Below are positions 1-64,000 of a DNA stretch of 64,000 nucleotides, piece after piece. The translations under genes were made by a program, and so were the position numbers. The stretch spans positions 1,674,001 through 1,738,000 of the forward strand of contig NZ_CP055156.1 of assembly GCF_014217805.1 (NCBI RefSeq), written 5' to 3'. The first letter of the stretch is position 1. Each line of letters begins with the position of its first letter. This DNA is from Adhaeribacter swui. GTDB taxonomy: Bacteria > Bacteroidota > Bacteroidia > Cytophagales > Hymenobacteraceae. The notes under the pieces are model-generated. The model was not told where the DNA came from. It worked only from the letters and a program-made list of their open reading frames with translations, and searched no databases.

Positions 1-2198
1 AACAGGGATACAATGTTGGGCAGCGAGGCGCCCAGTACTTTGCGGATGCCAATTTCTTTGGTGCGTTGTTCGGCGGTGAAAGTAGCTAGCCCGAATAAGC
101 CTAAACAGGCCACAAAAATGGTAAGACCCGAAAAAATACTTAGGATATGACCTACTTTTTGCTCGGCCCGGTACGTTTCGGCAAAACGCTCGTCCATAAA
201 AGTATAATCAAAAGGCGCATTGGCGGTAAAACTGCTCCATTGTTGCTTCGCGAAAGTTAGTAAGCCGGCAATATCTTTGGTTTTAGCTTTTACAATAATG
301 GCACCTGAGTTATTATTTAAAATCATGAGCAGCGGCGTAATGCGTTGGTGCAACGACTCGAAATGAAAATCTTTTACCACGCCAATTACCCGGTATTCCT
401 TTTTATCGCCCTCGTTATTGATAAACCGCGAAACTTTACGGCCCAAAATGTTTTTTCCCCAGCCAAATGCCTTTGCAGCGGCTTCGTTAATAACCATGGC
501 GGTAGAATCAGAAGGAAAATCTTTCGAAAAATTGCGGCCCGCTACTACCTCCATGCCCAACGTAGGAATGTAATTAGGATCTACGAAGTATTGGCGGGTA
601 CTTACGCTTTGGGCAGCGTTATTTTCGGGCAATACTACGGAGTTCTCGGAACTGGTTGGCCCCACGGGCACAAACCCCGAAACGCTCGCATTAACTACCC
701 GCGGGTCTTGCAAAAGCTGCTGCCGAAAAACTTCTTCTTGCTTGCCCAAAACGTAGGTATCGTGCAGCACAAAGGTTTGGTCTTTATCAAAACCTATTTT
801 CTTGTTCTGGATATAATTTAACTGCTGATACACCACCGTGGTGCCAATCATTAAAGCCACGGAAATAAAAAACTGAAACACTACTAAACCACTGCGTAAA
901 CTTAAGCTTTCTTTACCCGCAGTAAGCGTACCTTTTAGTACTTTAACCGGCTGAAAGGAAGACAGGAAAAACGCCGGATAGCTGCCCGCTAAAACTCCTA
1001 CAACTAGCCCAAAAAACAGCAGGGCCGGTAATAGCCAAAGGTTATCGGTAAACTGTAAGGTAAGTTCTTTACCGGCTAAATCATTAAAAAATGGCAAGGC
1101 CAGATACACCAAAATAATAGCCACCACCAAGGCAATTGCACTCAGCAAAACAGATTCGAGCAGGAATTGCTGCACCAGCTCTTTTTTCACCGAACCCAGC
1201 ACTTTGCGGATACCTACTTCGCGGGCCCGCTTAGAAGCCCCGGCGGTAGATAAATTCATGAAATTAATGCTGGCAATAAGTAGCATAAACAGCGCAATAG
1301 CCCCGAAGATATACACGTACCGTACATCTCCGCCCGGTTCGAGGTCGTTGGTTAATTTAGATCGCAGGTGAATGGCAGTAAGCGGTTGCAGATACAAACC
1401 CACGTCGTCGCCTTTTTCCCGGAATTGTTTTAAGCTTATGCCCAAGGCTTTCTGCACTTCGGGACCCATGTATTTTTCGATTACCTGCGGCATTTTGGCT
1501 TGCAGTTGCTTGTAATCGTAACCGGAGCGCAACACCAGATACGTATTAAAATTATTACTCATCCAGGTGGTTTGGCGGGCTTCTTCTAAACCGGCCATAG
1601 AAGCAAAAAAGTTAAAATGAAAATGCGAATTGGCCGGTACTTTATCAATTACGCCGGTTACTTTGTAGCTGGTTTTTTCGTTTTTAAGTTGCAGTATTTT
1701 GCCTACGGCGTTGTTGTCGGTGCCAAAGTATTTCTGGGCCATGGCCTTGCTAATAATAATGGTATTGGGTTCCAGCAAAGCCGTTTTGGCATCGCCCTGG
1801 ATGAGCGGCAGCGTAAATACCTGGAAAAAGTTGGCATCCACAAAGGCAAATTTATCTTCCTTAAAGGTTTTATCCTGGTAGGTAATAAAAGGCGCGCTGT
1901 TTACCCGCACCCGGGTAGCTGCTTCTACTTCGGGATAATCGCGCACGAGCGTTTGCCCGGTAGGCGCCGAAGCGGTAGGCGTTTCCAGCGTTTCGCCGTT
2001 CAGGGTAGCCTTAAAAACAATGCGCACGATGCGGTCGGCCTTCTGATTAAACCGGTCGTAGCTTAGTTCGTCGGCCACAAACAGCATAATTACCAGACAG
2101 GTAGCAATACCAATCGCTAAACCAAAAATATTAATGGCCGAAAAAGCTTTGTTGCGCCACAAATTGCGCAAAGCGATTTTAAAGTAATTTTGAAACAT
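1..2198 (-). CDS. MacB/FtsX-type ABC transporter permease, C-terminus outside the window
   Basis: Inner-membrane subunit of a MacB-like ABC transporter, a family that couples cytoplasmic ATP hydrolysis to movements of a periplasmic domain. The frame starts at the ATG whose complement is 2196-2198 and stays open for 732 codons to the window edge. Comparison with the neighbouring paralogue suggests about 70 residues, with the last two membrane helices, are missing. An N-terminal helix at about residues 21-42 is followed by a periplasmic MacB_PCD-like domain, three helices carrying the FtsX motif EVGIRKVLGS, a second periplasmic half and the motif EIGIRKVLGAS. It is very similar along its length to the gene at 2427-4844, so the two look like a tandem duplication. 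No ATPase gene lies next to this pair. The substrate is unknown. Confidence 0.93.
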   Translation of the reverse strand, partial: MFQNYFKIALRNLWRNKAFSAINIFGLAIGIATCLVIMLFVADELSYDRFNQKADRIVRIVFKATLNGETLETPTASAPTGQTLVRDYPEVEAATRVRVNSAPFITYQDKTFKEDKFAFVDANFFQVFTLPLIQGDAKTALLEPNTIIISKAMAQKYFGTDNNAVGKILQLKNEKTSYKVTGVIDKVPANSHFHFNFFASMAGLEEARQTTWMSNNFNTYLVLRSGYDYKQLQAKMPQVIEKYMGPEVQKALGISLKQFREKGDDVGLYLQPLTAIHLRSKLTNDLEPGGDVRYVYIFGAIALFMLLIASINFMNLSTAGASKRAREVGIRKVLGSVKKELVQQFLLESVLLSAIALVVAIILVYLALPFFNDLAGKELTLQFTDNLWLLPALLFFGLVVGVLAGSYPAFFLSSFQPVKVLKGTLTAGKESLSLRSGLVVFQFFISVALMIGTTVVYQQLNYIQNKKIGFDKDQTFVLHDTYVLGKQEEVFRQQLLQDPRVVNASVSGFVPVGPTSSENSVVLPENNAAQSVSTRQYFVDPNYIPTLGMEVVAGRNFSKDFPSDSTAMVINEAAAKAFGWGKNILGRKVSRFINNEGDKKEYRVIGVVKDFHFESLHQRITPLLMILNNNSGAIIVKAKTKDIAGLLTFAKQQWSSFTANAPFDYTFMDERFAETYRAEQKVGHILSIFSGLTIFVACLGLFGLATFTAEQRTKEIGIRKVLGASLPNIVSL

Positions 2199-2270
2199 CC
2201 TGTTTTCTATTGAATAGTTTAATATTGTCAGAACCTTGATTTATAAGATTCTAAGATTGCCTTGATGATG

Positions 2271-2431
2271 CATTAGATTCTTCCGCTTTTTTAAAATTTA
2301 GCTCTCCTGCCAATCTTTAAATCCTATGAATTGTGGTTCAGCCTACTTGTTAGTCATTAGATTTACCTGTTTTTTAAAAATTTAGCCTTCCTGATAATCC
2401 TTAAATCGAATAAATCATGGTTCAGACTACT
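2271..2431. repeat. 77-bp imperfect direct repeat between two FtsX genes
   Basis: Positions 2271-2347 and 2355-2431 align without gaps, both starting CATTAGATT and ending GGTTCAG(C/A)CTACT, with scattered substitutions between. The second copy runs into the stop codon of the upstream permease gene (2427-2429). The repeat may be a remnant of the event that duplicated the permease genes. Confidence 0.85.
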
Positions 2432-4844
2432 CACTCCGCAGGCTATTTACCGGGTTATCTACGGCTGCTTTTATGGCCTGGAAACTTACCGTGAATAAAG
2501 CTACTGCCAGCGCCGCTACTCCGGCCAAAACAAATACCCACCAACCTAATTCAATGCGGTAAGCAAAATCCTGCAGCCAGCGGTGCATGAGCCAGGCGGC
2601 CAGCGGCCAGGCAATAAGGTTGGCCAGTATTACTAATTTTAAAAAATCACGGGAGAGCAAGGCTACAATGTTGGTAACCGAAGCACCTAACACTTTGCGG
2701 ATGCCGATTTCTTTGGTGCGCTGTTCGGTGGCAAAAGTAGCTAAGCCAAACAAACCCAGGCAAGCTACCAGAATAGTAAGTCCCGCAAAAATACCCAAGA
2801 TTTTACCAATCTTTTGTTCGGCCTGGTACGTCTGGTTAAAACGGTCGTCCAGGAAAGCGTAATCAAATGGTTCCTCGGTGGTTAAAGCCTGCCATTGTTT
2901 TTGAGTAGCTTGCAGGAAACCGGCCATATCGGTAGTTTTTACTTTTACAATTAAAGTACCGCCATTATTACTCAAGGTCATTACCAACGGCGAAATAGGT
3001 TCGTGAAAAGATTTAAAATGAAAGTCTTTTACTATCCCAATTACCCGGTGAGTAGTTTTATTGCCTGCGTTATCGGCAGAAGTAAGCGTATGGCCCAGCG
3101 CATTTTTACCCCAGCCAAAAGCTTTTGCCGCTTTTTCGTTTAAAATAACGGCCGAAGAATCAGTAACCATTTTTGGCAAAAAATTACGCCCTGCGGTTAG
3201 CTGCATGCCCAACGTAGGAATATACTGGTCATCTACATCGTACCGCAAAGTTTTAATTAACTGGGTAGTATTTTCGTCGGGGTAAACAATGTAGTTATTA
3301 TTGTTACTGGGACCAGCCGGCAGGTAACCCGAGGAACTCACACTTACTACCCGGGCATCTTGCCGCAACTGCTGCCGGAAAACAGCGGCTTTTTTACCTA
3401 AAGCATATTCCGGGAATAACAGTACCTGGTTTCTATTATAACCTAACTCTTTGCTCTGAATAAACTGCAATTGCCGGTACACCACCGTAGTACTTACCAA
3501 CAGCATCACCGAAATAAAAAATTGAAAAACCACCAGACCACTCCGGAAACTTAAGCTTTTTTTACCTGCGGTAAAATGGCCTTTTAACACGGCTACCGGC
3601 CGGAACGACGACAGAAAAAACGCCGGATAGCTGCCCGCTAAAACGCCCACAAACAAGCCAAAAAACAACAAACCGGGCAATAACCAGGCATTAGCAATTA
3701 AGTTTAGCGTTAAGGTGGTGCCCGCCAGATTATTAAAAATCGGCAAAGCCAAGTACACTAAACCAATAGCCAGCACCAACCCGATAAAGGTTAGTAAAAC
3801 CGACTCCGTGAGAAACTGGCTCACTAATTCTTTTTTTACCGAACCCAGCACTTTGCGGATACCTACTTCTTTGGCCCGTTTAGAAGCGCTAGCCGTTGAT
3901 AAGTTCATAAAATTAATGGTTGCAATAAGCAGCATCAGTACCGCAGTAGCCCCAAAAATATAGATGTACTGCATATTGCTGTTATTACCCAACTCGCCTC
4001 TCAGGTGCGACCGCAGGTGAATACTGGTGAGCGGTTGCAAAAACAACCCAACACTATTGCCGTTTTGCCGGAACCGCTCGAGGTTGATGCCCATGGCTTG
4101 CAGGAATTGTGGCCCCATGTACTTCTCTACGACCTGGGGCAGTTTGGCTTCCAGTTGTTTATAATCGTAACCCTTAGGTAAAACCAGGTAAGTATAAAAT
4201 TCAGAGGTTAACCAGGAAGATTTTTTTGCATCGGGGAAGCTGGCCATGGAAGCAAAAAAATCAAAATGGAAGTGTGCATTAGCCGGTACTTTAGTAATTA
4301 CCCCAGTAACTTTTAAGGAAGTGTTGTAATCTTTAAAAAACAGCATTTTACCCAACGGATTGGCCTTGCCGAAATATTTATGCGCCACCTCTTCCGAGAT
4401 AACAACCGTATTAGGTTCCAGCAGGGCCGTTTTAGGATCGCCCTGCACAAAAGGCAAAGTAAATACCTGGAAGAAATTAGAATCGACAAACGCAAAGGCA
4501 TTTTCGCGGAAAGATTTGTTCTGGTAAATCACACGGGGCGAACCGTAATTGCGCAAGCGGGTGGCTTCCTGCACTTCGGGGTAATCGGTGCGGAGCGTTT
4601 GTGCTACCGGCGGCATTACGTGCGCTTCTTCCATGTTTTCGCCCTGAATAGAACCCCGGAATACTACCCGCACGATGCGGTCGGCTTTGGTATTAAAGCG
4701 GTCGTAACTCCATTCGTTTTGCACGAACAGCAATATTACCAGGCAAGTAGCCATACCTAAGGCCAGCCCAAAAATGTTTATTGCCGAAAAAGCTTTATGG
4801 CGCAACAAGTTGCGAATGGCTATTTTTAAATAATTCTGGAACAT
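2427..4844 (-). CDS. MacB/FtsX-type ABC transporter permease
   Basis: An 805-residue permease, the usual length for this Bacteroidota family. It has an N-terminal helix at about residues 21-41, a periplasmic MacB_PCD-like domain, three helices near 290-405 with EVGIRKVLGS, a further helix near 430, a second periplasmic domain, and a C-terminal FtsX block with EIGIRKVLGAS. It ends in the family signature NPVNSLRSE. It is first in a two-permease unit with the gene at 1-2198, and a sigma-54-like promoter with an upstream operator lies at 4953-5047. No ATPase is adjacent, so it probably uses one encoded elsewhere, perhaps that at 30560-31252. The transported or sensed substrate cannot be deduced. 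Confidence 0.95.
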   Translation of the reverse strand: MFQNYLKIAIRNLLRHKAFSAINIFGLALGMATCLVILLFVQNEWSYDRFNTKADRIVRVVFRGSIQGENMEEAHVMPPVAQTLRTDYPEVQEATRLRNYGSPRVIYQNKSFRENAFAFVDSNFFQVFTLPFVQGDPKTALLEPNTVVISEEVAHKYFGKANPLGKMLFFKDYNTSLKVTGVITKVPANAHFHFDFFASMASFPDAKKSSWLTSEFYTYLVLPKGYDYKQLEAKLPQVVEKYMGPQFLQAMGINLERFRQNGNSVGLFLQPLTSIHLRSHLRGELGNNSNMQYIYIFGATAVLMLLIATINFMNLSTASASKRAKEVGIRKVLGSVKKELVSQFLTESVLLTFIGLVLAIGLVYLALPIFNNLAGTTLTLNLIANAWLLPGLLFFGLFVGVLAGSYPAFFLSSFRPVAVLKGHFTAGKKSLSFRSGLVVFQFFISVMLLVSTTVVYRQLQFIQSKELGYNRNQVLLFPEYALGKKAAVFRQQLRQDARVVSVSSSGYLPAGPSNNNNYIVYPDENTTQLIKTLRYDVDDQYIPTLGMQLTAGRNFLPKMVTDSSAVILNEKAAKAFGWGKNALGHTLTSADNAGNKTTHRVIGIVKDFHFKSFHEPISPLVMTLSNNGGTLIVKVKTTDMAGFLQATQKQWQALTTEEPFDYAFLDDRFNQTYQAEQKIGKILGIFAGLTILVACLGLFGLATFATEQRTKEIGIRKVLGASVTNIVALLSRDFLKLVILANLIAWPLAAWLMHRWLQDFAYRIELGWWVFVLAGVAALAVALFTVSFQAIKAAVDNPVNSLRSE

Positions 4845-4952
4845 AACCGTAGCCGTAATAAGTAAGACAGATATTTGGCCTGGCCGGTAGTAAATTCAGT
4901 TTATTAATTATACCGTTTTAAACTTTTGCTAATACCTGCCGGATAGAATCAA

Positions 4953-4967
4953 GGAAGAAAAATGCCA
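4953..4967 (-). promoter_or_regulatory. sigma-54-like -24/-12 promoter for the first FtsX pair
   Basis: The minus strand reads TGGCATTTTTCTTCC. The -24 half TGGCA is perfect and the final C of the -12 half sits at the canonical spacing, but the consensus G before it is replaced. 13 of 15 bases match the element at 33045-33059 in front of the HlyD-ABC operon. The predicted transcript would start near 4941, about 97 bases before the ATG. The call rests on the match between the two sites. Confidence 0.6.
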
Positions 4968-5029
4968 GAAATGCATACTATTATTACACAACAACTTACA
5001 AGTAAATAAACTTACTTACCCGCGTAAAA

Positions 5030-5047
5030 TTGTCCGGTTTTGATACA
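5030..5047. promoter_or_regulatory. 18-bp upstream operator, identical to one upstream of the HlyD operon
   Basis: TTGTCCGGTTTTGATACA contains a TGT-N11-ACA imperfect dyad. The same 18 bases occur at 33121-33138. Its near edge is 62 bp from the TGGCA element here and 61 bp there, a spacing expected for the binding site of an NtrC-type activator. Confidence 0.65.
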
Positions 5048-5194
5048 GGTTTCGTTCGCTTTTAGAACAAGTAAAACCCCATCGGCGAAAAATCAAATTT
5101 TTTAAATTTTAGCCCGTTAAGCTGGTGTAAATTCAAGCGCTGAAGCAAAAATAAGCACTCGCCGGATTAGTTTACAGGTTTGCCGTTGCTATGC

Positions 5195-7291
5195 CTACAG
5201 CAGTTGTTGCGCTTCTAAAGACTTTTTAAGTTCCCGATGCTTCTGCCAGAACTTGGCCTTTATGTTCGCCATTGTTTTTTTAAATTCCGGCAAATTTTTA
5301 ACCGTGTCAGCCACCGGGTCTTTATCGCTCAAGAGTACCCAGTACTGGTAGTTGTTTTCCCGGGAAAATAACTCAAAATGCTCCAAGGCTTTTGGGACAT
5401 TATTCCGGTAAGCGTAGTAGGTGGCCAAATATAAATGCTGGTAAATCGATTTATCCTGATCGGCAAATTTCTTATAACTCCGAATGTATTTTTCGGCTTC
5501 GGCGGAATAACCCATTTTGGCCAGCGTAATGCCAATATTTAAATCCTGGTTTTGATATACTTCTAACTTTTGCTGCTCCCTAATCTGCGTAAACCTTTTA
5601 TAATATTGGTAGGCACTTTTGTAATCTCGCATCTGGTAACAGATTTGCCCCATTTGCAGCATAATATCCAGGCGGGTGGTGTCTTTGTTTAGCTCCTGTA
5701 GCATGAGCTGCCTAGTTTGGGGCAGGTTGTGGGTTTTGGCGTACAGAATAAACACCTTTAAATACCCCGCGAAAGGATTATGCGGATTATACTGCAACGA
5801 TTTATTAATGTAACGGAGGGCCTCATCTATAAAACCGGTTTGCACAAAGGCGTTACTCAGGTGCAGGTACGTGTAACTGGTAGTAGCCGAATCGTAGGAT
5901 GCCACATCCAGCCGCAATCCTTTTAAGGCATATTCCAGGTATTTAGCGGCGTTGGGCAAATACAAATTATACAAATCCGAGAGAAAATGAATCACCAAAG
6001 CTGAATTCGGGTGGTACTCCAGCGCTTTTTCCAGGTAAGGCACCGACTGGCTATATTCTTTCCGCAGCATGTAGTACATGGCTTTGGCTACCAGACTTTC
6101 CGGTAATTTGGCGTCGTAGAGCAAGGCTTTATCGGCGTAATTGTTTACTTCGGCGGTAAACTTTTTTTCGGTGTGGTGCAAATCGCGGTAGTAATACACG
6201 GTAGCCAACTCGGCGTACGCCAGGGCAAAGGAAGAATCATGCGCTACGGCTTTTTTTAAAAAAGGAATTGCTTTTGCTAAATCTTCGGGTCTGCCCCGGC
6301 GGTAAAACTCCTGGCCTTTTAAAAACAGATCGTATGCTACCAGGTTGTTCGTCGGGTTTTTGTTTATCCGTTTTTCTTCTTCCGGGGTAATTACCGCCTG
6401 AATTTCTTGGGCAATATTGCGGGCAATTTCCTGCTGCAAAGTAAATATATCCTGGGTCTCTCTCTTATATTGTTTCGCCCACAAATGCTGATCGGTGGTG
6501 GCATCAATCAACTGAATATTTAATAAAATCTGGTTACCGATTTTCTGGCCGCTGCCTTCCACGAAGTAGTTAGCATGGAGTTCCTGGGCCATTTCCGGAA
6601 TGGTCTTGGTGGTGTGGCGGTACTTTTCCGCGGAAGTACGGCTGATTACTTTTAAGTCTTTAATCTTTTGCAGGTTATTCAGGGTAGATTCCATTAAACC
6701 GTTAATGATATATACGTTACTGGAATCGCTGCTGTCGTTTTTAAAAGGCAGCACCACAATCGATTTCTCCCGCAGCGGAACTGGGGAAGAAGAAATTTTA
6801 AAAAAATACCATAATCCCAACGCTATAATTAAAACCAGCCCGGCTAAAGCGATAAAACCATATTTAGAACGAGGCTTTGATTTTACAACCGGAACCGGGC
6901 TCGATTCTGCTACTTCTTCTGTTTTTACTAATTCATCATCCTCCGCTTCTTCGGCCCTTTTGCCTACTTCGCCGGGCGGATAACCGTAGTACTCCCGGAA
7001 ACACTTGATAAAATACGAAGTACTGCTAAAACCTACCTGAAAAGCTACTTCCGATACGTTTAAAGTTGTTTGCCGCAGCAAATCCATGCCACGTTGCAAC
7101 CGCACCTCCCGGATTAACTGACTTACCGACAAATTAGTGAGTTTTTTTATTTTCCGCAGCAAGTTCGACCGGCTCATGTTCATCTCCTCAGCCAACTCCG
7201 ACACCCCAAATTGCTCATTGGCGATGTTCTTCTCCACAATGGCGGTGATTTGGTTTATAAAGTCGTTATCGATGATACTGGATTGCGGCAT
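5195..7291 (-). CDS. membrane-anchored AraC-family regulator with FlgO/TolB-like and TPR domains
   Basis: Probable one-component regulator of 698 residues. Residues about 10-110 form an AraC-type double helix-turn-helix, with recognisable SNLLRKIKKLT and VGFSSTSYFIKCFREYYG segments. A hydrophobic helix follows at about 145-164, then an FlgO/TolB-N-like domain (about 175-305, beginning KSIVVLPFKNDS) and TPR-like helices to near residue 690. The predicted topology is N-terminal DNA-binding domain inside and C-terminal sensor outside, as in CadC or ToxR, although the DNA-binding fold differs. It lies just upstream of the FtsX pair on the same strand with a separate promoter region between, so it might regulate that pair. 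The ligand is unknown. Confidence 0.92.
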   Translation of the reverse strand: MPQSSIIDNDFINQITAIVEKNIANEQFGVSELAEEMNMSRSNLLRKIKKLTNLSVSQLIREVRLQRGMDLLRQTTLNVSEVAFQVGFSSTSYFIKCFREYYGYPPGEVGKRAEEAEDDELVKTEEVAESSPVPVVKSKPRSKYGFIALAGLVLIIALGLWYFFKISSSPVPLREKSIVVLPFKNDSSDSSNVYIINGLMESTLNNLQKIKDLKVISRTSAEKYRHTTKTIPEMAQELHANYFVEGSGQKIGNQILLNIQLIDATTDQHLWAKQYKRETQDIFTLQQEIARNIAQEIQAVITPEEEKRINKNPTNNLVAYDLFLKGQEFYRRGRPEDLAKAIPFLKKAVAHDSSFALAYAELATVYYYRDLHHTEKKFTAEVNNYADKALLYDAKLPESLVAKAMYYMLRKEYSQSVPYLEKALEYHPNSALVIHFLSDLYNLYLPNAAKYLEYALKGLRLDVASYDSATTSYTYLHLSNAFVQTGFIDEALRYINKSLQYNPHNPFAGYLKVFILYAKTHNLPQTRQLMLQELNKDTTRLDIMLQMGQICYQMRDYKSAYQYYKRFTQIREQQKLEVYQNQDLNIGITLAKMGYSAEAEKYIRSYKKFADQDKSIYQHLYLATYYAYRNNVPKALEHFELFSRENNYQYWVLLSDKDPVADTVKNLPEFKKTMANIKAKFWQKHRELKKSLEAQQLL

Positions 7292-7545
7292 GGGTTGTAT
7301 GATGGTAAGCGCAATTTCTTAAAATCAACGCGCAAACCAATTCGAAAATACTGATTTTAAATCTTTTTAAATAATGGATTTTGAAGTTGTTGCTGGTGCT
7401 GTAACGAATTGATTATTGTTGGCATAGTTACACTTACAGAGCAATGCTAGCAACTAAAAACATTGTTCGCATAGTTACTGCTGTTACTTTGGTTTTTGAT
7501 TGAAGTTGTTTCCTTGCTTAGTGTGTCTTTTTGCCGTGCTATAAA

Positions 7546-7605
7546 TACCCTTCCGCCTACGGCACCTTCCCTAAAAACAGGGAAGGAGATGCGGTTATCC
7601 TGGAA
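7546..7605 (+). repeat. intergenic repeat A, copy 1
   Basis: The segment contains CACCTTCCCT, AAAAACAGGGAAGGAGATGC and TTATCCTGGAA. It is nearly the same as 20761-20823 and is related to an inverted, diverged copy at 21181-21225. The arms CTTCCCT and AGGGAAG can form a small hairpin. Confidence 0.85.
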
Positions 7606-7620
7606 TACATGAAATATCCT

Positions 7621-7720
7621 GACGCTAAAAACTCGCTGAACAACAGAACAGTTTAGCGTTAATGCTTGCACCTGGAATGGTTACTTGTTGCATTGCTGGC
7701 GAGCAGAATTTTAAAAATTT
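7621..7720 (+). repeat. intergenic repeat B, copy 1
   Basis: About 100 bp starting GACGCTAAAAACTCGCTGA, with ends of the first half that pair (GACGCTAAA and TTTAGCGT), followed by GCACCTGG and ACTTGTTG. An inverted copy lies at 58331-58431. Confidence 0.85.
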
Positions 7721-7843
7721 TAAAATATTAAATTTTACTACACATCCCACGTTCCCCACGCTGGCGCGAGCGTCCCGCTCGTCTCTACAATCTGGTAGGA
7801 CTCTGGCCGGGCGAACCGATAAAATTTAACAGAATGTAATTTA

Positions 7844-7891
7844 CCAGAGGCCGGACGATTAGCATCACGAGCGTGGGCGCTCGCGATAGTA
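7844..7891 (+). repeat. intergenic repeat D, copy 1
   Basis: 48 bp starting CCAGAGGCCGGAC and ending GGGCGCTCGCGATAGTA. It aligns without gaps with 61238-61285. The GCGAGCG/CGCTCGC part can form a hairpin in the second copy and mostly here. Confidence 0.85.
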
Positions 7892-8002
7892 TGTGATAAG
7901 TTAAGAACATATAAGTCCCCCTTTGGAGGGGGTAGGGAGAGGATTAATTCCCCTAAACATATTCTGACAAATTCTACCTGATAAATACTCTTTGAAAATA
8001 TA

Positions 8003-8049
8003 AAAAGCTCTCCGTCTTGGATAAGGAGGGGTTGGGGGTGGTTGATTTT
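8003..8049 (+). repeat. intergenic repeat C, copy 1
   Basis: 47 bp including GATAAGGAGGGGTTG and GGTGGTTGATTTT. It differs at about four positions from the inverted copy at 58074-58120. Confidence 0.85.
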
Positions 8050-8286
8050 TACATTGATTTAAGCAATATCTTATCTCTTCGCAAAGCCCTTACTCCCACC
8101 ATCAAAAAAGCTACTTCCTGCCATATATAGCGCTTTGCGCCGGTAGTTTGCGTCATAATTTATATTAATTCGTCATAATTGATATGGCTGCGCGCAAACT
8201 TGATGGTTTTTGCCGCATAGGTATTTAGTGTGCCCTCCCCGATCAGCCGACCTTTGAGCTATCGCAAAAATTAAAAACATCTAACC

Positions 8287-8886
8287 ATGCAAACACAACC
8301 AGTAAACTTGCTCCGGGTAGCTACTTCCCTCCTATTTGTTATTATTCTTTTATTCAATGTTTCCTGCAACAACGCGCCCGCTGCAGATCAATCGGAAAAA
8401 GCTACTGCGGCTACAACTAATAAAATAAAGCCACCCAAAATAGATATTCATACGGCGGTGCTTACGGGCAATATGTCGGCTTTGCAGCAGCACATTCAGG
8501 CGGGCACAAATTTAAACGAGAAGGATCCTTTTGGCGGGTCCAGCCCTTTAATTACGGCTACTATTTTTGATAAACCCGAAGCCGCGCAGTTGCTCCTGGA
8601 TGCCGGGGCCGACGTAAATTTTAAAAATAAAGAAGGTTCTACGGCCCTGCATACTGCGGCCTTTTTTTGCAGACCCGAGCTGGTAAAAATGTTACTAGCC
8701 AAAGGCGCCGATAAAACGATTAAGAACAGCTACGGTGCCACAGCTTTAGAATCGGTGTCGGCGCCATTTAGTGAAGTAAAAACCGCTTACGACATGATGG
8801 GCAAAGCCTTAAGTCCGCTCGGCTTGAAACTGGATTACGCCTACCTCGAAAAAACCCGGCCGCAAATTGCGGCGCTGTTACAGTAA
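8287..8886 (+). CDS. ankyrin-repeat lipoprotein
   Basis: Predicted 199-residue envelope lipoprotein. The N-terminus has a hydrophobic segment ending in the lipobox-like FNVSC, making Cys27 the likely lipidated residue. Residues about 52-155 hold three to four ankyrin repeats, seen as AAQLLLDAGADVNFKNKEG and LVKMLLAKGADKTIKN with the usual 33-residue spacing. Ankyrin repeats bind proteins, but the partner is not evident. The acyltransferase gene starts 27 bp downstream on the same strand, so the two are probably co-transcribed. Confidence 0.88.
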   Translation: MQTQPVNLLRVATSLLFVIILLFNVSCNNAPAADQSEKATAATTNKIKPPKIDIHTAVLTGNMSALQQHIQAGTNLNEKDPFGGSSPLITATIFDKPEAAQLLLDAGADVNFKNKEGSTALHTAAFFCRPELVKMLLAKGADKTIKNSYGATALESVSAPFSEVKTAYDMMGKALSPLGLKLDYAYLEKTRPQIAALLQ

Positions 8887-8913
8887 TTAATTCACCCAAA
8901 ACCAACTATAAAC

Positions 8914-10011
8914 ATGTCAGCCGTTATAAGAAGATACGATATTGATTGGGTCAGAGTCATTGCTATTGGCTTGCTTTTAGTGTACCACGTAGCCATTGGG
9001 TTTCAGCCGTGGGGCATGATGATTGGCTTTATTACCACCGAAAAAACGTGGGAAGCTTTATGGATTCCCATGTCGATGCTGAACGTCTGGCGCATTCCGC
9101 TTTTGTTTTTCGTGTCGGGTATGGGCGTTTACTTTGCCATCCAAAACCGCACCTGGAAGCAATTGTTGCAAGAGCGGGCCAGTCGCATTTTACTGCCTTT
9201 TGTATTTGGCGCTTTCTGCATTGTACCTTTGCATTTATATTTGTGGCAGTATCATTACCACACCAGTCCAGCTTACCTGCCCAACCCCGGCCACTTGTGG
9301 TTTTTGGGTAATATCTTTGTTTACGTGTTAGTACTATCGCCCTTGTTCTTTTTTTTAAAAAATAACCCATCGAACCACCTGCTCATTGCCCTTAAAATGA
9401 GTTTAAGCAGCCCAGTAGGTATAGTACCCGTTCTGGTGGCCTTTGTGGCCGAAGCCTTACTGGTTAACCCCAACCCCTATACCCTCTATGCCATGACTTG
9501 GCACGGATTCTTTCTGGGTTTATTGGCTTTTTTCTTCGGGTTTTGGTTTGTGTGGAGCGGGACGTTTTTTTGGTCAATGCTTTTAAAATGGCGCTGGTTG
9601 TTTTTGAGTGTAGCCACTTTCCTCTTTGCGCTCCGGCTCACTTATTTTCAGCAAGTCGCGCCCAATTACTTGTTGGCTCTGGAATCGGTATTCTGGATTG
9701 TTTCGGTGCTGGCGTTTAGTTACAAATACCTGAACCACCCCAGCAAAGCGCTTACTTATTTAAGCCAGGCCGCTTACCCGGTTTATATCCTGCACATGGC
9801 ATTTCTGTACTTAGGCTCCCTGCTTTTCTTTCCAATGCAGATACCCGCGCCTGGGCAGTTTACTCTGGTATTGCTGTTTACCGCGTCCGGCTGTTTTCTG
9901 GTTTACGAATTTCTCATTCGGCGCGTAAACCTGCTGCGGCCTTTGTTTGGATTGAAGAGGAAAGAACTGGCCCCCGCATTTGAAAAATTAAAAATTTTAA
10001 AAAAAGTATAA
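8914..10011 (+). CDS. acyltransferase 3 family membrane protein
   Basis: A 365-residue polytopic protein with about ten hydrophobic helices. The N-terminus, with Asp11, Arg14 and His25 in DWVRVIAIGLLLVYH, matches the first helix of the acyltransferase-3 family (OpgC/OatA-like), where the histidine takes part in moving acyl groups across the inner membrane to sugars or other envelope substrates. A separate OatA-type SGNH esterase domain is absent. The acceptor is unknown. It is probably in an operon with the preceding ankyrin lipoprotein. Confidence 0.9.
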   Translation: MSAVIRRYDIDWVRVIAIGLLLVYHVAIGFQPWGMMIGFITTEKTWEALWIPMSMLNVWRIPLLFFVSGMGVYFAIQNRTWKQLLQERASRILLPFVFGAFCIVPLHLYLWQYHYHTSPAYLPNPGHLWFLGNIFVYVLVLSPLFFFLKNNPSNHLLIALKMSLSSPVGIVPVLVAFVAEALLVNPNPYTLYAMTWHGFFLGLLAFFFGFWFVWSGTFFWSMLLKWRWLFLSVATFLFALRLTYFQQVAPNYLLALESVFWIVSVLAFSYKYLNHPSKALTYLSQAAYPVYILHMAFLYLGSLLFFPMQIPAPGQFTLVLLFTASGCFLVYEFLIRRVNLLRPLFGLKRKELAPAFEKLKILKKV

Positions 10012-10202
10012 TGAACCTAACAAGTTGCGGAGTAGTATGGGCTTAGTGCTTTTAAATCCACCAGCCCGGCGATTCCGCATTTTTGCAACGGAACCGCTTT
10101 AAAACCAGTAAACCAATTAAAAAGCGTATGCCTCCCGGTGAGTTAAACACTTAAAACAAACTGTTGCCCGCGGGAGCTGGTACTTATTACTGGTATTTAA
10201 TT

Positions 10203-10454
10203 ATGAAAAGTAACTATTTTTTTAAATTCGCATCCGGCATTTTTATTTTAATTTTTCCTTTACTGGTTAGTTGCTCCGTTTTTAGAGGTAAAGCATACGA
10301 CGATCCCCGCGTTTCGGCGCAGGCCGATATTGTGGAGCTTCGGCAATCGGAGTTGAAAGAAGCCAAACAACGGGAAAAAGCGGCCCGGCAACGTTTAAAA
10401 GCCGCTAAACACGAACTCGATGCCCTAAAATCGCAGGTTAAAAGAGGCTATTGA
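10203..10454 (+). CDS. small coiled-coil lipoprotein
   Basis: An 83-residue protein counted from the ATG at 10203. That start puts a signal peptide with the lipobox LLVSC (Cys24) at the N-terminus; an ATG 13 codons earlier would add a non-signal extension. The mature part is short, charged and helical, with a run of Lys/Glu/Ala heptads (residues about 45-80) that should form a coiled coil. No family is recognised. A terminator-like hairpin follows at 10538-10580. Confidence 0.75.
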   Translation: MKSNYFFKFASGIFILIFPLLVSCSVFRGKAYDDPRVSAQADIVELRQSELKEAKQREKAARQRLKAAKHELDALKSQVKRGY

Positions 10455-10537
10455 TGTAAGTTTATTGCTTTGGCCTTTCACGGGTTCTACGGCTAAGTTG
10501 CCCATACCCCGGAATAAATAAACCAGAATTTTCTTCT

Positions 10538-10580
10538 AAGCAAAAAAAGGCCGGGGTCGTTACTCCAGCCTTTTTTGCTT
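10538..10580 (+). terminator. Rho-independent terminator-like hairpin
   Basis: The arms AAGCAAAAAAAGGC and GCCTTTTTTGCTT flank a 16-base loop, with A-rich and T-rich outer arms that could work in either direction. It lies between the small lipoprotein gene and the beta-barrel receptor gene. Confidence 0.75.
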
Positions 10581-10722
10581 CCTGATTTTAACAAAAATTT
10601 AAAAATTTTAAAAAACTTCAGATTTAGCCCAAAGTTGAGCCGTAGCTTAGTCCGGAATGCCTGCATTCGGCTTAAGTCTTAATACCTGATTTTTTCTCTT
10701 TTTTAGTAGTTTATAGTTTAAA

Positions 10723-13479
10723 ATGCAAAGGTTTTTACTCCTGTTATTTTGTTTTTTTAATTTTTCGCAAGTTTACGCTCAACGTTTAGCCGTTTTTGGC
10801 TCCGTACAAAGTGCCGCTGATAAAAGTGCTTTACCCGGTGCTACCGTCATTCTAACCAAAGAAACCGATTCGGTGCCTATTATGGGCGGTACTACCGATG
10901 TAGAAGGAAAATTTAGATTAGAACCCGTAACGCCCGGCAAGTACATGCTGCGGGTGCAGTTTATCGGTTATTACCCTTTGGCTAAGCCCATCGAAATAAC
11001 CCAAACTTCGTTAAACGTGGGCACGCTGGCCATTCAGGAAGAAGCCGTTACGTTAAGCGCCGTGGAAATTATTGGCCGCACGCCGCCCGGCGAACTGAAA
11101 GGCGATACCGCCCAGTTTAACGCAGCGGCTTTTAAAACCGCCGCCGATGCCAGCGCTCAGGACCTGGTGCAAAAAATGCCGGGCATCATGATTCAGGACG
11201 GGGCCATCCAGGCGCAGGGCGAAAACGTGCAGCAAATTTTAATTGACGGTAAGCCTTTTTTTGGCACCGATGTAAACACCGCTTTGCAAAATTTACCCGC
11301 CGATGTAATCGCCAACATTCAGGTATTCGATAAAAAAAGCGATAAAGCCGAACTCAGCGGTTTCGACGATGGCGAACGCATTAAAACCATCAACATTATA
11401 ACCAAACCCACCCGCAAAATTGGCCGGTTTGGCCGGGTGTCGGGCGGATACGGTAGCGATAACCGGTACTTGGCCGGTGCCAGCGTTAATTTTTTCAGCG
11501 ACGACCGGCGCATTACCGTAACCGGGCTGGGTAATAACATTAATACTTTAAATTTTTCCGCCGACCCCAACTCGGGCGAGCAAAGACCGCAGAACGGGAT
11601 TATTAATACCAATGCCATTGGTTTAAACTACGCGAATAAGTGGGGCAAAAAGATAGACGTTTCGGGCAGTTACTTTTACAATAATCGGCGCAACCTCACT
11701 ACCCAAAACCGTTACCGCGATTACATTATTCCTTCGGCGGTAGAACAGGCCAACGCCGACTCCGGACAGGTTTATACCGAGAATAACCGCTCCACCAACG
11801 TAGATGCCAACCACCAGTTTGCCATGCGCCTGGAGTACAAAATAAACGAACGCAACCGCATTCTTTTCCGGCCCAACATCCGGATGCAGAACTATGATTT
11901 TGATTCCTATTTCCTGGGTCGCACCGATTACGATTTAGGCACTTTAAACCAAACTGAAAACCGCTCCAACGGCGACCAACTGAACGGCGATTTTGATAAT
12001 ACCTTGCTGTATAGCCACCGTTTTTTAAAAGAAGGCCGCAGTGTAACATTTAATTTCAGGAGTGGCTACCACACCGACGGCGGCGATAGTTATCGCTTAG
12101 CCACCAACCGGTTTTACAACCCCGATAGCAGCCAAACCCTAAACCAATACACCAACCTGGACCGGAAAGGCTACAACTGGGAAGGCGAAGTTTCTTATAC
12201 CGAGCCTGTTGGTAAAAACGGACAAATAGAACTGGAGTACGAAATAGGCAACCGCATCAACGATTCGGATAAACGCACCTACGATTACCTGGAGCAACTA
12301 GGCGATTTTACTTCCCTAAGCCCGGGCTTGAGTAACACTTTTAACAATGCTTATTTAACCCAGGAAGCCGAAGCAGGTTACCGGTACAATTCCGAAAAAA
12401 TCCGGTTACAAGTCGAGGCTTCGTACCAGCACGCCAAGCTGCAAAACGAACAAGAGTACCCGAGCGTGTACAACATTAACCGTACTTTCGAGAGCATTTT
12501 GCCCAACGCCCGCCTGGAATACCGATTTTCTAAATCCAACAACATTCAATTAAATTACCGGGCTTCTACCAGTGCGCCGTCTATTAGTCAGTTGCAGGAC
12601 GTGATTGATTATTCCAACCCCTTGCAGGTAAGGCGCGGTAATACCGAATTGCAGCAAGCTTACCAGAACTGGGCCCGCCTGGAGTACCGCGCACACAACC
12701 CCGAAACCAATAAATCTTTTTACGCCAACGTACAGGGTACTTTTATAGATAATTACATTACCAACAGCACTTTAATTGTGCGCGAGCCTTTGCAACTAAA
12801 CGAAAGCGTAACGCTGGGCCGGGGTGCCCAATTAATTAGACCGGTAAACCTGGATGGGTATTACGATGTTCGGTCTTACTTTAGTTATGGTCAGCCGGTT
12901 AATTTTATTTCGTCGAACGTAAACGTGAACGGCTCCATTGGCCGTACCCGGCGGCCCGGCTTAATTGATGAAGCCGAAAACATTGCCACCACCAACAATT
13001 TCCGGATAGGTTTATCGGTGAGCAGTAATATCAGTGAGAACGTAGATTTTACCGTTTCTACCAACTCCCGGTACAACATTGTAAAAAACACGTTGCGCCC
13101 CAACATGAACAATAACTACTTTCTGCAAAATACCCGGCTGCGGTTTAACTGGGTTATTTGGCGTGGCTTTGTTTACCGCACCGATTTAAACCATCAGGCC
13201 AATGTGGGTTTATCGCCAATCAGCAACAACTTTTTGCTTTGGAACATGAGCGTGGGTAAAAAAGTATTCGCGAATAAACGCGGCGAAGTAAACCTGAGCG
13301 TGTACGATTTACTCAAGCAAAACAACAGCATTTGGCGCAATATATCCGACGCGTACGTAGAAGACGTGCAAACCAACGTGCTGCAACGTTACTTCATGCT
13401 TACTTTTACCTACAACATCCGTTACTTTGGCGTAGGCGCCAGCGAAAAAGATTTTGAAAACAAACCAAACCGGAATTAA
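10723..13479 (+). CDS. outer-membrane beta-barrel protein with CarboxypepD_reg-like domain (TonB-receptor type)
   Basis: A 918-residue outer-membrane protein. A signal peptide ends near residue 19 (VYA before QR). Residues about 21-110 are a CarboxypepD_reg-like beta-sandwich (GATVILTKETDS, RVQFIGYYPL), and about 115-225 resemble a TonB plug (VQKMPGIMIQDG, ILIDGKPFFG). The rest has the alternating aromatic pattern of a large barrel, as in the OMP_b-brl_3 family. These proteins take up or export ligands through the outer membrane, but the ligand is not predictable. No SusD-like partner is present, which argues against a classical polysaccharide locus. Confidence 0.92.
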   Translation: MQRFLLLLFCFFNFSQVYAQRLAVFGSVQSAADKSALPGATVILTKETDSVPIMGGTTDVEGKFRLEPVTPGKYMLRVQFIGYYPLAKPIEITQTSLNVGTLAIQEEAVTLSAVEIIGRTPPGELKGDTAQFNAAAFKTAADASAQDLVQKMPGIMIQDGAIQAQGENVQQILIDGKPFFGTDVNTALQNLPADVIANIQVFDKKSDKAELSGFDDGERIKTINIITKPTRKIGRFGRVSGGYGSDNRYLAGASVNFFSDDRRITVTGLGNNINTLNFSADPNSGEQRPQNGIINTNAIGLNYANKWGKKIDVSGSYFYNNRRNLTTQNRYRDYIIPSAVEQANADSGQVYTENNRSTNVDANHQFAMRLEYKINERNRILFRPNIRMQNYDFDSYFLGRTDYDLGTLNQTENRSNGDQLNGDFDNTLLYSHRFLKEGRSVTFNFRSGYHTDGGDSYRLATNRFYNPDSSQTLNQYTNLDRKGYNWEGEVSYTEPVGKNGQIELEYEIGNRINDSDKRTYDYLEQLGDFTSLSPGLSNTFNNAYLTQEAEAGYRYNSEKIRLQVEASYQHAKLQNEQEYPSVYNINRTFESILPNARLEYRFSKSNNIQLNYRASTSAPSISQLQDVIDYSNPLQVRRGNTELQQAYQNWARLEYRAHNPETNKSFYANVQGTFIDNYITNSTLIVREPLQLNESVTLGRGAQLIRPVNLDGYYDVRSYFSYGQPVNFISSNVNVNGSIGRTRRPGLIDEAENIATTNNFRIGLSVSSNISENVDFTVSTNSRYNIVKNTLRPNMNNNYFLQNTRLRFNWVIWRGFVYRTDLNHQANVGLSPISNNFLLWNMSVGKKVFANKRGEVNLSVYDLLKQNNSIWRNISDAYVEDVQTNVLQRYFMLTFTYNIRYFGVGASEKDFENKPNRN

Positions 13480-13529
13480 CCCGAATTTTTAAAATTTTAA
13501 AATTTTACCGGAATTTCGAACGCAGTAAA

Positions 13530-13559
13530 TTGCCCGTAGTTCCGGTAAATGTATTTTTG
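13530..13559 (+). promoter_or_regulatory. Bacteroidota-type promoter of nhaA
   Basis: A TTG at 13530-13532 and TATTTTTG at 13552-13559 are separated by 19 bp, matching the Bacteroidota primary sigma consensus (TTTG near -33, TAnnTTTG near -7). The predicted start, near 13566, leaves a leader of about 84 bases. Confidence 0.6.
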
Positions 13560-13649
13560 TTAAACTAAATAGCGGAAGCAAAAACTAGGAAGCCAGGTGT
13601 CGGTGCCAGTAATTCCGGCTTTATCCGGTTTGCTTTCGTACAAAGCTTA

Positions 13650-14819
13650 ATGGTTAAATTGATCAATCTTACAACATTCAAAAAGTTTATTCAATCGGGT
13701 TCGGCCGGTGGTTTTTTACTCTTAGCTTTTTTAGTTCTTTCACTCGGCATTGCTAATTCTCCTTTAGGTCAGTCCTTCGAAGATTTACTCGCGTTTGAAA
13801 TAGGTTATTCTTCGCCCCAAGTGCATTTACAGTACCCGGTTTTGCTTTGGATTAACGATGGATTAATGGCCATTTTCTTTTTGCTGGTAGGTCTGGAGAT
13901 AAAGCGCGAGTTAGTAGAAGGGGAATTATCTTCTTTTAAGCAAGCGGCCTTGCCGGTTTTTGCGGCTGTGGGCGGTATGCTGGTTCCGGCCGCCATATAC
14001 GCTTTGTTCAATGGCGGTACGCCTACCGCCAAAGGCTGGGGTATTCCCATGGCAACCGATATTGCTTTTGCCATTGGCATACTTTCGTTGTTAGGCAATC
14101 GCGTGCCTCTATCGTTAAAAGTGTTTTTAACGGCCCTGGCCATTGTGGATGATCTGGGCGCGATTCTGGTAATTGCATTTTTCTATTCCACCGAAATGCA
14201 CCCCATGTACTTACTCTACGCCGCTGGGGTTTTTGCGCTGTTGTTGCTCTTTAACCGGTTGGGAGTTAAAAACCTGCTCTTTTACCTGATACCGGGGCTG
14301 TTTATGTGGTATTTTGTGCATCACTCGGGGGTACACGCTACCATTGCCGGGGTATTAACCGCTTTAACTTTACCTACCACCCCCGATGCGACCGAATCGC
14401 CGTTAGAAAAGTTGGAACATGCCTTAGCCAAGCCCGTTAATTTTGTAATTATGCCCCTATTCGCCCTGGCTAACACCAACATCCGGTTCGAAGCCGGCAT
14501 GGTAGAAGGATTATCCAGTAGCTTAGGTTTGGGCATTGTGCTGGGATTGGTATTGGGTAAGCCGCTGGGTATTACTTTTTTGTCCTGGCTTTCGGTTAAA
14601 TTGGGTATAAGTGCTTTACCGCCCGATATAAAATGGGTGCAGTTGCTCGGCGCCGGTTTGCTGGCCGGCATTGGTTTTACCATGTCTATTTTTGTGGCCC
14701 TGTTATCGTTCGACGCTCCCGAACTGCAAGCCGAAGCTAAATTCTCTATTTTAATTGCTTCTTTAATAGCGGGAGTTTCGGGCTACTTATTTTTAAAAAA
14801 TCTGTATAAAAGTTCCTGA
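13650..14819 (+). CDS. nhaA: Na+/H+ antiporter NhaA
   Basis: An inner-membrane sodium/proton antiporter of 389 residues, the normal NhaA length. The family hallmarks are visible: Asp137 in ATDIAFA and the ion-binding pair Asp167-Asp168 in ALAIVDDLGAIL, plus the unwound-helix region GVHATIAGVL and the C-terminal GIGFTMSIFVA. It exports Na+ in exchange for protons and supports pH and salt homeostasis. It is monocistronic and has its own promoter candidate at 13530-13559. Confidence 0.97.
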   Translation: MVKLINLTTFKKFIQSGSAGGFLLLAFLVLSLGIANSPLGQSFEDLLAFEIGYSSPQVHLQYPVLLWINDGLMAIFFLLVGLEIKRELVEGELSSFKQAALPVFAAVGGMLVPAAIYALFNGGTPTAKGWGIPMATDIAFAIGILSLLGNRVPLSLKVFLTALAIVDDLGAILVIAFFYSTEMHPMYLLYAAGVFALLLLFNRLGVKNLLFYLIPGLFMWYFVHHSGVHATIAGVLTALTLPTTPDATESPLEKLEHALAKPVNFVIMPLFALANTNIRFEAGMVEGLSSSLGLGIVLGLVLGKPLGITFLSWLSVKLGISALPPDIKWVQLLGAGLLAGIGFTMSIFVALLSFDAPELQAEAKFSILIASLIAGVSGYLFLKNLYKSS

Positions 14820-14991
14820 TGCAGGTAATCCTTTAGTTAAAACCCATTAACATCATTACCGTAATTTTGCCTGTTTCAGAAGTATCCAAAAAAGCAAAAT
14901 TTTAAAAAAACTCTTGGTTTGCCTACTATTTCCAAAAAAGAAGTTAGAAAATCTGTTACTGGTAAATGTTTAAATTTTGTTTGAAGGTTGG

Positions 14992-15417
14992 TTACTCATG
15001 GTTCTTTAATTGTTGTTTGGCTTTTAACCAGGCTTCGGCGCGGGGCACATCTTCAAAAATTTCCATTTGCAGGTTTCCAACAAGGTGATTCCGGAGGTTT
15101 TCGGCGGATAAACGGGCCAGCGGTTCGAGGCTGGTAATGTGGGCAAAATACGTTAAACCGCCAGCAATGGCGCGTGGCAGCCAATTGGTTAAAAGCCAAT
15201 CGGTAGCCTGGCTCCACGGACCGGCTACCAACCGGTTATCGTTAATCAGGTAAGAACAGTGGTTTTGCATTAATATTTCCAGGCAAGTATTTGCTCCCAA
15301 ACGCACGTTTTCCTGCGACTGCGAACCGAACCAGTTATTATAAACCCAGTTGTTCTCGGCCTCGAACGTAATCGTCAGAAATATCTTCCCGTAATTATTT
15401 TTTAGTTCTTTTTTCAC
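14992..15417 (-). CDS. STAS/SEC14-like small protein
   Basis: A 141-residue soluble protein without signal peptide or membrane helix. The alternating strands and helices, the NDNRLVAGPW segment and the C-terminal DVPRAEAWLKAK resemble the SpoIIAA-like/STAS-SEC14 fold found in many Bacteroidota orphan proteins. I assign the fold from memory of such sequences and no function follows from it. It is transcribed away from nhaA and lies downstream of the Oar-like receptor, beyond that gene's terminator. Confidence 0.72.
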   Translation of the reverse strand: MKKELKNNYGKIFLTITFEAENNWVYNNWFGSQSQENVRLGANTCLEILMQNHCSYLINDNRLVAGPWSQATDWLLTNWLPRAIAGGLTYFAHITSLEPLARLSAENLRNHLVGNLQMEIFEDVPRAEAWLKAKQQLKNHE

Positions 15418-15622
15418 CTGACTCTTTTCTTAAAAATGCCAGCACCTGGCTACCGTTTTATATACGGATTTTACCGTCAAACAGGATTTCACCGCGTAAC
15501 AAGTAGTTAGATCAAAGCTTTTACCCAAATCCGAATCTGGTGGTTGCGAAAATGAAAGCAATAATTGTTCATCAAACAACCGCAATTTTTTAAATTTTTT
15601 GCTGCTTTTCAAACATAAAAAA

Positions 15623-15648
15623 AGGAGCCTGGACTGAACCAGGCTCCT
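15623..15648 (-). terminator. terminator of the Oar-like receptor gene
   Basis: The arms AGGAGCCTGG and CCAGGCTCCT pair perfectly around a 6-base loop. On the minus strand a T-run follows (complement of the A-run at 15617-15623). It sits about 20 bp past the stop codon at 15670 and also has a T-run on the plus side. Confidence 0.88.
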
Positions 15649-15669
15649 CTTTTTAAATTTTGTATTTTA

Positions 15670-18600
15670 TTAAAACGCGTACCGCAAACCTAATTGAATT
15701 TGGTAAGGGTTACCGTTTAAGCTGGATACCCCGGCGGCTTTGTTCACGTTGTAAACAAACCGTTCGGCAGCTGGGTCAAAACTTTTAATGGTGTACAGGT
15801 TTTGCTTGCCTAAGTTGTAGCCCACGCCCCAATCTCTTTTAAGCAGGTTAGCTACGTTGAACACATCAATAGAAGCTTCTAACCCGTGATTACCCAGGAA
15901 ACTGAATTTTTTAGCTAATCGGGCGTCGAATACACCGTAAAATCCATTGATACCGCCGTTACGCTCCGCAATCTGGCCCATATTCCGCTGGATATAGTCT
16001 TTCATACTTTGCTCAGCATTGGGATTATCCAGGATGGCCTGGATGCCTTCGCGTAAGTACTGCGGCACTTCCGGATCGTTCGGGTCGTAGATGTACGCTA
16101 AGTCGTTGGAGTTAACAAAGTCGCCGTTCGCGTTACCGCCCACCGCTAAAGAGTAGCGCGTGCCACCCAAACCAGAGTAACGTACACTGAAGGTAGTGCC
16201 CCAGAAGGTAGGTGCGGTACCGTAAACAACTACCTTATTACGGAACTGGTTGTTAGCGTAGGTCATGCGGCTTAAATCGCGGGGATCGTCGGCTACCATT
16301 AAATCCAGCGTAGCGGTGTTCGCCACGTTACCGTTGTACGAAGTGTTGTCTTTCGAATCGTTCCAGGTATAAGAAGCGGTAATTTGTCCGTCGCGGAAAT
16401 ACCGGTACGTTCCGTCTACTACCAAGGCGTACTGGTTTTTACGGCCGGCGCTGATTAATTCCAACACCCGACCTACCTCGGTAGTTTTGCGGCTATTTAC
16501 CCAGTTAGCCACGCCATTTTTGGTATCAATGGTAGAAGCAGGTACATACACGCCCCGATTGGCTTCTTCTTCAATTCTAAAATACGGTTGGTCTACCATG
16601 TTGCGATCTACGTACATGTAGTTGTTCCGCGCCCAGGCGGCAAATCCACTGATTCCGATCCGCAGGTTATCGTTTACAAAGCGGTTGATAGAGAAGTTAG
16701 TTTTGTAAACCACGGGCACCTTTGCGTCGGGGCTGTTGGTATTAATGGTTACTAATTTCGGAATAGCCGGATTGTTAAACAGTTCGGCACCGGGAGCGGT
16801 AGATGGGTCGGCCCGGTAGCCCGGGAAATTAGGAGTTGGTACTAAGGCTCCCGTAAGGTCTACGGAAGCTACTTTAGTGCCGTCGAATAAGATGTTGTTG
16901 ATCATGGAGTACGGGTTTAAGGCCGAACCAAATACCCCGGCTCCTACCCGGATGATGTTCTTACGTTCTTCGTTCACGTCCCAGGTAAACTGCACGCGGG
17001 GCTGCAATTGAGTAGTGTTAATTTTATTATCGGTCCGGATACCTAACTCGTTATATACTACCGGGCTAAAATTTGCGCGGTTCAGGTATTGGGTATTATC
17101 CAGTCGTAAACCGGCCATTACTTCCAGGCCGTGGGCCAGTTTTGTATCCATTTGGGCGTAAACGCCGGAAGCTAATGAATTTACCACGTTGCTCTGGTCT
17201 TCGTTCAGGTAAATTTCCCGTACGTACCGGTACGGCGTCAGGCTGTTGAAATTTTCTAAACCAGTGAAGAAGAACCGGCCGTTCATTTCGCTGCCGTACC
17301 GGGAATTCATGCGGTTGTACATCACATCTACCCCGAAAGTAAAGTTAATTTTACCGGTATTGTAATAGAAGTTATCTACCAACTGCACCACGTTGCCTTT
17401 AAACCATTCCGGCGAAAAACGCTGACCCCCAATCTGAATAGAATTAAAGTAACTGCTAGAACCTGTTTTTGATTCTACGTTTTCCACGATCGCGCGCGGG
17501 ATACCGTCCGATGGAAGCTCGGGACTTGGAATTACAGCTTCGTCCTGGAAGAAATGCTGCACTTTTACTTCGTTGGTAATTTTCGGATTCAGGATAGTCC
17601 GTAAAGAAAGCATCAAGCTGTTGTCGAATTTTTTGCGGTCGATGTACGATTCGTACGCGTTGATACCGGAATTGTCGCCTTCGGATAACAGGTCGTTTTC
17701 GCGTACCAGGTTGTTCCGTAAAGTCAATAAATTTTTAGAATTTAACTGCCAATCGATGCGGGCAAAAATCGCGTCGGTTCCTTTGGTTTTACCAAATGCG
17801 CCAAACTGCGGATTATTAGAAACGCCGTATTTAGAGCGGGCAATGCTTAAGAAATTATCCAGGGTTCCTTGGGTTACCCGGTTAGCAGCTTCATCGGCCG
17901 CGCCTTGGATGTTGGCGATATATACCGGACGAGAGTCGGCCTGGTGGTCCCAGGCTACGAAAAAGTGCGCTTTGTCTTTAATAATCGGACCGCCCAAGGA
18001 GAATCCGTACTGATTGGTATTGTAGTCCTGCACGCGTTTGTTACCCCGTAAATCGTAAGGGCTGGCCAGCCAATCGGTACGCATAAAGTTAAAAGCACTA
18101 CCGGATAATTTATTGGTTCCTGATTTAGTTACGGTGCTGATAGTACCCCCGCCGCTGCGGCCCATGGTTACATCGTATTCGTTGGTTACTACTTTAAATT
18201 CCCGGATAGCTTCCATGGAAATAGAATAAGCACTGGACGTAGAACCACCAGCAATGGTACCACGCGAGGTCATGCCGTCGATGGTAAAGTTGGTAGAAGA
18301 AGCCAACTGCCCGCCCAAGCTCGTACCACTGCTCAACGGTGAAAGGTCGATTAAAGAGGTAAAATTCCGGCCGTTTACAGGCAGCTTCGCAATGTCTTTA
18401 GCCGTGATAGGCGTGGAGGCTCCTAAGTTTGGTACCGTGTTTTTTAGAGAGCTGGCTACTACTTCTACGGCCTCCAGTTCGGTGGCGCTGGTCTGTAAAG
18501 CAAAATTTACTTTTAATTGGTCGCCTTGGTTCAGGGCAAATCCGGTTTTCTTTTGTTCGGTGTAGCCAATAAAAGATACGGTAATAGAGTAAGGCGCTCC

Positions 18601-18828
18601 TAAAGGCAACTGTTTAATAATATAATCGCCGTTTAAGTCGGTAACCGTACCCGCCTGAAAACCGGTTGATTCGTTCCGGACTAAAACCGTAGCCCCGATG
18701 ATGGGGCTGTTGTTGGCTTCAGCTACTTTACCAATAATGGTAGCCTCGTTCCCTTGCCCGTAAACAGGTAAGAAGCCCGAAAACAGCAGGGTAAGTAGTA
18801 AAATACATCCTGTAAATAATCGTTTCAT
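15670..18828 (-). CDS. TonB-dependent receptor, Oar-like
   Basis: A 1052-residue outer-membrane receptor. The signal peptide ends near residue 24, residues about 28-113 form a CarboxypepD_reg domain (GATVLVRNES, SFIGYTEQKK), and about 120-240 a plug with the Oar-type features LPVNGRNFTSLIDLSP and GGGTISTVTKSGTN. The remainder is a large beta-barrel ending in GLRYAF, with the terminal aromatic residue typical of BAM substrates. Oar-like receptors are thought to move large or peptide substrates, but the ligand is unknown. The gene has its own terminator and a long 5' gap, suggesting a single-gene unit. Confidence 0.94.
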   Translation of the reverse strand: MKRLFTGCILLLTLLFSGFLPVYGQGNEATIIGKVAEANNSPIIGATVLVRNESTGFQAGTVTDLNGDYIIKQLPLGAPYSITVSFIGYTEQKKTGFALNQGDQLKVNFALQTSATELEAVEVVASSLKNTVPNLGASTPITAKDIAKLPVNGRNFTSLIDLSPLSSGTSLGGQLASSTNFTIDGMTSRGTIAGGSTSSAYSISMEAIREFKVVTNEYDVTMGRSGGGTISTVTKSGTNKLSGSAFNFMRTDWLASPYDLRGNKRVQDYNTNQYGFSLGGPIIKDKAHFFVAWDHQADSRPVYIANIQGAADEAANRVTQGTLDNFLSIARSKYGVSNNPQFGAFGKTKGTDAIFARIDWQLNSKNLLTLRNNLVRENDLLSEGDNSGINAYESYIDRKKFDNSLMLSLRTILNPKITNEVKVQHFFQDEAVIPSPELPSDGIPRAIVENVESKTGSSSYFNSIQIGGQRFSPEWFKGNVVQLVDNFYYNTGKINFTFGVDVMYNRMNSRYGSEMNGRFFFTGLENFNSLTPYRYVREIYLNEDQSNVVNSLASGVYAQMDTKLAHGLEVMAGLRLDNTQYLNRANFSPVVYNELGIRTDNKINTTQLQPRVQFTWDVNEERKNIIRVGAGVFGSALNPYSMINNILFDGTKVASVDLTGALVPTPNFPGYRADPSTAPGAELFNNPAIPKLVTINTNSPDAKVPVVYKTNFSINRFVNDNLRIGISGFAAWARNNYMYVDRNMVDQPYFRIEEEANRGVYVPASTIDTKNGVANWVNSRKTTEVGRVLELISAGRKNQYALVVDGTYRYFRDGQITASYTWNDSKDNTSYNGNVANTATLDLMVADDPRDLSRMTYANNQFRNKVVVYGTAPTFWGTTFSVRYSGLGGTRYSLAVGGNANGDFVNSNDLAYIYDPNDPEVPQYLREGIQAILDNPNAEQSMKDYIQRNMGQIAERNGGINGFYGVFDARLAKKFSFLGNHGLEASIDVFNVANLLKRDWGVGYNLGKQNLYTIKSFDPAAERFVYNVNKAAGVSSLNGNPYQIQLGLRYAF

Positions 18829-19428
18829 TGTTTGTTAATTAAGTAAGTAGTAGTTTTTGTTGTAGTGGTTGTCGTGTTAAAATCAGGCAATACTTTCTCT
18901 TTCACCCCGAAAATGGAGGTGACGCTAGTGGAAAGCAGAATAATTTTAGTTAGAGTATAGTCCGGCTGCCTTGCTGGCACCCCGACATTCAGTTTTGAAT
19001 TGTATTGGTAAGCGCTAACCCATATTGGTCAGAAATATTTATTATCTGTAATTAATCCCGTCTTTATGGGCGCAAAAGTAGATTGGCAATGTTAAGGATG
19101 TATTAACCCATAGTTAACTTACTGTTGCTTTTCGCGGGGCCGCATTGATTTTGGGATGAAATATTAGAAGCGGAAATGGCGGGTTCAGGAAAAGGTTCCG
19201 GATAAGTAGGGTTAATAAAGCAGAATACTTGTAGGTAGGCAATATCGCGTGCATTAAGAAAAATGGTGTGTTACGTTTAATGTAAAGAAACAGGCAAACA
19301 GCAAACAGCCCCGGCGGGTAGCAGATACGATCTGGCATCTGCTACCCGCCGGGGTTGTTTGCTTATTTCTTTAATGCTTATATAAAGAGCAGAATTTTAA
19401 AAAATTTAAATTTCTGGCGTATTATGTA
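18829..19428. other. intergenic gap with one long hairpin
   Basis: The gap lies between the Oar-like receptor start and the DUF4097 gene end. Besides the hairpin at 19301-19362 I see no gene or motif. A short open frame here overlaps the hairpin arms and has no coding features. Confidence 0.6.
19301..19362 (-). terminator. 26-bp stem hairpin downstream of the DUF4097 gene
   Basis: The arms 19301-19326 and 19337-19362 pair over 26 positions with one mismatch around a 10-base loop; the core is CCCCGGCGGGTAGCAGAT. It lies about 70 bp past the stop codon of the minus-strand gene. T-rich sequence follows on the minus strand, so a terminator is likely, but the stem is unusually long. Confidence 0.65.
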
Positions 19429-20472
19429 TTAGCGTACCGACAAAGATAAATTACCGCTGCCGGCATCAGCGGTTATCCGGACGCCGCCGCCGTTTAACTT
19501 GCCCCGAACTTCGTCTTTTTGAATAACTCCATTAAAGGCATTTAGCGTACCTACGTTTACTTCATCGGCTTGTAAATCTAAATCTGCGGAAATGTTTTTG
19601 GGCAAATGCAAAGAAATATCGCCGCCCGAGTTGTTGAGTTTAATGTATTTGCCGGGTTTTTTAATCGCTACTTCCAGGTTTCCCCCGCTCGTTGACGTGG
19701 ACAAGCTACAGGCCATATCTTTTAATTCGATGTCGCCGCCGGAAGTGTGAGCGCTTAGTTCGCCGGTAATGTTATTTCCGTCTACATCGCCGCCCGAAGT
19801 ACTGGCATTAATTACCCCGTTTAAGTTAGTTAAGTGTAAAGAACCACCGGAAGTAGCCAGCTGCAAATTACCGGTACAATCAGTGGCGTTTATATCGCCG
19901 CCGCTGGTAGTTAAATCCATAAAATCTTTCGAATTTTTCAGGTGAATGCTGCCTCCGGATGTACTGCCTTTGGTGCGGCCGCTTACCCGGTCAATCTGTA
20001 AATCGCCGCCGCTGGTAGTAAAATGCTGCTCTCCGGAAATGTTGGTTAATTGAATGTTGCCCCCGCTGGTGGTTAAATTGGTAGCCACTTTCTCGGGCAC
20101 AAACACCCGAAACGAAATATTCAGGCCGCGTTTCCAATCCATTCCTTGTTCTCTAGGCTTGGCCCGAGCAATAAGTTTGCCGCCACTTACCGTAACCGAA
20201 AGGTCATAATCTTCGGCTAAGCGTTTCTGAATTTCGTCTTTGGTTAAGGTTTGGCCGGAGCGTTCGCGGTTGCTGTTTACGTAAACTTCCACGCGGGCAT
20301 CGGCATTACTGCCCCCCGTTACGGCAATGCTGCCCCCTGAGGTTTTTACTTCTACGTTTTTTATTGCCTCGTTAGCTAAGGACTTGGTAAGGTAAGGTGC
20401 CTGGCCCGCTTTAATCTGGGCGTTTGCGGTTAAACTCAGGCCAACCAATAAAAGAGAGATAAAGGTTTTCAT
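19429..20472 (-). CDS. DUF4097-type adhesin-like repeat protein, secreted
   Basis: A 347-residue protein with a signal peptide (cleavage near residue 18, ANA before Q). After the first 110 residues it consists of about ten short repeats around the motif TSGGD(I/L), spaced 15-20 residues, as expected for the single-stranded beta-helix of DUF4097/DUF2807 proteins. It is presumably periplasmic or at the cell surface. Members often sit beside anti-sigma or envelope stress genes, but no such gene is adjacent here, so its role is open. Confidence 0.88.
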   Translation of the reverse strand: MKTFISLLLVGLSLTANAQIKAGQAPYLTKSLANEAIKNVEVKTSGGSIAVTGGSNADARVEVYVNSNRERSGQTLTKDEIQKRLAEDYDLSVTVSGGKLIARAKPREQGMDWKRGLNISFRVFVPEKVATNLTTSGGNIQLTNISGEQHFTTSGGDLQIDRVSGRTKGSTSGGSIHLKNSKDFMDLTTSGGDINATDCTGNLQLATSGGSLHLTNLNGVINASTSGGDVDGNNITGELSAHTSGGDIELKDMACSLSTSTSGGNLEVAIKKPGKYIKLNNSGGDISLHLPKNISADLDLQADEVNVGTLNAFNGVIQKDEVRGKLNGGGVRITADAGSGNLSLSVR

Positions 20473-20760
20473 AATTTTAAATTTTTAAAATTTCATTTAT
20501 TATGCTGTTTCAAAAAACTTTATGCAGAAGCCATGTATACAAACAGACGCGTGGAGTGGAGTATTTATTTTATAATTTTACTCATAATAACAATACCATA
20601 AAATATACTGCATTGATAAACAAACATTTGTGTAAATATAAACGGTAATTTTGCAATTTAAAAGTGTACGGTTGCGGTACAGTGCTGTCCGGATTTGTAC
20701 GGCGGCGGAAGGTTATTATGAGTAATCTTGCTGGTTGAGGAGTTTGCCTATTGGCGGCTT

Positions 20761-20823
20761 TACCCTTCCGCCCTAAAGGGCACCTTCCCTAAAAACAGGG
20801 AAGGAGATGCAGTTATCCTGGAA
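20761..20823 (+). repeat. intergenic repeat A, copy 2
   Basis: Shares CACCTTCCCT, AAAAACAGGGAAGGAGATGC and TTATCCTGGAA with 7546-7605, differing by a few substitutions and a 3-base insertion. Confidence 0.85.
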
Positions 20824-21180
20824 GTTGCAGTAAGCAACTCACTACACCTGGTAGAATCTAGCGGTAAAAATTTAACTTTGGCTACAATGATGTGAGTAAC
20901 TTGGAAGCTGTTTAGCCTATATAAAACTAGAGGCCACCTTCGCCTTTGGGGGTGTCTCCACCACCAAAACGGGATAGCGCAATAAAATACTACTCCTAAA
21001 AGCTTCTGGTTGGTACCTTTACTTATTACACTTTAGAATGCTTAACAGCTTCTTGTTTTATCTTACTTAAGCAGCGTCTTATAAAGTCTTATCAACTTCA
21101 TTATAAGAGTGTTGAATAATGACCAGTTGTAGTCAGAAACATAAAATAAAAGACTCTCCTTAAGTAGCAGTTCCCAAAAG

Positions 21181-21225
21181 CCGCATCTCCTCCCCTGTTC
21201 TTAGCTTGCCGCAGCCGGAGGGGTA
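21181..21225 (-). repeat. intergenic repeat A, diverged inverted copy
   Basis: The minus strand reads TACCCCTCCGGCTGCGGCA, then AAGAACAGGGGAGGAGATGC, the same order of elements as repeat A with more substitutions. With copy 2 it forms an inverted pair about 360 bp apart. Confidence 0.65.
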
Positions 21226-21276
21226 AAATCCGGAAAGTCCTAAGTTAAAATCTGCTTTTTTTAAAATTTCTCCCGA

Positions 21277-23004
21277 TTACTTTACCACCAACACCGAATT
21301 AGTATATCCGTTTTCTTCCAGGGTGGCGGTATTGCCGGGATCCAGCATCCAGTTGCCGTCTATTACTATTTTATACTGATATTGACCGGGAGTTAAATTC
21401 AGGCGGCAAATCCAGGTATCGCCTTGTTTTACAAAAAAGTGATGATAGGCATTCCAGCCGTTAAAGCTGCCGGCCAGAGTAATTAATTTGGCATTGTTAT
21501 ACCCTTTTAATTTAAATTCGATGTTGCCCTTGGGTGGGTTGGTGGCCGTTAGCTGGTCGGCAATATGTTTGGCTTCCTTGTTTTGCGGGTCGAGGGCGTA
21601 GGCTTTTAAGTAGTTGGTAGCAGCGGCTTCTTTATCGCCGTTGAGCAAACAGGCATAGGCGTAGCTGTCGTACACATTCGCCGATTGTGGGTAGGCCTCC
21701 AGGTTTAGTTGCAGCACTTCTTTGCCTTCGCGTAATTTCCCGCTCCGCAGCAATTGGTAACCAATGTTGTTCAGTTCATCTTCGGCAATTTCGGGTTTGT
21801 GATCGGGTTTTAAGAACGGCTGAATAGCCGCGGTTACGCCTTGCTTGGGAATATGCTGCCGGAATAAAAATCCTGGACTGGTGTATTGTTCGTAGTCGAT
21901 AAAAGCAATGGCGGGCTGTTCTTTGCTTGTGACTAGCTGCAAAATGCGTTTGGCTACGCTCAGGCCGTTATTGCTATTGGTAAAATATACCACACCTAGT
22001 TTTTCTTTCGGGTAAGCCAGCATGTAGCACCGGAAACTGTAATTGTCGCCCCAATGCCAGAAAGCTTTTGCGCCGGCCACTTCCTGCAAGCCTACTCCTA
22101 AACCCCAGGCCACTGTCTTGGACATAGCTTCGGCTTCATCTTTCGTTCTTTTTTCCGGTACGGCTACCTGGGGCGTGAGCATAGCGGCCAAGGTACTTTT
22201 TTTAAGTTTTTCCCCGTTGAGCAAGGCCGTCATAAAGGCTGCATAATCGGGGGCCGTGGTGTGTAACGAAGCGGCGGCGTTGGCAGTAGTGGGTTTATTT
22301 TTGGGCAAAGGATTACTAAAGGCATCGTGCGGCGTAGCCGTTTTGGCGTCGAAATCGGGCCGCCAGGTATAGCTGCTGTTGGGCATGCCCAGTGGTTTAA
22401 ATACTTTTTCGCTTACCACCTCATTGAGCGTTTTACTGGTTATTTTCTCTACTACTTTTTGCAGGTACACGTAGCCTTCGCCGGAATAGCTAAATTTCTG
22501 GCCGGGTTCAAAGTTAATGCGCAGCGAGTCGTTATTGCGCCAGTTCGGGAACCCGGACGTGTGGCTCAACACCATGCGGGCGGTTATTTTTTTATAGCGC
22601 GCATCCTTTTCAATATCCGGGTAAGGCAAGTACGTATACAGGGGCTTATCCAGGTTTAATAATCCTTGATCTACTAATTGCAGGCAAGCATAGGCAAAAA
22701 CCGGTTTGCTTAACGAAGCCGCCTCAAAAACAGTATTGATAGCCATTTTCTCTTTGGTCTCGGCGTTTTTAAACCCGTAAACCTGGGTGTAATGCATTTT
22801 ACCCTCTTTAATCACCGATATAGCTAGCCCGGGAATTCCGGCACTATCGAGCAGAGGCGGAATAGCATTATTTAACTGTATGGCGGTTTGAATTTTAGGT
22901 AAATCTCTTTGATCCACAACACGCTGCGCCATAGCTCTACCAGTGAAAGCTAAACACAGGCTTACAAACAGCCATTTTTTAAATTTTTGCGTTGGCAACA
23001 ACAT
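21277..23004 (-). CDS. serine hydrolase (class C beta-lactamase family) with TPR and CBM48-like domains
   Basis: A secreted three-part protein. I take the ATG at 23004, because AGAGGTG lies seven bases before it and it leaves a clean signal peptide; an upstream ATG at 23025 would add seven residues. In numbering from 23025, the beta-lactamase/D-Ala-D-Ala-carboxypeptidase-like domain spans about 35-375, with SxxK as Ser104-Leu-Ser-Lys107, Tyr180-Ser-Gly, and His324-Trp-Gly in place of KTG. TPR-like helices follow at about 415-495. The last 75 residues are a CBM48/AMPK glycogen-binding-like domain (LAGSFNGWN, YQYKIVIDGNW). It follows three FtsX genes closely and may be co-transcribed. Peptidase or esterase activity is plausible; the substrate is unknown. 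Confidence 0.92.
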   Translation of the reverse strand: MLLPTQKFKKWLFVSLCLAFTGRAMAQRVVDQRDLPKIQTAIQLNNAIPPLLDSAGIPGLAISVIKEGKMHYTQVYGFKNAETKEKMAINTVFEAASLSKPVFAYACLQLVDQGLLNLDKPLYTYLPYPDIEKDARYKKITARMVLSHTSGFPNWRNNDSLRINFEPGQKFSYSGEGYVYLQKVVEKITSKTLNEVVSEKVFKPLGMPNSSYTWRPDFDAKTATPHDAFSNPLPKNKPTTANAAASLHTTAPDYAAFMTALLNGEKLKKSTLAAMLTPQVAVPEKRTKDEAEAMSKTVAWGLGVGLQEVAGAKAFWHWGDNYSFRCYMLAYPKEKLGVVYFTNSNNGLSVAKRILQLVTSKEQPAIAFIDYEQYTSPGFLFRQHIPKQGVTAAIQPFLKPDHKPEIAEDELNNIGYQLLRSGKLREGKEVLQLNLEAYPQSANVYDSYAYACLLNGDKEAAATNYLKAYALDPQNKEAKHIADQLTATNPPKGNIEFKLKGYNNAKLITLAGSFNGWNAYHHFFVKQGDTWICRLNLTPGQYQYKIVIDGNWMLDPGNTATLEENGYTNSVLVVK

Positions 23005-23072
23005 AACAGCACCTCTTTTTTGCACAACTCGCGCATGAATGCATGAAAGATAATTGTCGGAAATTTAAAAAA

Positions 23073-25544
23073 CTATTCGGTGCGCAAACTCTTTACCGGG
23101 TTGGCTACTGCTGCTTTGATGGCCTGAAAACTAACGGCTAGCAACGCCATTAGAATAGCCGCCAGACCCGCCAGAGCAAATAACCACCACGAGATCGGGG
23201 TACGGTAAGCAAAATCCTGTAGCCACTGGTGCATAAACCAGCCAGCTAAAGGCCAGGCAATTACGTTAGCCAGTAACACCAATTTTAAAAAATCACGGGA
23301 AAGCAACGTTACAATAGAAGTAACCGAAGCCCCCAGTACTTTGCGGATGCCGATTTCTTTGGTGCGCTGCGTAACGGTAAAAGCTACCAAGCCCAGTAAA
23401 CCCAAACAAGCGATAAAAATGGCCAACCCTGTTGCCAGCCGCACAATAGCCGCCGTCTTTTGCTCATTGTCGTAAAAATGGGCAATGGTCTCATCCAAGA
23501 AAGTATAGTGGAAGTTTTGGTCCGGGTACAATTTTTTAAATTCTTGTTCCACTTGGGCCATCGTGGCTTTAACTTCCGCGGCAGACTTGCCGGAAGTGAC
23601 TAATTTTAGATTGAAAGTACGAGCATATCTATTTTCGGAACCAATAAAAACCGGCTCAATGGCTTTATGTAAGGATTGCACGTTAAAATCCGAAATTACT
23701 CCCACAATAGGCAGCTTTTTCTGGTCGAGCAGCAGGTATTTGCCCACAGCTTCGTCGGCCTGTTTAAAACCTAAACTTCGGGCACCAGCTTCGTTTATCA
23801 GCAATTCCTGTAAAGTATCGGCGGGGCGTATATTGCGCCCGGCTAGCAGCTTAATGCCATACAGATTAATGTAGTTTTCGTCGCCGGATTTATTGTGCAG
23901 AATTAAGCTAATTTCTTTTTTACCGTCGAGGTACTTAAATACCATGGTGTTGGTGCCGGAAAGGGCCGGGGTAGAGTGGCTTAAACTTACTTGCGCTACT
24001 GCGGGCATTTGCCGGATCTTGTTTAGTAACACAAACTTCTTCTGGCTTTGGTCGCGCCAGTCAGTTTCAAAAGTAACAATTTGGTCTTGCTTGAAACCCA
24101 TGTCCTGGTTGCGGAGGTAATTAATTTGCGCCCCTACGACGAGGGTTCCCAGAATAAATACCTGCGAAATGGTAAACTGAAACACAATTAAGGTTTTCCG
24201 GAGGTAAGCTTTGCGGGTAGTAGCCGTTGCTATTTGACCTTTGAGCGATTGGATGGGCGCGGCAGCCGATAAAACCCAGGCGGGATAAAAACCTGCCAGC
24301 AAAGTAGTTATTACCAATACTGCGGCTAAAAACAACCATACCGCCGGGCTAAACCAAGGCAAAGAAATACCCGCGGGTAAAAATTTTGAAAAAGCAACCA
24401 GAACAGGGTTGGTGAGCAACACTGCCAGCAGTACTGCTACTAAAGTTAATACAAACGTTTCGCTTAAAAACTGTTTTATTAAACTCCCCCGGTTACTGCC
24501 TAATACTTTGCGCACGCCAATTTCTTTAGCGCGTTGTACCGATTGCGCCGTAGCCAGATTGATAAAATTAATAGCGGCAATCAACAGCAGAAAAGCAGCT
24601 ACTCCCATCAGCGCGTACAAAGTGGGGCGATGCGCCAGCCGCACGTACCCGCCACCATAATCGGCGTTAAAATGAATATCGCGTAGTGGCTGCAGTAAAA
24701 ACGAACGATTGTTATTGTACTCGTCTTTGGGTACGTGCCGGTTTATTAAAGCCGGAAACTGCCGGGCAACCTGGGCGGGCGTGGTTCCGGGGGTTAGTTG
24801 CACAAATAACTGCGACGACGAACTGGTACCAGCCCATTGTTTCAAAGCTAAATTTTCCTGCCAGGCTGGGTTTTGATTAGCGGTAGCGAGCGAAATAAAA
24901 TTGGTAAAATGTAAATCGGTGTTTTGCTGCCAATCCTGCACAATGCCCGACACGGTGACGGTGGTGGTATCCTGGCCATCCAGATAAGTCAGCGTTTTAC
25001 CCAGGTAATTGGCGGCTTTTTGCTTACCAAAGTAGGTCTGCGCCTGCTTTTCCGAAAGTACCACCTGGTACGGTTCCTGTAGGGCGGTCTGCGCGTTACC
25101 AGCCAACCAGTTATATTTAAAAATGGCAAAATACTCCGGATCCGCAATAATATATTTAATGCTGCTGGGGCTGTAATCCACCGTACGAAAATCAAACATT
25201 TTAATTTTACCCGAAGATTGCGGCACATGTACTTGCTCTACCGAATACAATTGAAAAGGCGCTACGTGGGCTAAACCGGTAATTTCTTGTTTTATGGCGG
25301 CAGGAGCAGCCCCGGAAACCCCATTATTTTTGTAAATCTCCCCGGCAAAGCCAAGGTGCGATACCACCCGATAAATTTTACTTTGTTCCGCGTGAAACGT
25401 ATCGTAACTTAATTCGAACCGGGCCAGTAAAAAAATAACTAAACACGCGCTAATGCCAATGGCTAAGCCCAGCACATTAATTCCGGAAAAAGCCGGATAC
25501 TTCCACAAGTTGCGAATAGCTATTTTTAAATTGTTCCGGAACAT
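23073..25544 (-). CDS. MacB/FtsX-type ABC transporter permease
   Basis: An 823-residue permease with the same two-half layout as the others: helix near 21-42, periplasmic MacB_PCD-like domain, FtsX block with EIGVRKVLGSN, second periplasmic domain, and C-terminal FtsX block with EIGIRKVLGAS. It ends NPVKSLRTE. It is the third permease in the HlyD-ABC operon, 41 bp after the previous gene. Its first periplasmic domain is clearly different in sequence from its neighbours, so the paralogues have diverged where a ligand or partner would bind. Confidence 0.95.
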   Translation of the reverse strand: MFRNNLKIAIRNLWKYPAFSGINVLGLAIGISACLVIFLLARFELSYDTFHAEQSKIYRVVSHLGFAGEIYKNNGVSGAAPAAIKQEITGLAHVAPFQLYSVEQVHVPQSSGKIKMFDFRTVDYSPSSIKYIIADPEYFAIFKYNWLAGNAQTALQEPYQVVLSEKQAQTYFGKQKAANYLGKTLTYLDGQDTTTVTVSGIVQDWQQNTDLHFTNFISLATANQNPAWQENLALKQWAGTSSSSQLFVQLTPGTTPAQVARQFPALINRHVPKDEYNNNRSFLLQPLRDIHFNADYGGGYVRLAHRPTLYALMGVAAFLLLIAAINFINLATAQSVQRAKEIGVRKVLGSNRGSLIKQFLSETFVLTLVAVLLAVLLTNPVLVAFSKFLPAGISLPWFSPAVWLFLAAVLVITTLLAGFYPAWVLSAAAPIQSLKGQIATATTRKAYLRKTLIVFQFTISQVFILGTLVVGAQINYLRNQDMGFKQDQIVTFETDWRDQSQKKFVLLNKIRQMPAVAQVSLSHSTPALSGTNTMVFKYLDGKKEISLILHNKSGDENYINLYGIKLLAGRNIRPADTLQELLINEAGARSLGFKQADEAVGKYLLLDQKKLPIVGVISDFNVQSLHKAIEPVFIGSENRYARTFNLKLVTSGKSAAEVKATMAQVEQEFKKLYPDQNFHYTFLDETIAHFYDNEQKTAAIVRLATGLAIFIACLGLLGLVAFTVTQRTKEIGIRKVLGASVTSIVTLLSRDFLKLVLLANVIAWPLAGWFMHQWLQDFAYRTPISWWLFALAGLAAILMALLAVSFQAIKAAVANPVKSLRTE

Positions 25545-25585
25545 ATTTTTATAAATTTTAAAAATTTAAAATTTCGGGTGATCAA

Positions 25586-28003
25586 CTACTCGCTACGCAA
25601 CGCTTGCACCGGGTTGGCTAAAGCAGCCCGGATCGCGTGAAAAGAAATGGTGATTAAGGAAATTATAACCGTGGCCAGGCCCGCTACCCCAAACACCCAC
25701 CAGCTTACGGGCACCTGGTAAGCAAAATCCTGGAGCCACTGGTGCAAACTATACCAGGCCACCGGCCAGGCCAGCACATTGGCAATTATAACCAGCATTA
25801 CAAAATCTTTGGATAACAGGGTAACAATATCCGGAACGGAAGCGCCCATAACTTTGCGCACGCCAATTTCTTTGGTACGCCTCGCCACGGCTAAAGTAGC
25901 CAACCCGAACAAGCCCAGGCAGGAAATAAAAATAGACAAGCCCGATGCAATGTTAATCATCTGGCCCAGGCGCTGCTCCTGCCGGTACTGGTTTTCCAGG
26001 TTTTGGTCCAGGAAGGTATAGGAAAATGGTTCGTTGGGCGCAATTGTTTTCCAGGTTTGTTCCAGTAAGGTTACTTGCTCTGCCAGGTTACCAGGGTGCA
26101 GCCTTACGGAAATATCGGATTGCGACGAAGAAGAGATCATTAAATTTTCGATGCCTTGGTACAAAGAGTCGGGCTGCATGACCAGTACCAGCGGTTTTAC
26201 CGGCGTATGCAACGATTCGAAGTTAAAATCTTCGACTACGCCAATAATGCGGTGCGCCGGAAAGTCGCCGGGTAAACGGGCGTTCAACGGATCTTTCCAG
26301 CCGTATTCTTTTACTAAAGCTTCGTTTACAATAACCGATTGAAATTTATCGGCGGTGTTGCTGGCTGAAAAGTTGCGGCCGGCCTTTAATTGAATGTTGT
26401 AGGTAGGAATAAAGTGCGCATCTACGTTATTTTGGGCAAATTCGCGGTATACTTTCTGGTTATCGTTGTAGCCTACTTCGGCCCAGGGCCCATTGCCAAA
26501 AGGAAACGCCGAAGCCGCCACCGCTGCTACCGCCGGGTGTTTACTAAGTGCCTCCCGAAAACGGGTAATCTGCGCCTGACCAGCTTCGCCACTTTGGGTA
26601 GTAGGAATTACTACTAAACGGTTGGTGTAGTAACCCAAAGGTTTACTTTGCAGGTAATGCATTTGCCGGTTCATTACCAGGGTGCCCACCATCAGAAACA
26701 CCGAAAGCCCGAACTGCACTACTACCAGGCTGCGCCGGAACCAGCTTTGGTCGCCTTTAATGGTTAGTTTGCCTTTTAAAACTTCTACGGGTTTAAAGTT
26801 AGAAAGCACCAAGGCCGGATAACTACCGGCCACTAATCCCACTACCATTATTAAAACCAGCAACAAACCCATGGTGCCGGTATCGAGCACAAATTTTAAA
26901 TTTTTATCGGCGAGCTGGTTAAATACAGGCAACAGCAAAACGGCCAGCAAAAAACCGGTAACCACGGCCAGCACCGTTAAGAACAAGGCCTCGCCCCAGA
27001 ACTGCTGAATGAGTTGACCCCGGATGGCGCCCATTACTTTGCGTACGCCTACTTCGCGCGCCCGGCTCACCGAACGGCCAATCGAGAGCGTCATGAAATT
27101 AATGCAGGCAATGAGTAAAATAAAAAACGCAATGGTAGCTAGTATGTACGAGTAAGCCGGATTGCTAATTGGTTCCAGTCCTTCGGGCAAAGTGTTATTG
27201 AGGTGAATATCCCGGATGGGTTGCAGGTGAACATCGTAGGCTCCCGGCTGGTATTTTTCGCCGAAAGCTACTTTTACCATTTGGGGAAACTTGGCCTCTA
27301 ATTGTTTAGCTTGGGTACCGGACCGCAGCAGCACGTAGGTTTCAGCTTCTACACGTTGCCAGTGGTTCAATGCTTTTTCGCTGCGGAGTTGTTTAATGCG
27401 CCCAAATGGCAGTAAAAAATTAAATTGAATGCTGGAATTGGTAGGTACATTCTGGGCTACGGCAGTTACGGTAAAAGCTTCCAGGGTAGAATCCAGTTGT
27501 ATTTTTAAAATTTTACCTATGGGGTTTGTTTCGCCAAAGTATTTGTGGGCGGTGGCTTGAGTTAGAACCACGCTGTTAATTTCTCGCAAAGGTTCGGGGC
27601 TTTCTTTTTGCACCAAAGGAAAGTCGAACATCTGGAAAAAATCCGGCTCCACCAGGTGAATTTGCTCGGTAAAAATTTCGCTGCCGCGCTGTACTTTGCC
27701 ATCTAGCTTTACCAGGCGGGTGGCTTTTTCTACTTCGGGGTAGTTGGCGACCAAGGCTGGTCCCAGCGGATATGGGGTAGTAGTATTAATGAAAGGCTCA
27801 TTTTTATAAACCTCGTTAATCCAGGGGCGATAAATACGATCGGCTTTCGCGTGAAAATCATCGTAGCTCCATTCGTGTCGCACAAACAGCCCTATTAACA
27901 AGCAACAGGTGATGGCTATACTCAGGCCTAGCATGTTAATGGCCGAATAAGTCTTATGCCGGAAAAAGTGGCGAACCGCAATTTTAAAGTAGTTTTTCAG
28001 CAT
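25586..28003 (-). CDS. MacB/FtsX-type ABC transporter permease
   Basis: An 805-residue permease, the second in the operon. N-terminal helix near 21-42, periplasmic domain, FtsX block with EVGVRKVMGAIRG near residue 320, further helices, and a C-terminal block with EIGVRKVMGASV, ending NPVQALRSE. The gap to the preceding gene is 132 bp, long for an operon, so an internal promoter cannot be excluded, although I find no convincing one. Confidence 0.95.
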   Translation of the reverse strand: MLKNYFKIAVRHFFRHKTYSAINMLGLSIAITCCLLIGLFVRHEWSYDDFHAKADRIYRPWINEVYKNEPFINTTTPYPLGPALVANYPEVEKATRLVKLDGKVQRGSEIFTEQIHLVEPDFFQMFDFPLVQKESPEPLREINSVVLTQATAHKYFGETNPIGKILKIQLDSTLEAFTVTAVAQNVPTNSSIQFNFLLPFGRIKQLRSEKALNHWQRVEAETYVLLRSGTQAKQLEAKFPQMVKVAFGEKYQPGAYDVHLQPIRDIHLNNTLPEGLEPISNPAYSYILATIAFFILLIACINFMTLSIGRSVSRAREVGVRKVMGAIRGQLIQQFWGEALFLTVLAVVTGFLLAVLLLPVFNQLADKNLKFVLDTGTMGLLLVLIMVVGLVAGSYPALVLSNFKPVEVLKGKLTIKGDQSWFRRSLVVVQFGLSVFLMVGTLVMNRQMHYLQSKPLGYYTNRLVVIPTTQSGEAGQAQITRFREALSKHPAVAAVAASAFPFGNGPWAEVGYNDNQKVYREFAQNNVDAHFIPTYNIQLKAGRNFSASNTADKFQSVIVNEALVKEYGWKDPLNARLPGDFPAHRIIGVVEDFNFESLHTPVKPLVLVMQPDSLYQGIENLMISSSSQSDISVRLHPGNLAEQVTLLEQTWKTIAPNEPFSYTFLDQNLENQYRQEQRLGQMINIASGLSIFISCLGLFGLATLAVARRTKEIGVRKVMGASVPDIVTLLSKDFVMLVIIANVLAWPVAWYSLHQWLQDFAYQVPVSWWVFGVAGLATVIISLITISFHAIRAALANPVQALRSE

Positions 28004-28135
28004 TGGCTTGAACTATTAAAATTATAGAATGGGCGTATGGCAAGGCTAAAAAGTAAACAGAAAGGCCAAAACCTAACAAAATTTACTCCAGCCAATAAGT
28101 ACAGTATCCGTCCGGATAACCCAAGGGTGCTGACT

Positions 28136-30478
28136 TTATTCGTTGCGCAAAGCTTTTACCGGATTAGCTATGGCCGCTTTTATGGCCTGCATACTAACCG
28201 TAAGTAAAGCAATAAGAACAGCGGCAACGCCGGCCAGCGCAAATAACTCCCAACCCACGGATGCTCGGTAAGTAAAATTCTGTAACCAGTTATCCACGGC
28301 CCACCACGCCAATGGCCAGGCTATTATGTTAGCCAGCAGCACTAATTTTAAAAAATCAGCCGAAAGTAAAGCAACAATATTGGCGACCGAAGCACCCAGT
28401 ACCTTTCTAATGCCTATTTCTTTAGTCCGCTGTTCGGCCGTGTAGGTTACCAGACCAAATAGGCCCAAACAAGAAATTAATATGGCCACCACTCCAAATA
28501 CATTCACAATAGTATGAATAAGCATTTCGTTGCGGTACAGCTTTTCGTAATTATCGTCCAGAAAATGATAATCAAAGGGGTAAGCTGGATTTAGCTGCCG
28601 GGCAATTTTCTCGGCAGTTTTAATAGCTTCTACCGTACGACCAGGTTGGGTTTTAACAAGCACAAAATTGGTCCAGTTAGAGATATGCCGGATAACCAGG
28701 GGCTGAATGGGAACGTGCAGCGAAGCCAGATGAAAATCTTTCATCAGCCCGATTATGCGTCCTTTCTGGCCCATAAACGTGATCGATTGCCCCACCGGAT
28801 CCTGAAAGCCCATTAGCTTAGCCGCCGATTCGTTTACCAAGATGTGAAGGGAATCGTTGGGGATAGCTTGAAAATCCCGGCCGCTCAACAACGTAATATT
28901 CATTGTTTTTACAAATCCGGTGCCTACCGTCATTTGCCAGATAGTTTCGATTTGCTTTGGATCTTTACCGGGCCAATCCAGGTTACCCGAAGTATTAGAT
29001 CCGATATTTATAGGTAATTCTCCGGTAGTAGTTACTGCTTGTATCGCATCGGAGCGCAATAACTCCTGCTGAAAAACTTTTCGTTTGGTTGCCAGATTAC
29101 CTTCGATGGGTACGTAAAATATGTTTTCGCGATCCAGCCCAAGCCGGGCGGTGCGCAGGTAATCTATTTGCCGCCCTACAACCAGCATGCCTATAATCAG
29201 GAATATAGACAGGATAAACTGAAAAACTACCAAGGACTGCCGTAAACGCGTAGCACTAACTCCCGTTTTTAAAGCTCCTTTAAGTACCCGCACTGGCTGG
29301 AGCGCAGACAAAAACAACGCCGGATAACTACCGGCAATTAAGCCGGTGAGTACGGCCAGCCCCAGTAAGGCAATCCATAATACTGGTTGAGCCAGCTGCA
29401 GCGAAAGTTGTTTTTGCGTAAAGCTGTTTACGTGGGGCAAGGCTAACCATGTTATAGCCAGCGCGAGCACTAAGGCTAATAACGCCATCAGTAACGATTC
29501 GCCCATAAACTGCTGCACAAGAGAAGAACGACCGGCGCCTATTACCTTCCGGACGCCTACTTCCCGGGAGCGGGCGGCAGAACGGGCCGTTGACAAATTC
29601 ATGAAATTAACGCAGGCAATTAGCAGTGTAAATACCGCAATTAAAGTAAACAGCTGAAGATACTCGATGCGCCCACCTACTGGTTTGTCTTGTTCGTATT
29701 CGCCGTATAAATATACTTGGGAGAGTGGTTGCAGGATGGGCCGGAGATTCTTGCTGTCCGGACCCGGATTATACCTGGACACGAGCGTGCGCATGGTATT
29801 TTCTGCTTGGGTGGCCGTTACTTTTGGCCGGAGCTTTACGTAAGTCTGGAAGCTGTTGTTATTCCAGTTATGCATCCAATCTTCCTCGAAAACTTTAAAA
29901 TTAACGATCCAATCAAACTGGACGGAGGAATGAAACGGAATATTTTCCACGACCGCGCCTATCAGATAGTTTTTGGCATTATCGAGCCGGATGGTTTTCC
30001 CGACTACGTCGGAGTTACCGAAGTATTTTTCGGCTAGTTTCCGGGTAATAACAATGGAGGTTAGCGATTGTAAAGCCGTGCGGGGATTACCCTGAATAAT
30101 AGGAAGCTGAAACACATCAAAAAAATCGCTGGAGGCATAATAGCCACTTTCTTTAAAAGCTTTTTCGCCTACTGTCACCAGCAAGTCTTGTGACCAGCTC
30201 AACTTGGTGGCCTTTTCCACTTCGGGAATATCGGTTTTTAACGCTTCGGTAAGCGGACTACTGGTAATATTGCTGGTATACTGCCCATCGAAAATCCGCA
30301 CGAAGTAAAGCCGATCGAGGTCGGGGTAAAAGCGGTTAAATTTTAGTTCATCCTGCACCCACAAGCCAATCAGCAAAGCGCCGGACATACCCAAAGCCAG
30401 CCCGAATAAGTTAATAAAAGAAAATACTTTATGCCGTACCAAATTGCGGACAGCGATAATGAAGTAACTTTTGAGCAT
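28136..30478 (-). CDS. MacB/FtsX-type ABC transporter permease
   Basis: A 780-residue permease directly downstream of the ATPase gene (81 bp gap), hence the most likely direct partner of that ATPase. Features: N-terminal helix near 20-41, MacB_PCD-like periplasmic domain, FtsX block with EVGVRKVIGAGR near residue 310, second half with EIGIRKVLGASV, and end NPVKALRNE. It is slightly shorter than the other permeases in the window. Confidence 0.95.
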   Translation of the reverse strand: MLKSYFIIAVRNLVRHKVFSFINLFGLALGMSGALLIGLWVQDELKFNRFYPDLDRLYFVRIFDGQYTSNITSSPLTEALKTDIPEVEKATKLSWSQDLLVTVGEKAFKESGYYASSDFFDVFQLPIIQGNPRTALQSLTSIVITRKLAEKYFGNSDVVGKTIRLDNAKNYLIGAVVENIPFHSSVQFDWIVNFKVFEEDWMHNWNNNSFQTYVKLRPKVTATQAENTMRTLVSRYNPGPDSKNLRPILQPLSQVYLYGEYEQDKPVGGRIEYLQLFTLIAVFTLLIACVNFMNLSTARSAARSREVGVRKVIGAGRSSLVQQFMGESLLMALLALVLALAITWLALPHVNSFTQKQLSLQLAQPVLWIALLGLAVLTGLIAGSYPALFLSALQPVRVLKGALKTGVSATRLRQSLVVFQFILSIFLIIGMLVVGRQIDYLRTARLGLDRENIFYVPIEGNLATKRKVFQQELLRSDAIQAVTTTGELPINIGSNTSGNLDWPGKDPKQIETIWQMTVGTGFVKTMNITLLSGRDFQAIPNDSLHILVNESAAKLMGFQDPVGQSITFMGQKGRIIGLMKDFHLASLHVPIQPLVIRHISNWTNFVLVKTQPGRTVEAIKTAEKIARQLNPAYPFDYHFLDDNYEKLYRNEMLIHTIVNVFGVVAILISCLGLFGLVTYTAEQRTKEIGIRKVLGASVANIVALLSADFLKLVLLANIIAWPLAWWAVDNWLQNFTYRASVGWELFALAGVAAVLIALLTVSMQAIKAAIANPVKALRNE

Positions 30479-30559
30479 ACAAACGGGCGTTAAAGATGGG
30501 CAGCCAAGCCAATAGCTTGCTGAAATTTAAAAAACCTTGGTAGTGGCAGTTCAGCAGCG

Positions 30560-31252
30560 CTACACCCCGGAGAATTGTTCTTTTATGTTTTCGAGCACTA
30601 CCTCGCCGTCGAGCAAACGCAGAATGCGGTGGGCGTAACGGGCATCGTGCTCGGAGTGCGTTACCATGATTACCGTGGTACCATTTTCGTTTAAATCGGT
30701 GAGCAGTTCCATTACCTCGTTCCCGTTGCTGGAGTCCAGGTTACCAGTGGGCTCATCCGCTAGGATTAAACGGGGTTTTTGAATAACGGCCCGGGCCACG
30801 GCTACCCGCTGCTGCTGACCACCCGATAATTGTTGCGGGAAATGGTTGCGGCGGTGCATAATCTGCATTTTCTCGAGTACAGCCTCTACTTTTTGCTTGC
30901 GTTCGGCGGCACCCACGCCCAGATAAATTAAAGGCAGTTCTACGTTTTCGAACACCGTTAATTCATCAATCAGGTTAAAGCTCTGGAACACGAAGCCAAT
31001 ATTTTTCTTGCGTAAATCGGCCCGCTGGCGCTCCGAGAAAGTAGCAATTTCCTGGCCCAGAAACTGGAAGCTACCGCCATCGGGTTGGTCGAGCAAGCCC
31101 AGAATGTTTAACAAAGTGGATTTACCGCAACCCGACGGTCCCATGATGGCCACAAACTCCCCTTCGTTTATCACGAACGAGACTTTATTCAGGGCTTTCG
31201 TTTCAACTTCTTCGGTGCGGTACACCTTTTCGAGGTTCGAGATAGTAATCAT
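30560..31252 (-). CDS. ABC transporter ATP-binding protein (MacB/LolD-type)
   Basis: A cytoplasmic ATPase of 230 residues that powers the adjacent FtsX permeases. Walker A is GPSGCGKST at residues 38-46, the Q-loop is in GFVFQSFNLI near 86-95, the signature LSGGQQQR starts at 142, Walker B LILADEPTGNLD starts at 162, and the H-loop His is 199. The sequence is typical of LolD/MacB/FtsE-type ATPases. It is the only ABC ATPase visible in the window, against five FtsX permeases. Confidence 0.97.
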   Translation of the reverse strand: MITISNLEKVYRTEEVETKALNKVSFVINEGEFVAIMGPSGCGKSTLLNILGLLDQPDGGSFQFLGQEIATFSERQRADLRKKNIGFVFQSFNLIDELTVFENVELPLIYLGVGAAERKQKVEAVLEKMQIMHRRNHFPQQLSGGQQQRVAVARAVIQKPRLILADEPTGNLDSSNGNEVMELLTDLNENGTTVIMVTHSEHDARYAHRILRLLDGEVVLENIKEQFSGV

Positions 31253-31307
31253 TTCTTTCGTGATTATGCTGTTGATAGTCTTTTTTTAAATTTTTATGCT
31301 TTTCGCG

Positions 31308-31727
31308 TTAATCTTGCCAGATAACATTATAAATTTTCCAGGTACCGTTGTCCTTAGCCAGATGAAAGTAATCGGTACCCCAATGAGCCTTTACTTTTGC
31401 TACTGCTATTTTATCTTTAATTTCGAAAATAGTGATTTCCTGAGGAGCATCCGGAGCGAGCTTAACGGTTTTGTTCCACCTTGCCGATAATTTTACCATT
31501 TGGCGGAAAGTCATTTTAGTTTCCTGGTATTGACCTTCGCGTTTGTAGTAACCGCGTTTAGCCAGTTCGGGATGTACGCTGGCGTAAACTTTGGCGGTAT
31601 CGGCATTATAAAAGCTATCAACGTAGTTCCGGATGGCCTGGCGTACTGCTTTTTCTTCGGATAGGTTCTGGGCTTGCACCCCGAAACTAAAAATCCAGAT
31701 ACCGATAAAAACCAGCAAGCTTTTCAT
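31308..31727 (-). CDS. secreted NTF2-like (lumazine-binding-like) protein
   Basis: A 139-residue protein with a signal peptide (cleavage near residue 20, VQA before Q). The mature part has the NTF2-like pattern: an N-terminal helix AVRQAIRNYVDSFYNADTAKV, then strands ending DNGTWKIYNVIW, close to the Lumazine_bd_2/DUF4440-like families. It starts 5 bp after the HlyD gene and precedes the ATPase gene, so it is part of the same operon. It may bind a small periplasmic ligand, but no catalytic residues are evident. Confidence 0.87.
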   Translation of the reverse strand: MKSLLVFIGIWIFSFGVQAQNLSEEKAVRQAIRNYVDSFYNADTAKVYASVHPELAKRGYYKREGQYQETKMTFRQMVKLSARWNKTVKLAPDAPQEITIFEIKDKIAVAKVKAHWGTDYFHLAKDNGTWKIYNVIWQD

Positions 31728-31732
31728 GGCCT

Positions 31733-32998
31733 TTATTCTTTTTCTTCTTTAATCACCAGTTCGCCCATGTCTTCGTAGTTTTCGTAGCTCGAGGTAACTA
31801 CTTTGTCGCCGGGGTTCAGGCCCGACACCACTTCGAAATACTCCGGATTCTGGCGACCCAACCGGATTTCGGTTTTGTAAGCTTTATCGCCGTTCTCGTC
31901 GAGTTTAAAGATCCAGTTGCCGCCGGTTTTCTGATAAAAGCCGCCGCGGGGTACCAGAACAGCCTGGGTTTGGTCGGATAAAGCTAAGCGCAGTTGCAAC
32001 GATTGGCCGCGCCGGATGCCCTGAGGTACTTCGCCCACAAATTCCATATCTACCTGAAACTGGCCGTTGGCGCCTACCTGGCTGAATACTTTTTTAATCA
32101 CTAATTCGTAATCTTTATCGGCGTAAGAAAAAGTAGCTTTTTGGTTGGTAAATACCCGGGTAATGTAATGCTGGTCGATGTTGGCGCGCACTTTAAAGCC
32201 ATCCAGTACGTCGATCTGGCCCAGGCGCTGACCGCGGGTTTTTGATTCACCAATTTCGGCGTTAAGCGAAGTAATCTGGCCCTCTACGGGAGCTTTTACC
32301 AGCAAATCGTCCATTTTCTTGCGCATCAAAGCCAAATTGTTTTGCATCCGCTCCACCGATTCTTTCATCTGGCCTAATTGCTGGCTCATATTCAGGGAAT
32401 CCTGCTTTAAGGTACGCAGGGTTAACTGGCGCTTCCGGACCTGGTAATCGTATTTGTATTTGGCTTGCAAAAATTCTTGTTGCGGTACTACTTTTTCTTC
32501 GTAGAGCTTTTTGTTCATCACGTATAAACGCTCGGCATCGCGCAGGTTGTAATCAATGTCGGCGAGTTGGTTGAGCTGCGTAATGCGGTTTTGCTGCATT
32601 AAGTTGCGGGTGGTGTTCATGTTGTTAATTAAATCGAACACGGCCGTTTCGCGGTTCATCATTTCGAGCTGCAAATCGGTATTGGCTAGTTGCACAATCG
32701 GCGTTCCTTCTTTTAATTTAGCGCCGTCTTCTACTAAAACTTTTTGTACGGTACCGCCTTCGCTGGCATCGAGGTAAATGGTTTTAATGGGGAGCACAAT
32801 ACCATCCAGGGGAATAAATTCCTGGAAATTGCCTTTGGTAACATTGCTAATGGTAATTTTATTGGTATCTACATTTAGTTTAGCTTTGCCACTGGTCGAA
32901 AAATAAGAAGCGCCCACCAGCACCACCACCAAGGCTCCCATGGCCAGGCTCACGATTCTTTTGGTAGTCCACTTCTTCTTTTTAATTAAAACGTCCAT
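31733..32998 (-). CDS. HlyD/MacA-type periplasmic adaptor subunit
   Basis: A 421-residue membrane-fusion protein and the first gene of the ABC operon. A signal-anchor helix lies at about 14-33. A split lipoyl-like domain follows (EGGTVQKVLVEDGAKLKEG and VKAPVEGQITSLNAEIG) around a long alpha-helical hairpin at about 115-240, then beta-barrel and membrane-proximal domains to the end. In MacAB-like pumps the adaptor links the permease to an outer-membrane TolC channel. No TolC gene is in this window. Confidence 0.94.
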   Translation of the reverse strand: MDVLIKKKKWTTKRIVSLAMGALVVVLVGASYFSTSGKAKLNVDTNKITISNVTKGNFQEFIPLDGIVLPIKTIYLDASEGGTVQKVLVEDGAKLKEGTPIVQLANTDLQLEMMNRETAVFDLINNMNTTRNLMQQNRITQLNQLADIDYNLRDAERLYVMNKKLYEEKVVPQQEFLQAKYKYDYQVRKRQLTLRTLKQDSLNMSQQLGQMKESVERMQNNLALMRKKMDDLLVKAPVEGQITSLNAEIGESKTRGQRLGQIDVLDGFKVRANIDQHYITRVFTNQKATFSYADKDYELVIKKVFSQVGANGQFQVDMEFVGEVPQGIRRGQSLQLRLALSDQTQAVLVPRGGFYQKTGGNWIFKLDENGDKAYKTEIRLGRQNPEYFEVVSGLNPGDKVVTSSYENYEDMGELVIKEEKE

Positions 32999-33044
32999 TG
33001 TTGTATTTCTTAATAATTAATTTCTTGCTTGTACCGGAACTAAA

Positions 33045-33059
33045 GAAATAAAAATGCCA
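33045..33059 (-). promoter_or_regulatory. sigma-54-like -24/-12 promoter of the HlyD-ABC-FtsX operon
   Basis: The minus strand reads TGGCATTTTTATTTC, with a perfect -24 half (TGGCA) and a -12 half that keeps TT and the final C but lacks the consensus G. The predicted start is near 33033, 35 bases before the adaptor ATG. It matches 4953-4967 at 13 of 15 positions. Confidence 0.62.
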
Positions 33060-33120
33060 AACATATAATCGTCTTTATTTCAGTATTTTACGCCATTATT
33101 TTACGTAAAATTTAAAAAAT

Positions 33121-33171
33121 TTGTCCGGTTTTGATACACCTAAACCGGGCAAAGTGTCCGGTGATGTAACA
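33121..33171. promoter_or_regulatory. two TGT-N11-ACA operators upstream of the HlyD operon
   Basis: Site 1 is 33121-33138 (TTGTCCGGTTTTGATACA), identical to 5030-5047. Site 2 is 33154-33171 (GTGTCCGGTGATGTAACA). The two are 33 bp apart, about three helical turns, and have the same orientation. Site 1 begins 61 bp upstream of the TGGCA element, a normal position for a sigma-54 activator site. Confidence 0.65.
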
Positions 33172-33315
33172 CGCCGCAATAGCGGGTATTTTCCCCTGAA
33201 ATGCATAAAAGCATTTTACCCGACAACTGTAACTTTTAGTAAATATAAGCTTATCCGGGAATCTGGTAAACGGATTTTTAAACGGGCAGCCGGCTAATCT
33301 CTAGACCCGGAATAA

Positions 33316-34653
33316 TCAGGAAGTAGCACCTATCAGGGAGGTGTGTTTGGTATCGCGCATGGTGAGGTATACCAGCAGCGAAATAAAAATACAAGCGGTA
33401 ACGTACCAGTAAAAATACGTTTCGTGACCGGCGTTTTTAAAACGGAGCGCCACGTACTCCGCGGTTCCACCAAAAAGAGCTACCGTTATAGAATAAGGAA
33501 AGCCTACTCCCAAGGCCCGGATTTCGGTAGGAAACAATTCGGCTTTTACCACAGCGTTAATGGAGGTATACCCGCTCACAATGAGCAATGCCAACATAAT
33601 CAGCCCGAAAGCCTGCCACTGGTTAGTTGTCTGGCTTAAAGCGGTAAGTAAAGGCACGGTGGCCAAAGTACCTAAAACGCCAAACCCAATGAGCAAAGGC
33701 TTGCGGCCGATGCGGTCGGAAAGCAAGCCAAAAAGTGGTTGCAGGGCCGCGTAAATCAGCAGCGACACAAACGTTACCTGGGTAGACTGGCTTTTGCTGA
33801 GGTGCACCGTGTTTACCAGAAACTTTTGCATGTAGGTGCTGTAGGTGTAAAAAGCAATGGTACCGCCCAAAGTTAAACCAACCACGGTGGCTACGGCGCG
33901 CGGGTGTTGCAGCAATTGTTTAATGGTGCCGCTTTTCTTTTTTACTGGGTTATCCTTTTCCTGGGTAAAAGCTACGGACTCCTGCATGTGGCTGCGCAAA
34001 TACAAAGCCGTAAGAGACAAACCCGCCCCAATTACAAACGGAATGCGCCAGCCCCAGGCGTGCATCTGGTCTTCGGTTAAAAACAACTGCTGCATGAGTA
34101 ACTGAATACCCAAAGCAATAAGTTGCCCGCCAATAAGTGTAACATATTGAAAGCTGGAATAAAAACCCCGCCGGTTAGCCGTGGCCATTTCGCTTAAATA
34201 GGTAGCCGAAGTACCGTATTCCCCGCCTACGCTTAAACCTTGCAGCAAACGGGCAAACAAAAGCAGAACTGCCGCCAGCACGCCAATAGACTGGTAAGAA
34301 GGCGTAACTGCAATGAGCAAAGACCCAAACGACATGAGCAACACCGAGAGCGTCATGGCAAACTTGCGCCCCACTCTATCGGCGAGGCGACCAAATAACC
34401 AACCCCCGATGGGCCGCATGAGAAAGCCCACCGCAAAAATACCGGCCGTGTTTAGAAGCTGCGCCGTCGCGCTGCTCTTCGGAAAAAATACCGGGGCAAA
34501 ATAAATAGAAAAAGCCGAGTAGGCGTACCAATCGTACCACTCCACCAAATTCCCCATGGAGCCGCTAATAATGGCTTTTAAGCGGTTGGGTTGATCCGTG
34601 CTGGTTTTAATAGCTTCTGTAGATACTTTTGCTGAACTGCCTGGTACGGACAT
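33316..34653 (-). CDS. MFS transporter, metabolite:H+ symporter type
   Basis: A 445-residue inner-membrane transporter with 12 predicted helices. The N-terminal GSMGNLVEWYDWYAYSAF and the loop 2-3 motif GRLADRVGRK, repeated weakly as SDRIGRKPLL in the second half, are characteristic of the MHS subfamily (KgtP, ProP, citrate and shikimate permeases), which imports organic acids or osmolytes with protons. The substrate cannot be fixed from sequence. Its 5' side faces a palindrome (34775-34835) and the REP-transposase unit. Confidence 0.93.
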   Translation of the reverse strand: MSVPGSSAKVSTEAIKTSTDQPNRLKAIISGSMGNLVEWYDWYAYSAFSIYFAPVFFPKSSATAQLLNTAGIFAVGFLMRPIGGWLFGRLADRVGRKFAMTLSVLLMSFGSLLIAVTPSYQSIGVLAAVLLLFARLLQGLSVGGEYGTSATYLSEMATANRRGFYSSFQYVTLIGGQLIALGIQLLMQQLFLTEDQMHAWGWRIPFVIGAGLSLTALYLRSHMQESVAFTQEKDNPVKKKSGTIKQLLQHPRAVATVVGLTLGGTIAFYTYSTYMQKFLVNTVHLSKSQSTQVTFVSLLIYAALQPLFGLLSDRIGRKPLLIGFGVLGTLATVPLLTALSQTTNQWQAFGLIMLALLIVSGYTSINAVVKAELFPTEIRALGVGFPYSITVALFGGTAEYVALRFKNAGHETYFYWYVTACIFISLLVYLTMRDTKHTSLIGATS

Positions 34654-34980
34654 GTAATGCTTATTTGCTAGATGAAGAAAAGTGATGCCACTTCAATAAA
34701 ACAAATTATCCTTATTTAGCAAAAGCTTTAACGGTTAACTTCCTTAATTTTTTTAAGATAAAATTTTTCGTTTAAAGCAGTTGACAATAGATTCTTTGTT
34801 AAAATACCTGACAAAAAATCTATTATCAACTGCTTCTCTCGTTATCGTTTATGTTTTGACCCATAGCCCTCGTTTGTGTCTTCACAAACGTTTTCGTACT
34901 ATTTAATTCTTATCCATATAAACATCCTGCTCGTATTATTAGCGCCACAAACACTTTCCTTTTTCTACCGTTCTTAGACT
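34654..34980. other. gap holding a palindrome and the left REP of the transposase unit
   Basis: No gene is seen. The notable structures are the 25-bp-arm palindrome at 34775-34835 and the REP palindrome at 34871-34890. Confidence 0.65.
34775..34835. repeat. long inverted repeat, 25-bp arms
   Basis: The arms 34775-34799 and 34811-34835 (core AAGCAGTTGA, with TCAACTGCTT on the other side) pair with two mismatches around an 11-base loop. As minus-strand RNA both mismatches become G-U pairs, so a full 25-bp hairpin forms upstream of the MFS gene. No T-run follows on the plus strand. Confidence 0.8.
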
Positions 34981-35530
34981 ATGGAACTGGGCTCCATTTA
35001 CTTTTACACCGCGACCATCTTAAACTGGAAAAATCTGCTTAAACCAGATAAATACAAAGACATACTTGTAAACAGTTTAAAGTTTTTAGTAGCTGAAAAG
35101 AAAATCGTGGTTTACGGATTTGTTATAATGCCCAACCACCTTCATCTGATTTGGGAATTTACGCAACTTAACGGCAAAGAACTACCGCATGCCAGCTTTA
35201 TGAAGTTTACCAGCCACCAAATACTCACGGACCTACAGCAATTTCATCCGGAAGTGCTGCCGTATTTTGCAGTAAATCTAAAAACCAGGAAGTACCAGTT
35301 CTGGCAACGCGATGCATTACCCGTTCACCTATACTCGCCTGCTGTTATTTTTCAAAAATTAGATTACATCCATAACAATCCGGTGCAAGGCAAATGGCTC
35401 TTAGCGCAATCTCCTTTAGAGTATAAGTATTCTTCCGCTACTTTTTATGAAACTGGTGTAAATGAATTTGGCTTTTTAACGCATATTGGGGAGCGGCTGT
35501 AAACTCGTTTGTGAAGACACAAACGAGGGC
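34866..35530 (+). mobile_element. REP-associated transposase unit flanked by inverted REP palindromes
   Basis: The left end 34866-34890 is GCCCT followed by the palindrome CGTTTGTGTCTTCACAAACG. The right end 35506-35530 is its exact reverse complement over 25 bases. The arms CGTTTGTG and CACAAACG enclose a 4-base loop. Between them lies one transposase gene. This matches the organisation of RAYT/TnpA-REP loci. Confidence 0.88.
34981..35502 (+). CDS. REP-associated tyrosine transposase (Y1/HUH family)
   Basis: A 173-residue single-strand DNA transposase of the IS200-related Y1_Tnp superfamily. The HUH motif is MPNHLHLIW with His53 and His55, and the family signature DYIHNNPVQGKW holds the candidate catalytic Tyr129. 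The C-terminal YKYSSATFYETG matches the usual YSSA segment. Proteins of this family bind and cut REP hairpins such as those flanking this gene. All expected motifs are intact, so it may be active. The stop codon lies only 3 bp before the right REP. Confidence 0.93.
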   Translation: MELGSIYFYTATILNWKNLLKPDKYKDILVNSLKFLVAEKKIVVYGFVIMPNHLHLIWEFTQLNGKELPHASFMKFTSHQILTDLQQFHPEVLPYFAVNLKTRKYQFWQRDALPVHLYSPAVIFQKLDYIHNNPVQGKWLLAQSPLEYKYSSATFYETGVNEFGFLTHIGERL

Positions 35531-35544
35531 GTAATGGAACAGAT

Positions 35545-36114
35545 TTATTTAGTTTTTATAATGGCTCTACAAAATAAATTATATGTTTTGGCAGAAAGTT
35601 TTCCATTCTTCTGTATCATTCTACCAGTATAGCTAAAGAAAGCTTCATTTTCCCAAATCAAAGTATCATTAAAGACTGTTTTCTCTATTATAAATCGTTC
35701 TCCTGAACTATAAATTACTTCCTCTCCTTTTTTAAAAGGGTTATTCTCTCTAATAAAGTTTGCTTTTAACTTTGTATATTGTCTAAATAGACATCTTTTT
35801 TCTTCAAAGTACTTATTGTCTGTAAAATAAGGCGGTATTATTATCGCATAACGTTTATCTAGAAAAAACTGTCTCTGCTCAATAGTTATTCTACCGCTTT
35901 TAGAGATTCTTTTGCCATAGTAGTAGATTAATAACTTTGTTTGTCTTTCCTCTAATGTATCCCTAATAGAAACACTAGTTATAAGATAAACATAGCCATA
36001 ATTGCATTTAACTTTCTTACCAATAAAGTTAGCTTTATATTTCTCAATATATTTCCTTTTTAGATCTTCAAATGCTTTTTTAATTTGCTTTTTTTCTATC
36101 TCGTATCCCTGCAG
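35545..36114 (-). pseudogene. in-frame continuation of the GIY-YIG gene after a TGA
   Basis: Directly after the TGA at 36115-36117 the same frame continues open for 189 codons to a TAA at 35545-35547. The only ATG in it is near its end, so an independent start is unlikely. The conceptual product is basic and strand-rich, with segments IGKKVKCNYGYVYLITSV and FKKGEEVIYSSGERFIIEK that look like SH3-like modules and resemble a stretch near the N-terminus of the upstream part. A 189-codon open frame in such AT-rich DNA is very unlikely by chance. The simplest reading is one 425-codon gene interrupted by a nonsense mutation; stop readthrough is the alternative. Confidence 0.75.
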
Positions 36115-36822
36115 TCACAAGGCAGAATCATCAATCGGCTTTTCTTTTTCCAATCCATCTTCATCTAATTCTACTATTAGATTCTCACCAATATATTCTT
36201 TTATCTCTTTAAAGTTTTCACTGTCCAGAACAAACCATTCTCTATTCTTTCTCTTACTTTGGAAAAGATTATGTAGTTCTCGTTCAAGCTTATTAGCATG
36301 AAAACATTTAAAAATCACTGTTATACTGATATCAAAGGGATTAGATGTACGGATACTGCTTATTCGGTTTAAAGGATTGATAGAAAACCCAATTTTATAA
36401 ATATTAGTGTTTTCAATATTCAAAATATAAATACAACCAATTGTTGCTGATTTATCTACTACCTTCTCTATCTTTTTAAATGCTGTAATAGCAATACGTT
36501 CGTTATAATTTTTTAATGGCGCGTAATACTCATTTAGTGGAATAACGCCTATTTCCGGTATAAAAGAATGCCAACGATCAGATGAAATAATTCGGTTATC
36601 GGTTACCTTCAAATATTTCCATTCATCTCTTCCATAATAGTTTCTATCTACATCTTGTTCTGGTATATACTCCACTATATCACCGTTCTTAGGAATATAT
36701 TTACGAATTTTTGTTCTATTAGTATTTACAAAGTTTTTATAATCTTCTTGTAATTGTTTCTCTTGCAACTTTATACTTTCTTTTCTATCAGAAAATTCTT
36801 GGAAATAGCTTTTAAAATCCAT
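36115..36822 (-). CDS. GIY-YIG (T5orf172/MUG113-like) domain protein, N-terminal part
   Basis: A 235-residue product from the ATG at 36822; an ATG eight codons earlier gives a less likely hydrophobic extension. Residues about 10-30 are helical, about 45-100 contain a strand-rich module (NGDIVEYIPE, RWHSFIPEIG), and about 128-215 form a GIY-YIG nuclease fold of the T5orf172 type: CIYILN, then YKIGFS, an arginine in NPLNRISS, ERELHNLF and REWFVL. The gene is much richer in A and T than its neighbours and uses AGA/ATA codons freely, signs of transfer. It is bracketed by REP palindromes at 35506-35525 and 37003-37022. A DNA-cutting role is possible but not shown. Confidence 0.82.
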   Translation of the reverse strand: MDFKSYFQEFSDRKESIKLQEKQLQEDYKNFVNTNRTKIRKYIPKNGDIVEYIPEQDVDRNYYGRDEWKYLKVTDNRIISSDRWHSFIPEIGVIPLNEYYAPLKNYNERIAITAFKKIEKVVDKSATIGCIYILNIENTNIYKIGFSINPLNRISSIRTSNPFDISITVIFKCFHANKLERELHNLFQSKRKNREWFVLDSENFKEIKEYIGENLIVELDEDGLEKEKPIDDSAL

Positions 36823-36859
36823 AATAAAAAAATTTAGATGCCCCAATTTTATCTTTAAT

Positions 36860-36899
36860 ATAAGAACTTTAGAATCATGATAAGAACTTTAGAATCATG
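36860..36899. repeat. perfect 20-bp tandem duplication
   Basis: ATAAGAACTTTAGAATCATG occurs twice in direct succession, 36860-36879 and 36880-36899. It sits 38-77 bp upstream of the GIY-YIG start, in its probable promoter region. Confidence 0.92.
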
Positions 36900-37002
36900 T
36901 TTAAATTTTAAAAAGGTAAGATTAAGTTAATTCATAAATTAACAACTAATCCTATATCACTATGTCGTGCAGGTAGGTACCGTAACAGCCTCCTTACGCC
37001 AA

Positions 37003-37022
37003 CGTTTGTGTCTTCACAAACG
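37003..37022 (+). repeat. REP palindrome upstream of tex
   Basis: CGTTTGTGTCTTCACAAACG, identical to the left end of the transposase unit at 34871-34890 but without the GCCCT extension. It lies about 75 bp upstream of the tex -33 element. Confidence 0.92.
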
Positions 37023-37097
37023 TTTTTCAACACCCATCAACTTAATCCTCCCCTACCTATACCAAAATCTTTCTAAAACATCAACCCCCTCTCCGGC

Positions 37098-37128
37098 TTT
37101 GCCTTCCAATTTTTCCACCGTAAATTTG
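37098..37128 (+). promoter_or_regulatory. Bacteroidota-type promoter of tex
   Basis: TTTG at 37098-37101, a 19-bp spacer and TAAATTTG at 37121-37128 match the TTTG-N19-TAnnTTTG consensus exactly. The start would be near 37135, about 20 bases before the ATG. Confidence 0.75.
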
Positions 37129-37154
37129 AGGTCTAACCCGAAGCCTAGTGCCGC

Positions 37155-39419
37155 ATGGAAGAATTAATTAGAAATTACCTTAAAATTGCCACTGAGCTGA
37201 GTATCAGCATCAAGCAAGTACAAGCAACCGTAGAATTGTTAGACGGAGGCGCTACCGTGCCTTTTATTTCCCGTTACCGCAAAGAAGTTACCGGCTCGCT
37301 GGACGAAGTGGCCGTGGCGGGCATCCGCGACCGCATGGAACAGCTCCGCGAACTGGATAAACGCCGCGAAGCCATTCTGAAATCGATCCGGGAGCAGCAA
37401 AAACTAACCCCCGAACTCGAAGAGCAGATTCACGCCGCCGAAACCATGGCGGTGCTCGAAGATATTTATCTGCCTTACAAGCCCAAACGCCGCACCAAAG
37501 CTACCATTGCCCGCGAGAAAGGGCTGGAACCGCTGGCGCAACGTTTATTTGAGCAGGAGAAATTTGACGTAACTGCCGAAGCCCATCAATACATTAGCGC
37601 GGAAAAAGAAGTAAAAGATACCGAAGAAGCTTTAGCCGGCGCCCGCGATATTATTGCCGAATGGATTAACGAAAACCCCGATGCCCGGGCTCGTATGCGG
37701 AATTTGTTCGAGAAGAAAGGCCTGTTCAAGAGCCGCGTGATGCTGGGCAAAGAAGAAGAAGGCCAGAAATACAAAGATTACTTTGAATGGGAAGAGCCCA
37801 TTGATAAAGCGCCTTCGCACCGCGTGCTGGCCATGCGTCGCGGCGAAAACGAAATGATTTTGATGCTCAACGCCCAACCCGAAGAAGAAGAAGCGATTGA
37901 ATTATTAGAAAATATGTTCGTGAAAGGCAATAACGAAGCCGCCCAGCAGGTAAAAATCGCGACCAAAGACGCCTACAAACGCATGCTGAAACTCTCAATG
38001 GAAACCGAAATCCGGATGCTATCGAAGAAGCGCGCCGACGAAGAAGCTATCCGGGTATTTGCCGACAATTTGCGCCAGTTGTTATTAGCTGCGCCGTTGG
38101 GGCAGAAAACCGTATTAGCCCTGGACCCCGGCTTCCGGACCGGTTGTAAACTGGTGGTACTGGATAAACAAGGCAAGTTACTGCACAACGAAAACGTGTA
38201 TCCGCACACTGGCGCCCGGCAAGCGCAGGAAGCCGCCAGTACCGTTAAATATTTAGCCTCGAAGTACGAAGTAGAAGCCATCGCCATTGGCAACGGTACG
38301 GCTAGTCGCGAAACCGAAACTTTTGTCCGCGGCTTAGGCTTACCCAACACCATTGCGGTAGTAATGGTAAACGAAAGCGGTGCTTCTATTTACTCGGCTT
38401 CGGATGTGGCCCGCGAAGAGTTTCCGGATTACGATGTTACTGTGCGGGGCGCTGTTTCCATTGGCCGCCGTTTAATGGACCCACTCGCCGAGCTGGTAAA
38501 ACTCGACCCCAAAAGCATTGGCGTAGGTCAGTACCAGCACGACGTCGATCAGTTTGCCTTAAAACATTCTCTGGACGATGTGGTCATGAGTTCGGTGAAT
38601 GCCGTAGGTGTGGAAGTAAACACCGCCAGCAAGCAATTATTAACCTACGTTTCCGGATTAGGCCCCAGTCTGGCCCAGAACATTGTGGAATACCGCAACC
38701 AAAACGGTCCGTTCCGTACCCGCGCCGAGCTAAGAAAAGTACCGCGTTTAGGCGACAAAGCATTTGAGCAAGCCGCCGGTTTCTTACGCATCCGCCACGC
38801 GCAAAACCCCTTGGATGCCAGTGCCGTGCACCCCGAACGCTACGAATTGGTTGAGCGCATGGCCAAAGATTTAGGCGCTACGGTTACCGACCTGATGAAA
38901 AAACCGGAGCTCCGCAAACAAATAAATTTAAAAAATTACGTAACCGACACCGTTGGTTTGCCTACGCTGCAGGATATTATGAGCGAGTTGGCCAAACCCG
39001 GCCGCGACCCCCGCGAAAGTTTCGAAGCGTTCTCGTTTACCGAAGGCGTAAATGAAATAAACGATTTGCGTACCGGCATGAAATTACCCGGCATTATCAC
39101 CAACGTAACAGCTTTTGGTGCTTTCGTGGATATTGGGGTACACCAGGATGGATTAGTACACGTGAGTCACTTATCCGATCGGTTTGTGAGTAATCCGCAC
39201 GAAGTTGTAAAAGTAGGACAACGGGTAGAGGTAACGGTACTGGAAGTAGATGCCTCCCGCAAACGAATTTCTTTATCTTTAAAAACGGAACCCATGGCGG
39301 CTAAACCCGCTGGTGGTGGCAGTGGAGCGGGTAAAAAAGGCGACCGCAACAAACGGGAAGAAGAACCACAGAACGATTTTCAGGCAAAACTAGCCATGCT
39401 CAAAGGAAAGTTTAAGTAA
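37155..39419 (+). CDS. tex: Tex-family RNA-binding transcription accessory protein
   Basis: A 754-residue cytoplasmic nucleic-acid-binding protein of standard Tex length. In order: N-terminal helical Tex domain (about 1-190, with VPFISRYRKEVTGSLDE), YqgF/RNase H-like domain (about 318-450, LALDPGFRTGCKL), helix-hairpin-helix region (about 490-560, LTYVSGLGPSLAQNIVEYR) and an S1 RNA-binding domain (about 640-712, GIITNVTAFGAFVDIG, DGLVHVSHLSD). A glycine/lysine-rich tail follows. Tex proteins influence transcription and are broadly conserved. The gene is monocistronic, with its own promoter and a strong terminator-like hairpin downstream. Confidence 0.97.
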   Translation: MEELIRNYLKIATELSISIKQVQATVELLDGGATVPFISRYRKEVTGSLDEVAVAGIRDRMEQLRELDKRREAILKSIREQQKLTPELEEQIHAAETMAVLEDIYLPYKPKRRTKATIAREKGLEPLAQRLFEQEKFDVTAEAHQYISAEKEVKDTEEALAGARDIIAEWINENPDARARMRNLFEKKGLFKSRVMLGKEEEGQKYKDYFEWEEPIDKAPSHRVLAMRRGENEMILMLNAQPEEEEAIELLENMFVKGNNEAAQQVKIATKDAYKRMLKLSMETEIRMLSKKRADEEAIRVFADNLRQLLLAAPLGQKTVLALDPGFRTGCKLVVLDKQGKLLHNENVYPHTGARQAQEAASTVKYLASKYEVEAIAIGNGTASRETETFVRGLGLPNTIAVVMVNESGASIYSASDVAREEFPDYDVTVRGAVSIGRRLMDPLAELVKLDPKSIGVGQYQHDVDQFALKHSLDDVVMSSVNAVGVEVNTASKQLLTYVSGLGPSLAQNIVEYRNQNGPFRTRAELRKVPRLGDKAFEQAAGFLRIRHAQNPLDASAVHPERYELVERMAKDLGATVTDLMKKPELRKQINLKNYVTDTVGLPTLQDIMSELAKPGRDPRESFEAFSFTEGVNEINDLRTGMKLPGIITNVTAFGAFVDIGVHQDGLVHVSHLSDRFVSNPHEVVKVGQRVEVTVLEVDASRKRISLSLKTEPMAAKPAGGGSGAGKKGDRNKREEEPQNDFQAKLAMLKGKFK

Positions 39420-39494
39420 GAACAAACTCTTTAAAAGGCTAAAATTTTAAAAATTTAAAAATCCATCAAGTTGCCGGCAAAGCAACTCCTTAAC

Positions 39495-39559
39495 TTAAAA
39501 AGCAAAGATTGAAAATAAAGAACTGCCTGGTTCTTCTCTTTTCAGCCTTTGCTTTTTAA
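39495..39559. terminator. bidirectional terminator between tex and a small minus-strand gene
   Basis: The outer arms 39495-39515 and 39539-39559 (TTAAAAAGCAAAG with CTTTGCTTTTTAA) pair at 19 of 21 positions, and an inner AAGAAC/GTTCTT stem extends it. Both outer ends are A/T runs, so it can serve tex on the plus strand and 39563-39841 on the minus strand. Confidence 0.82.
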
Positions 39560-39562
39560 ATT

Positions 39563-39841
39563 TTATTTGTGCCGGTGGTAATCATACTCGTAATCATCTT
39601 CGTAGTTATCCCGATTGCCGTCTTCTTCCGGGTAAAATTCATCTTCTTCCTCCAAGTCATAAAAATCGTCCTGATACATGGTTTTCTCCAACTCATCTTC
39701 CTTATGCAGCTGATAAAATAAGCCCGAGGAAAGCAAAGATGAGTTATAAGCCACGCTGTCAAGCTTTAAATTTTGCGGTTTAATAATTTGAACTGGCTCA
39801 ATTCTGTGGTTTGCAGAAGTATTTAATAAATTTAATCTCAT
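39563..39841 (-). CDS. small acidic protein of unknown function
   Basis: A 92-residue protein. The C-terminal half is extremely acidic and tyrosine-rich (blocks such as DDFYDLEEEDEFYPEEDGN and YEDDYEYD), ending HRHK. There is no signal peptide. The gene is supported by its position just upstream of the bidirectional terminator and by its own ATG in an AT-rich leader. No family is recognised. Acidic low-complexity tails are prone to random frames, so I am only moderately sure it is translated. Confidence 0.6.
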   Translation of the reverse strand: MRLNLLNTSANHRIEPVQIIKPQNLKLDSVAYNSSLLSSGLFYQLHKEDELEKTMYQDDFYDLEEEDEFYPEEDGNRDNYEDDYEYDYHRHK

Positions 39842-40184
39842 TTTTATATCTTATTTATTTCCAAGGTAATAAGGATAGATAAAAAGCAAAAACAGCATTT
39901 GCTTATTTAACTTAAACTTAATGTACTGCTGTTTATCTCACCGGAATAAACCTGAATTTTAAAAATCTACCCGCCTGAATGTACAAAGTGTGGCAAAAAA
40001 GCACCTATTCCCCAGTTTTGCGCCCCCAACCTGCGGAATAATTCTACAATTTAATTTTTTTTAAAAATTTTTAATTCTTGTTAAAATACTGGTTTACAGT
40101 TGCATAATCCTAATTCTTGTTTTTGGCACAGCTTTCGAATTAATAAGAGCACCAATGAATGTTTAATAGATTAAAATTACTGTT
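39842..40184. other. intergenic gap with divergent upstream regions
   Basis: AT-rich sequence between two divergent genes. It presumably holds both promoters, but I find no exact match to the Bacteroidota consensus and no other structure. Confidence 0.5.
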
Positions 40185-40700
40185 ATGAAAAAAATTGTTG
40201 TGTCCGCTTTTTCCCTGTTTTTATTAGGTGCTGTATCTGCTAACGCGCAAACTACAACTGGTGGTCAGTCTGGTACTGCTACGCAAACCACTACTCCAAG
40301 CGCTACGTCGGGTGCTACCCAATCAACAACTCCAGCAGGAACCCAGAGCGGTACGCAGGATGGAACCGCAGCTAGCACCGCCACTACACCGGCGGCCGAT
40401 GCGACCGGCGCTGCCGCAACAGGAGCTGCTACAAGCACTGCTGCTGGTACCGCTACAGGTGCAGGTACTGCTGCTGATGCTGCTAGCACCGCTGCCCCTG
40501 CCGGAACTGCCGTGGCTCTGGAAGAACTTCCGGCTGCAGTAAAAGCTACTTTAGCCAGCGAAAAATTAAAAACCTGGACTCCATCCGGCGCTCAGTTAGT
40601 AACTGATGCTTCTGGCAAAGAATATTACTCTATCGAGTTAAAACAAGCTAACCAGATTGGTACCGTTAAATTAAGTAAAGAAGGTAAACCAGTAAAATAA
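40185..40700 (+). CDS. secreted Ala/Thr-rich low-complexity protein with PepSY-like end
   Basis: A 171-residue protein with a signal peptide (cleavage near residue 22, ANA before Q). Residues about 23-108 are low complexity, made almost wholly of Thr, Ala, Gly, Ser and Gln, probably a flexible linker. The last 60 residues form a small globular region (LEELPAAVKATLASEKLKTW, YYSIELKQANQIGTVKLSKEG) resembling one PepSY-like module. It is likely periplasmic or surface exposed. A clean terminator follows at 40744-40772. Confidence 0.82.
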   Translation: MKKIVVSAFSLFLLGAVSANAQTTTGGQSGTATQTTTPSATSGATQSTTPAGTQSGTQDGTAASTATTPAADATGAAATGAATSTAAGTATGAGTAADAASTAAPAGTAVALEELPAAVKATLASEKLKTWTPSGAQLVTDASGKEYYSIELKQANQIGTVKLSKEGKPVK

Positions 40701-40743
40701 TTTAAAAAATCTAATAAGTGCTACCTTATTGCAACGTTAAAAG

Positions 40744-40772
40744 AAAAGCCGGGAATTACCCGGCTTTTTTTT
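40744..40772 (+). terminator. Rho-independent terminator
   Basis: AAAAGCCGGG and CCCGGCTTTT pair perfectly around a 5-base loop, and a T-run follows. It separates the low-complexity protein gene from the response regulator gene. Confidence 0.93.
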
Positions 40773-40805
40773 ATTTTTACAATTTCCACGTATTTTCAAT
40801 AAGGA

Positions 40806-42137
40806 ATGGCAAAAATATTAGTGATAGAAGACGATTTAACCTTTGCGCTGATACTGGAAGGCTTTTTAAAAAAACAAGGCTTTGAAGTAAACGTAGCCCA
40901 CCGGGTTAAAGATGGCATAAAGTTGTTGGGAAGCCAGCAGTACCAATTGGTTTTAATGGACTACCGCTTACCCGATGGTATTGGTTTTGAAATTTTAGAA
41001 TTTATCCGGAATCTGCCGGCCCCGATTCCCGGCATTATGATGACAAGCTTTCAGGATGTGGGTACGGCCGTTAGGGCCATGCGCCTGGGCGCTTTCGATT
41101 ACATTACCAAACCCGTTAACCCCGACGAGTTGCTGATGGTAATTAAAGAAGTACTACCCTCCGAAGAGGAAGCGGGTCGGGCAAAATTGGCGGGTTCGTC
41201 GCTGTTTATCGCGGGCCATAGCTACGCCTCCAAGCAATTACACGAGTTTATACAGTTGGTAGCTCCTACGGATATGTCGGTGATTGTGCAGGGCGAAAGC
41301 GGCACCGGCAAAGAATACGTAGCCCGTACCATTCATCAGCAAAGTAAACGGACCGAAGCTCCTTTTGTGGCCGTAGATTGCGGCGCTATTTCCGGCGAAA
41401 TTGCCAACAGCGAGCTTTTCGGGCACGTAAAAGGCGCTTTTACCGGTGCTACCCACGATAAACAAGGCTTATTTGAAACCGCGCACGGCGGCACTATTTT
41501 CCTCGACGAAGTAGGTAATCTTACTTATGAAATTCAGGTAAAACTCTTACGCGCTTTGCAGGAACGTATTATTCAACCGCTGGGCAGCAATAAACAAATA
41601 AACGTAGACGTACGGGTAATTACCGCTACCAACGACGACCTGGTAAACAGCGTAAAGAACGGCGACTTTCGCGAAGATTTATACCACCGCTTAAACGAAT
41701 TTAAAATTAAAGTGCCCTCGCTGCGCGACCGGGAAGCTGATTTAGAAGAATTTGTGACGCACTTTATCGATTTGGCTAATCAGGAACTTAACCGGAACGT
41801 GCAGGCATTTTCGCCGGAAATGATGGCTATTTTACGGGATTACCATTGGCCCGGCAATTTGCGCGAATTAAAAAATGTGGTTAAAAGAGCCGTATTGCTC
41901 TCACCGGGCGAAATTGCCGGCCCCGAAACTTTACCCGAAGAAATGGTAAATGCGGTAAACGAAGTGCCTAAAACCGAAGGCCCGGACTTAAAAGCCCTGC
42001 AGGAAGCTAACGAACGCGAGCTTATTTATAAAACTTTACAAGAAGTAAAATACAACAAATCCAAAGCCGCCCGCCTGTTAAACATCGACCGGAAAACGCT
42101 TTACCTGAAGCTGGCCAAGTATAACCTGGAAAATTAA
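40806..42137 (+). CDS. sigma-54-dependent response regulator, NtrC family
   Basis: A 443-residue activator with three domains. The receiver domain (about 3-118) has phospho-acceptor Asp52 in LVLMDYRLPDG and Lys102. The AAA+ domain (about 135-365) has Walker A GESGTGKE at 163-170 and the sigma-54-contacting loop GAFTGA at 210-215. A Fis-type helix-turn-helix ends the protein (about 400-441, NKSKAARLLNIDRKTLYLKL). GAFTGA shows it should open sigma-54 promoters. A hybrid kinase gene converges on it from 13 bp away. The sigma-54-like promoters at 4953 and 33045 are candidate targets. Confidence 0.96.
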   Translation: MAKILVIEDDLTFALILEGFLKKQGFEVNVAHRVKDGIKLLGSQQYQLVLMDYRLPDGIGFEILEFIRNLPAPIPGIMMTSFQDVGTAVRAMRLGAFDYITKPVNPDELLMVIKEVLPSEEEAGRAKLAGSSLFIAGHSYASKQLHEFIQLVAPTDMSVIVQGESGTGKEYVARTIHQQSKRTEAPFVAVDCGAISGEIANSELFGHVKGAFTGATHDKQGLFETAHGGTIFLDEVGNLTYEIQVKLLRALQERIIQPLGSNKQINVDVRVITATNDDLVNSVKNGDFREDLYHRLNEFKIKVPSLRDREADLEEFVTHFIDLANQELNRNVQAFSPEMMAILRDYHWPGNLRELKNVVKRAVLLSPGEIAGPETLPEEMVNAVNEVPKTEGPDLKALQEANERELIYKTLQEVKYNKSKAARLLNIDRKTLYLKLAKYNLEN

Positions 42138-42150
42138 ATTTTTTAAAAAT

Positions 42151-44745
42151 TTACTTGGCCGGTACGGTTTTTAAACTTTTTACTTTTTGAATAATTTTCT
42201 TAGTCAATTCTTTTACTTCCTGCTGCAGCGGTTCTAGTTCCGGTGTTACCTGCGCCAAAGGTTGTTGGTTATTTAACGCTACTTCTATCTGGCGCAAACG
42301 TTCGGCTAACTCTTTGGCTCCCACCTGGCCGGTGCGTCCGGCTAAGCGGTGAACTATTGCGGCTACTGTTTCGGGCGCTTCTTCTTCCAGGCTAATTTCC
42401 AGTTCGTCTATATCTTGTTCAGTATCCCAGATAAACTGGTTTAAAATAGCGCGTAACTGCTCGTCGTCGTTGCCGGTCATTCGGGTTAACAAAGATAAAT
42501 CCAGCTCCACGGCAGCCGGAGTAACCAGAACATCTGGAGTTGATTCCGGCAGAATGCCGGTGCCGGTAATTTGCTGGGCATTAATCCAGGCCAGCAATTC
42601 CTGCTCCCGGAACGGTTTCATTAAAATACCATCAAAACCTTCCGCCAGAATCGCTTCCCGTTCTTCGGGCAAAGCCTGGGCCGTAAGTGCTACTATTTTA
42701 ACGTTCTTGCCTACTTTTTTCCGGAGGCGGCGGCAAAGCTCCAGCCCGTTAATTTCGGGCATCCGGATATCCATCAGCACCAGTTTAATGTTGGAGTCCC
42801 AGGGCTGGTTCAGGATGGCGGCCGCATTGGAAGTGCAGGTATTTAAAATACCGTATTTATTTAAGATGGTGCTGCACAACTGTATAATAAAAGCATCATC
42901 GTCTACCACTAACACTTTGCCATTGGGGCTATTGGGCGAGATATATTTAAGCGGCTGGTGCACGGGTAATCCGGGAACTTCCGGCTCGGGAGCCGTGGCC
43001 AGCGCAAAAGGTAACTTAATCACAAAACAAGATCCTACGCCCGGCTCGCTGCCCACATCAATAGTACCGTTCTGGCTTTCTACTAAGGTTTTAGCAATGC
43101 TTAAGCCCAAACCGGTGCCGCCATGGGTACGTACCACCGAAGCATCGGCTTGCTCAAACAAGTAAAAAATGCGTTCTAGCTCAGGAGCCGGTATGCCTAT
43201 GCCGGTATCTATCACCGAGAAAGAAATATCTACCATATCTTCCCCAGGCGTATGTTCTACCTGTAATACAACACTGCCAGTATGCGTAAATTTAATGGCG
43301 TTGCCCAGCAAGTTATACAACACTTGCCGCAACCGGAACGCATCGCCGGAAACGTACAACGAAGCGGGTAAAGTACTTTTTAAAATTAAAGCCAAGGATT
43401 TTTGCTCGGCCGGCACCCGCATGGTTTGGATTACATCAGCAATAAGCTGGTGCATGTTAAACACTTGCTGCTCAAAGGTAAATTTACCCGAAGTAATGCG
43501 GCTGTAATCGAGGACTTCGTTCACAATTTGCAATAAATGTTCGGCGGAGCGATAAATCGCTTCCAGCGCTTCGCGTTTGGGTTGCGGTTGTTGGTGCACC
43601 TGCTCAGCAAAGCCAATAATGGCTTGTAAAGGCGTCCGGATTTCGTGGCTCATGTTGGCCAAAAAGCGTTGTTTTACCTGACCCAAGTGCTCGGCTTCTT
43701 CTTTGGCCGCAATTAATTGTTTCCGGTACTGGTGGCTGCGGGCAATATCAATTAAAATAAGGTAAGCCAAAAAAGCCGCTACCGCAAAGAAAACAACCAT
43801 AATGCCGTTCATGCGGCTAATGCTGGCGCGCACTACTTCGGTAGCCTGGTGGCTGTTTTGTTTATCCAGGTTAATTTCTTCGGCCTCTATTACGTGCAGA
43901 ATCGCGAGTAACTGGGTATGCAGCTGGTTATTGGTATGAATTAAAGCCAGTTCCCGATTCAGGAGTTTAGTGGTGCGGTCGTGCTGCTCGCGCTCCATGC
44001 GGCGCATCATCTTCTGAATTTTCCAGATAGAGCTATCCTGTTTGGCTACTGCTAAGGTATCTACCTGAATTTTTAATTCTTCTTCTACTTGTTTTAAAGC
44101 CGGTAATACCGGTTCTTCTTTACGGCCCCCGAATAAGCGACTGAGAAAAGATTTTTTAGGCTTTTTCTTAATTACAATCTGCAGCGTATCGGCGTTGGGC
44201 AGGGTGGTAGTGGTAACGTACCGTTGGTTGGTAATAACAATGCTGGTATCTACCTTAGGTTTGTTATTTTTGGCAATGTACTTCGATACGCCTTGTATAC
44301 GCCGCGAAAGGGCTTCGTTGTGCACCAAATCTTTCCGCAGTTTCAGATAACTCATGAAAAGCTTATCGCGGGAGCGCAAAATGGTTTCCATGGAATCTAA
44401 GCGCCGCACCTGCAAAGGGTTACTGGTGCTTAATTCCCGTAGGGTATCCAGGGTTTTTAACAGGTAATCCGATTCTTTTTTAAACGCTGCGTAAGGTTTA
44501 TTCGGATTTTTAATGGCTTGCACCCGCTGCAACTGATCGAGTTGGGTAATAGAACGGAAGAGGTTGTTTACTACTTTTAGTTTTTCATTCGGCGTCGACA
44601 ATTTATTCACCGTAAAAAGCATTTCTTCGAAGCCTACCCGGGTTACTACCCACGATAAACCAATGGCAATGGCGCCAATCAAGAAGGCGGCAATAACTTT
44701 CCGGCGAATCGATTGCAGGAAAAACTTGTCGGTAAATTTGGCCAT
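42151..44745 (-). CDS. hybrid sensor histidine kinase with receiver and HPt domains
   Basis: An 864-residue membrane kinase. Helices at about 17-36 and 314-333 enclose a roughly 275-residue helical sensor region. This region contains a basic patch (KKKPKKSFLSRLFGGRK near 194-209), which is odd for a periplasmic domain. The cytoplasmic part has HisKA with His367 (NMSHEIRTPL), HATPase_c with NLLGNAIKFT and GTGLGLSI, a receiver with Asp659 (LVLMDIRMPEING), and a C-terminal HPt-like domain with His799 (IVHRLAGRTGQVGA). The layout allows a His-Asp-His phosphorelay onto a separate receiver. The NtrC-type regulator gene converging on it is a natural but unproven partner. Confidence 0.95.
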   Translation of the reverse strand: MAKFTDKFFLQSIRRKVIAAFLIGAIAIGLSWVVTRVGFEEMLFTVNKLSTPNEKLKVVNNLFRSITQLDQLQRVQAIKNPNKPYAAFKKESDYLLKTLDTLRELSTSNPLQVRRLDSMETILRSRDKLFMSYLKLRKDLVHNEALSRRIQGVSKYIAKNNKPKVDTSIVITNQRYVTTTTLPNADTLQIVIKKKPKKSFLSRLFGGRKEEPVLPALKQVEEELKIQVDTLAVAKQDSSIWKIQKMMRRMEREQHDRTTKLLNRELALIHTNNQLHTQLLAILHVIEAEEINLDKQNSHQATEVVRASISRMNGIMVVFFAVAAFLAYLILIDIARSHQYRKQLIAAKEEAEHLGQVKQRFLANMSHEIRTPLQAIIGFAEQVHQQPQPKREALEAIYRSAEHLLQIVNEVLDYSRITSGKFTFEQQVFNMHQLIADVIQTMRVPAEQKSLALILKSTLPASLYVSGDAFRLRQVLYNLLGNAIKFTHTGSVVLQVEHTPGEDMVDISFSVIDTGIGIPAPELERIFYLFEQADASVVRTHGGTGLGLSIAKTLVESQNGTIDVGSEPGVGSCFVIKLPFALATAPEPEVPGLPVHQPLKYISPNSPNGKVLVVDDDAFIIQLCSTILNKYGILNTCTSNAAAILNQPWDSNIKLVLMDIRMPEINGLELCRRLRKKVGKNVKIVALTAQALPEEREAILAEGFDGILMKPFREQELLAWINAQQITGTGILPESTPDVLVTPAAVELDLSLLTRMTGNDDEQLRAILNQFIWDTEQDIDELEISLEEEAPETVAAIVHRLAGRTGQVGAKELAERLRQIEVALNNQQPLAQVTPELEPLQQEVKELTKKIIQKVKSLKTVPAK

Positions 44746-45424
44746 TTGTTACTTGGTACTTAAAAATTTTTGCAACCACTTTGTGGGTAGCAAAAAATTA
44801 AATCTGCCTTTTATTATATTTGATTAAACAGTTTCTTTTTAGCTCGAAATATAAAACGGCCCATTATTCTTTTTAGCGTGCAGACTAACTACCTGAATAG
44901 AATCTGCCCGCAGCTAAAGAACCAAATTTAGCTGTTTTACCGCATATGCGAACCGAAAAATTTAAAAAACTAAAAGACGATAATAGAATAAAAGCCAGGA
45001 TATAAAAATGTTTAGAATATGCTGAAATATATTTAGAAAATATATAATTAACTAATTCTTAACCTTCTAAGTTTTAGAATCAGGTTTTCAACCGTCACTG
45101 GGTAGAGTAAGTTCCGGTTGTGTGGGAAAGCTTTGCCACTACAATCCTTGTTTTAAGCCAGTAATACTGAAATTGGATTATACGTGTTTGCTGCTGAACT
45201 ACTTAAAAAGAGCAACCTTGGGAAATGACTAATTTTATTTTTTATATTTTTTTAATTATCAGCCTTTAGTAATTGGGTTCCCGTGTTAAATGTGTTTGTA
45301 CCAGCAAAAATTCTAAACCAACTTCCGGGTAAATTAACCTTATTCTGCTGAACCGTTCTGGCAAGACTTCGTAACTTAGTATCCTGTTGTAAGGTATTGG
45401 TAAACCTTTTTATGCTGCTCTATT
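44746..45424. other. intergenic gap, nothing recognised
   Basis: About 680 bp of AT-rich sequence with no convincing gene, terminator or repeat. It would contain the promoters of the hybrid kinase (minus) and of the small genes at 45425 (plus). Confidence 0.5.
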
Positions 45425-45616
45425 ATGCGTATTCGTAAGAAAGTAAATGCTATTTTACCCGTAGAAGCGGGCAAGTTCGAGGCCTTAGGGGTATTTGTAA
45501 AAGCGGCCGAAAAAGCTAACTGGTCTGAGGCCGAAATTCAGCAGGTTATTGATGAAGTAGTTGAAGCATCTGATGCCGAAGCCTTACTTATTTTTCAAGA
45601 GTACACCCAGGCCTGA
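45425..45616 (+). CDS. small protein of unknown function
   Basis: A 63-residue protein, predicted mostly helical, with a basic N-terminus and an acidic middle and C-terminal half ([20 protein letters not shown]). It has no signal peptide, cysteine or recognised domain. Codon use resembles that of the neighbouring genes, and a second small gene follows 48 bp downstream on the same strand, so the two may be co-transcribed. Confidence 0.65.
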
Positions 45617-45664
45617 GTGGTACAGGTATTAGCAACAAGTCCGGAAATTTTAAAAAACTAGGTT

Positions 45665-45925
45665 ATGCCTTTAAATAAAAAATTAGCTGAAAAGCTTAAT
45701 AAACGTTTTGCTCCGGATAGCCGACTGGATGATACGTACCAAGGTTTAGATCTTACTTTTATTACCAACGAATTGGGCGAACCCGTAACATTATTTATTG
45801 GCAAACGCCGCCCGGACGGAGCCATTACCGGCGAACGCTACGTCCGTACCATTAAACGCGCGCCCAACTCCGACCAGATTGCCGCGAGCCATTGGGATTT
45901 AAAAGGCAAAGTTTTGCGGAGTTAA
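45665..45925 (+). CDS. small basic protein of unknown function
   Basis: An 86-residue basic soluble protein. The order is helix (LNKKLAEKLNKRFAP), then strands with LTFITNELGEPVTLFIGKR, GERYVRTIKR and a C-terminal HWDLKGKVLRS. The alternation suggests a small beta-rich fold, but I recognise no family. It is probably in an operon with 45425-45616. Confidence 0.7.
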   Translation: MPLNKKLAEKLNKRFAPDSRLDDTYQGLDLTFITNELGEPVTLFIGKRRPDGAITGERYVRTIKRAPNSDQIAASHWDLKGKVLRS

Positions 45926-46165
45926 TAAGCGGCAGATCCGTATCAGGTAGTAAGTATTAGGTATCAGGAGAGAGAATACGTTCTAGCACTAGTGTTCAGC
46001 GAAGCCGCACTTATGCTTAATAGACAAAAGTGAATCTCCTAATTTCCGTAACCCGAATCTGCTATTTTTGGCTCGCCAGTAGGGAGACTGCTTATTGTTA
46101 TTCGGTCCAAGAAGTGCTGCGCTTAAGTTTTAAATCAGAAAGGTTTAATTTTATTCTAATCTGTG

Positions 46166-46609
46166 TTATTTTTTGGTAAATACCTCAATGTAAACTGCTT
46201 TAGCTGCATTCTTCCGGGTACCATTTTCCAAATAACTGTCCGGCTGTCTAGCCATTCGCCATTCCATATTGGTTCTGGTTAAATAGATAATTTCGGATTG
46301 GGAAGCGATGGAGCTTTCAACCAGTATGTACTTTTTATCATCAGTACTGAATGTAGAGTAAGTGGCACTAGTATTTTCAGAATTAGGGTAAGAAATAGTA
46401 AGCCGGTTACGCGTAAAGTTATATAAGGTAGAATCGTTATACCGTTCCTCAAATACTTTGTTATTAGCAGCATCGTAATATTCTACTTTTAAAAAATAAT
46501 CCCATTTACCCAAAATAAGCTTATCTGATGTTAGGTCCGATTCTGTATTTTCTTTACAAGCCGTTAGAAATAGTAATAGCAAAATAGATAAAGATAATAG
46601 CTTCTGCAT
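46166..46609 (-). CDS. lipocalin-like lipoprotein
   Basis: A 147-residue predicted lipoprotein. The signal peptide ends in the lipobox LTAC (Cys18). The mature part starts near a LILGKWDYFLKVEYYDA segment, then strand-rich sequence, the layout of the lipocalin-like/DUF families of Bacteroidota lipoproteins in which G-x-W opens the first strand. The ligand and function are unknown. It appears to be transcribed alone. Confidence 0.8.
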   Translation of the reverse strand: MQKLLSLSILLLLFLTACKENTESDLTSDKLILGKWDYFLKVEYYDAANNKVFEERYNDSTLYNFTRNRLTISYPNSENTSATYSTFSTDDKKYILVESSIASQSEIIYLTRTNMEWRMARQPDSYLENGTRKNAAKAVYIEVFTKK

Positions 46610-46789
46610 GACTTTAATTTTTAAAATTTAGGCTTTTTTGGGTTTATTAATGACTTGTTAAAGCGAATACTTTTAAAGCATACAAGCTACAATAATAATT
46701 AATGTTTAAAAATTTTTAAGTATCTTATTTACAACAAGTAACTACTTAAAAGAGAAGTGCTATTAACCCGTACCTAAACTTAGAACTTA

Positions 46790-47368
46790 TTACTTTTTCA
46801 CCAATTCGGTAACTCCCAAAAAGCCGCTACCGTCCTGGCGCACTACCTGCCAACCCATTTTTCGTAAAGCCCGTCGCACAAAAAAATTTAAAAAACCGTG
46901 TGCTACCAGTACTACTTTCCCGTCTTTATCGGCTTGTTGTGCTAACTTTTGCGCTGCTTTACGGGCTCGTTGCCGGGCTTGGTGAAATGGTTCTAAATCC
47001 TGGTTATTCAGACCGAGCAGCCAAAGAACGCGCGCGCCGTAAAGCCAGAATTTAATCGGAAACTTTAAAAAGGGTACCGGAAAGATCTGGCGCGGAAATT
47101 CGTTAAATACCGGATCTGCTATTAAGCTTACTTCATTCCCAAAAATGGCCTGTGCCGTTTGCTTGGCCCGTGGCAAAGTACTGCAAAATACCTGGGTTAC
47201 GTGTTCGTAGGGTAGCCCGGCGGGCTTGTTTACGAGTTGCTCAATAGTACAGATGTCGTAATTTTTTAAAAACTGACTGGCTTGCTGCTGATTAAAAAAT
47301 CCGCTTTTCGATACATTGGGTCGTTGGTGGCGAATTAAAAAAATGTGCCGGGTAGCCAATTCCTTCAT
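46790..47368 (-). CDS. histidine phosphatase (phosphoglycerate mutase-like) family protein
   Basis: A roughly 192-residue protein counted from the ATG at 47368, which starts just before the catalytic motif; an ATG at 47410 would add 14 residues. The motif is LIRHQRP instead of the usual RHGE/RHGQ, so the glycine after the catalytic histidine is replaced by glutamine. Later elements are FCSTLPRAKQTAQ (second arginine site) and VVLVAHGFLNFFVRRAL, which supplies the second catalytic histidine. The HGF region supports activity. Substrate could be a sugar phosphate or phosphoprotein and cannot be fixed. Confidence 0.83.
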   Translation of the reverse strand: MKELATRHIFLIRHQRPNVSKSGFFNQQQASQFLKNYDICTIEQLVNKPAGLPYEHVTQVFCSTLPRAKQTAQAIFGNEVSLIADPVFNEFPRQIFPVPFLKFPIKFWLYGARVLWLLGLNNQDLEPFHQARQRARKAAQKLAQQADKDGKVVLVAHGFLNFFVRRALRKMGWQVVRQDGSGFLGVTELVKK

Positions 47369-47605
47369 AATTAAACGTAAATCTGGGTATCCGCTTAAAA
47401 CGCTAATCAACCAACAGGGTTAAACTTTTCTGCTGCAGCTTCTTTATGGAACTCGCAAACTTCAAATAGATTTAAAATTTTTTAAAATCTTCTGATTGTA
47501 ACGTCTGTTCTGTTGAATTTTAAATTCACAAATCGATTATCTGGCAACCTGCTGGTTTAATTGCGTATACAATTCAATTAATAACTTACACCAAGCACAA
47601 AAACT

Positions 47606-48031
47606 ATGAAAAAGCTAAGTAAATTATCCTTCATTGCTGCCTTTGTGGCCTTCTCGTTTGTGGCCTGCGAAACCAAAACCACTGAAAACAGCGGAACCGC
47701 TACAGATGTAGAAGATGCCAATAATTCCTCGATAGAAGGAGACACCAAAGAAACCGCTGATAACATTGAAGACCAAGCCGAAGCGGCCGGTGATAAAACC
47801 GAAGCGGCCGCGAACGAAGCCAGCGCGGATATTAAAGAAGAGGGTCGGGAAGCAGGCGCTAAATTAAATGCAGCCGGCCAGGAAATAAAGCAAGAAGCAA
47901 AAGAAGCCGGTGCTGAGATTAAACAAGAAACCGAAGAAGCAAAAGCCAAACTAAAAGCCGGCGCTCAGAAAGCCAAGGACAAAATTAAAGAAGAAGCCAA
48001 CGAAGCCAACGACGCTATACAAAACAACTAA
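47606..48031 (+). CDS. lipoprotein with 11-mer amphipathic helical repeats
   Basis: A 141-residue predicted lipoprotein with lipobox FVAC (Cys21). Nearly all the rest is Lys, Glu and Ala with a period of about 11 residues (IKQEAKEAGAE, IKQETEEAKAK), like LEA, YtxH or apolipoprotein-type helices. It would form a long amphipathic or coiled-coil helix anchored in a membrane. A stress or envelope role is plausible from such homologues, not shown here. An opposite-strand frame over this gene is a codon-bias artefact. Confidence 0.82.
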   Translation: MKKLSKLSFIAAFVAFSFVACETKTTENSGTATDVEDANNSSIEGDTKETADNIEDQAEAAGDKTEAAANEASADIKEEGREAGAKLNAAGQEIKQEAKEAGAEIKQETEEAKAKLKAGAQKAKDKIKEEANEANDAIQNN

Positions 48032-48056
48032 AATCTTTTTGGCTTTTATATAACTT

Positions 48057-48104
48057 TAATCCGGTCAGAGCCAATTCGCTTGGTTTTGGCCGGATTAATT
48101 TTTT
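48057..48104 (+). terminator. Rho-independent terminator
   Basis: The arms 48057-48074 and 48080-48097 (TAATCCGG with CCGGATTA at the base) pair with a few G-U or mismatched positions around a short loop, and a T-run follows. It ends the gene at 47606-48031. Confidence 0.82.
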
Positions 48105-48134
48105 AATACCTTTTACGAAAATTCCCTACTGGCT

Positions 48135-49955
48135 TCACAAACCATCACCGTATTTAAAATACTCGTTTACGGTTACGGGTAGTTTACCATTGGCGCTTAT
48201 ACGGCCAGCTACCAGTTTAGCCGCGGCTTCCTGCACTGGTAAGAGCTGCTGGTAACCCACAATCAAACCATCGGCTTTCCTGATATCTTTTAGTTGCGTA
48301 AGCGTGTAGGCATTATCAAACAAAACTACCAGGCTGTTTTTCTGATCCAGGAGTTCGTTTACTAAATCCAATTCTTCTTTAGCAAGCAGCAGGGTATTAC
48401 TCGGCCGGATGCTGGGTCCGTATAAACCAATAACCACTTGCTTGTATTTCTTCAGTTTCCGGCGCAAAGCTAAACGCGCTTTTTTATCGCTGCGCCGGGG
48501 CAGCACAAAGTTTTCCACGGGCACGTATTCGCTTAATCTTTTTTGAAAAAATGTGGGTTTGGATGCTCCTACCGCTACTACGGCGTATTTTACCCGCTTT
48601 TTGCGTTGCAGCGGAATAATGTGGCTCTGGTTGTGCAGCATGGTTAAAGAGCCTTCGGCCAAACGCCAGTTGGTTTCGTAAGCGCGCGAAGCCGTTAAAT
48701 CGGCGTATAAGCTATCCAGCACAATGGGTTGGTATTTATTTAGGCCTACCCAGTATTTGGCCGATAATACTTTTTTGCAACGTTTATCAATATCTACCTG
48801 GCTCAGGCGTTTCTGCCGGATCGCTAACTTAATAGCTTCAATTGCTTTAGGCACGCTTACTAAACGTTCCAAAACATCGTTGCCGGCTTCTAAAGCTCTT
48901 ACTTCGGCCTCACCCGCTTTAAAATATTTGGTTACGCCTTTCATTACCATAGCATCGGTAACTACCAGGCCGCCAAATTCCAGTTCTTTTTTTAATAAAT
49001 CGGTAACAATGGGCCGCGAGAGCGTAGAGGGTAAGTTAGACGTAGAATCGAGTTTAGGCAAGTGCATGTGGGCCACCATAATACCACCTACTCCCGCTTG
49101 TATTAACTCCCGGAACGGGTATAACTCTAAAGAATCCAGCCGGTCGCGGCCATACGGAATTACGGGCAAATCGTGGTGCGAATCTACGTTGGTATCGCCG
49201 TGGCCCGGAAAGTGTTTGGCTGTAGCAATAATGCCTTCGCTCTGCATGCCCAGCATGTATGCCAAGCTTTTAGAAGCCACATCGTTTTTATTTTCGCCGA
49301 AAGCCCGGTAGCCAATTATGGGGTTAGCCGGGTTATTGTTAATATCTACCACCGGGGCAAAGTTCAGGTGCATGCCCAAACGTTTAAACTCCATAGCAAT
49401 TTCGGCGCCCATGCGGTAAATTAAACTATCGTTGTTAATGGCGCCCAGCAACATGGGTAATGGGTACTGAATGGCACTATCCATGCGCATGCCAATACCC
49501 GATTCGGCGTCCATGCTAATGAGTAAAGGCACTTTACTGGCCGCCTGAAACTTATTGGTGAGTTTGGCTTGCCGCACCGGTCCGCCCTGAAAAAAGATTA
49601 AACCGCCTACTTTGTACTTTTTAATTAAGTGCAGCACATCTTCTTCGTGCTCCGGTCCCTGGTTCGAAAAAGCTTCTACAATCATGAGCTGGGCAATGCG
49701 CTCTTCGGGCGTTAAACGCCGAAACACCGAATCTACCCACCGGTTTTTGCGGTGCAGCGAGGTAATAAGCGCATTAGGGTATTTTAAAGTATCTTCTATG
49801 TCTATTTCTACTTCGCGGGCTTTAAATACTACTTTGCGGGCGGGCGGTTCTTTTTCGCGGCACGAACTCAGGTACAAACCGGCCAACAGTAAAAATCCAG
49901 TTATCCAGAAGCGTAACAGGCGGCAGTTGAAAGCGTAATTTTTAAAAAATAGCAT
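48135..49955 (-). CDS. glycoside hydrolase family 3 protein (beta-N-acetylglucosaminidase, NagZ-like)
   Basis: A 606-residue lipoprotein (lipobox LSSC, Cys32) with a GH3 catalytic barrel at about 80-400 and a second alpha/beta domain after it. The motif KHFPGHGDTNVDSHHDLP is the NagZ-type loop whose Asp-His dyad acts as general acid/base. The nucleophile is likely the Asp in LVVTDAM. NagZ-like enzymes release N-acetylglucosamine from peptidoglycan or chitin fragments. Location is the periplasm or cell surface. An opposing or linked recycling gene is not present nearby. Confidence 0.93.
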   Translation of the reverse strand: MLFFKNYAFNCRLLRFWITGFLLLAGLYLSSCREKEPPARKVVFKAREVEIDIEDTLKYPNALITSLHRKNRWVDSVFRRLTPEERIAQLMIVEAFSNQGPEHEEDVLHLIKKYKVGGLIFFQGGPVRQAKLTNKFQAASKVPLLISMDAESGIGMRMDSAIQYPLPMLLGAINNDSLIYRMGAEIAMEFKRLGMHLNFAPVVDINNNPANPIIGYRAFGENKNDVASKSLAYMLGMQSEGIIATAKHFPGHGDTNVDSHHDLPVIPYGRDRLDSLELYPFRELIQAGVGGIMVAHMHLPKLDSTSNLPSTLSRPIVTDLLKKELEFGGLVVTDAMVMKGVTKYFKAGEAEVRALEAGNDVLERLVSVPKAIEAIKLAIRQKRLSQVDIDKRCKKVLSAKYWVGLNKYQPIVLDSLYADLTASRAYETNWRLAEGSLTMLHNQSHIIPLQRKKRVKYAVVAVGASKPTFFQKRLSEYVPVENFVLPRRSDKKARLALRRKLKKYKQVVIGLYGPSIRPSNTLLLAKEELDLVNELLDQKNSLVVLFDNAYTLTQLKDIRKADGLIVGYQQLLPVQEAAAKLVAGRISANGKLPVTVNEYFKYGDGL

Positions 49956-50391
49956 GCATTCAGGTTTAATAGGCGCGTGTATTCCGGCAGAAATAATAAT
50001 TCTTCAAGCAGATCTACCTGTATTTTGCGGTTAGTGTTACAATCATTTTTTAAATTTTGCTTATTCCCCGCTCTATTTACAGTTAGTTCTTGCCGGTTTG
50101 TAACCAAGTGGGTTAATATAACAAGGTTTATATTTAACTACTGTTTAATAGTCGAAAAATGAAACATTTACTTCTTTTGCCCCTATTTAGCTGCTAGCTA
50201 CAAATCTGCTTACCCTGAAAACATAAGCTCATTTTTAAAATAGTAGCCGGCAACTGCAATAGAATGCGACTATTTGATTATACCGTTACTTATCTCGCCT
50301 AAAAACTCCCGAAGAAATAAGATTTAAGATTTATTAATTTCTGCTCCCGGCTGATTTTTCTTTTAACTTTAAGCCCAAATTTTAATTAGGT
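49956..50391. other. intergenic gap between divergent genes
   Basis: About 436 bp, AT-rich, between the GH3 and aminotransferase starts. A TAACTTTA near 50367 resembles a weak -7 box for the aminotransferase. No gene or repeat was recognised. Confidence 0.5.
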
Positions 50392-51615
50392 ATGATACAG
50401 AAGAGTAACCGGCTGCATAATGTGTTTTATGAAATCCGCGGCCCCGTGTTCGAGAAAGCCATGGAGCTGGAGCTGCAAGGCTATAAAATAACCCGTTTAA
50501 ATATTGGTAATCCCGCGCCGTTTGGCTTCGATGCGCCCGACGAAATTATTCACGACGTAATTATTAATTTGCGCCGTGCCCAGGGCTATACCGAATCAAA
50601 AGGTTTATTTGCGGCCCGCAAAGCCGTAATGCACGATTGCCAGCGCAAAGGCATTGCCGACGTAAAAATTGATGATATCTACATTGGTAACGGAGTAAGC
50701 GAACTGATTCTGCTCAGCATGCAGGCGTTGCTCAACAACGACGATGAAATTTTAATACCAGCACCCGATTACCCGCTCTGGACCGCTGCGGTAAATCTAG
50801 CCGGCGGTAAAGCCGTGCATTACCTCTGCGACGAAGCTTCGGATTGGTACCCGGACCTGGAAGATTTGGAAAGTAAAATTACGTCCCGGACTAAAGGTTT
50901 AGTGGTAATTAACCCGAATAACCCCACGGGGGCGGTTTACTCCGAAGATGTGTTGCGCCGCCTCGTAGCTATTGCCGAACGCCACAACTTGATTATTTTC
51001 TCCGACGAAATTTACGACCGCATTTTGTACGACGATGCTGTGCATTATTCGCCGGCGGCTTTTTCGAGCGATATCTTATTTCTAACTTTTAGCGGTTTAT
51101 CGAAAAACTACCGGGCGGCTGGTTTCCGGGCTGGCTGGATGATTGTGAGCGGGGCCAAGCACCGGGCTAAATCGTATATCGAAGGATTAACCGCTTTATC
51201 GAGTATGCGCTTGTGCAGCAATGTGCCCTCGCAATTTGCCATTCAAACTGCCTTGGGCGGTTATCAAAGCATCAACGAGTTAGTTATGCCAAATGGCCGC
51301 TTGCGCAAACAACGCGATGCCTGCTACGAAAAGTTAATTTCTATCCCGGGAATTACCTGCGTAAAACCCAAAGGCGCTTTTTACCTCTTCCCGAAGCTGG
51401 ATGTGCAAAAGTTTAACATCAAGGACGATATGCAGTTTGCCCTGGATTTACTCGAAGATCAGCATATTTTAATTGTGCACGGTACGGGCTTTAACTGGCC
51501 GCATCCCGATCATTTCCGGATTGTGTATTTACCTACGGTAGAAGAATTAAACGCCACCCTCGACCGCATGGCTTTGTTCCTGAAAGATTACGAAGGCGTA
51601 GCAAAGATTCAGTAG
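50392..51615 (+). CDS. PLP-dependent aminotransferase, class I/II, AlaA-like
   Basis: A 407-residue cytoplasmic enzyme. The N-terminus (NRLHNVFYEIRGPVFEKAMELE) is typical of the AlaA/AspC-like alanine aminotransferases. The PLP-binding residues are in place: Asn177 in NPNNPTG, Asp205 in SDEIYDR, and Lys238 in SGLSKNYRAAGFRAGW. The substrate-carboxylate arginine is in DHFRIVYLP. It probably interconverts pyruvate/glutamate and alanine/2-oxoglutarate, though other amino acids cannot be excluded. It is monocistronic with a downstream terminator. Confidence 0.94.
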   Translation: MIQKSNRLHNVFYEIRGPVFEKAMELELQGYKITRLNIGNPAPFGFDAPDEIIHDVIINLRRAQGYTESKGLFAARKAVMHDCQRKGIADVKIDDIYIGNGVSELILLSMQALLNNDDEILIPAPDYPLWTAAVNLAGGKAVHYLCDEASDWYPDLEDLESKITSRTKGLVVINPNNPTGAVYSEDVLRRLVAIAERHNLIIFSDEIYDRILYDDAVHYSPAAFSSDILFLTFSGLSKNYRAAGFRAGWMIVSGAKHRAKSYIEGLTALSSMRLCSNVPSQFAIQTALGGYQSINELVMPNGRLRKQRDACYEKLISIPGITCVKPKGAFYLFPKLDVQKFNIKDDMQFALDLLEDQHILIVHGTGFNWPHPDHFRIVYLPTVEELNATLDRMALFLKDYEGVAKIQ

Positions 51616-51705
51616 ATATATTTCAATGATATATTGTAAAAAGCTTTACCAAAGCAATATTTTTAAATTTAAAGTTAAGTAAATAGATCATTCTATTGAT
51701 TGATA

Positions 51706-51746
51706 AAAACAAAGGGCCAGCTGTATCCGCTGGCCTTTTGTTTTTT
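51706..51746 (+). terminator. Rho-independent terminator of the aminotransferase gene
   Basis: The arms 51706-51721 (AAAACAAAGGGCCAGC) and 51729-51744 (GCTGGCCTTTTGTTTT) pair with one mismatch around a 7-base loop, followed by a T-run. Confidence 0.9.
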
Positions 51747-51802
51747 CTTCTACCTGGATCATTTAATGCATTTGAATCAAGGCTTTTGCAAGAACTTAAG
51801 GT

Positions 51803-51956
51803 CGTTTGTGAAGACACAAACGACGGCATTGAACGACGGCACTCAGGTACAAATGAAGGTACTTACTGGATAGAGTAACGCGAAGGCACTGCTTATTGAT
51901 AATACTACTCATTGGTCATGTTCACTTGCCTCGCCCATTGGCTGTGTCTTCACAGC
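51803..51956. repeat. orphan REP pair (BIME-like)
   Basis: 51803-51822 is CGTTTGTGAAGACACAAACG followed by ACGGC, close to the AGGGC extension at the transposase right end. 51941-51956 is GCTGTGTCTTCACAGC, a diverged REP in the opposite orientation with the same loop. The inverted pair lies about 16 kb from the transposase gene. Confidence 0.82.
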
Positions 51957-52023
51957 TAAATTTGCAAAAATTTAAAAATTTTCTATCCAGTACCAGTCGC
52001 TATTTAAGCAAGCTCAACAGAAT

Positions 52024-54882
52024 TTAAAAACCAACATCCACTACCAGCACTTCCACCTGTAAATCCTTTTCCTGGGGCAAATACGAGAAGCGAACCCCGA
52101 AATTCCATAAAATCCCGTTGAAGCGCATGACGTTAAAATCGGTGCTTAGCTCTGCGCCGATGGATTGGTAATTTCTGTTGGGCTGGTAAATCACCGCCTT
52201 GCTCCTGCCCTGGCCGTAATCAAAAAATACGTTACCCCGCAACCGCTGAAAATACAGGAAAGGCCCTAAAGCTAAATCGGGGTACCAGAGCGGTAAGCGG
52301 TATTGCACAAAACCACCCGCAAAATTTTGGTGCGAGCGGTAGCTATAGCCCCTTGGGAAAATAATGGTGCTGGCAAAGCGGTAATTCTCGACATCCTGGT
52401 GCTGGTAATTACCGCCAATCTGGAAAGAATGGTGCTTAAACAAACCCGGAAAAGCAAATTGCGCCGTAGCCGCAAACAAACCACTTTTATAATCTCCGCC
52501 CATGGGGGTATGGTAATAATTTATCGCTAAACGTTGTTCAAACCGGCCGGCTAAATCGCGCTTGCTTCGGCTATGGCTGCGGATATAAGCTACATTATAA
52601 TGTAAGTTACGCAGCGTACCATTTGATTGCTCGGTTAAAGCAGTCCGCGGCCGTTCGTAATCCGAAACATCTGTAACATTGGCATCGGCGCCAAAAACTA
52701 AACTTTCCTGGTAACGGGAGTGCGTTAAATTTAAGGGGATCTGGAAACCGGCCGTGATACTTTTTTCGCGCCAGCCATACTCTAAGGAATCGTCTTTTAC
52801 TTCGGCCCGCTGACCGATAGCGCCGGCAACATTTATAATCGGGTAAAAGCCCTGATAGCTGAGGCCCACCTGTCCCCGACTGGTTTTCTCGTTGGCGTTG
52901 TAGGAATAGGTTGCCGTAGCTACGGTAGTACTGAGCAAATCCTGGGAGTAAAGGGTAGCGGTATAAATGTTGTTAACCGGGTCGCGGCCAGGTGCCCAAC
53001 TATGGGGCTTTACAATATTTTTAAATTTTGAATAAGGCTGCACGGGGTACACCTGGTTAGGTACCTGGGTTAAAATATCCGGATTGCCTTCCTGTTCCAC
53101 TACGGGCTGGTAGTATTTTACGCGGGTATCTGGCACCTGCGCCAGCGGTACCCAGGTAGCCGGGTTATGCGGCATGCGGGCGACAATATACCCGTTTTTG
53201 GTGAAATCGTTGAATATAATTTGTTGCCCATCGTGGCTGATGGTGGCATTGGTGCCGGCAAATGGCCGGGAAGTTACCTGGTATTGCTGCCGGGTAGTTA
53301 TATCCAGGGCAAATACATTTTCGATGCCGGTATAAGGGGCATTAAAGTACACGTAATTGCCCACCATTACGGGGTGCCCGATGTTTTCGGTAGTAGGTGG
53401 CAGCACTTCGGTAAAAGTATTGCTTTCGGGATCGAGCAATTGAATGGTACGCTGGCCATTGGCAGTCCGGAGTAAAACAATGTTTTTACCATCGGGCGAC
53501 CAGCGCGGCATCGAAAGGAAGTCGTTTTGGGGCGCTGGAATCCGTTTTAGTTCTTTCCCGGTAATAGCATCCAAAATAACCAGAGCGTATTCGTTTTTTA
53601 ACGTAGCTTCTATGGCTGCAATTTTACTGGCATCCGGCGAAAAGGCCGGGGCTGCTAAACGGGTTTTCCGTTGTAAAACCTGTTTTTTACCGGTAGCTAG
53701 GTCGTAGGTTTTTAAAACCGAGTAAGTTCTTACTTGCCACCGCGGGTCAAACTCGTACTCCGACCACACAATTTTATTTTGCGCCACCGATAACATGGCG
53801 TTGCCGTTCAACGGGCCTGGGGTAAACAATTTTTCTTCGGTACCATCCAGTTTAACTTGTACGAACTGCGGGTAATCGCCTAAGCCGGATTTAAGCGCCA
53901 CAATGCTGCCATCCGGCAGTTCCTGCGGAAACTCGTAGTTGGTGTAAACAGAATCGCTGCGTTTGGTAATCGTGGTAGCCTCGGTAAGTTCAATTTGGTT
54001 CACTTGCCCCGTCCAGAGTGAATCGAGTTCGTGTTGCAGGCGGCGGTAATTAGCGGGCAAACTATAACCGCTTTCGTAGCGCAACGACGACGAAAACACA
54101 AAAGGCACAAAAAATCGGCTCGCGGCCTGGTCTATTACGCCGCTCCAGAAATCGGCCCCGTAATGCCGGCGGCCATAGGTTACCAAATGATAGCCCAACA
54201 CGTAGTGGTTGGGTACCGGGTCTTTAAAAGAACCTAAATGCTGCTTGTTGTAGGAGTAATTGCGGCTGCTGAGTAAATTGGTGCGGTACAGTAAATCAAA
54301 ATCCGGAGTGCGACCGCGGCCACTGCGGGTAAATGCGGTTTCGGTACTCACGGCATCGCCTTCCCAAAACCAGTTAGGGATAGAAATATTATTGGCAACG
54401 GATAAGCCGTATTCGCCGCCCAAATAATACATTAATTTAGATAAGCTTTGCCGGGCTTTGTCGTATTGCACCACGTGCCGGAACTCGTGTACCGCCAGTA
54501 AATCGAGCCAACGGTTAGTACCCAATAAAGTGTAATCCTGCGGGGGCATGGTGTAAAACTCCGACCGGCGGGGCGCCAGGGTTACAAAACCGTTGGAAAT
54601 TGCGTTGCGATTTTGTAAGATCAGCGGCAAGCGGCGGGGTTCTTTCTGCAGGCTACGCGATAAAGGCGCGTGCAAGTACTGTAGGGTGTTGGCTACATGC
54701 TGGGCCTGGTTTTCAAAACCTTCCGGAAAAATTACCTGAAACTTTTCGGTGTTAATTTGCCGCCACGACACATCCGGTGGATTGGTATCCAGCTGGGCCT
54801 GGGCCGTGTGGTAAGAAAAAACAGAAGCAAATAAAAACAATACCTTGCGCTTCGACGAAAAAAGCAACGTACTAATAGGCAT
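52024..54882 (-). CDS. outer-membrane protein with peptidase MA-like, beta-propeller and barrel domains
   Basis: A 952-residue protein with a signal peptide near residues 12-29. Residues about 35-290 resemble a peptidase MA (gluzincin) domain with HExxH as His132-Glu133-Phe-Arg-His136 and a candidate third ligand Glu174 in NWFWEGDAVSTE. A TolB/PD40-like beta-propeller follows at about 310-600 (MPRWSPDGKNIVLL). The last 290 residues have the alternating pattern of an outer-membrane barrel ending in VDVGF. A protease tethered to a propeller and a barrel suggests action on surface or secreted proteins. No linked genes clarify the substrate. Confidence 0.86.
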   Translation of the reverse strand: MPISTLLFSSKRKVLFLFASVFSYHTAQAQLDTNPPDVSWRQINTEKFQVIFPEGFENQAQHVANTLQYLHAPLSRSLQKEPRRLPLILQNRNAISNGFVTLAPRRSEFYTMPPQDYTLLGTNRWLDLLAVHEFRHVVQYDKARQSLSKLMYYLGGEYGLSVANNISIPNWFWEGDAVSTETAFTRSGRGRTPDFDLLYRTNLLSSRNYSYNKQHLGSFKDPVPNHYVLGYHLVTYGRRHYGADFWSGVIDQAASRFFVPFVFSSSLRYESGYSLPANYRRLQHELDSLWTGQVNQIELTEATTITKRSDSVYTNYEFPQELPDGSIVALKSGLGDYPQFVQVKLDGTEEKLFTPGPLNGNAMLSVAQNKIVWSEYEFDPRWQVRTYSVLKTYDLATGKKQVLQRKTRLAAPAFSPDASKIAAIEATLKNEYALVILDAITGKELKRIPAPQNDFLSMPRWSPDGKNIVLLRTANGQRTIQLLDPESNTFTEVLPPTTENIGHPVMVGNYVYFNAPYTGIENVFALDITTRQQYQVTSRPFAGTNATISHDGQQIIFNDFTKNGYIVARMPHNPATWVPLAQVPDTRVKYYQPVVEQEGNPDILTQVPNQVYPVQPYSKFKNIVKPHSWAPGRDPVNNIYTATLYSQDLLSTTVATATYSYNANEKTSRGQVGLSYQGFYPIINVAGAIGQRAEVKDDSLEYGWREKSITAGFQIPLNLTHSRYQESLVFGADANVTDVSDYERPRTALTEQSNGTLRNLHYNVAYIRSHSRSKRDLAGRFEQRLAINYYHTPMGGDYKSGLFAATAQFAFPGLFKHHSFQIGGNYQHQDVENYRFASTIIFPRGYSYRSHQNFAGGFVQYRLPLWYPDLALGPFLYFQRLRGNVFFDYGQGRSKAVIYQPNRNYQSIGAELSTDFNVMRFNGILWNFGVRFSYLPQEKDLQVEVLVVDVGF

Positions 54883-55300
54883 ATAGGATAACTAGCGTGA
54901 TGTAAATTTTAAAATTTTATGGGATTTCGGCGGCAGCTCTTCGCAGAAACAAGGCTCCGTACTACTTCACCGAAAACAGGAAAGCCGCAGGCGGAAGATA
55001 ACATTTTATTTCTATTTTACAGAATGCAGGTATTTCGTCCGGTTTAAGTAAGCCGACATGGGTGTTGCACGTCAAAATTTTTAAAAAATTAATTGACGGC
55101 ATAAAAGTATCTGATTACCGCAACACCGTACATAAGTATTTCAACTTAATTTTATCCGGAATCTTACAAGGCAAGTATTTTTAAATTTTTGAGATAAGTA
55201 CTTCGACGAAATCAACTTAAAATATACTTTATGATGATCTAGTGATTGTCTTTACTTTATCACCGAACAACGAACAATTAATAACGAACAACTACTTCGT
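54883..55300. other. intergenic gap, nothing recognised
   Basis: About 418 bp between divergent genes, AT-rich, with only A/T palindrome tracts (for example near 54904-54918). Promoters for both flanking genes must lie here, but I cannot place them. Confidence 0.5.
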
Positions 55301-56668
55301 ATGGCACATCCCGTTACGGCGCCACCCGTTACTTCCCGGTTAACAAGCTGGCTCTGCCAACCCGTAGATAACAGTCCTTTAATTATTTTCCGGCTGTTTT
55401 TTGGTTTGTTGCTGGCTTTGGAGGCTGGCGGAGCTATTGCTACCGGCTGGGTAAAACGGAACCTCATCGACCCCACCGTGCATCTGCCTTTTATTGGCTT
55501 TGAGTGGCTCCAGCCTTTACCCGGCAACGGCATGTATTATTACTACGGTGTCATGTCGGTATTAGGATTATTGATTATGGTGGGCGCTTATTACCGGGTG
55601 AGCCTGACGGCTTATACCATACTGTGGTGGGCTACTTACCTCATGCAAAAAGCCAGTTACAACAACCATTACTACTTAATTATTCTGCTTTGTTTTTTAA
55701 TGTTGCTGGTGCCGGCTAACGCTTATGCTTCCTGGGATGTTCGTCGGAAACCGGAAATAAAATCCTTAACCTGTCCGCGGTGGTGCATGGCTATTTTTGC
55801 CGCGCAAATTGGCATTGTGTATACGTTTGCCTCCATTGCCAAAATGTACCCCGATTGGGTTCAGGCTATGCCTATTAAACTGTGGTTCAGTGTAAAAGCG
55901 CCTTATCCCATCATCGGCCCTTGGCTGCAAAACCACACCTTGCAGGTATTTATTGCTTACGGCGGTATTTTGTTTGATTTGTTGATTACCCCTTTTTTAC
56001 TGTGGCGCAAAACCCGGAAGTGGGCCTTTATTGCTTCCCTTTTCTTTCATTTGTTTAATTCCGCGGTTTTTCAGGTGGGTGTTTTTCCGTACATCGCTAT
56101 TGCTTTGTCGGTATTCTTTTTTAACCCCGAAACCATTCGCCGGCTATTTTTCAGAAAAAAGCCTCCACTATCCGCCAACCGAGAATTAAGCCAACCGGAG
56201 ATGGAAGTTTCCCGCACGCCATTGGCACTTTATGTACTAGCGGTTTACTTCTTTATTCAGCTAGTTTTACCGTTGCGGCATTGGTTTATTCCCGGCGACG
56301 TGCACTGGACCGAAGAAGGTCACCGCATGTCCTGGCAAATGATGCTCCGCGCGAAAACTGGTACTATTACTTTTGAAGTGCGCGACCCCAGCACTAACCA
56401 AAGCCAAACCGTTTCCCCCAACCAATTTCTTACCAGCAAACAAGCCAGCGTTATTGCCGTGCGGCCCGATTTAATCTGGCAATTTGCGCAATTTTTAAAA
56501 AAACACTACCAGCAGCAAGGCTATAAACAAGTGCAGGTTTTTGCCCACGCCCAAGCCAGCCTCAACGGCCGGCCGTACCAACCGTACATTGACCCGAAAA
56601 CCGATTTAGCCGCAGTACCCTGGCAACCCTTTCAACACGCCGCCTGGATTCTACCGTACCAGAAATAG
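55301..56668 (+). CDS. HTTM / vitamin K-dependent gamma-carboxylase-like membrane protein
   Basis: A 455-residue integral membrane protein with about seven or eight helices in the first 330 residues and a C-terminal soluble part. NNHYYL (His123) and FASIAKMYPDWVQ (Lys181) correspond, in my recollection of the family, to the catalytic-site segments of human gamma-glutamyl carboxylase around His160 and Lys218. The C-terminal part keeps GDVHWTEEGHRMSWQMMLR. The animal enzyme carboxylates glutamates using reduced vitamin K; bacterial members use or may use menaquinol, with unknown targets. The convergent M28 peptidase gene is adjacent. Confidence 0.85.
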   Translation: MAHPVTAPPVTSRLTSWLCQPVDNSPLIIFRLFFGLLLALEAGGAIATGWVKRNLIDPTVHLPFIGFEWLQPLPGNGMYYYYGVMSVLGLLIMVGAYYRVSLTAYTILWWATYLMQKASYNNHYYLIILLCFLMLLVPANAYASWDVRRKPEIKSLTCPRWCMAIFAAQIGIVYTFASIAKMYPDWVQAMPIKLWFSVKAPYPIIGPWLQNHTLQVFIAYGGILFDLLITPFLLWRKTRKWAFIASLFFHLFNSAVFQVGVFPYIAIALSVFFFNPETIRRLFFRKKPPLSANRELSQPEMEVSRTPLALYVLAVYFFIQLVLPLRHWFIPGDVHWTEEGHRMSWQMMLRAKTGTITFEVRDPSTNQSQTVSPNQFLTSKQASVIAVRPDLIWQFAQFLKKHYQQQGYKQVQVFAHAQASLNGRPYQPYIDPKTDLAAVPWQPFQHAAWILPYQK

Positions 56669-56722
56669 CGTTAGGTTGAGTGGTGAAATGTAAAAATTTT
56701 AAAAAATAAAGTAATAACTAGC

Positions 56723-57691
56723 TTACAGATGCATTACCGCCCAGTACACCCCTTTTACTACTTCGGCCATCTTGGCGAAATCTAAGGTATCCAGGGTATC
56801 TGTAACCTGGTGGTAATTAGGGTTGCGGTAAAAAGAGGTGTTGGTAATCATTACGGCCGGGTACCCATTGGCCCAATAGTTCAGGTGATCTGAAAAATCT
56901 ACACCCGGAATAGATGCGGGCGCGTTCAGGGATTGCACGTCAATGGCGCTACCAGCCAGCATGTACTTTTTTACGTGCGCTACTAACTCATTCTGGTTTA
57001 AATCTCCGACTACCGATATAAAATTAGCTTTATCGGGGTAAATGGCATCCATGCCGGGTACCGGGTAGCGTTGCGAGCCTTTTTCTTCAGAGAAATAGCC
57101 AATCATTTCGAGGCACACCATGGCTTTTACCGTTACGCCTTCTTTTTTTAAAGATTTAGCGTGTACCGCGCTGCCCATGGATTCGGTTTTAAAAAATGGC
57201 GGCTCTTCCAGGCAATATGAAACCAGATCGATGCGGTATTTTAAAGTTTTTTCTTCGGCGTGTAAAAGCCGGGCTAACTCCAGCAAACCGGCCACCCCGC
57301 TGGCATTATCGTCAGCGCCGGGTTGGTTGCCGCACACGTCGTAGTGGGCGCCCAGAATAATGCGTTCGCCGGTACCGGGACCCAGGGTACAAATCACGTT
57401 TTTATACGTTTGCCCGTTTACCTGAAATTCCTGGTAACTTACCCGTTCGCTTATTTTTTTAAATTCCTGATAAATGTATGTAGCGGCTTGCTCGATGCCC
57501 GCAGGATTAAAAGCCTGCCGGGCCGGTTTAATGTTTGTCAGATACTGTACATCAGCGTAAAGTCGGCTATTTACTACTTTTATTTCCGGCGTGCTCTTCA
57601 TACCAACTTCTATTACAGGATTAAAAATAACATACGCACTAATCAGCCCAATACTTATTACGATTGCCAGTAAAACCAACACTTTTTTCAT
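56723..57691 (-). CDS. M28-family zinc aminopeptidase
   Basis: A 322-residue exported peptidase with an N-terminal anchor or signal helix (about 3-24). The di-zinc site is recognisable: His116 in GAHYDV, Asp127 in PGADDNASG, the Glu pair in SYCLEEPPFF (162-163), and a later His in DFSDHLNYW with a terminal HQVTDTLDTLD segment. Members cleave N-terminal amino acids or dipeptides and are usually periplasmic or secreted. It converges with the HTTM gene at 55301, with no shared promoter. Confidence 0.92.
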   Translation of the reverse strand: MKKVLVLLAIVISIGLISAYVIFNPVIEVGMKSTPEIKVVNSRLYADVQYLTNIKPARQAFNPAGIEQAATYIYQEFKKISERVSYQEFQVNGQTYKNVICTLGPGTGERIILGAHYDVCGNQPGADDNASGVAGLLELARLLHAEEKTLKYRIDLVSYCLEEPPFFKTESMGSAVHAKSLKKEGVTVKAMVCLEMIGYFSEEKGSQRYPVPGMDAIYPDKANFISVVGDLNQNELVAHVKKYMLAGSAIDVQSLNAPASIPGVDFSDHLNYWANGYPAVMITNTSFYRNPNYHQVTDTLDTLDFAKMAEVVKGVYWAVMHL

Positions 57692-58073
57692 AGATTTTGG
57701 CCGATGGTTTTGGAGTTAGAAGAATACTAACGAGAGATACTTTATAGGGTTAAGCTTTTAGTAAGGGTTGTTCTTTGGAGTTTGTTCAAGTCTCCAGACT
57801 GAGGCGCTATCTAACCTGCTGGCTTCAAGTTTTGCCTCGTGGCCGGCGGGCCTCGTTCGGCTCTTTCGGGCCTTTTAAGCTTCCTTTCCTCGACTCCGTC
57901 TGCGGAATTCTGCTTCGCAGAACCAGAACCTAAGCTTCGAAGAATCCAGAAGGCCCTCAATAGCCAAACTGGTGTCTTTGTGCTTTTAGTTACTGATTTT
58001 CCGTTTGCTGATAAGTTTTGATGGTGTTGTTGAGAAGGGTTGAGGAAACTTAAATAATTAACTGTTCTCTACT

Positions 58074-58120
58074 AAAATCAACCACCCTCAACCCCTCCTT
58101 ATCTAAGGCGGGGAGCTTTT
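58074..58120 (-). repeat. intergenic repeat C, inverted copy
   Basis: The minus strand matches 8003-8049 at about 43 of 47 positions, sharing GATAAGGAGGGGTTG and GGTGGTTGATTTT. Confidence 0.85.
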
Positions 58121-58330
58121 GGACATTTACCATTTACCAGGTACCAAATGCCATTGACCTGAATTTCTTTGTGAAATTAATCCTACTCTGTCCCCTCCGA
58201 AGTGAAACTTTTTACCTGTAGTGGCCTTGATTTATTAGAGTAGGCTTTTACTAGATGAAGCAGTTCTGCTTCGTAGCTAAATAGGTTCCTCCTGAATGAC
58301 CCAGTGGATATATTGAATGTCCTAATATTG

Positions 58331-58431
58331 AAATTTTTAAAATTTTACTGGCTAGCAATACAACAAGTAGCCTGAGCCAGGTGCAAAATTTGACGCTAAA
58401 CTGTTCGAGCGGTCAGCGAGTTTTTAGCGTC
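58331..58431 (-). repeat. intergenic repeat B, inverted copy
   Basis: The minus strand starts GACGCTAAAAACTCGCTGA, keeps CAGTTTAGCGT, GCACCTGG and ACTTGTTG, and ends in a TTAAAAATTT tract, as does 7621-7720. Confidence 0.85.
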
Positions 58432-58443
58432 TTGACTTTTTTG

Positions 58444-58471
58444 GTTCTTTTTGTGTCAAGACAAAAAGAAC
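58444..58471. repeat. hairpin GTTCTTTTTGT / ACAAAAAGAAC
   Basis: Two perfect 11-bp arms (58444-58454 and 58461-58471) enclose the loop GTCAAG. It sits directly after repeat B and is not followed by a clear T-run, so it may belong to the repeat rather than act as a terminator. Confidence 0.7.
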
Positions 58472-58691
58472 AGAACCTCAGCTATGAAACAACTTCACTA
58501 AGAATTTACAACTACAACTGCAGCTATATGAACGAGAACTTTTAAATTCTTTTAAGTAAAGCAAGGCAGGGAAGTAAATCCGCGCCATAGTAGCCGCAGC
58601 TATACGAACGAAAGCTTTTAGCTAATCTGTAAGTGCAAACAAGCACAAAATTCGATGAACTTGCAGCTCCGCCAACAGAAAATTTAAAAAA

Positions 58692-59324
58692 TCAATCAAA
58701 ATACGCTTCTTTCTCCGGATTATCCAGATACTCGAAAAGAAACTGCACCTGCGACTCCGTGTTGCGCTCCAGCGAGAGTTCCGGTAAGTGATTGCGGTCG
58801 AAAAAGCCGACACCTTGCGTTTCCATGCCTTGTTGGAGCGAACCCCCGATAACTTTGCATAGAATAAAAATTTTGTAGGTGTGGTACGGCGAGGGCGGAT
58901 GCGGGTGGTGCTTTTTATCGAGTACCGCCAGCAACCTAACTGGCCTTACCTCCAAACCAGCTTCTTCCCGCGTTTCTTTTACCGCTACTTCGGCCGGCGA
59001 GTAGCCTACATCGGCCCAGCCGCCGGGCATCGACCAGCAATTATCGAGCTTTTCGTGCACCAGCAGGATTTGGTTATTTTGGAAAACCACGGCGCGCACA
59101 TCTACCTTTGGGGTTTGATAACCGGTTTCGTTGGTAAATAAATTTTTAATTTTTTGCGGTTCTTCGCCGGAAAGTTCCTGTAGGATCTGCACGCTAATGG
59201 CGCGCAGTTCTTCGTAGCGTTCGGTGTCGTAGTCGTTTACGGCGTAGGTTAAGCCGGCCTGGGCAATGGCCTGCACACGCTTGGCAAATGCCAGCCATTT
59301 TTCGGTCGCTTCGGATGGTGCCAT
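58692..59324 (-). CDS. NUDIX hydrolase with N-terminal hydrolase domain
   Basis: A 210-residue cytoplasmic enzyme. Residues about 5-65 match the N-terminal helical domain of the Nudix_hydro_N type, and the Nudix box is at about 101-124 (GGWADVGY then ETREEAGLEV). It is likely a pyrophosphohydrolase of a nucleotide or nucleotide-sugar; the N-terminal domain type is often seen with ADP-ribose or nucleoside-diphosphate-sugar activity, so the substrate is open. It follows the HAD gene by 23 bp on the same strand and is probably co-transcribed. Confidence 0.93.
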   Translation of the reverse strand: MAPSEATEKWLAFAKRVQAIAQAGLTYAVNDYDTERYEELRAISVQILQELSGEEPQKIKNLFTNETGYQTPKVDVRAVVFQNNQILLVHEKLDNCWSMPGGWADVGYSPAEVAVKETREEAGLEVRPVRLLAVLDKKHHPHPPSPYHTYKIFILCKVIGGSLQQGMETQGVGFFDRNHLPELSLERNTESQVQFLFEYLDNPEKEAYFD

Positions 59325-59347
59325 AAAATCCAGATTTACAAAGCGGC

Positions 59348-60037
59348 TTAGTGGCCGCTGAGCAACAGGTTTTTTAATTCGTTTAGGCCTAACTCCGTGA
59401 AACTATCAATGACCAAATCGGTGTGGCTTAACTCTTCAGCGCTGTGCGTAGTGGTAATGCCCACTACTTTCATTTCGGCTTTTTGCCCGGCTTCTACGCC
59501 TACGGTAGAATCTTCCATTACAATGCAATTGCTGGGTTCTACGTTCAGCAGCTCAGCGGCTCGCAAGTAAATCTCAGGATCGGGTTTGCCTTTAGTTACC
59601 TGGGTGGCATCTACTACGGCATCAAAATAAGTACGGGTGTTAGTGGCATCCAGAATAAAATCGATGTTGCTGATGGGCGCATTGGAAGCTAAGGCCATGG
59701 GCACCCCAGCATCTTTTAACTCTTGCAAAAAGTTCTGCAAGCCACCGGTAAGTTCTACGTGGTCGCGGTAAATATCCCGGAACAAAGCTTCTTTTTCTTC
59801 GCTTAAATCAGTTAGCTGATCGCTGGTAAAATCGTTGCCGTTGGCGAAGGCATTATCTTTTATAAACAACTGCAGGGCGTCGCGGTTGGTGCGGCCGTAA
59901 ATGTAATGGCCCAAGTCTTTGCCTTCTAAATTGAGTTGGTGCTTTTCCGCAAACTTTTTCCAGGCTTTTAGGTGGTACGGGTTCGTATCGCAGATAACAC
60001 CGTCCATATCAAATAATACTGCTAATTCTTTCTTCAT
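59348..60037 (-). CDS. HAD-superfamily phosphatase / beta-phosphoglucomutase-like
   Basis: A roughly 229-residue enzyme from the ATG at 60037, next to the catalytic motif; an ATG 12 codons earlier is less compact. Motif I is DMDGVICD, with both aspartates present, motif II is SNAP, motif III Lys is in KGKPDPEIY, and motif IV is VMEDSTVGVEAG. The helical cap sits after motif I. The subfamily (DMDG, cap type 1, TKGKPDPE) includes beta-phosphoglucomutases and sugar phosphatases. It is linked with the NUDIX gene and may act on a sugar phosphate. Confidence 0.92.
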   Translation of the reverse strand: MKKELAVLFDMDGVICDTNPYHLKAWKKFAEKHQLNLEGKDLGHYIYGRTNRDALQLFIKDNAFANGNDFTSDQLTDLSEEKEALFRDIYRDHVELTGGLQNFLQELKDAGVPMALASNAPISNIDFILDATNTRTYFDAVVDATQVTKGKPDPEIYLRAAELLNVEPSNCIVMEDSTVGVEAGQKAEMKVVGITTTHSAEELSHTDLVIDSFTELGLNELKNLLLSGH

Positions 60038-60268
60038 TTTACTAGTAATGGCTGGAGGCAGCCGCTTCTTCAAGTCGTGTTCATACGGATTTAAGCCGGA
60101 AAAGTCGGTTTAATTTTAAAAGTAAACTGCTTTATTATCCAGCTAAATTTAAAACGTTGCCGGTTTTATTCACGCCTTGTTCTCCTGATCGACCTTAATT
60201 TTTAAAATTTCTGCGGCAAAGCTATCCCGGACTTTTCACAAATTAAAAATTTACAGCTAAAAACTTGC

Positions 60269-60310
60269 GTAACCTAATGGTTACACATATATTAGTAACC
60301 GTTTAGTTAC
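60269..60310. promoter_or_regulatory. double dyad operator in front of the ArsR-type gene
   Basis: Two inverted repeats lie 26 bp apart: 60269-60284 GTAACC-TAAT-GGTTAC (perfect 6-bp arms) and 60295-60310 GTAACC-GTTT-AGTTAC (5 of 6). The second ends 16 bp before the ATG. This is the typical place and form of an autoregulatory ArsR-family site. Confidence 0.8.
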
Positions 60311-60326
60311 ATAACAACCACTTACC

Positions 60327-60650
60327 ATGCGACGGGATGTGTTTCAGGCCATTGCCGACCCCACACGGCGGCAGATTATCTATTTGGTAGCGCACCAAAC
60401 CTTAAACTTAAATGCTGTAGCCGATAACTTTAACGTAAGCCGGCCGGCTATTTCCAAGCATATCAAAATTTTAAGGGAGTGCGGGTTAATTAAAATTAAA
60501 AAACAAGGTCGCGAAAGATTTTGCGAAGCGCACCTGGAAAACTTAAAGCAAGTGTCGGAATGGCTGGAGCAATACCGTTTATTCTGGAACAACAAATTAG
60601 ATGCTTTAGAACAGCACATACAGAAAGACGAAAATTTAAAAAATCCTTAA
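60327..60650 (+). CDS. ArsR/SmtB-family transcriptional repressor (SdpR-like)
   Basis: A 107-residue winged helix-turn-helix protein. FQAIADPTRRQIIYL opens the first helices, and the recognition region is NFNVSRPAISKHIKILRECGLIK. The cysteine metal-box of ArsR/SmtB sensors (ELCVCDL-type) is absent, so it is more like the SdpR/YczF-type non-metal repressors. It lies 12 bp upstream of the SRPBCC gene, a common pairing, and probably controls both through the operator at 60269-60310. Confidence 0.93.
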   Translation: MRRDVFQAIADPTRRQIIYLVAHQTLNLNAVADNFNVSRPAISKHIKILRECGLIKIKKQGRERFCEAHLENLKQVSEWLEQYRLFWNNKLDALEQHIQKDENLKNP

Positions 60651-60662
60651 ATAAGTAAGACG

Positions 60663-61112
60663 ATGAACCAACAACCCCTTGTTTTTGAGCGCCACTTCCG
60701 GGTGCCGCCGGCTAAAGTATGGCGGGCTATTACCGACAAAGACGAAATGAAAAACTGGTACTTTGATCTGGAAGAATTTACACCCGAAGTAGGTTTTACC
60801 TTTACATTTACAGGCGGCCCTAGTCCCGAAAAACAATACCTGCATCTGTGCGAAGTAACCGAAGTTGTTCCGGAAAGCAAGTTGACTTATAGCTGGCGCT
60901 ACGAAGGTTATGCTGGTAACTCGTTTGTTACTTTTGAGTTGTTCCCGGAGGAAAACGGTACGCTGTTGCGATTAACGCATGCGGGCCTGGAATCTTTCCC
61001 GAAAGAAAATCCGGATTTGGCCGCTCACAACTTTGTCGAAGGTTGGAACAGCATTGTGCATGATTCTTTGCGCACGTATTTAGAACCTGAAGCTCAGCTA
61101 AATGCCAAGTAA
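60663..61112 (+). CDS. SRPBCC/AHSA1-family protein
   Basis: A 149-residue START-like protein. The sequence ERHFRVPPAKVWRAITDKDEMKNWY, with strands TFTFTGGP and a C-terminal helix AHNFVEGWNSIVHDSLRTYL, is typical of the AHSA1/SRPBCC family. These bind hydrophobic ligands in a deep cavity; enzymatic activity is not known for this subgroup. It is co-transcribed with the ArsR-type repressor, which suggests induction by a small molecule. Confidence 0.92.
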   Translation: MNQQPLVFERHFRVPPAKVWRAITDKDEMKNWYFDLEEFTPEVGFTFTFTGGPSPEKQYLHLCEVTEVVPESKLTYSWRYEGYAGNSFVTFELFPEENGTLLRLTHAGLESFPKENPDLAAHNFVEGWNSIVHDSLRTYLEPEAQLNAK

Positions 61113-61237
61113 AAGCCTTTGCTACCTTTTTTAAAGAAGCAGGATCTGACGCTCGTGCCTAACTATTTGGGCGGCCTCTTGCCGGACAAACAAATAAACT
61201 TTTCTTAGGAGCAAATCAGTCGGCAAGTTCCTACCGG

Positions 61238-61285
61238 CCAGAGGCCGGACTATAATCATTGCGAGCGGGGGCGCTCGCGATAGTA
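61238..61285 (+). repeat. intergenic repeat D, copy 2
   Basis: 48 bp aligned ungapped with 7844-7891. GCGAGCG and CGCTCGC form a perfect 7-bp hairpin around a short loop. Confidence 0.85.
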
Positions 61286-61367
61286 CGAGAACTGAGCGTT
61301 ACTATATCCGGCTGCTACTTTAAAACCAGTCAGTTGCAAAAAGTAAAAATTTAAAAAATGCATAAAA

Positions 61368-61397
61368 AAAGCTGCTCCGGTAATCTGGAGCAGCTTT
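61368..61397 (-). terminator. terminator of the lipoprotein gene at 61419
   Basis: AAAGCTGCTCC and GGAGCAGCTTT pair perfectly around an 8-base loop. A T-run follows on the minus strand. It starts about 20 bp beyond the stop codon. Confidence 0.92.
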
Positions 61398-61418
61398 ACA
61401 GTAGGAACCTGTAATAAC

Positions 61419-62147
61419 TTATTTACTTCTTACGGCTTTTATCAAATCTTTGGCATCCTTGCCCGCCTCCAAGGCCAGGTATTCGGCTTGTAAGCTTTTA
61501 ATCTTCAGCTCATCGCTAGCCGAAATAGAAGTAGTAATTTCTTGTTTCCGGTCGTTGAGTTGCCGGTACACGTAGTCGGTATAATCCCAGTCGTTCTGGT
61601 CCCAGTTGCGTTTTTTGGCGCGTACCATGCCCATAAACACCAGGTAAGCTTCGCGCACGTTTGTGGCGTTAATCTTATTCAAATTCTGGTATTCGCCGAG
61701 CAGTTGCTTCTGGCGTTTTTTAATTTCTGCGGCTTGCAGGGGTTTGCTGGTACGCTCTTTATTCTGTGCTTCCCAGGCTTTGTATTTGGCTTTGGCTTCC
61801 AGGTACTCGGCTTTGGCATCTTTCGATAAACTATCCAGACCTTTCTCTAAATGAGCCGTTTTGCGCTTAAACTCGGCTTGTATTTCGGGTAAATTTTCGT
61901 TAGTGGCCGAGTCTACTTTACTGGCTTTTTGGTTTACCCAATCTTTAAATTTTTTCAATTCTTTTACGGCACTGGTATTGCCCCGGATTACCAGAATGGT
62001 ATCCCGGGAACCGGATTGGTCTGCTCCCGTACTGGCCGTAATAGCTTCTTCGGTGGCAATCGTCCGCCGGGTTTCGCACGCCGAAAGAGCGGTTGCCATG
62101 GTAAAAAATAGTAAAAGAAAAGGCGCTGTTTTATTCAATAATTTCAT
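61419..62147 (-). CDS. helical lipoprotein of unknown function
   Basis: A roughly 242-residue predicted lipoprotein from the ATG at 62147, with an ATG at 62162 as alternative. The lipobox is ALSAC. After a short linker, almost all the protein is charged and helical (KELKKFKDWVNQKASK, AKAEYLEAKAKYKAWEAQ), with one hydrophobic-aromatic stretch near AYLVFMGMVRAKKRNWDQ. Two predicted coiled-coil segments flank it. I recognise no family. A strong terminator closes this single-gene unit. Confidence 0.82.
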   Translation of the reverse strand: MKLLNKTAPFLLLFFTMATALSACETRRTIATEEAITASTGADQSGSRDTILVIRGNTSAVKELKKFKDWVNQKASKVDSATNENLPEIQAEFKRKTAHLEKGLDSLSKDAKAEYLEAKAKYKAWEAQNKERTSKPLQAAEIKKRQKQLLGEYQNLNKINATNVREAYLVFMGMVRAKKRNWDQNDWDYTDYVYRQLNDRKQEITTSISASDELKIKSLQAEYLALEAGKDAKDLIKAVRSK

Positions 62148-62424
62148 AGTTGTTGCGTTCATCAGTATATAAACTGCAATAGGAATATTTTGGTATATAC
62201 GTAAAATTACCCCCGAAAGTATATTCTTAATTTAGAGTAAATAAATGGCTTGGGAACAGCGTACTAGCCCATACTAGCATTCTGTCAGAATAAAATAGGT
62301 TGGCAAAAATATTGCATCTATTAGGTGTATCCTGAATTAGAAATAAAGGCAGATTTAACCAGCCTCCATGCACTGGTAAAGGGCTTTTTAACGAGATAAA
62401 TAATTGATACTGGTAAGATAAAAT

Positions 62425-63357
62425 ATGAAAAAATTCTGGCAGAAAATAGCTTTAGGACTGGCGCTAACCGTGCCATTTTTACAGCTTCCGGATGCAGCCC
62501 GCGCAACGGGTAAAGTAATTGCTTCCGGTACTGTAATGGTGGCGAACCCGGTGGGAGCCCGCGATATTATAAAAGAAATTATTGACGTAGTTGGCTTAAA
62601 ACCACGCTTTGAAGTGCGGGAATCTACGGAGGTACCCAACGCGGCGGCGGTTATTTACAACGGCAAACGCTATATACTATACAACCCGCAGTTTGTGGCT
62701 TCGGTAAACAATGCGGTTAAAACCGACTGGGCGGCGGTGAGCATTCTGGCGCACGAAATCGGGCATCATTTAAATGGCCATACTTTAATCCGGGGCGGCA
62801 GCAACCCCACCGATGAGTTAGAAGCCGATGAGTTTTCGGGATTTGTGCTCCGCAAAATGGGGGCTACTTTACCGCAAGCCCAAGCGGCTATTGCGGCCTT
62901 AACCGACGAAAGTTATTCGGCTACCCACCCCGGTCGTTCGTCGCGGTTAACGGCCATTAGCACCGGCTGGCAAAATGCCAATGGTCAAATTTTAGCTAGT
63001 GCAAAACCTAGTATTAAAGCTACACCACCCGTAATTGCGCAAGTTGAAGACCCGAAACAGCCGGTTACTACGAAGCCCGTTGTGCGCAAGCAAGCTACGG
63101 CTGCTGGCCTGGATAGCCGGTCTATTTTGGGGAAAGTTACTTTTGAGGCCGCTCCACGGGAACAGTTTTACGTGACGACGCGTTATAACCTCGTACGCGT
63201 TACCGACGACGGCATAGAAGTGGTTGGTAAACTTACCCGTACGAATAACTCCGAAGTACCTTTTGTTTTTGAAAGCGATTATTTTCAGTCGTTGTATTTA
63301 ACCCAGGAGGGTACTATTGTAAACCGACGCGGACAACGGGTGGGTTACGTGAGTTAG
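62425..63357 (+). CDS. exported M48-like zinc metalloprotease with C-terminal extension
   Basis: A 310-residue protein with a signal peptide (cleavage near 26-28). The metal site is HEIGHHLNGH (His110, Glu111, His114), with the third ligand in TDELEADEFSGF and the usual M48-type spacing. Unlike HtpX-type M48 proteins it has no membrane helices around the site. After residue 200 comes a proline-rich linker and a roughly 85-residue strand-rich extension. Substrate and targets are unknown. It is divergent from the lipoprotein gene at 61419. Confidence 0.86.
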   Translation: MKKFWQKIALGLALTVPFLQLPDAARATGKVIASGTVMVANPVGARDIIKEIIDVVGLKPRFEVRESTEVPNAAAVIYNGKRYILYNPQFVASVNNAVKTDWAAVSILAHEIGHHLNGHTLIRGGSNPTDELEADEFSGFVLRKMGATLPQAQAAIAALTDESYSATHPGRSSRLTAISTGWQNANGQILASAKPSIKATPPVIAQVEDPKQPVTTKPVVRKQATAAGLDSRSILGKVTFEAAPREQFYVTTRYNLVRVTDDGIEVVGKLTRTNNSEVPFVFESDYFQSLYLTQEGTIVNRRGQRVGYVS

Positions 63358-63411
63358 AATTAAGATTTTTTAAAATTTTTTACTTTCCTGTTTTCTTGTT
63401 TCTTTGTTTGT

Positions 63412-63446
63412 AAGCCCTTGCCGGTAACCTTTGGCAAGGGCTTTTT
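63412..63446 (+). terminator. Rho-independent terminator
   Basis: AAGCCCTTGCC and GGCAAGGGCTT pair perfectly around a 10-base loop, and TTT follows. It separates the M48-like gene from the last gene. Confidence 0.92.
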
Positions 63447-63475
63447 ACGTATACGGGCTTTTACTATAACCACTG

Positions 63476-64000
63476 ATGTACTTGAGCCAGCCCGAAGCTA
63501 TCATAAGAACCAGTAAAGCGCCCTGGATTATCTCGGGCAGTTTTATAGGATTACTACTGGCGTGTTATTTTTTATGGCCCGCCTTTCAGGAAACCATCAA
63601 CGAAGCCTGGCAGGTATTAACCAGCGGCGATCAAGAACGCATTTCCAGGTGGGTGAGTCAGTTTGGCTTTTGGGGACCCGTGTTTATAATCGGGTTTATG
63701 GTAGCACAAATGTTTCTGGTGGTGGTAAACGTGGTAGCCTTAATGGTTGTAGCGGTATTGGCCTACGGACCGGTATGGGGTTCGGTCATTTCTATCGGGG
63801 GCATTTTTGTAGCTTCTACGGTGGGGTACTTGCTCGGTCGCGGCTTAGGTCCGGCTACCATTGGCAAATTTTTAGGCGCCAAAACCCAGGAGAAAGTAGC
63901 CGAACAGGTAGAGCGTTACGGCATATGGGCGGTAGTGCTGGCCCGTATCTCTCCTATTATCTCCAACGATGCCATTAGTATTGTAGCCGGTATTGTGCGA
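63476..64000 (+). CDS. TVP38/TMEM64 (DedA-like VTT domain) membrane protein, 3' end outside the window
   Basis: The frame starts at ATG 63476 and is open for 175 codons to the window edge. An initial helix (about 17-36) is followed by helices from about 65-105 and a loop with GRGLGPATIGKFL, then YGIWAVVLARISPIISNDA, which holds the Arg-x-x-P motif of VTT-domain proteins. These inner-membrane proteins are involved in lipid or proton-linked transport. The C-terminus is missing, so the number of helices is unknown. A shorter out-of-frame reading inside this gene is not real. Confidence 0.87.
   Translation, partial: MYLSQPEAIIRTSKAPWIISGSFIGLLLACYFLWPAFQETINEAWQVLTSGDQERISRWVSQFGFWGPVFIIGFMVAQMFLVVVNVVALMVVAVLAYGPVWGSVISIGGIFVASTVGYLLGRGLGPATIGKFLGAKTQEKVAEQVERYGIWAVVLARISPIISNDAISIVAGIVR

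Follow-up and report, generated by a model that had tools for sequence, protein, structure and literature searches.

Twin sigma-54-like promoters ahead of MacB-type permease genes in Adhaeribacter swui appear to belong to one scattered two-component regulon

In the 6.2-Mb genome of Adhaeribacter swui, at least eight scattered promoters, mostly in front of MacB-type export genes, appear to be switched together by one two-component regulator. Two of these promoters lie in the stretch of DNA analyzed here (G000:C3:1674001-1738000, 64,000 nucleotides; hereafter the window), outside of which the regulator itself would be encoded. Taken as a whole, the data are best explained if the two window sites are enhancer-plus-promoter modules of one regulon, and we consider it quite probable that this is a regulon of sigma-54 modules under a kinase and the NtrC-type regulator 1557782-1559158. 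The compared sequences directly document the sites, their spacing, their gene content, and their co-occurrence and adjacency with regulator orthologues.

The first-pass annotation had reported one 18-mer, TTGTCCGGTTTTGATACA, as identical at 5030-5047 and 33121-33138. This identity was borne out; the window contains no further match with up to 3 mismatches, and 100 shuffles gave a mean of 0.09 matches and never reached two. The sigma-54-like element described behind each copy was likewise found on the minus strand, as TGGCATTTTTCTTCC and TGGCATTTTTATTTC, 62 and 61 bp past the 18-mer (63 and 62 when counted from the 17-bp operator) and identical at 13 of 15 positions. At both loci, the element 3′ of the operators reads TGGCATTTTT(C/A)TT(C/T)C. 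The 17-mer core TGTATCAAAACCGGACA is given as read on the minus strand, that is, in the direction of the downstream genes, and is the predicted downstream (proximal) operator of a tandem pair. An upstream operator had thus been correctly recognized, but it is a pair whose second member, further upstream, had been missed. The MacB/FtsX genes expected downstream of both sites are present at the two loci, termed A and B (Table 1). At locus A, the same-strand run goes on with two more permeases, one truncated at the window start and the next lying beyond it. At a weak third candidate, locus C, TGGTAT follows 66 bp past the operator-like site.

Table 1. Features of loci A, B and C, in window coordinates.
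Locus	Feature	Position	Strand	Details
A	Predicted proximal operator TGTATCAAAACCGGACA	5031..5047	-	six genomic copies (≤2 mismatches) with common layout
A	Predicted distal operator TGTTCTAAAAGCGAACG	5053..5069	-	22 bp (two turns) upstream of proximal
A	Palindromic IHF-like element, 25 bp	4974..4998	-	12/17 specified positions, among the weaker ones
A	Sigma-54-like promoter TGGCATTTTTCTTCCT	4952..4967	-	-24 box and variant -12 box
A	First gene, 805-aa permease	2427..4844	-	two MacB_PCD and two FtsX domains
B	Predicted proximal operator TGTATCAAAACCGGACA	33122..33138	-	exact 17-mer
B	Predicted distal operator TGTTACATCACCGGACA	33155..33171	-	33 bp (three turns) upstream
B	Palindromic IHF-like element	33066..33090	-	13/17 positions
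B	Sigma-54-like promoter TGGCATTTTTATTTCT	33044..33059	-	
B	HlyD/MacA-type membrane fusion protein	31733..32998	-	
B	Putative lumazine-binding-like small protein	31308..31727	-	
B	ABC ATPase, MacB/LolD/DarD-like	30560..31252	-	below equivalog cut-offs
B	MacB_PCD/FtsX permease	28136..30478	-	
B	MacB_PCD/FtsX permease	25586..28003	-	
B	MacB_PCD/FtsX permease	23073..25544	-	
C	Weak degenerate candidate site	20583..20699	-	model E 2.2e-6 (match 20575-20698)
C	Operator-like TGTACCGCAACCGTACA	20665-20681	-	
C	Second CCGGACA-type site	20686-20699	-	
C	DUF4097 (toast-rack) protein	19429..20472	-	downstream of weak candidate

Genome-wide, the 17-mer matched 30 places with up to 3 mismatches, compared to 15 for a reversed-pattern control. 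In the genome check of motif plus spacing proposed with the first observation, six of the seven copies with at most 2 mismatches, found without requiring TGGCA, have TGGCAT, within TGGCATNTT, 62-64 bp downstream, and the seventh lies inside a 684-codon open frame. None of the 23 places with 3 mismatches showed TGGCA at 56-68 bp; in one, which the promoter model subsequently picked up, it stands at 51 bp, closer by one helical turn. The six loci are A and B, permeases at 1929420, 2010913, and 2021953, and a TolC-like protein at 1996949. The promoter model, built from sequence only by aligning 20 promoters of four genus members, identified eight promoters in the own genome at E ≤ 1e-8. Its two additions lie at 1940847-1940977, preceding a toast-rack protein with a weak LiaF-like match, and at 4154277-4154389, preceding a DUF4932 protein. 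The two loci singled out at first are therefore both real, but according to the model the regulon comprises about eight promoters, not two. A weaker model match at 243473 (E 0.0015) is the site of a regulator paralogue (241995-243371) discussed below. Another match at 1569677 (E 0.01), without TGGCA, was left out of the regulon.

Of the 51 FtsX domains identified genome-wide, 36 fall in same-strand runs behind five of the promoters, which makes up to 18 duplicated permeases (three each at A and B, and 4, 5, and 3 in the remaining runs). Internal promoters are possible because some gaps within the runs measure 200-400 bp. In the permease runs examined, we saw a single ABC ATPase and a single fusion protein, each encoded at locus B, and the permeases tested have no fused ATPase. 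From these domains we infer an exporter function; the idea that the permeases might share the ATPase stems from there being no second one in the runs examined. Such a set could also consist of functionless relics of operon duplication, the promoter having been copied along, as the downstream permeases come from a single family and the six loci sit close together, within 1.68-2.02 Mb. However, the operator-promoter spacers are dissimilar, yet the operators, the palindrome positions described below, and the -24/-12 positions are kept; the module also precedes other families (fusion protein, TolC-like, toast-rack, DUF4932), and one variant holds phase at three turns. We therefore regard relics as a barely credible explanation and proceed with functional modules.

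To describe the module, we collected 50 distinct promoters, each with TGGCA(T/C) located 56-68 bp past an operator that had at most 4 mismatches. This set includes the promoter of L092, missed by a first TTT filter; L103 and L106, which matched the spacing pattern without an operator, were dropped before model building. The gap from operator to TGGCA is 62 bp in 31 promoters, 63 in 16, and 64 in 3. When up to 5 mismatches are allowed, the best-matching distal operator is placed 22, 23, or 33 bp further upstream in 49 of the 50; for the six loci of the own genome, a second operator-like 17-mer is found 22 or 23 bp upstream in five and 33 bp upstream at locus B. These distances equal two or three helical turns, as same-face cooperative binding would need.

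The downstream element reads TGGCAY-N5-TT(A 60, T 22, C 18%)(C 54, T 30%)T(82%), where the invariance of TGGCA is a product of the search design, and the five bases between TGGCAY and the -12 box are kept throughout. G at -12 is present in none of the 50 promoters; the next position is C in 54%, with T before and after as in TTGCT. A published promoter scan quotes the consensus TGGCAC-N5-TTGCT and names validated E. coli promoters that also deviate at the -12 GC (PMC12316311). The first-pass annotation had noted the missing G and offered weakness or a lineage variant as explanations; its absence from the whole set identifies it as a feature of these genomes and not as a weakness of the two sites.

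The missing -12 G would also fit a scenario in which TGGCAT is part of another factor's site and transcription starts, not from a sigma-54 promoter, but from TAnnTTTG, the ordinary Bacteroidota housekeeping promoter consensus, which overlaps TGGCA at locus B and in two relatives (L095, L271). However, TAnnTTTG is not enriched (5 of 63 promoter segments versus a shuffle mean of 5.5), no TTG lies 17-23 bases upstream of it within the segment, and TGGCAY-N5-TTxYT keeps the -24/-12 spacing. Moreover, among 25 comparable promoters beside related regulators outside the family, 18 have G at -12 and 13 have GC, examples being TGGCACGGTATTTGCT (L300) and TGGCACGCTTTCTGCT (L325). These GC-bearing promoters are the best evidence that the window TGGCAT represents a -24 box. 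A housekeeping start is, in our estimation, very unlikely, and sigma-54 dependence remains the preferred reading; the genome contains one rpoN gene, with ARRTVAKYRE, which we take to be the RpoN box.

Just upstream of the -24 box, a 25-bp palindrome, YAAN4YTGATWATCARN4TTR, occupies positions -31 to -7, counted from the T of TGGCA. Within the 50 spacers, A-30, A-15, and T-8 are invariant and T-23 is present in 49. The dyad score is 0.52 at the palindrome center and at most 0.40 at any other, and the spacers match a mean of 14.3 of 17 specified positions (6.6 in shuffled spacers). Each half matches what is presumably the IHF consensus, WATCARN4TTR. Exact WATCARNNNNTTR occurs between enhancer and promoter in 23 of the 50 spacers (shuffles: mean 0.86, maximum 5), and the 25 exact half-consensus matches comprise 14 on the minus strand at -31, 9 on the plus strand at -19, and two elsewhere. 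A PF00216 (HU/IHF) family search of the genome found one gene, at 2643508, and the palindrome could serve a dimer other than IHF.

As the pattern was derived from these 50 spacers, we retested it on other loci. In 61 loci outside Hymenobacteraceae, 25 TGGCAY behind tandem TGT..ACA sites scored a mean of 13.4, with 22 of the 25 reaching at least 12; these scores are the best of four registers (-33 to -30) and include closely related loci that are not independent. For the other 575 TGGCAY in the same loci, the mean was 7.9, with 3% reaching at least 12 and a maximum of 15. Among the 67 TGGCAY of the window, the two focal promoters rank top (13 and 12), although both are weaker than the 14.3 average. 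Of 13 candidate promoters of paralogous regulators, 3 reach at least 12 even with a free register. The palindrome is well placed, at -32, at two permease-side promoters of this group (L110, 14/17; L119, 15/17), and the remaining ones score 7-12 at the best register.

Eight strong sigma-54 activator matches were found in the genome, one of them with an in-frame stop. This gene (1845125-1846468; L052) has a TAA within the AAA+ domain and an N-terminus resembling that of the intact gene 3326771-3328111, and is probably a pseudogene or a sequence error; a further activator with a response-regulator domain (5551065-5552231) has a 388-aa frame that stops before the HTH in the alignment. The likely activator of the regulon is the protein encoded at 1557782-1559158, which combines receiver, AAA+ sigma-54 activation, and Fis-type HTH domains. 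The adjacent kinase gene, 1556431-1557792, predicts two hydrophobic stretches about seven residues apart, a weak PAS, and a clear HATPase domain; two close membrane helices are the layout of intramembrane-sensing kinases. The NtrC-type gene within the window (40806-42137) was rejected as the activator on account of its different recognition helix and its identity of 35% to the regulator 1557782-1559158. Together with a convergent hybrid histidine kinase with Hpt (42151-44745, minus strand), this plus-strand gene probably forms a separate two-component system.

Because the regulator gene of the own genome adjoins no target promoter, its assignment rests on relatives. Among nine orthologue loci inspected at the outset, five have an operator divergent from the regulator, with TGGCAT 62 bp further on; the operator reads TGTATCAAAACCG(G/A)ACA in four of these and TGTATCATAACCGGACG in G029. 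Across 120 family genomes (orthologues at ≥64% identity, model hits at E ≤ 1e-6 with Infernal's stricter filters), 62 genomes have orthologues (64 genes in total) and 62 have model hits. Regulator and promoter are both present in 58 genomes and both missing in 54, with four having only the regulator (G008, G033, G066, G092) and four only the promoter (G001, G004, G080, G119; Fisher p 4e-24, inflated by the relatedness of the genomes).

A divergent model hit lies within 1.5 kb of 53 of the 64 regulator genes, 48 of them at 83-332 bp, and none of these regulator-adjacent sites was in the model's training set. The 11 genes with no near hit include those of the own genome and G003, where operon and regulator lie apart, of G034 (hit 1.8 kb off), of G062 (gene start at the contig edge), and of G013 (adjacent site just under the threshold, E 2.7e-6). 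At 23 loci with hits in relatives, two of them from another family of the order (L195, L196), a fusion-protein or FtsX gene lies downstream in every case and the regulator within the 3.1 kb examined in 22. At the order level, 6 of 148 genomes reach a model E ≤ 1e-9, which points to a limited spread of this operator type. The initial proposal of one NtrC-type activator for sigma-54-type MacB promoters thus gains support from the spacing, the recurrence at six or more loci, the co-occurrence, the adjacency to one orthologue group, and the GC -12 box beside related regulators outside the family.

Alternatively, the promoters might answer mainly to the paralogue 241995-243371, or to both regulators as a cross-regulated network. 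This protein is 54% identical over its whole length and shares the recognition-helix core LGITRTALYRR; its divergent FtsX gene has a related tandem operator (TGTTCGGAACCGGACA), a palindrome at -32 (14/17), and TGGCAT (TGGCATTCTTATTGGC). However, the paralogue's own operator differs in the left half, and TGTATC-type operators of the window's kind adjoin orthologues of the 1557782 regulator. In addition, in G001, which has a paralogue orthologue (74%) and lacks the other regulator, the model matches only marginally and in part (E 8e-7, positions 4-82). We hold a leading or shared role of the paralogue to be unlikely and retain 1557782-1559158 as the candidate activator. Further paralogues in relatives adjoin GTGTTC..GAACAC dyads, and it seems that operators changed along with their regulators, the other parts of the module being kept. 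At the paralogue 241995-243371 and L058 (4360-5000), a second TGGCAT in the direction of the regulator suggests autoregulation.

The sigma-54-contact loop of the candidate activator reads GSFTDA, not GAFTGA. G(A/S)FTDA is found in all 30 orthologue loci L202-L231, and FTDA in 76 of 79 motif occurrences among 80 named relative loci; own-genome activators outside this regulator family have FTGA or FTSA. According to a study on NorR, G266D, the equivalent of the FTDA change, is constitutive with full escape from repression (PMC2941729). A coupling of the FTDA loop to the loss of the -12 G was rejected, as Bacteroidales relatives combine FTDA with GC at -12.

Outside the genus, a strict pattern search was uninformative (23 matches versus 22 in a reversed control), and the model search performed better. 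We took the 80 named loci with regulator relatives and scored divergent matches against our own reference proteins. In 40 loci, the closest divergent match lies within 900 bp and is to an exporter component, namely to a fusion protein in 26, to an FtsX permease in 9, and to a TolC-like protein in 5; exporter adjacency is thus common, not general. Of the other 40, 24 have no divergent match in the stretch examined, and the match in the remaining 16 is more distant. The tandem operators that were found in Bacteroides, Phocaeicola, and other Bacteroidales (~44-48% identity) are different dyads, of the TGTCTAATTATTAGACA type, and the palindrome and a TGGCAY promoter come after them. Two Ferruginibacter MAGs (L269, L270) have two identical tandem TGTATCAAAACCGAACA operators outside Hymenobacteraceae, and this operator type may thus predate the family. 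On four MAG contigs labelled KSB1, Emcibacter, and alpha- or gammaproteobacterial (L278, L280, L282, L306), regulator and fusion protein lie side by side, reflecting transfer or mis-binning.

In the mechanism we propose, the membrane kinase would phosphorylate the NtrC-type regulator in response to envelope stress or a peptide. Regulator dimers would bind the two tandem 17-bp operators, two or three helical turns apart, and the assembled ring would contact RNA polymerase with sigma-54 at TGGCAY-N5-TTHYT, 62-64 bp downstream, in a presumably RpoN-dependent manner. A DNA bend at the 25-bp IHF-like palindrome upstream of the -24 box may help this contact. Each permease run would form one transcript. 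A MacAB-TolC-like set would thereby be switched on jointly: a single fusion protein, a single ATPase, and a single TolC-like channel, the five same-strand runs with their up to 18 duplicated FtsX/MacB permeases, and the toast-rack envelope protein. As a tentative generalization, one we would not yet favor, kinase/NtrC-type (FTDA) pairs across Bacteroidota might run interchangeable orphan MacB-type permeases that share one ATPase, fusion protein, and TolC channel, via promoters in which a homodimeric IHF-like protein bends the DNA at a symmetric site; the operators would have diverged per regulator while bend site and sigma-54 box stayed.

Through our analysis, an unexplained accumulation of FtsX/MacB permeases (up to 18, behind five promoters, in a single genome) can be read as one testable regulon with a named candidate activator. 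The promoter could serve directly as a reporter in the search for the signal to which these two-component systems respond, promoters lacking the -12 G offer material for the study of sigma-54, and the candidate symmetric bend-type element is one that the textbook model does not require. The regulators also supply a natural FTDA version of the sigma-54-contact loop, comparable to the constitutive NorR G266D (PMC2941729).

Closest to these findings is a 2025 promoter scan, which, in the part of its text seen, reports enrichment of FtsX-like permeases (COG0577) among sigma-54 targets in Bacteroidia and calls this first evidence (PMC12316311). It makes the same link between sigma-54 and FtsX-like antimicrobial-peptide permeases, but at the level of class-wide enrichment, that part of the text giving no regulator, operator, regulon membership, or palindrome. 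In the open-access literature, narrow search terms, a weak basis for absence, returned no report of this activator, operator, regulon, or palindrome. Like the MacAB-TolC pump, the set described here has a fusion protein, an ABC ATPase, MacB_PCD/FtsX permeases, and a TolC-like channel under one promoter type; unlike it, the permeases are duplicated (two MacB_PCD, two FtsX) and number up to 18, and the ATPase is separate. ADOP permeases (TIGR03434) match over nearly the full duplicated permease, but two permeases tested score 308 and 353 bits against a cut-off of 622. Bce/Lia-type systems are envelope-stress modules of Firmicutes; they share with our system a kinase with two close membrane helices, FtsX-type permeases, and a toast-rack/LiaF-like protein in the regulon, whereas the output here would be NtrC/sigma-54 and not an OmpR- or NarL-type regulator.

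Systems in which an enhancer-binding protein acts on sigma-54 promoters are well known, examples being the regulons of NtrC, NorR, and PspF. In common with these, we find receiver, AAA+, and Fis-type HTH domains, upstream tandem operators, a TGGCA -24 box, and a candidate bend-type site in between. The present system differs from them in GSFTDA for GAFTGA, in a -12 box lacking G, in an IHF-like element that is palindromic and not one-sided, and in its MacB-type exporter targets. Its target set, its -12 variant, and its candidate symmetric bend-type element set it apart as a variant of this known kind, and its composite promoter layout appears to recur beside related regulators elsewhere in Bacteroidota.
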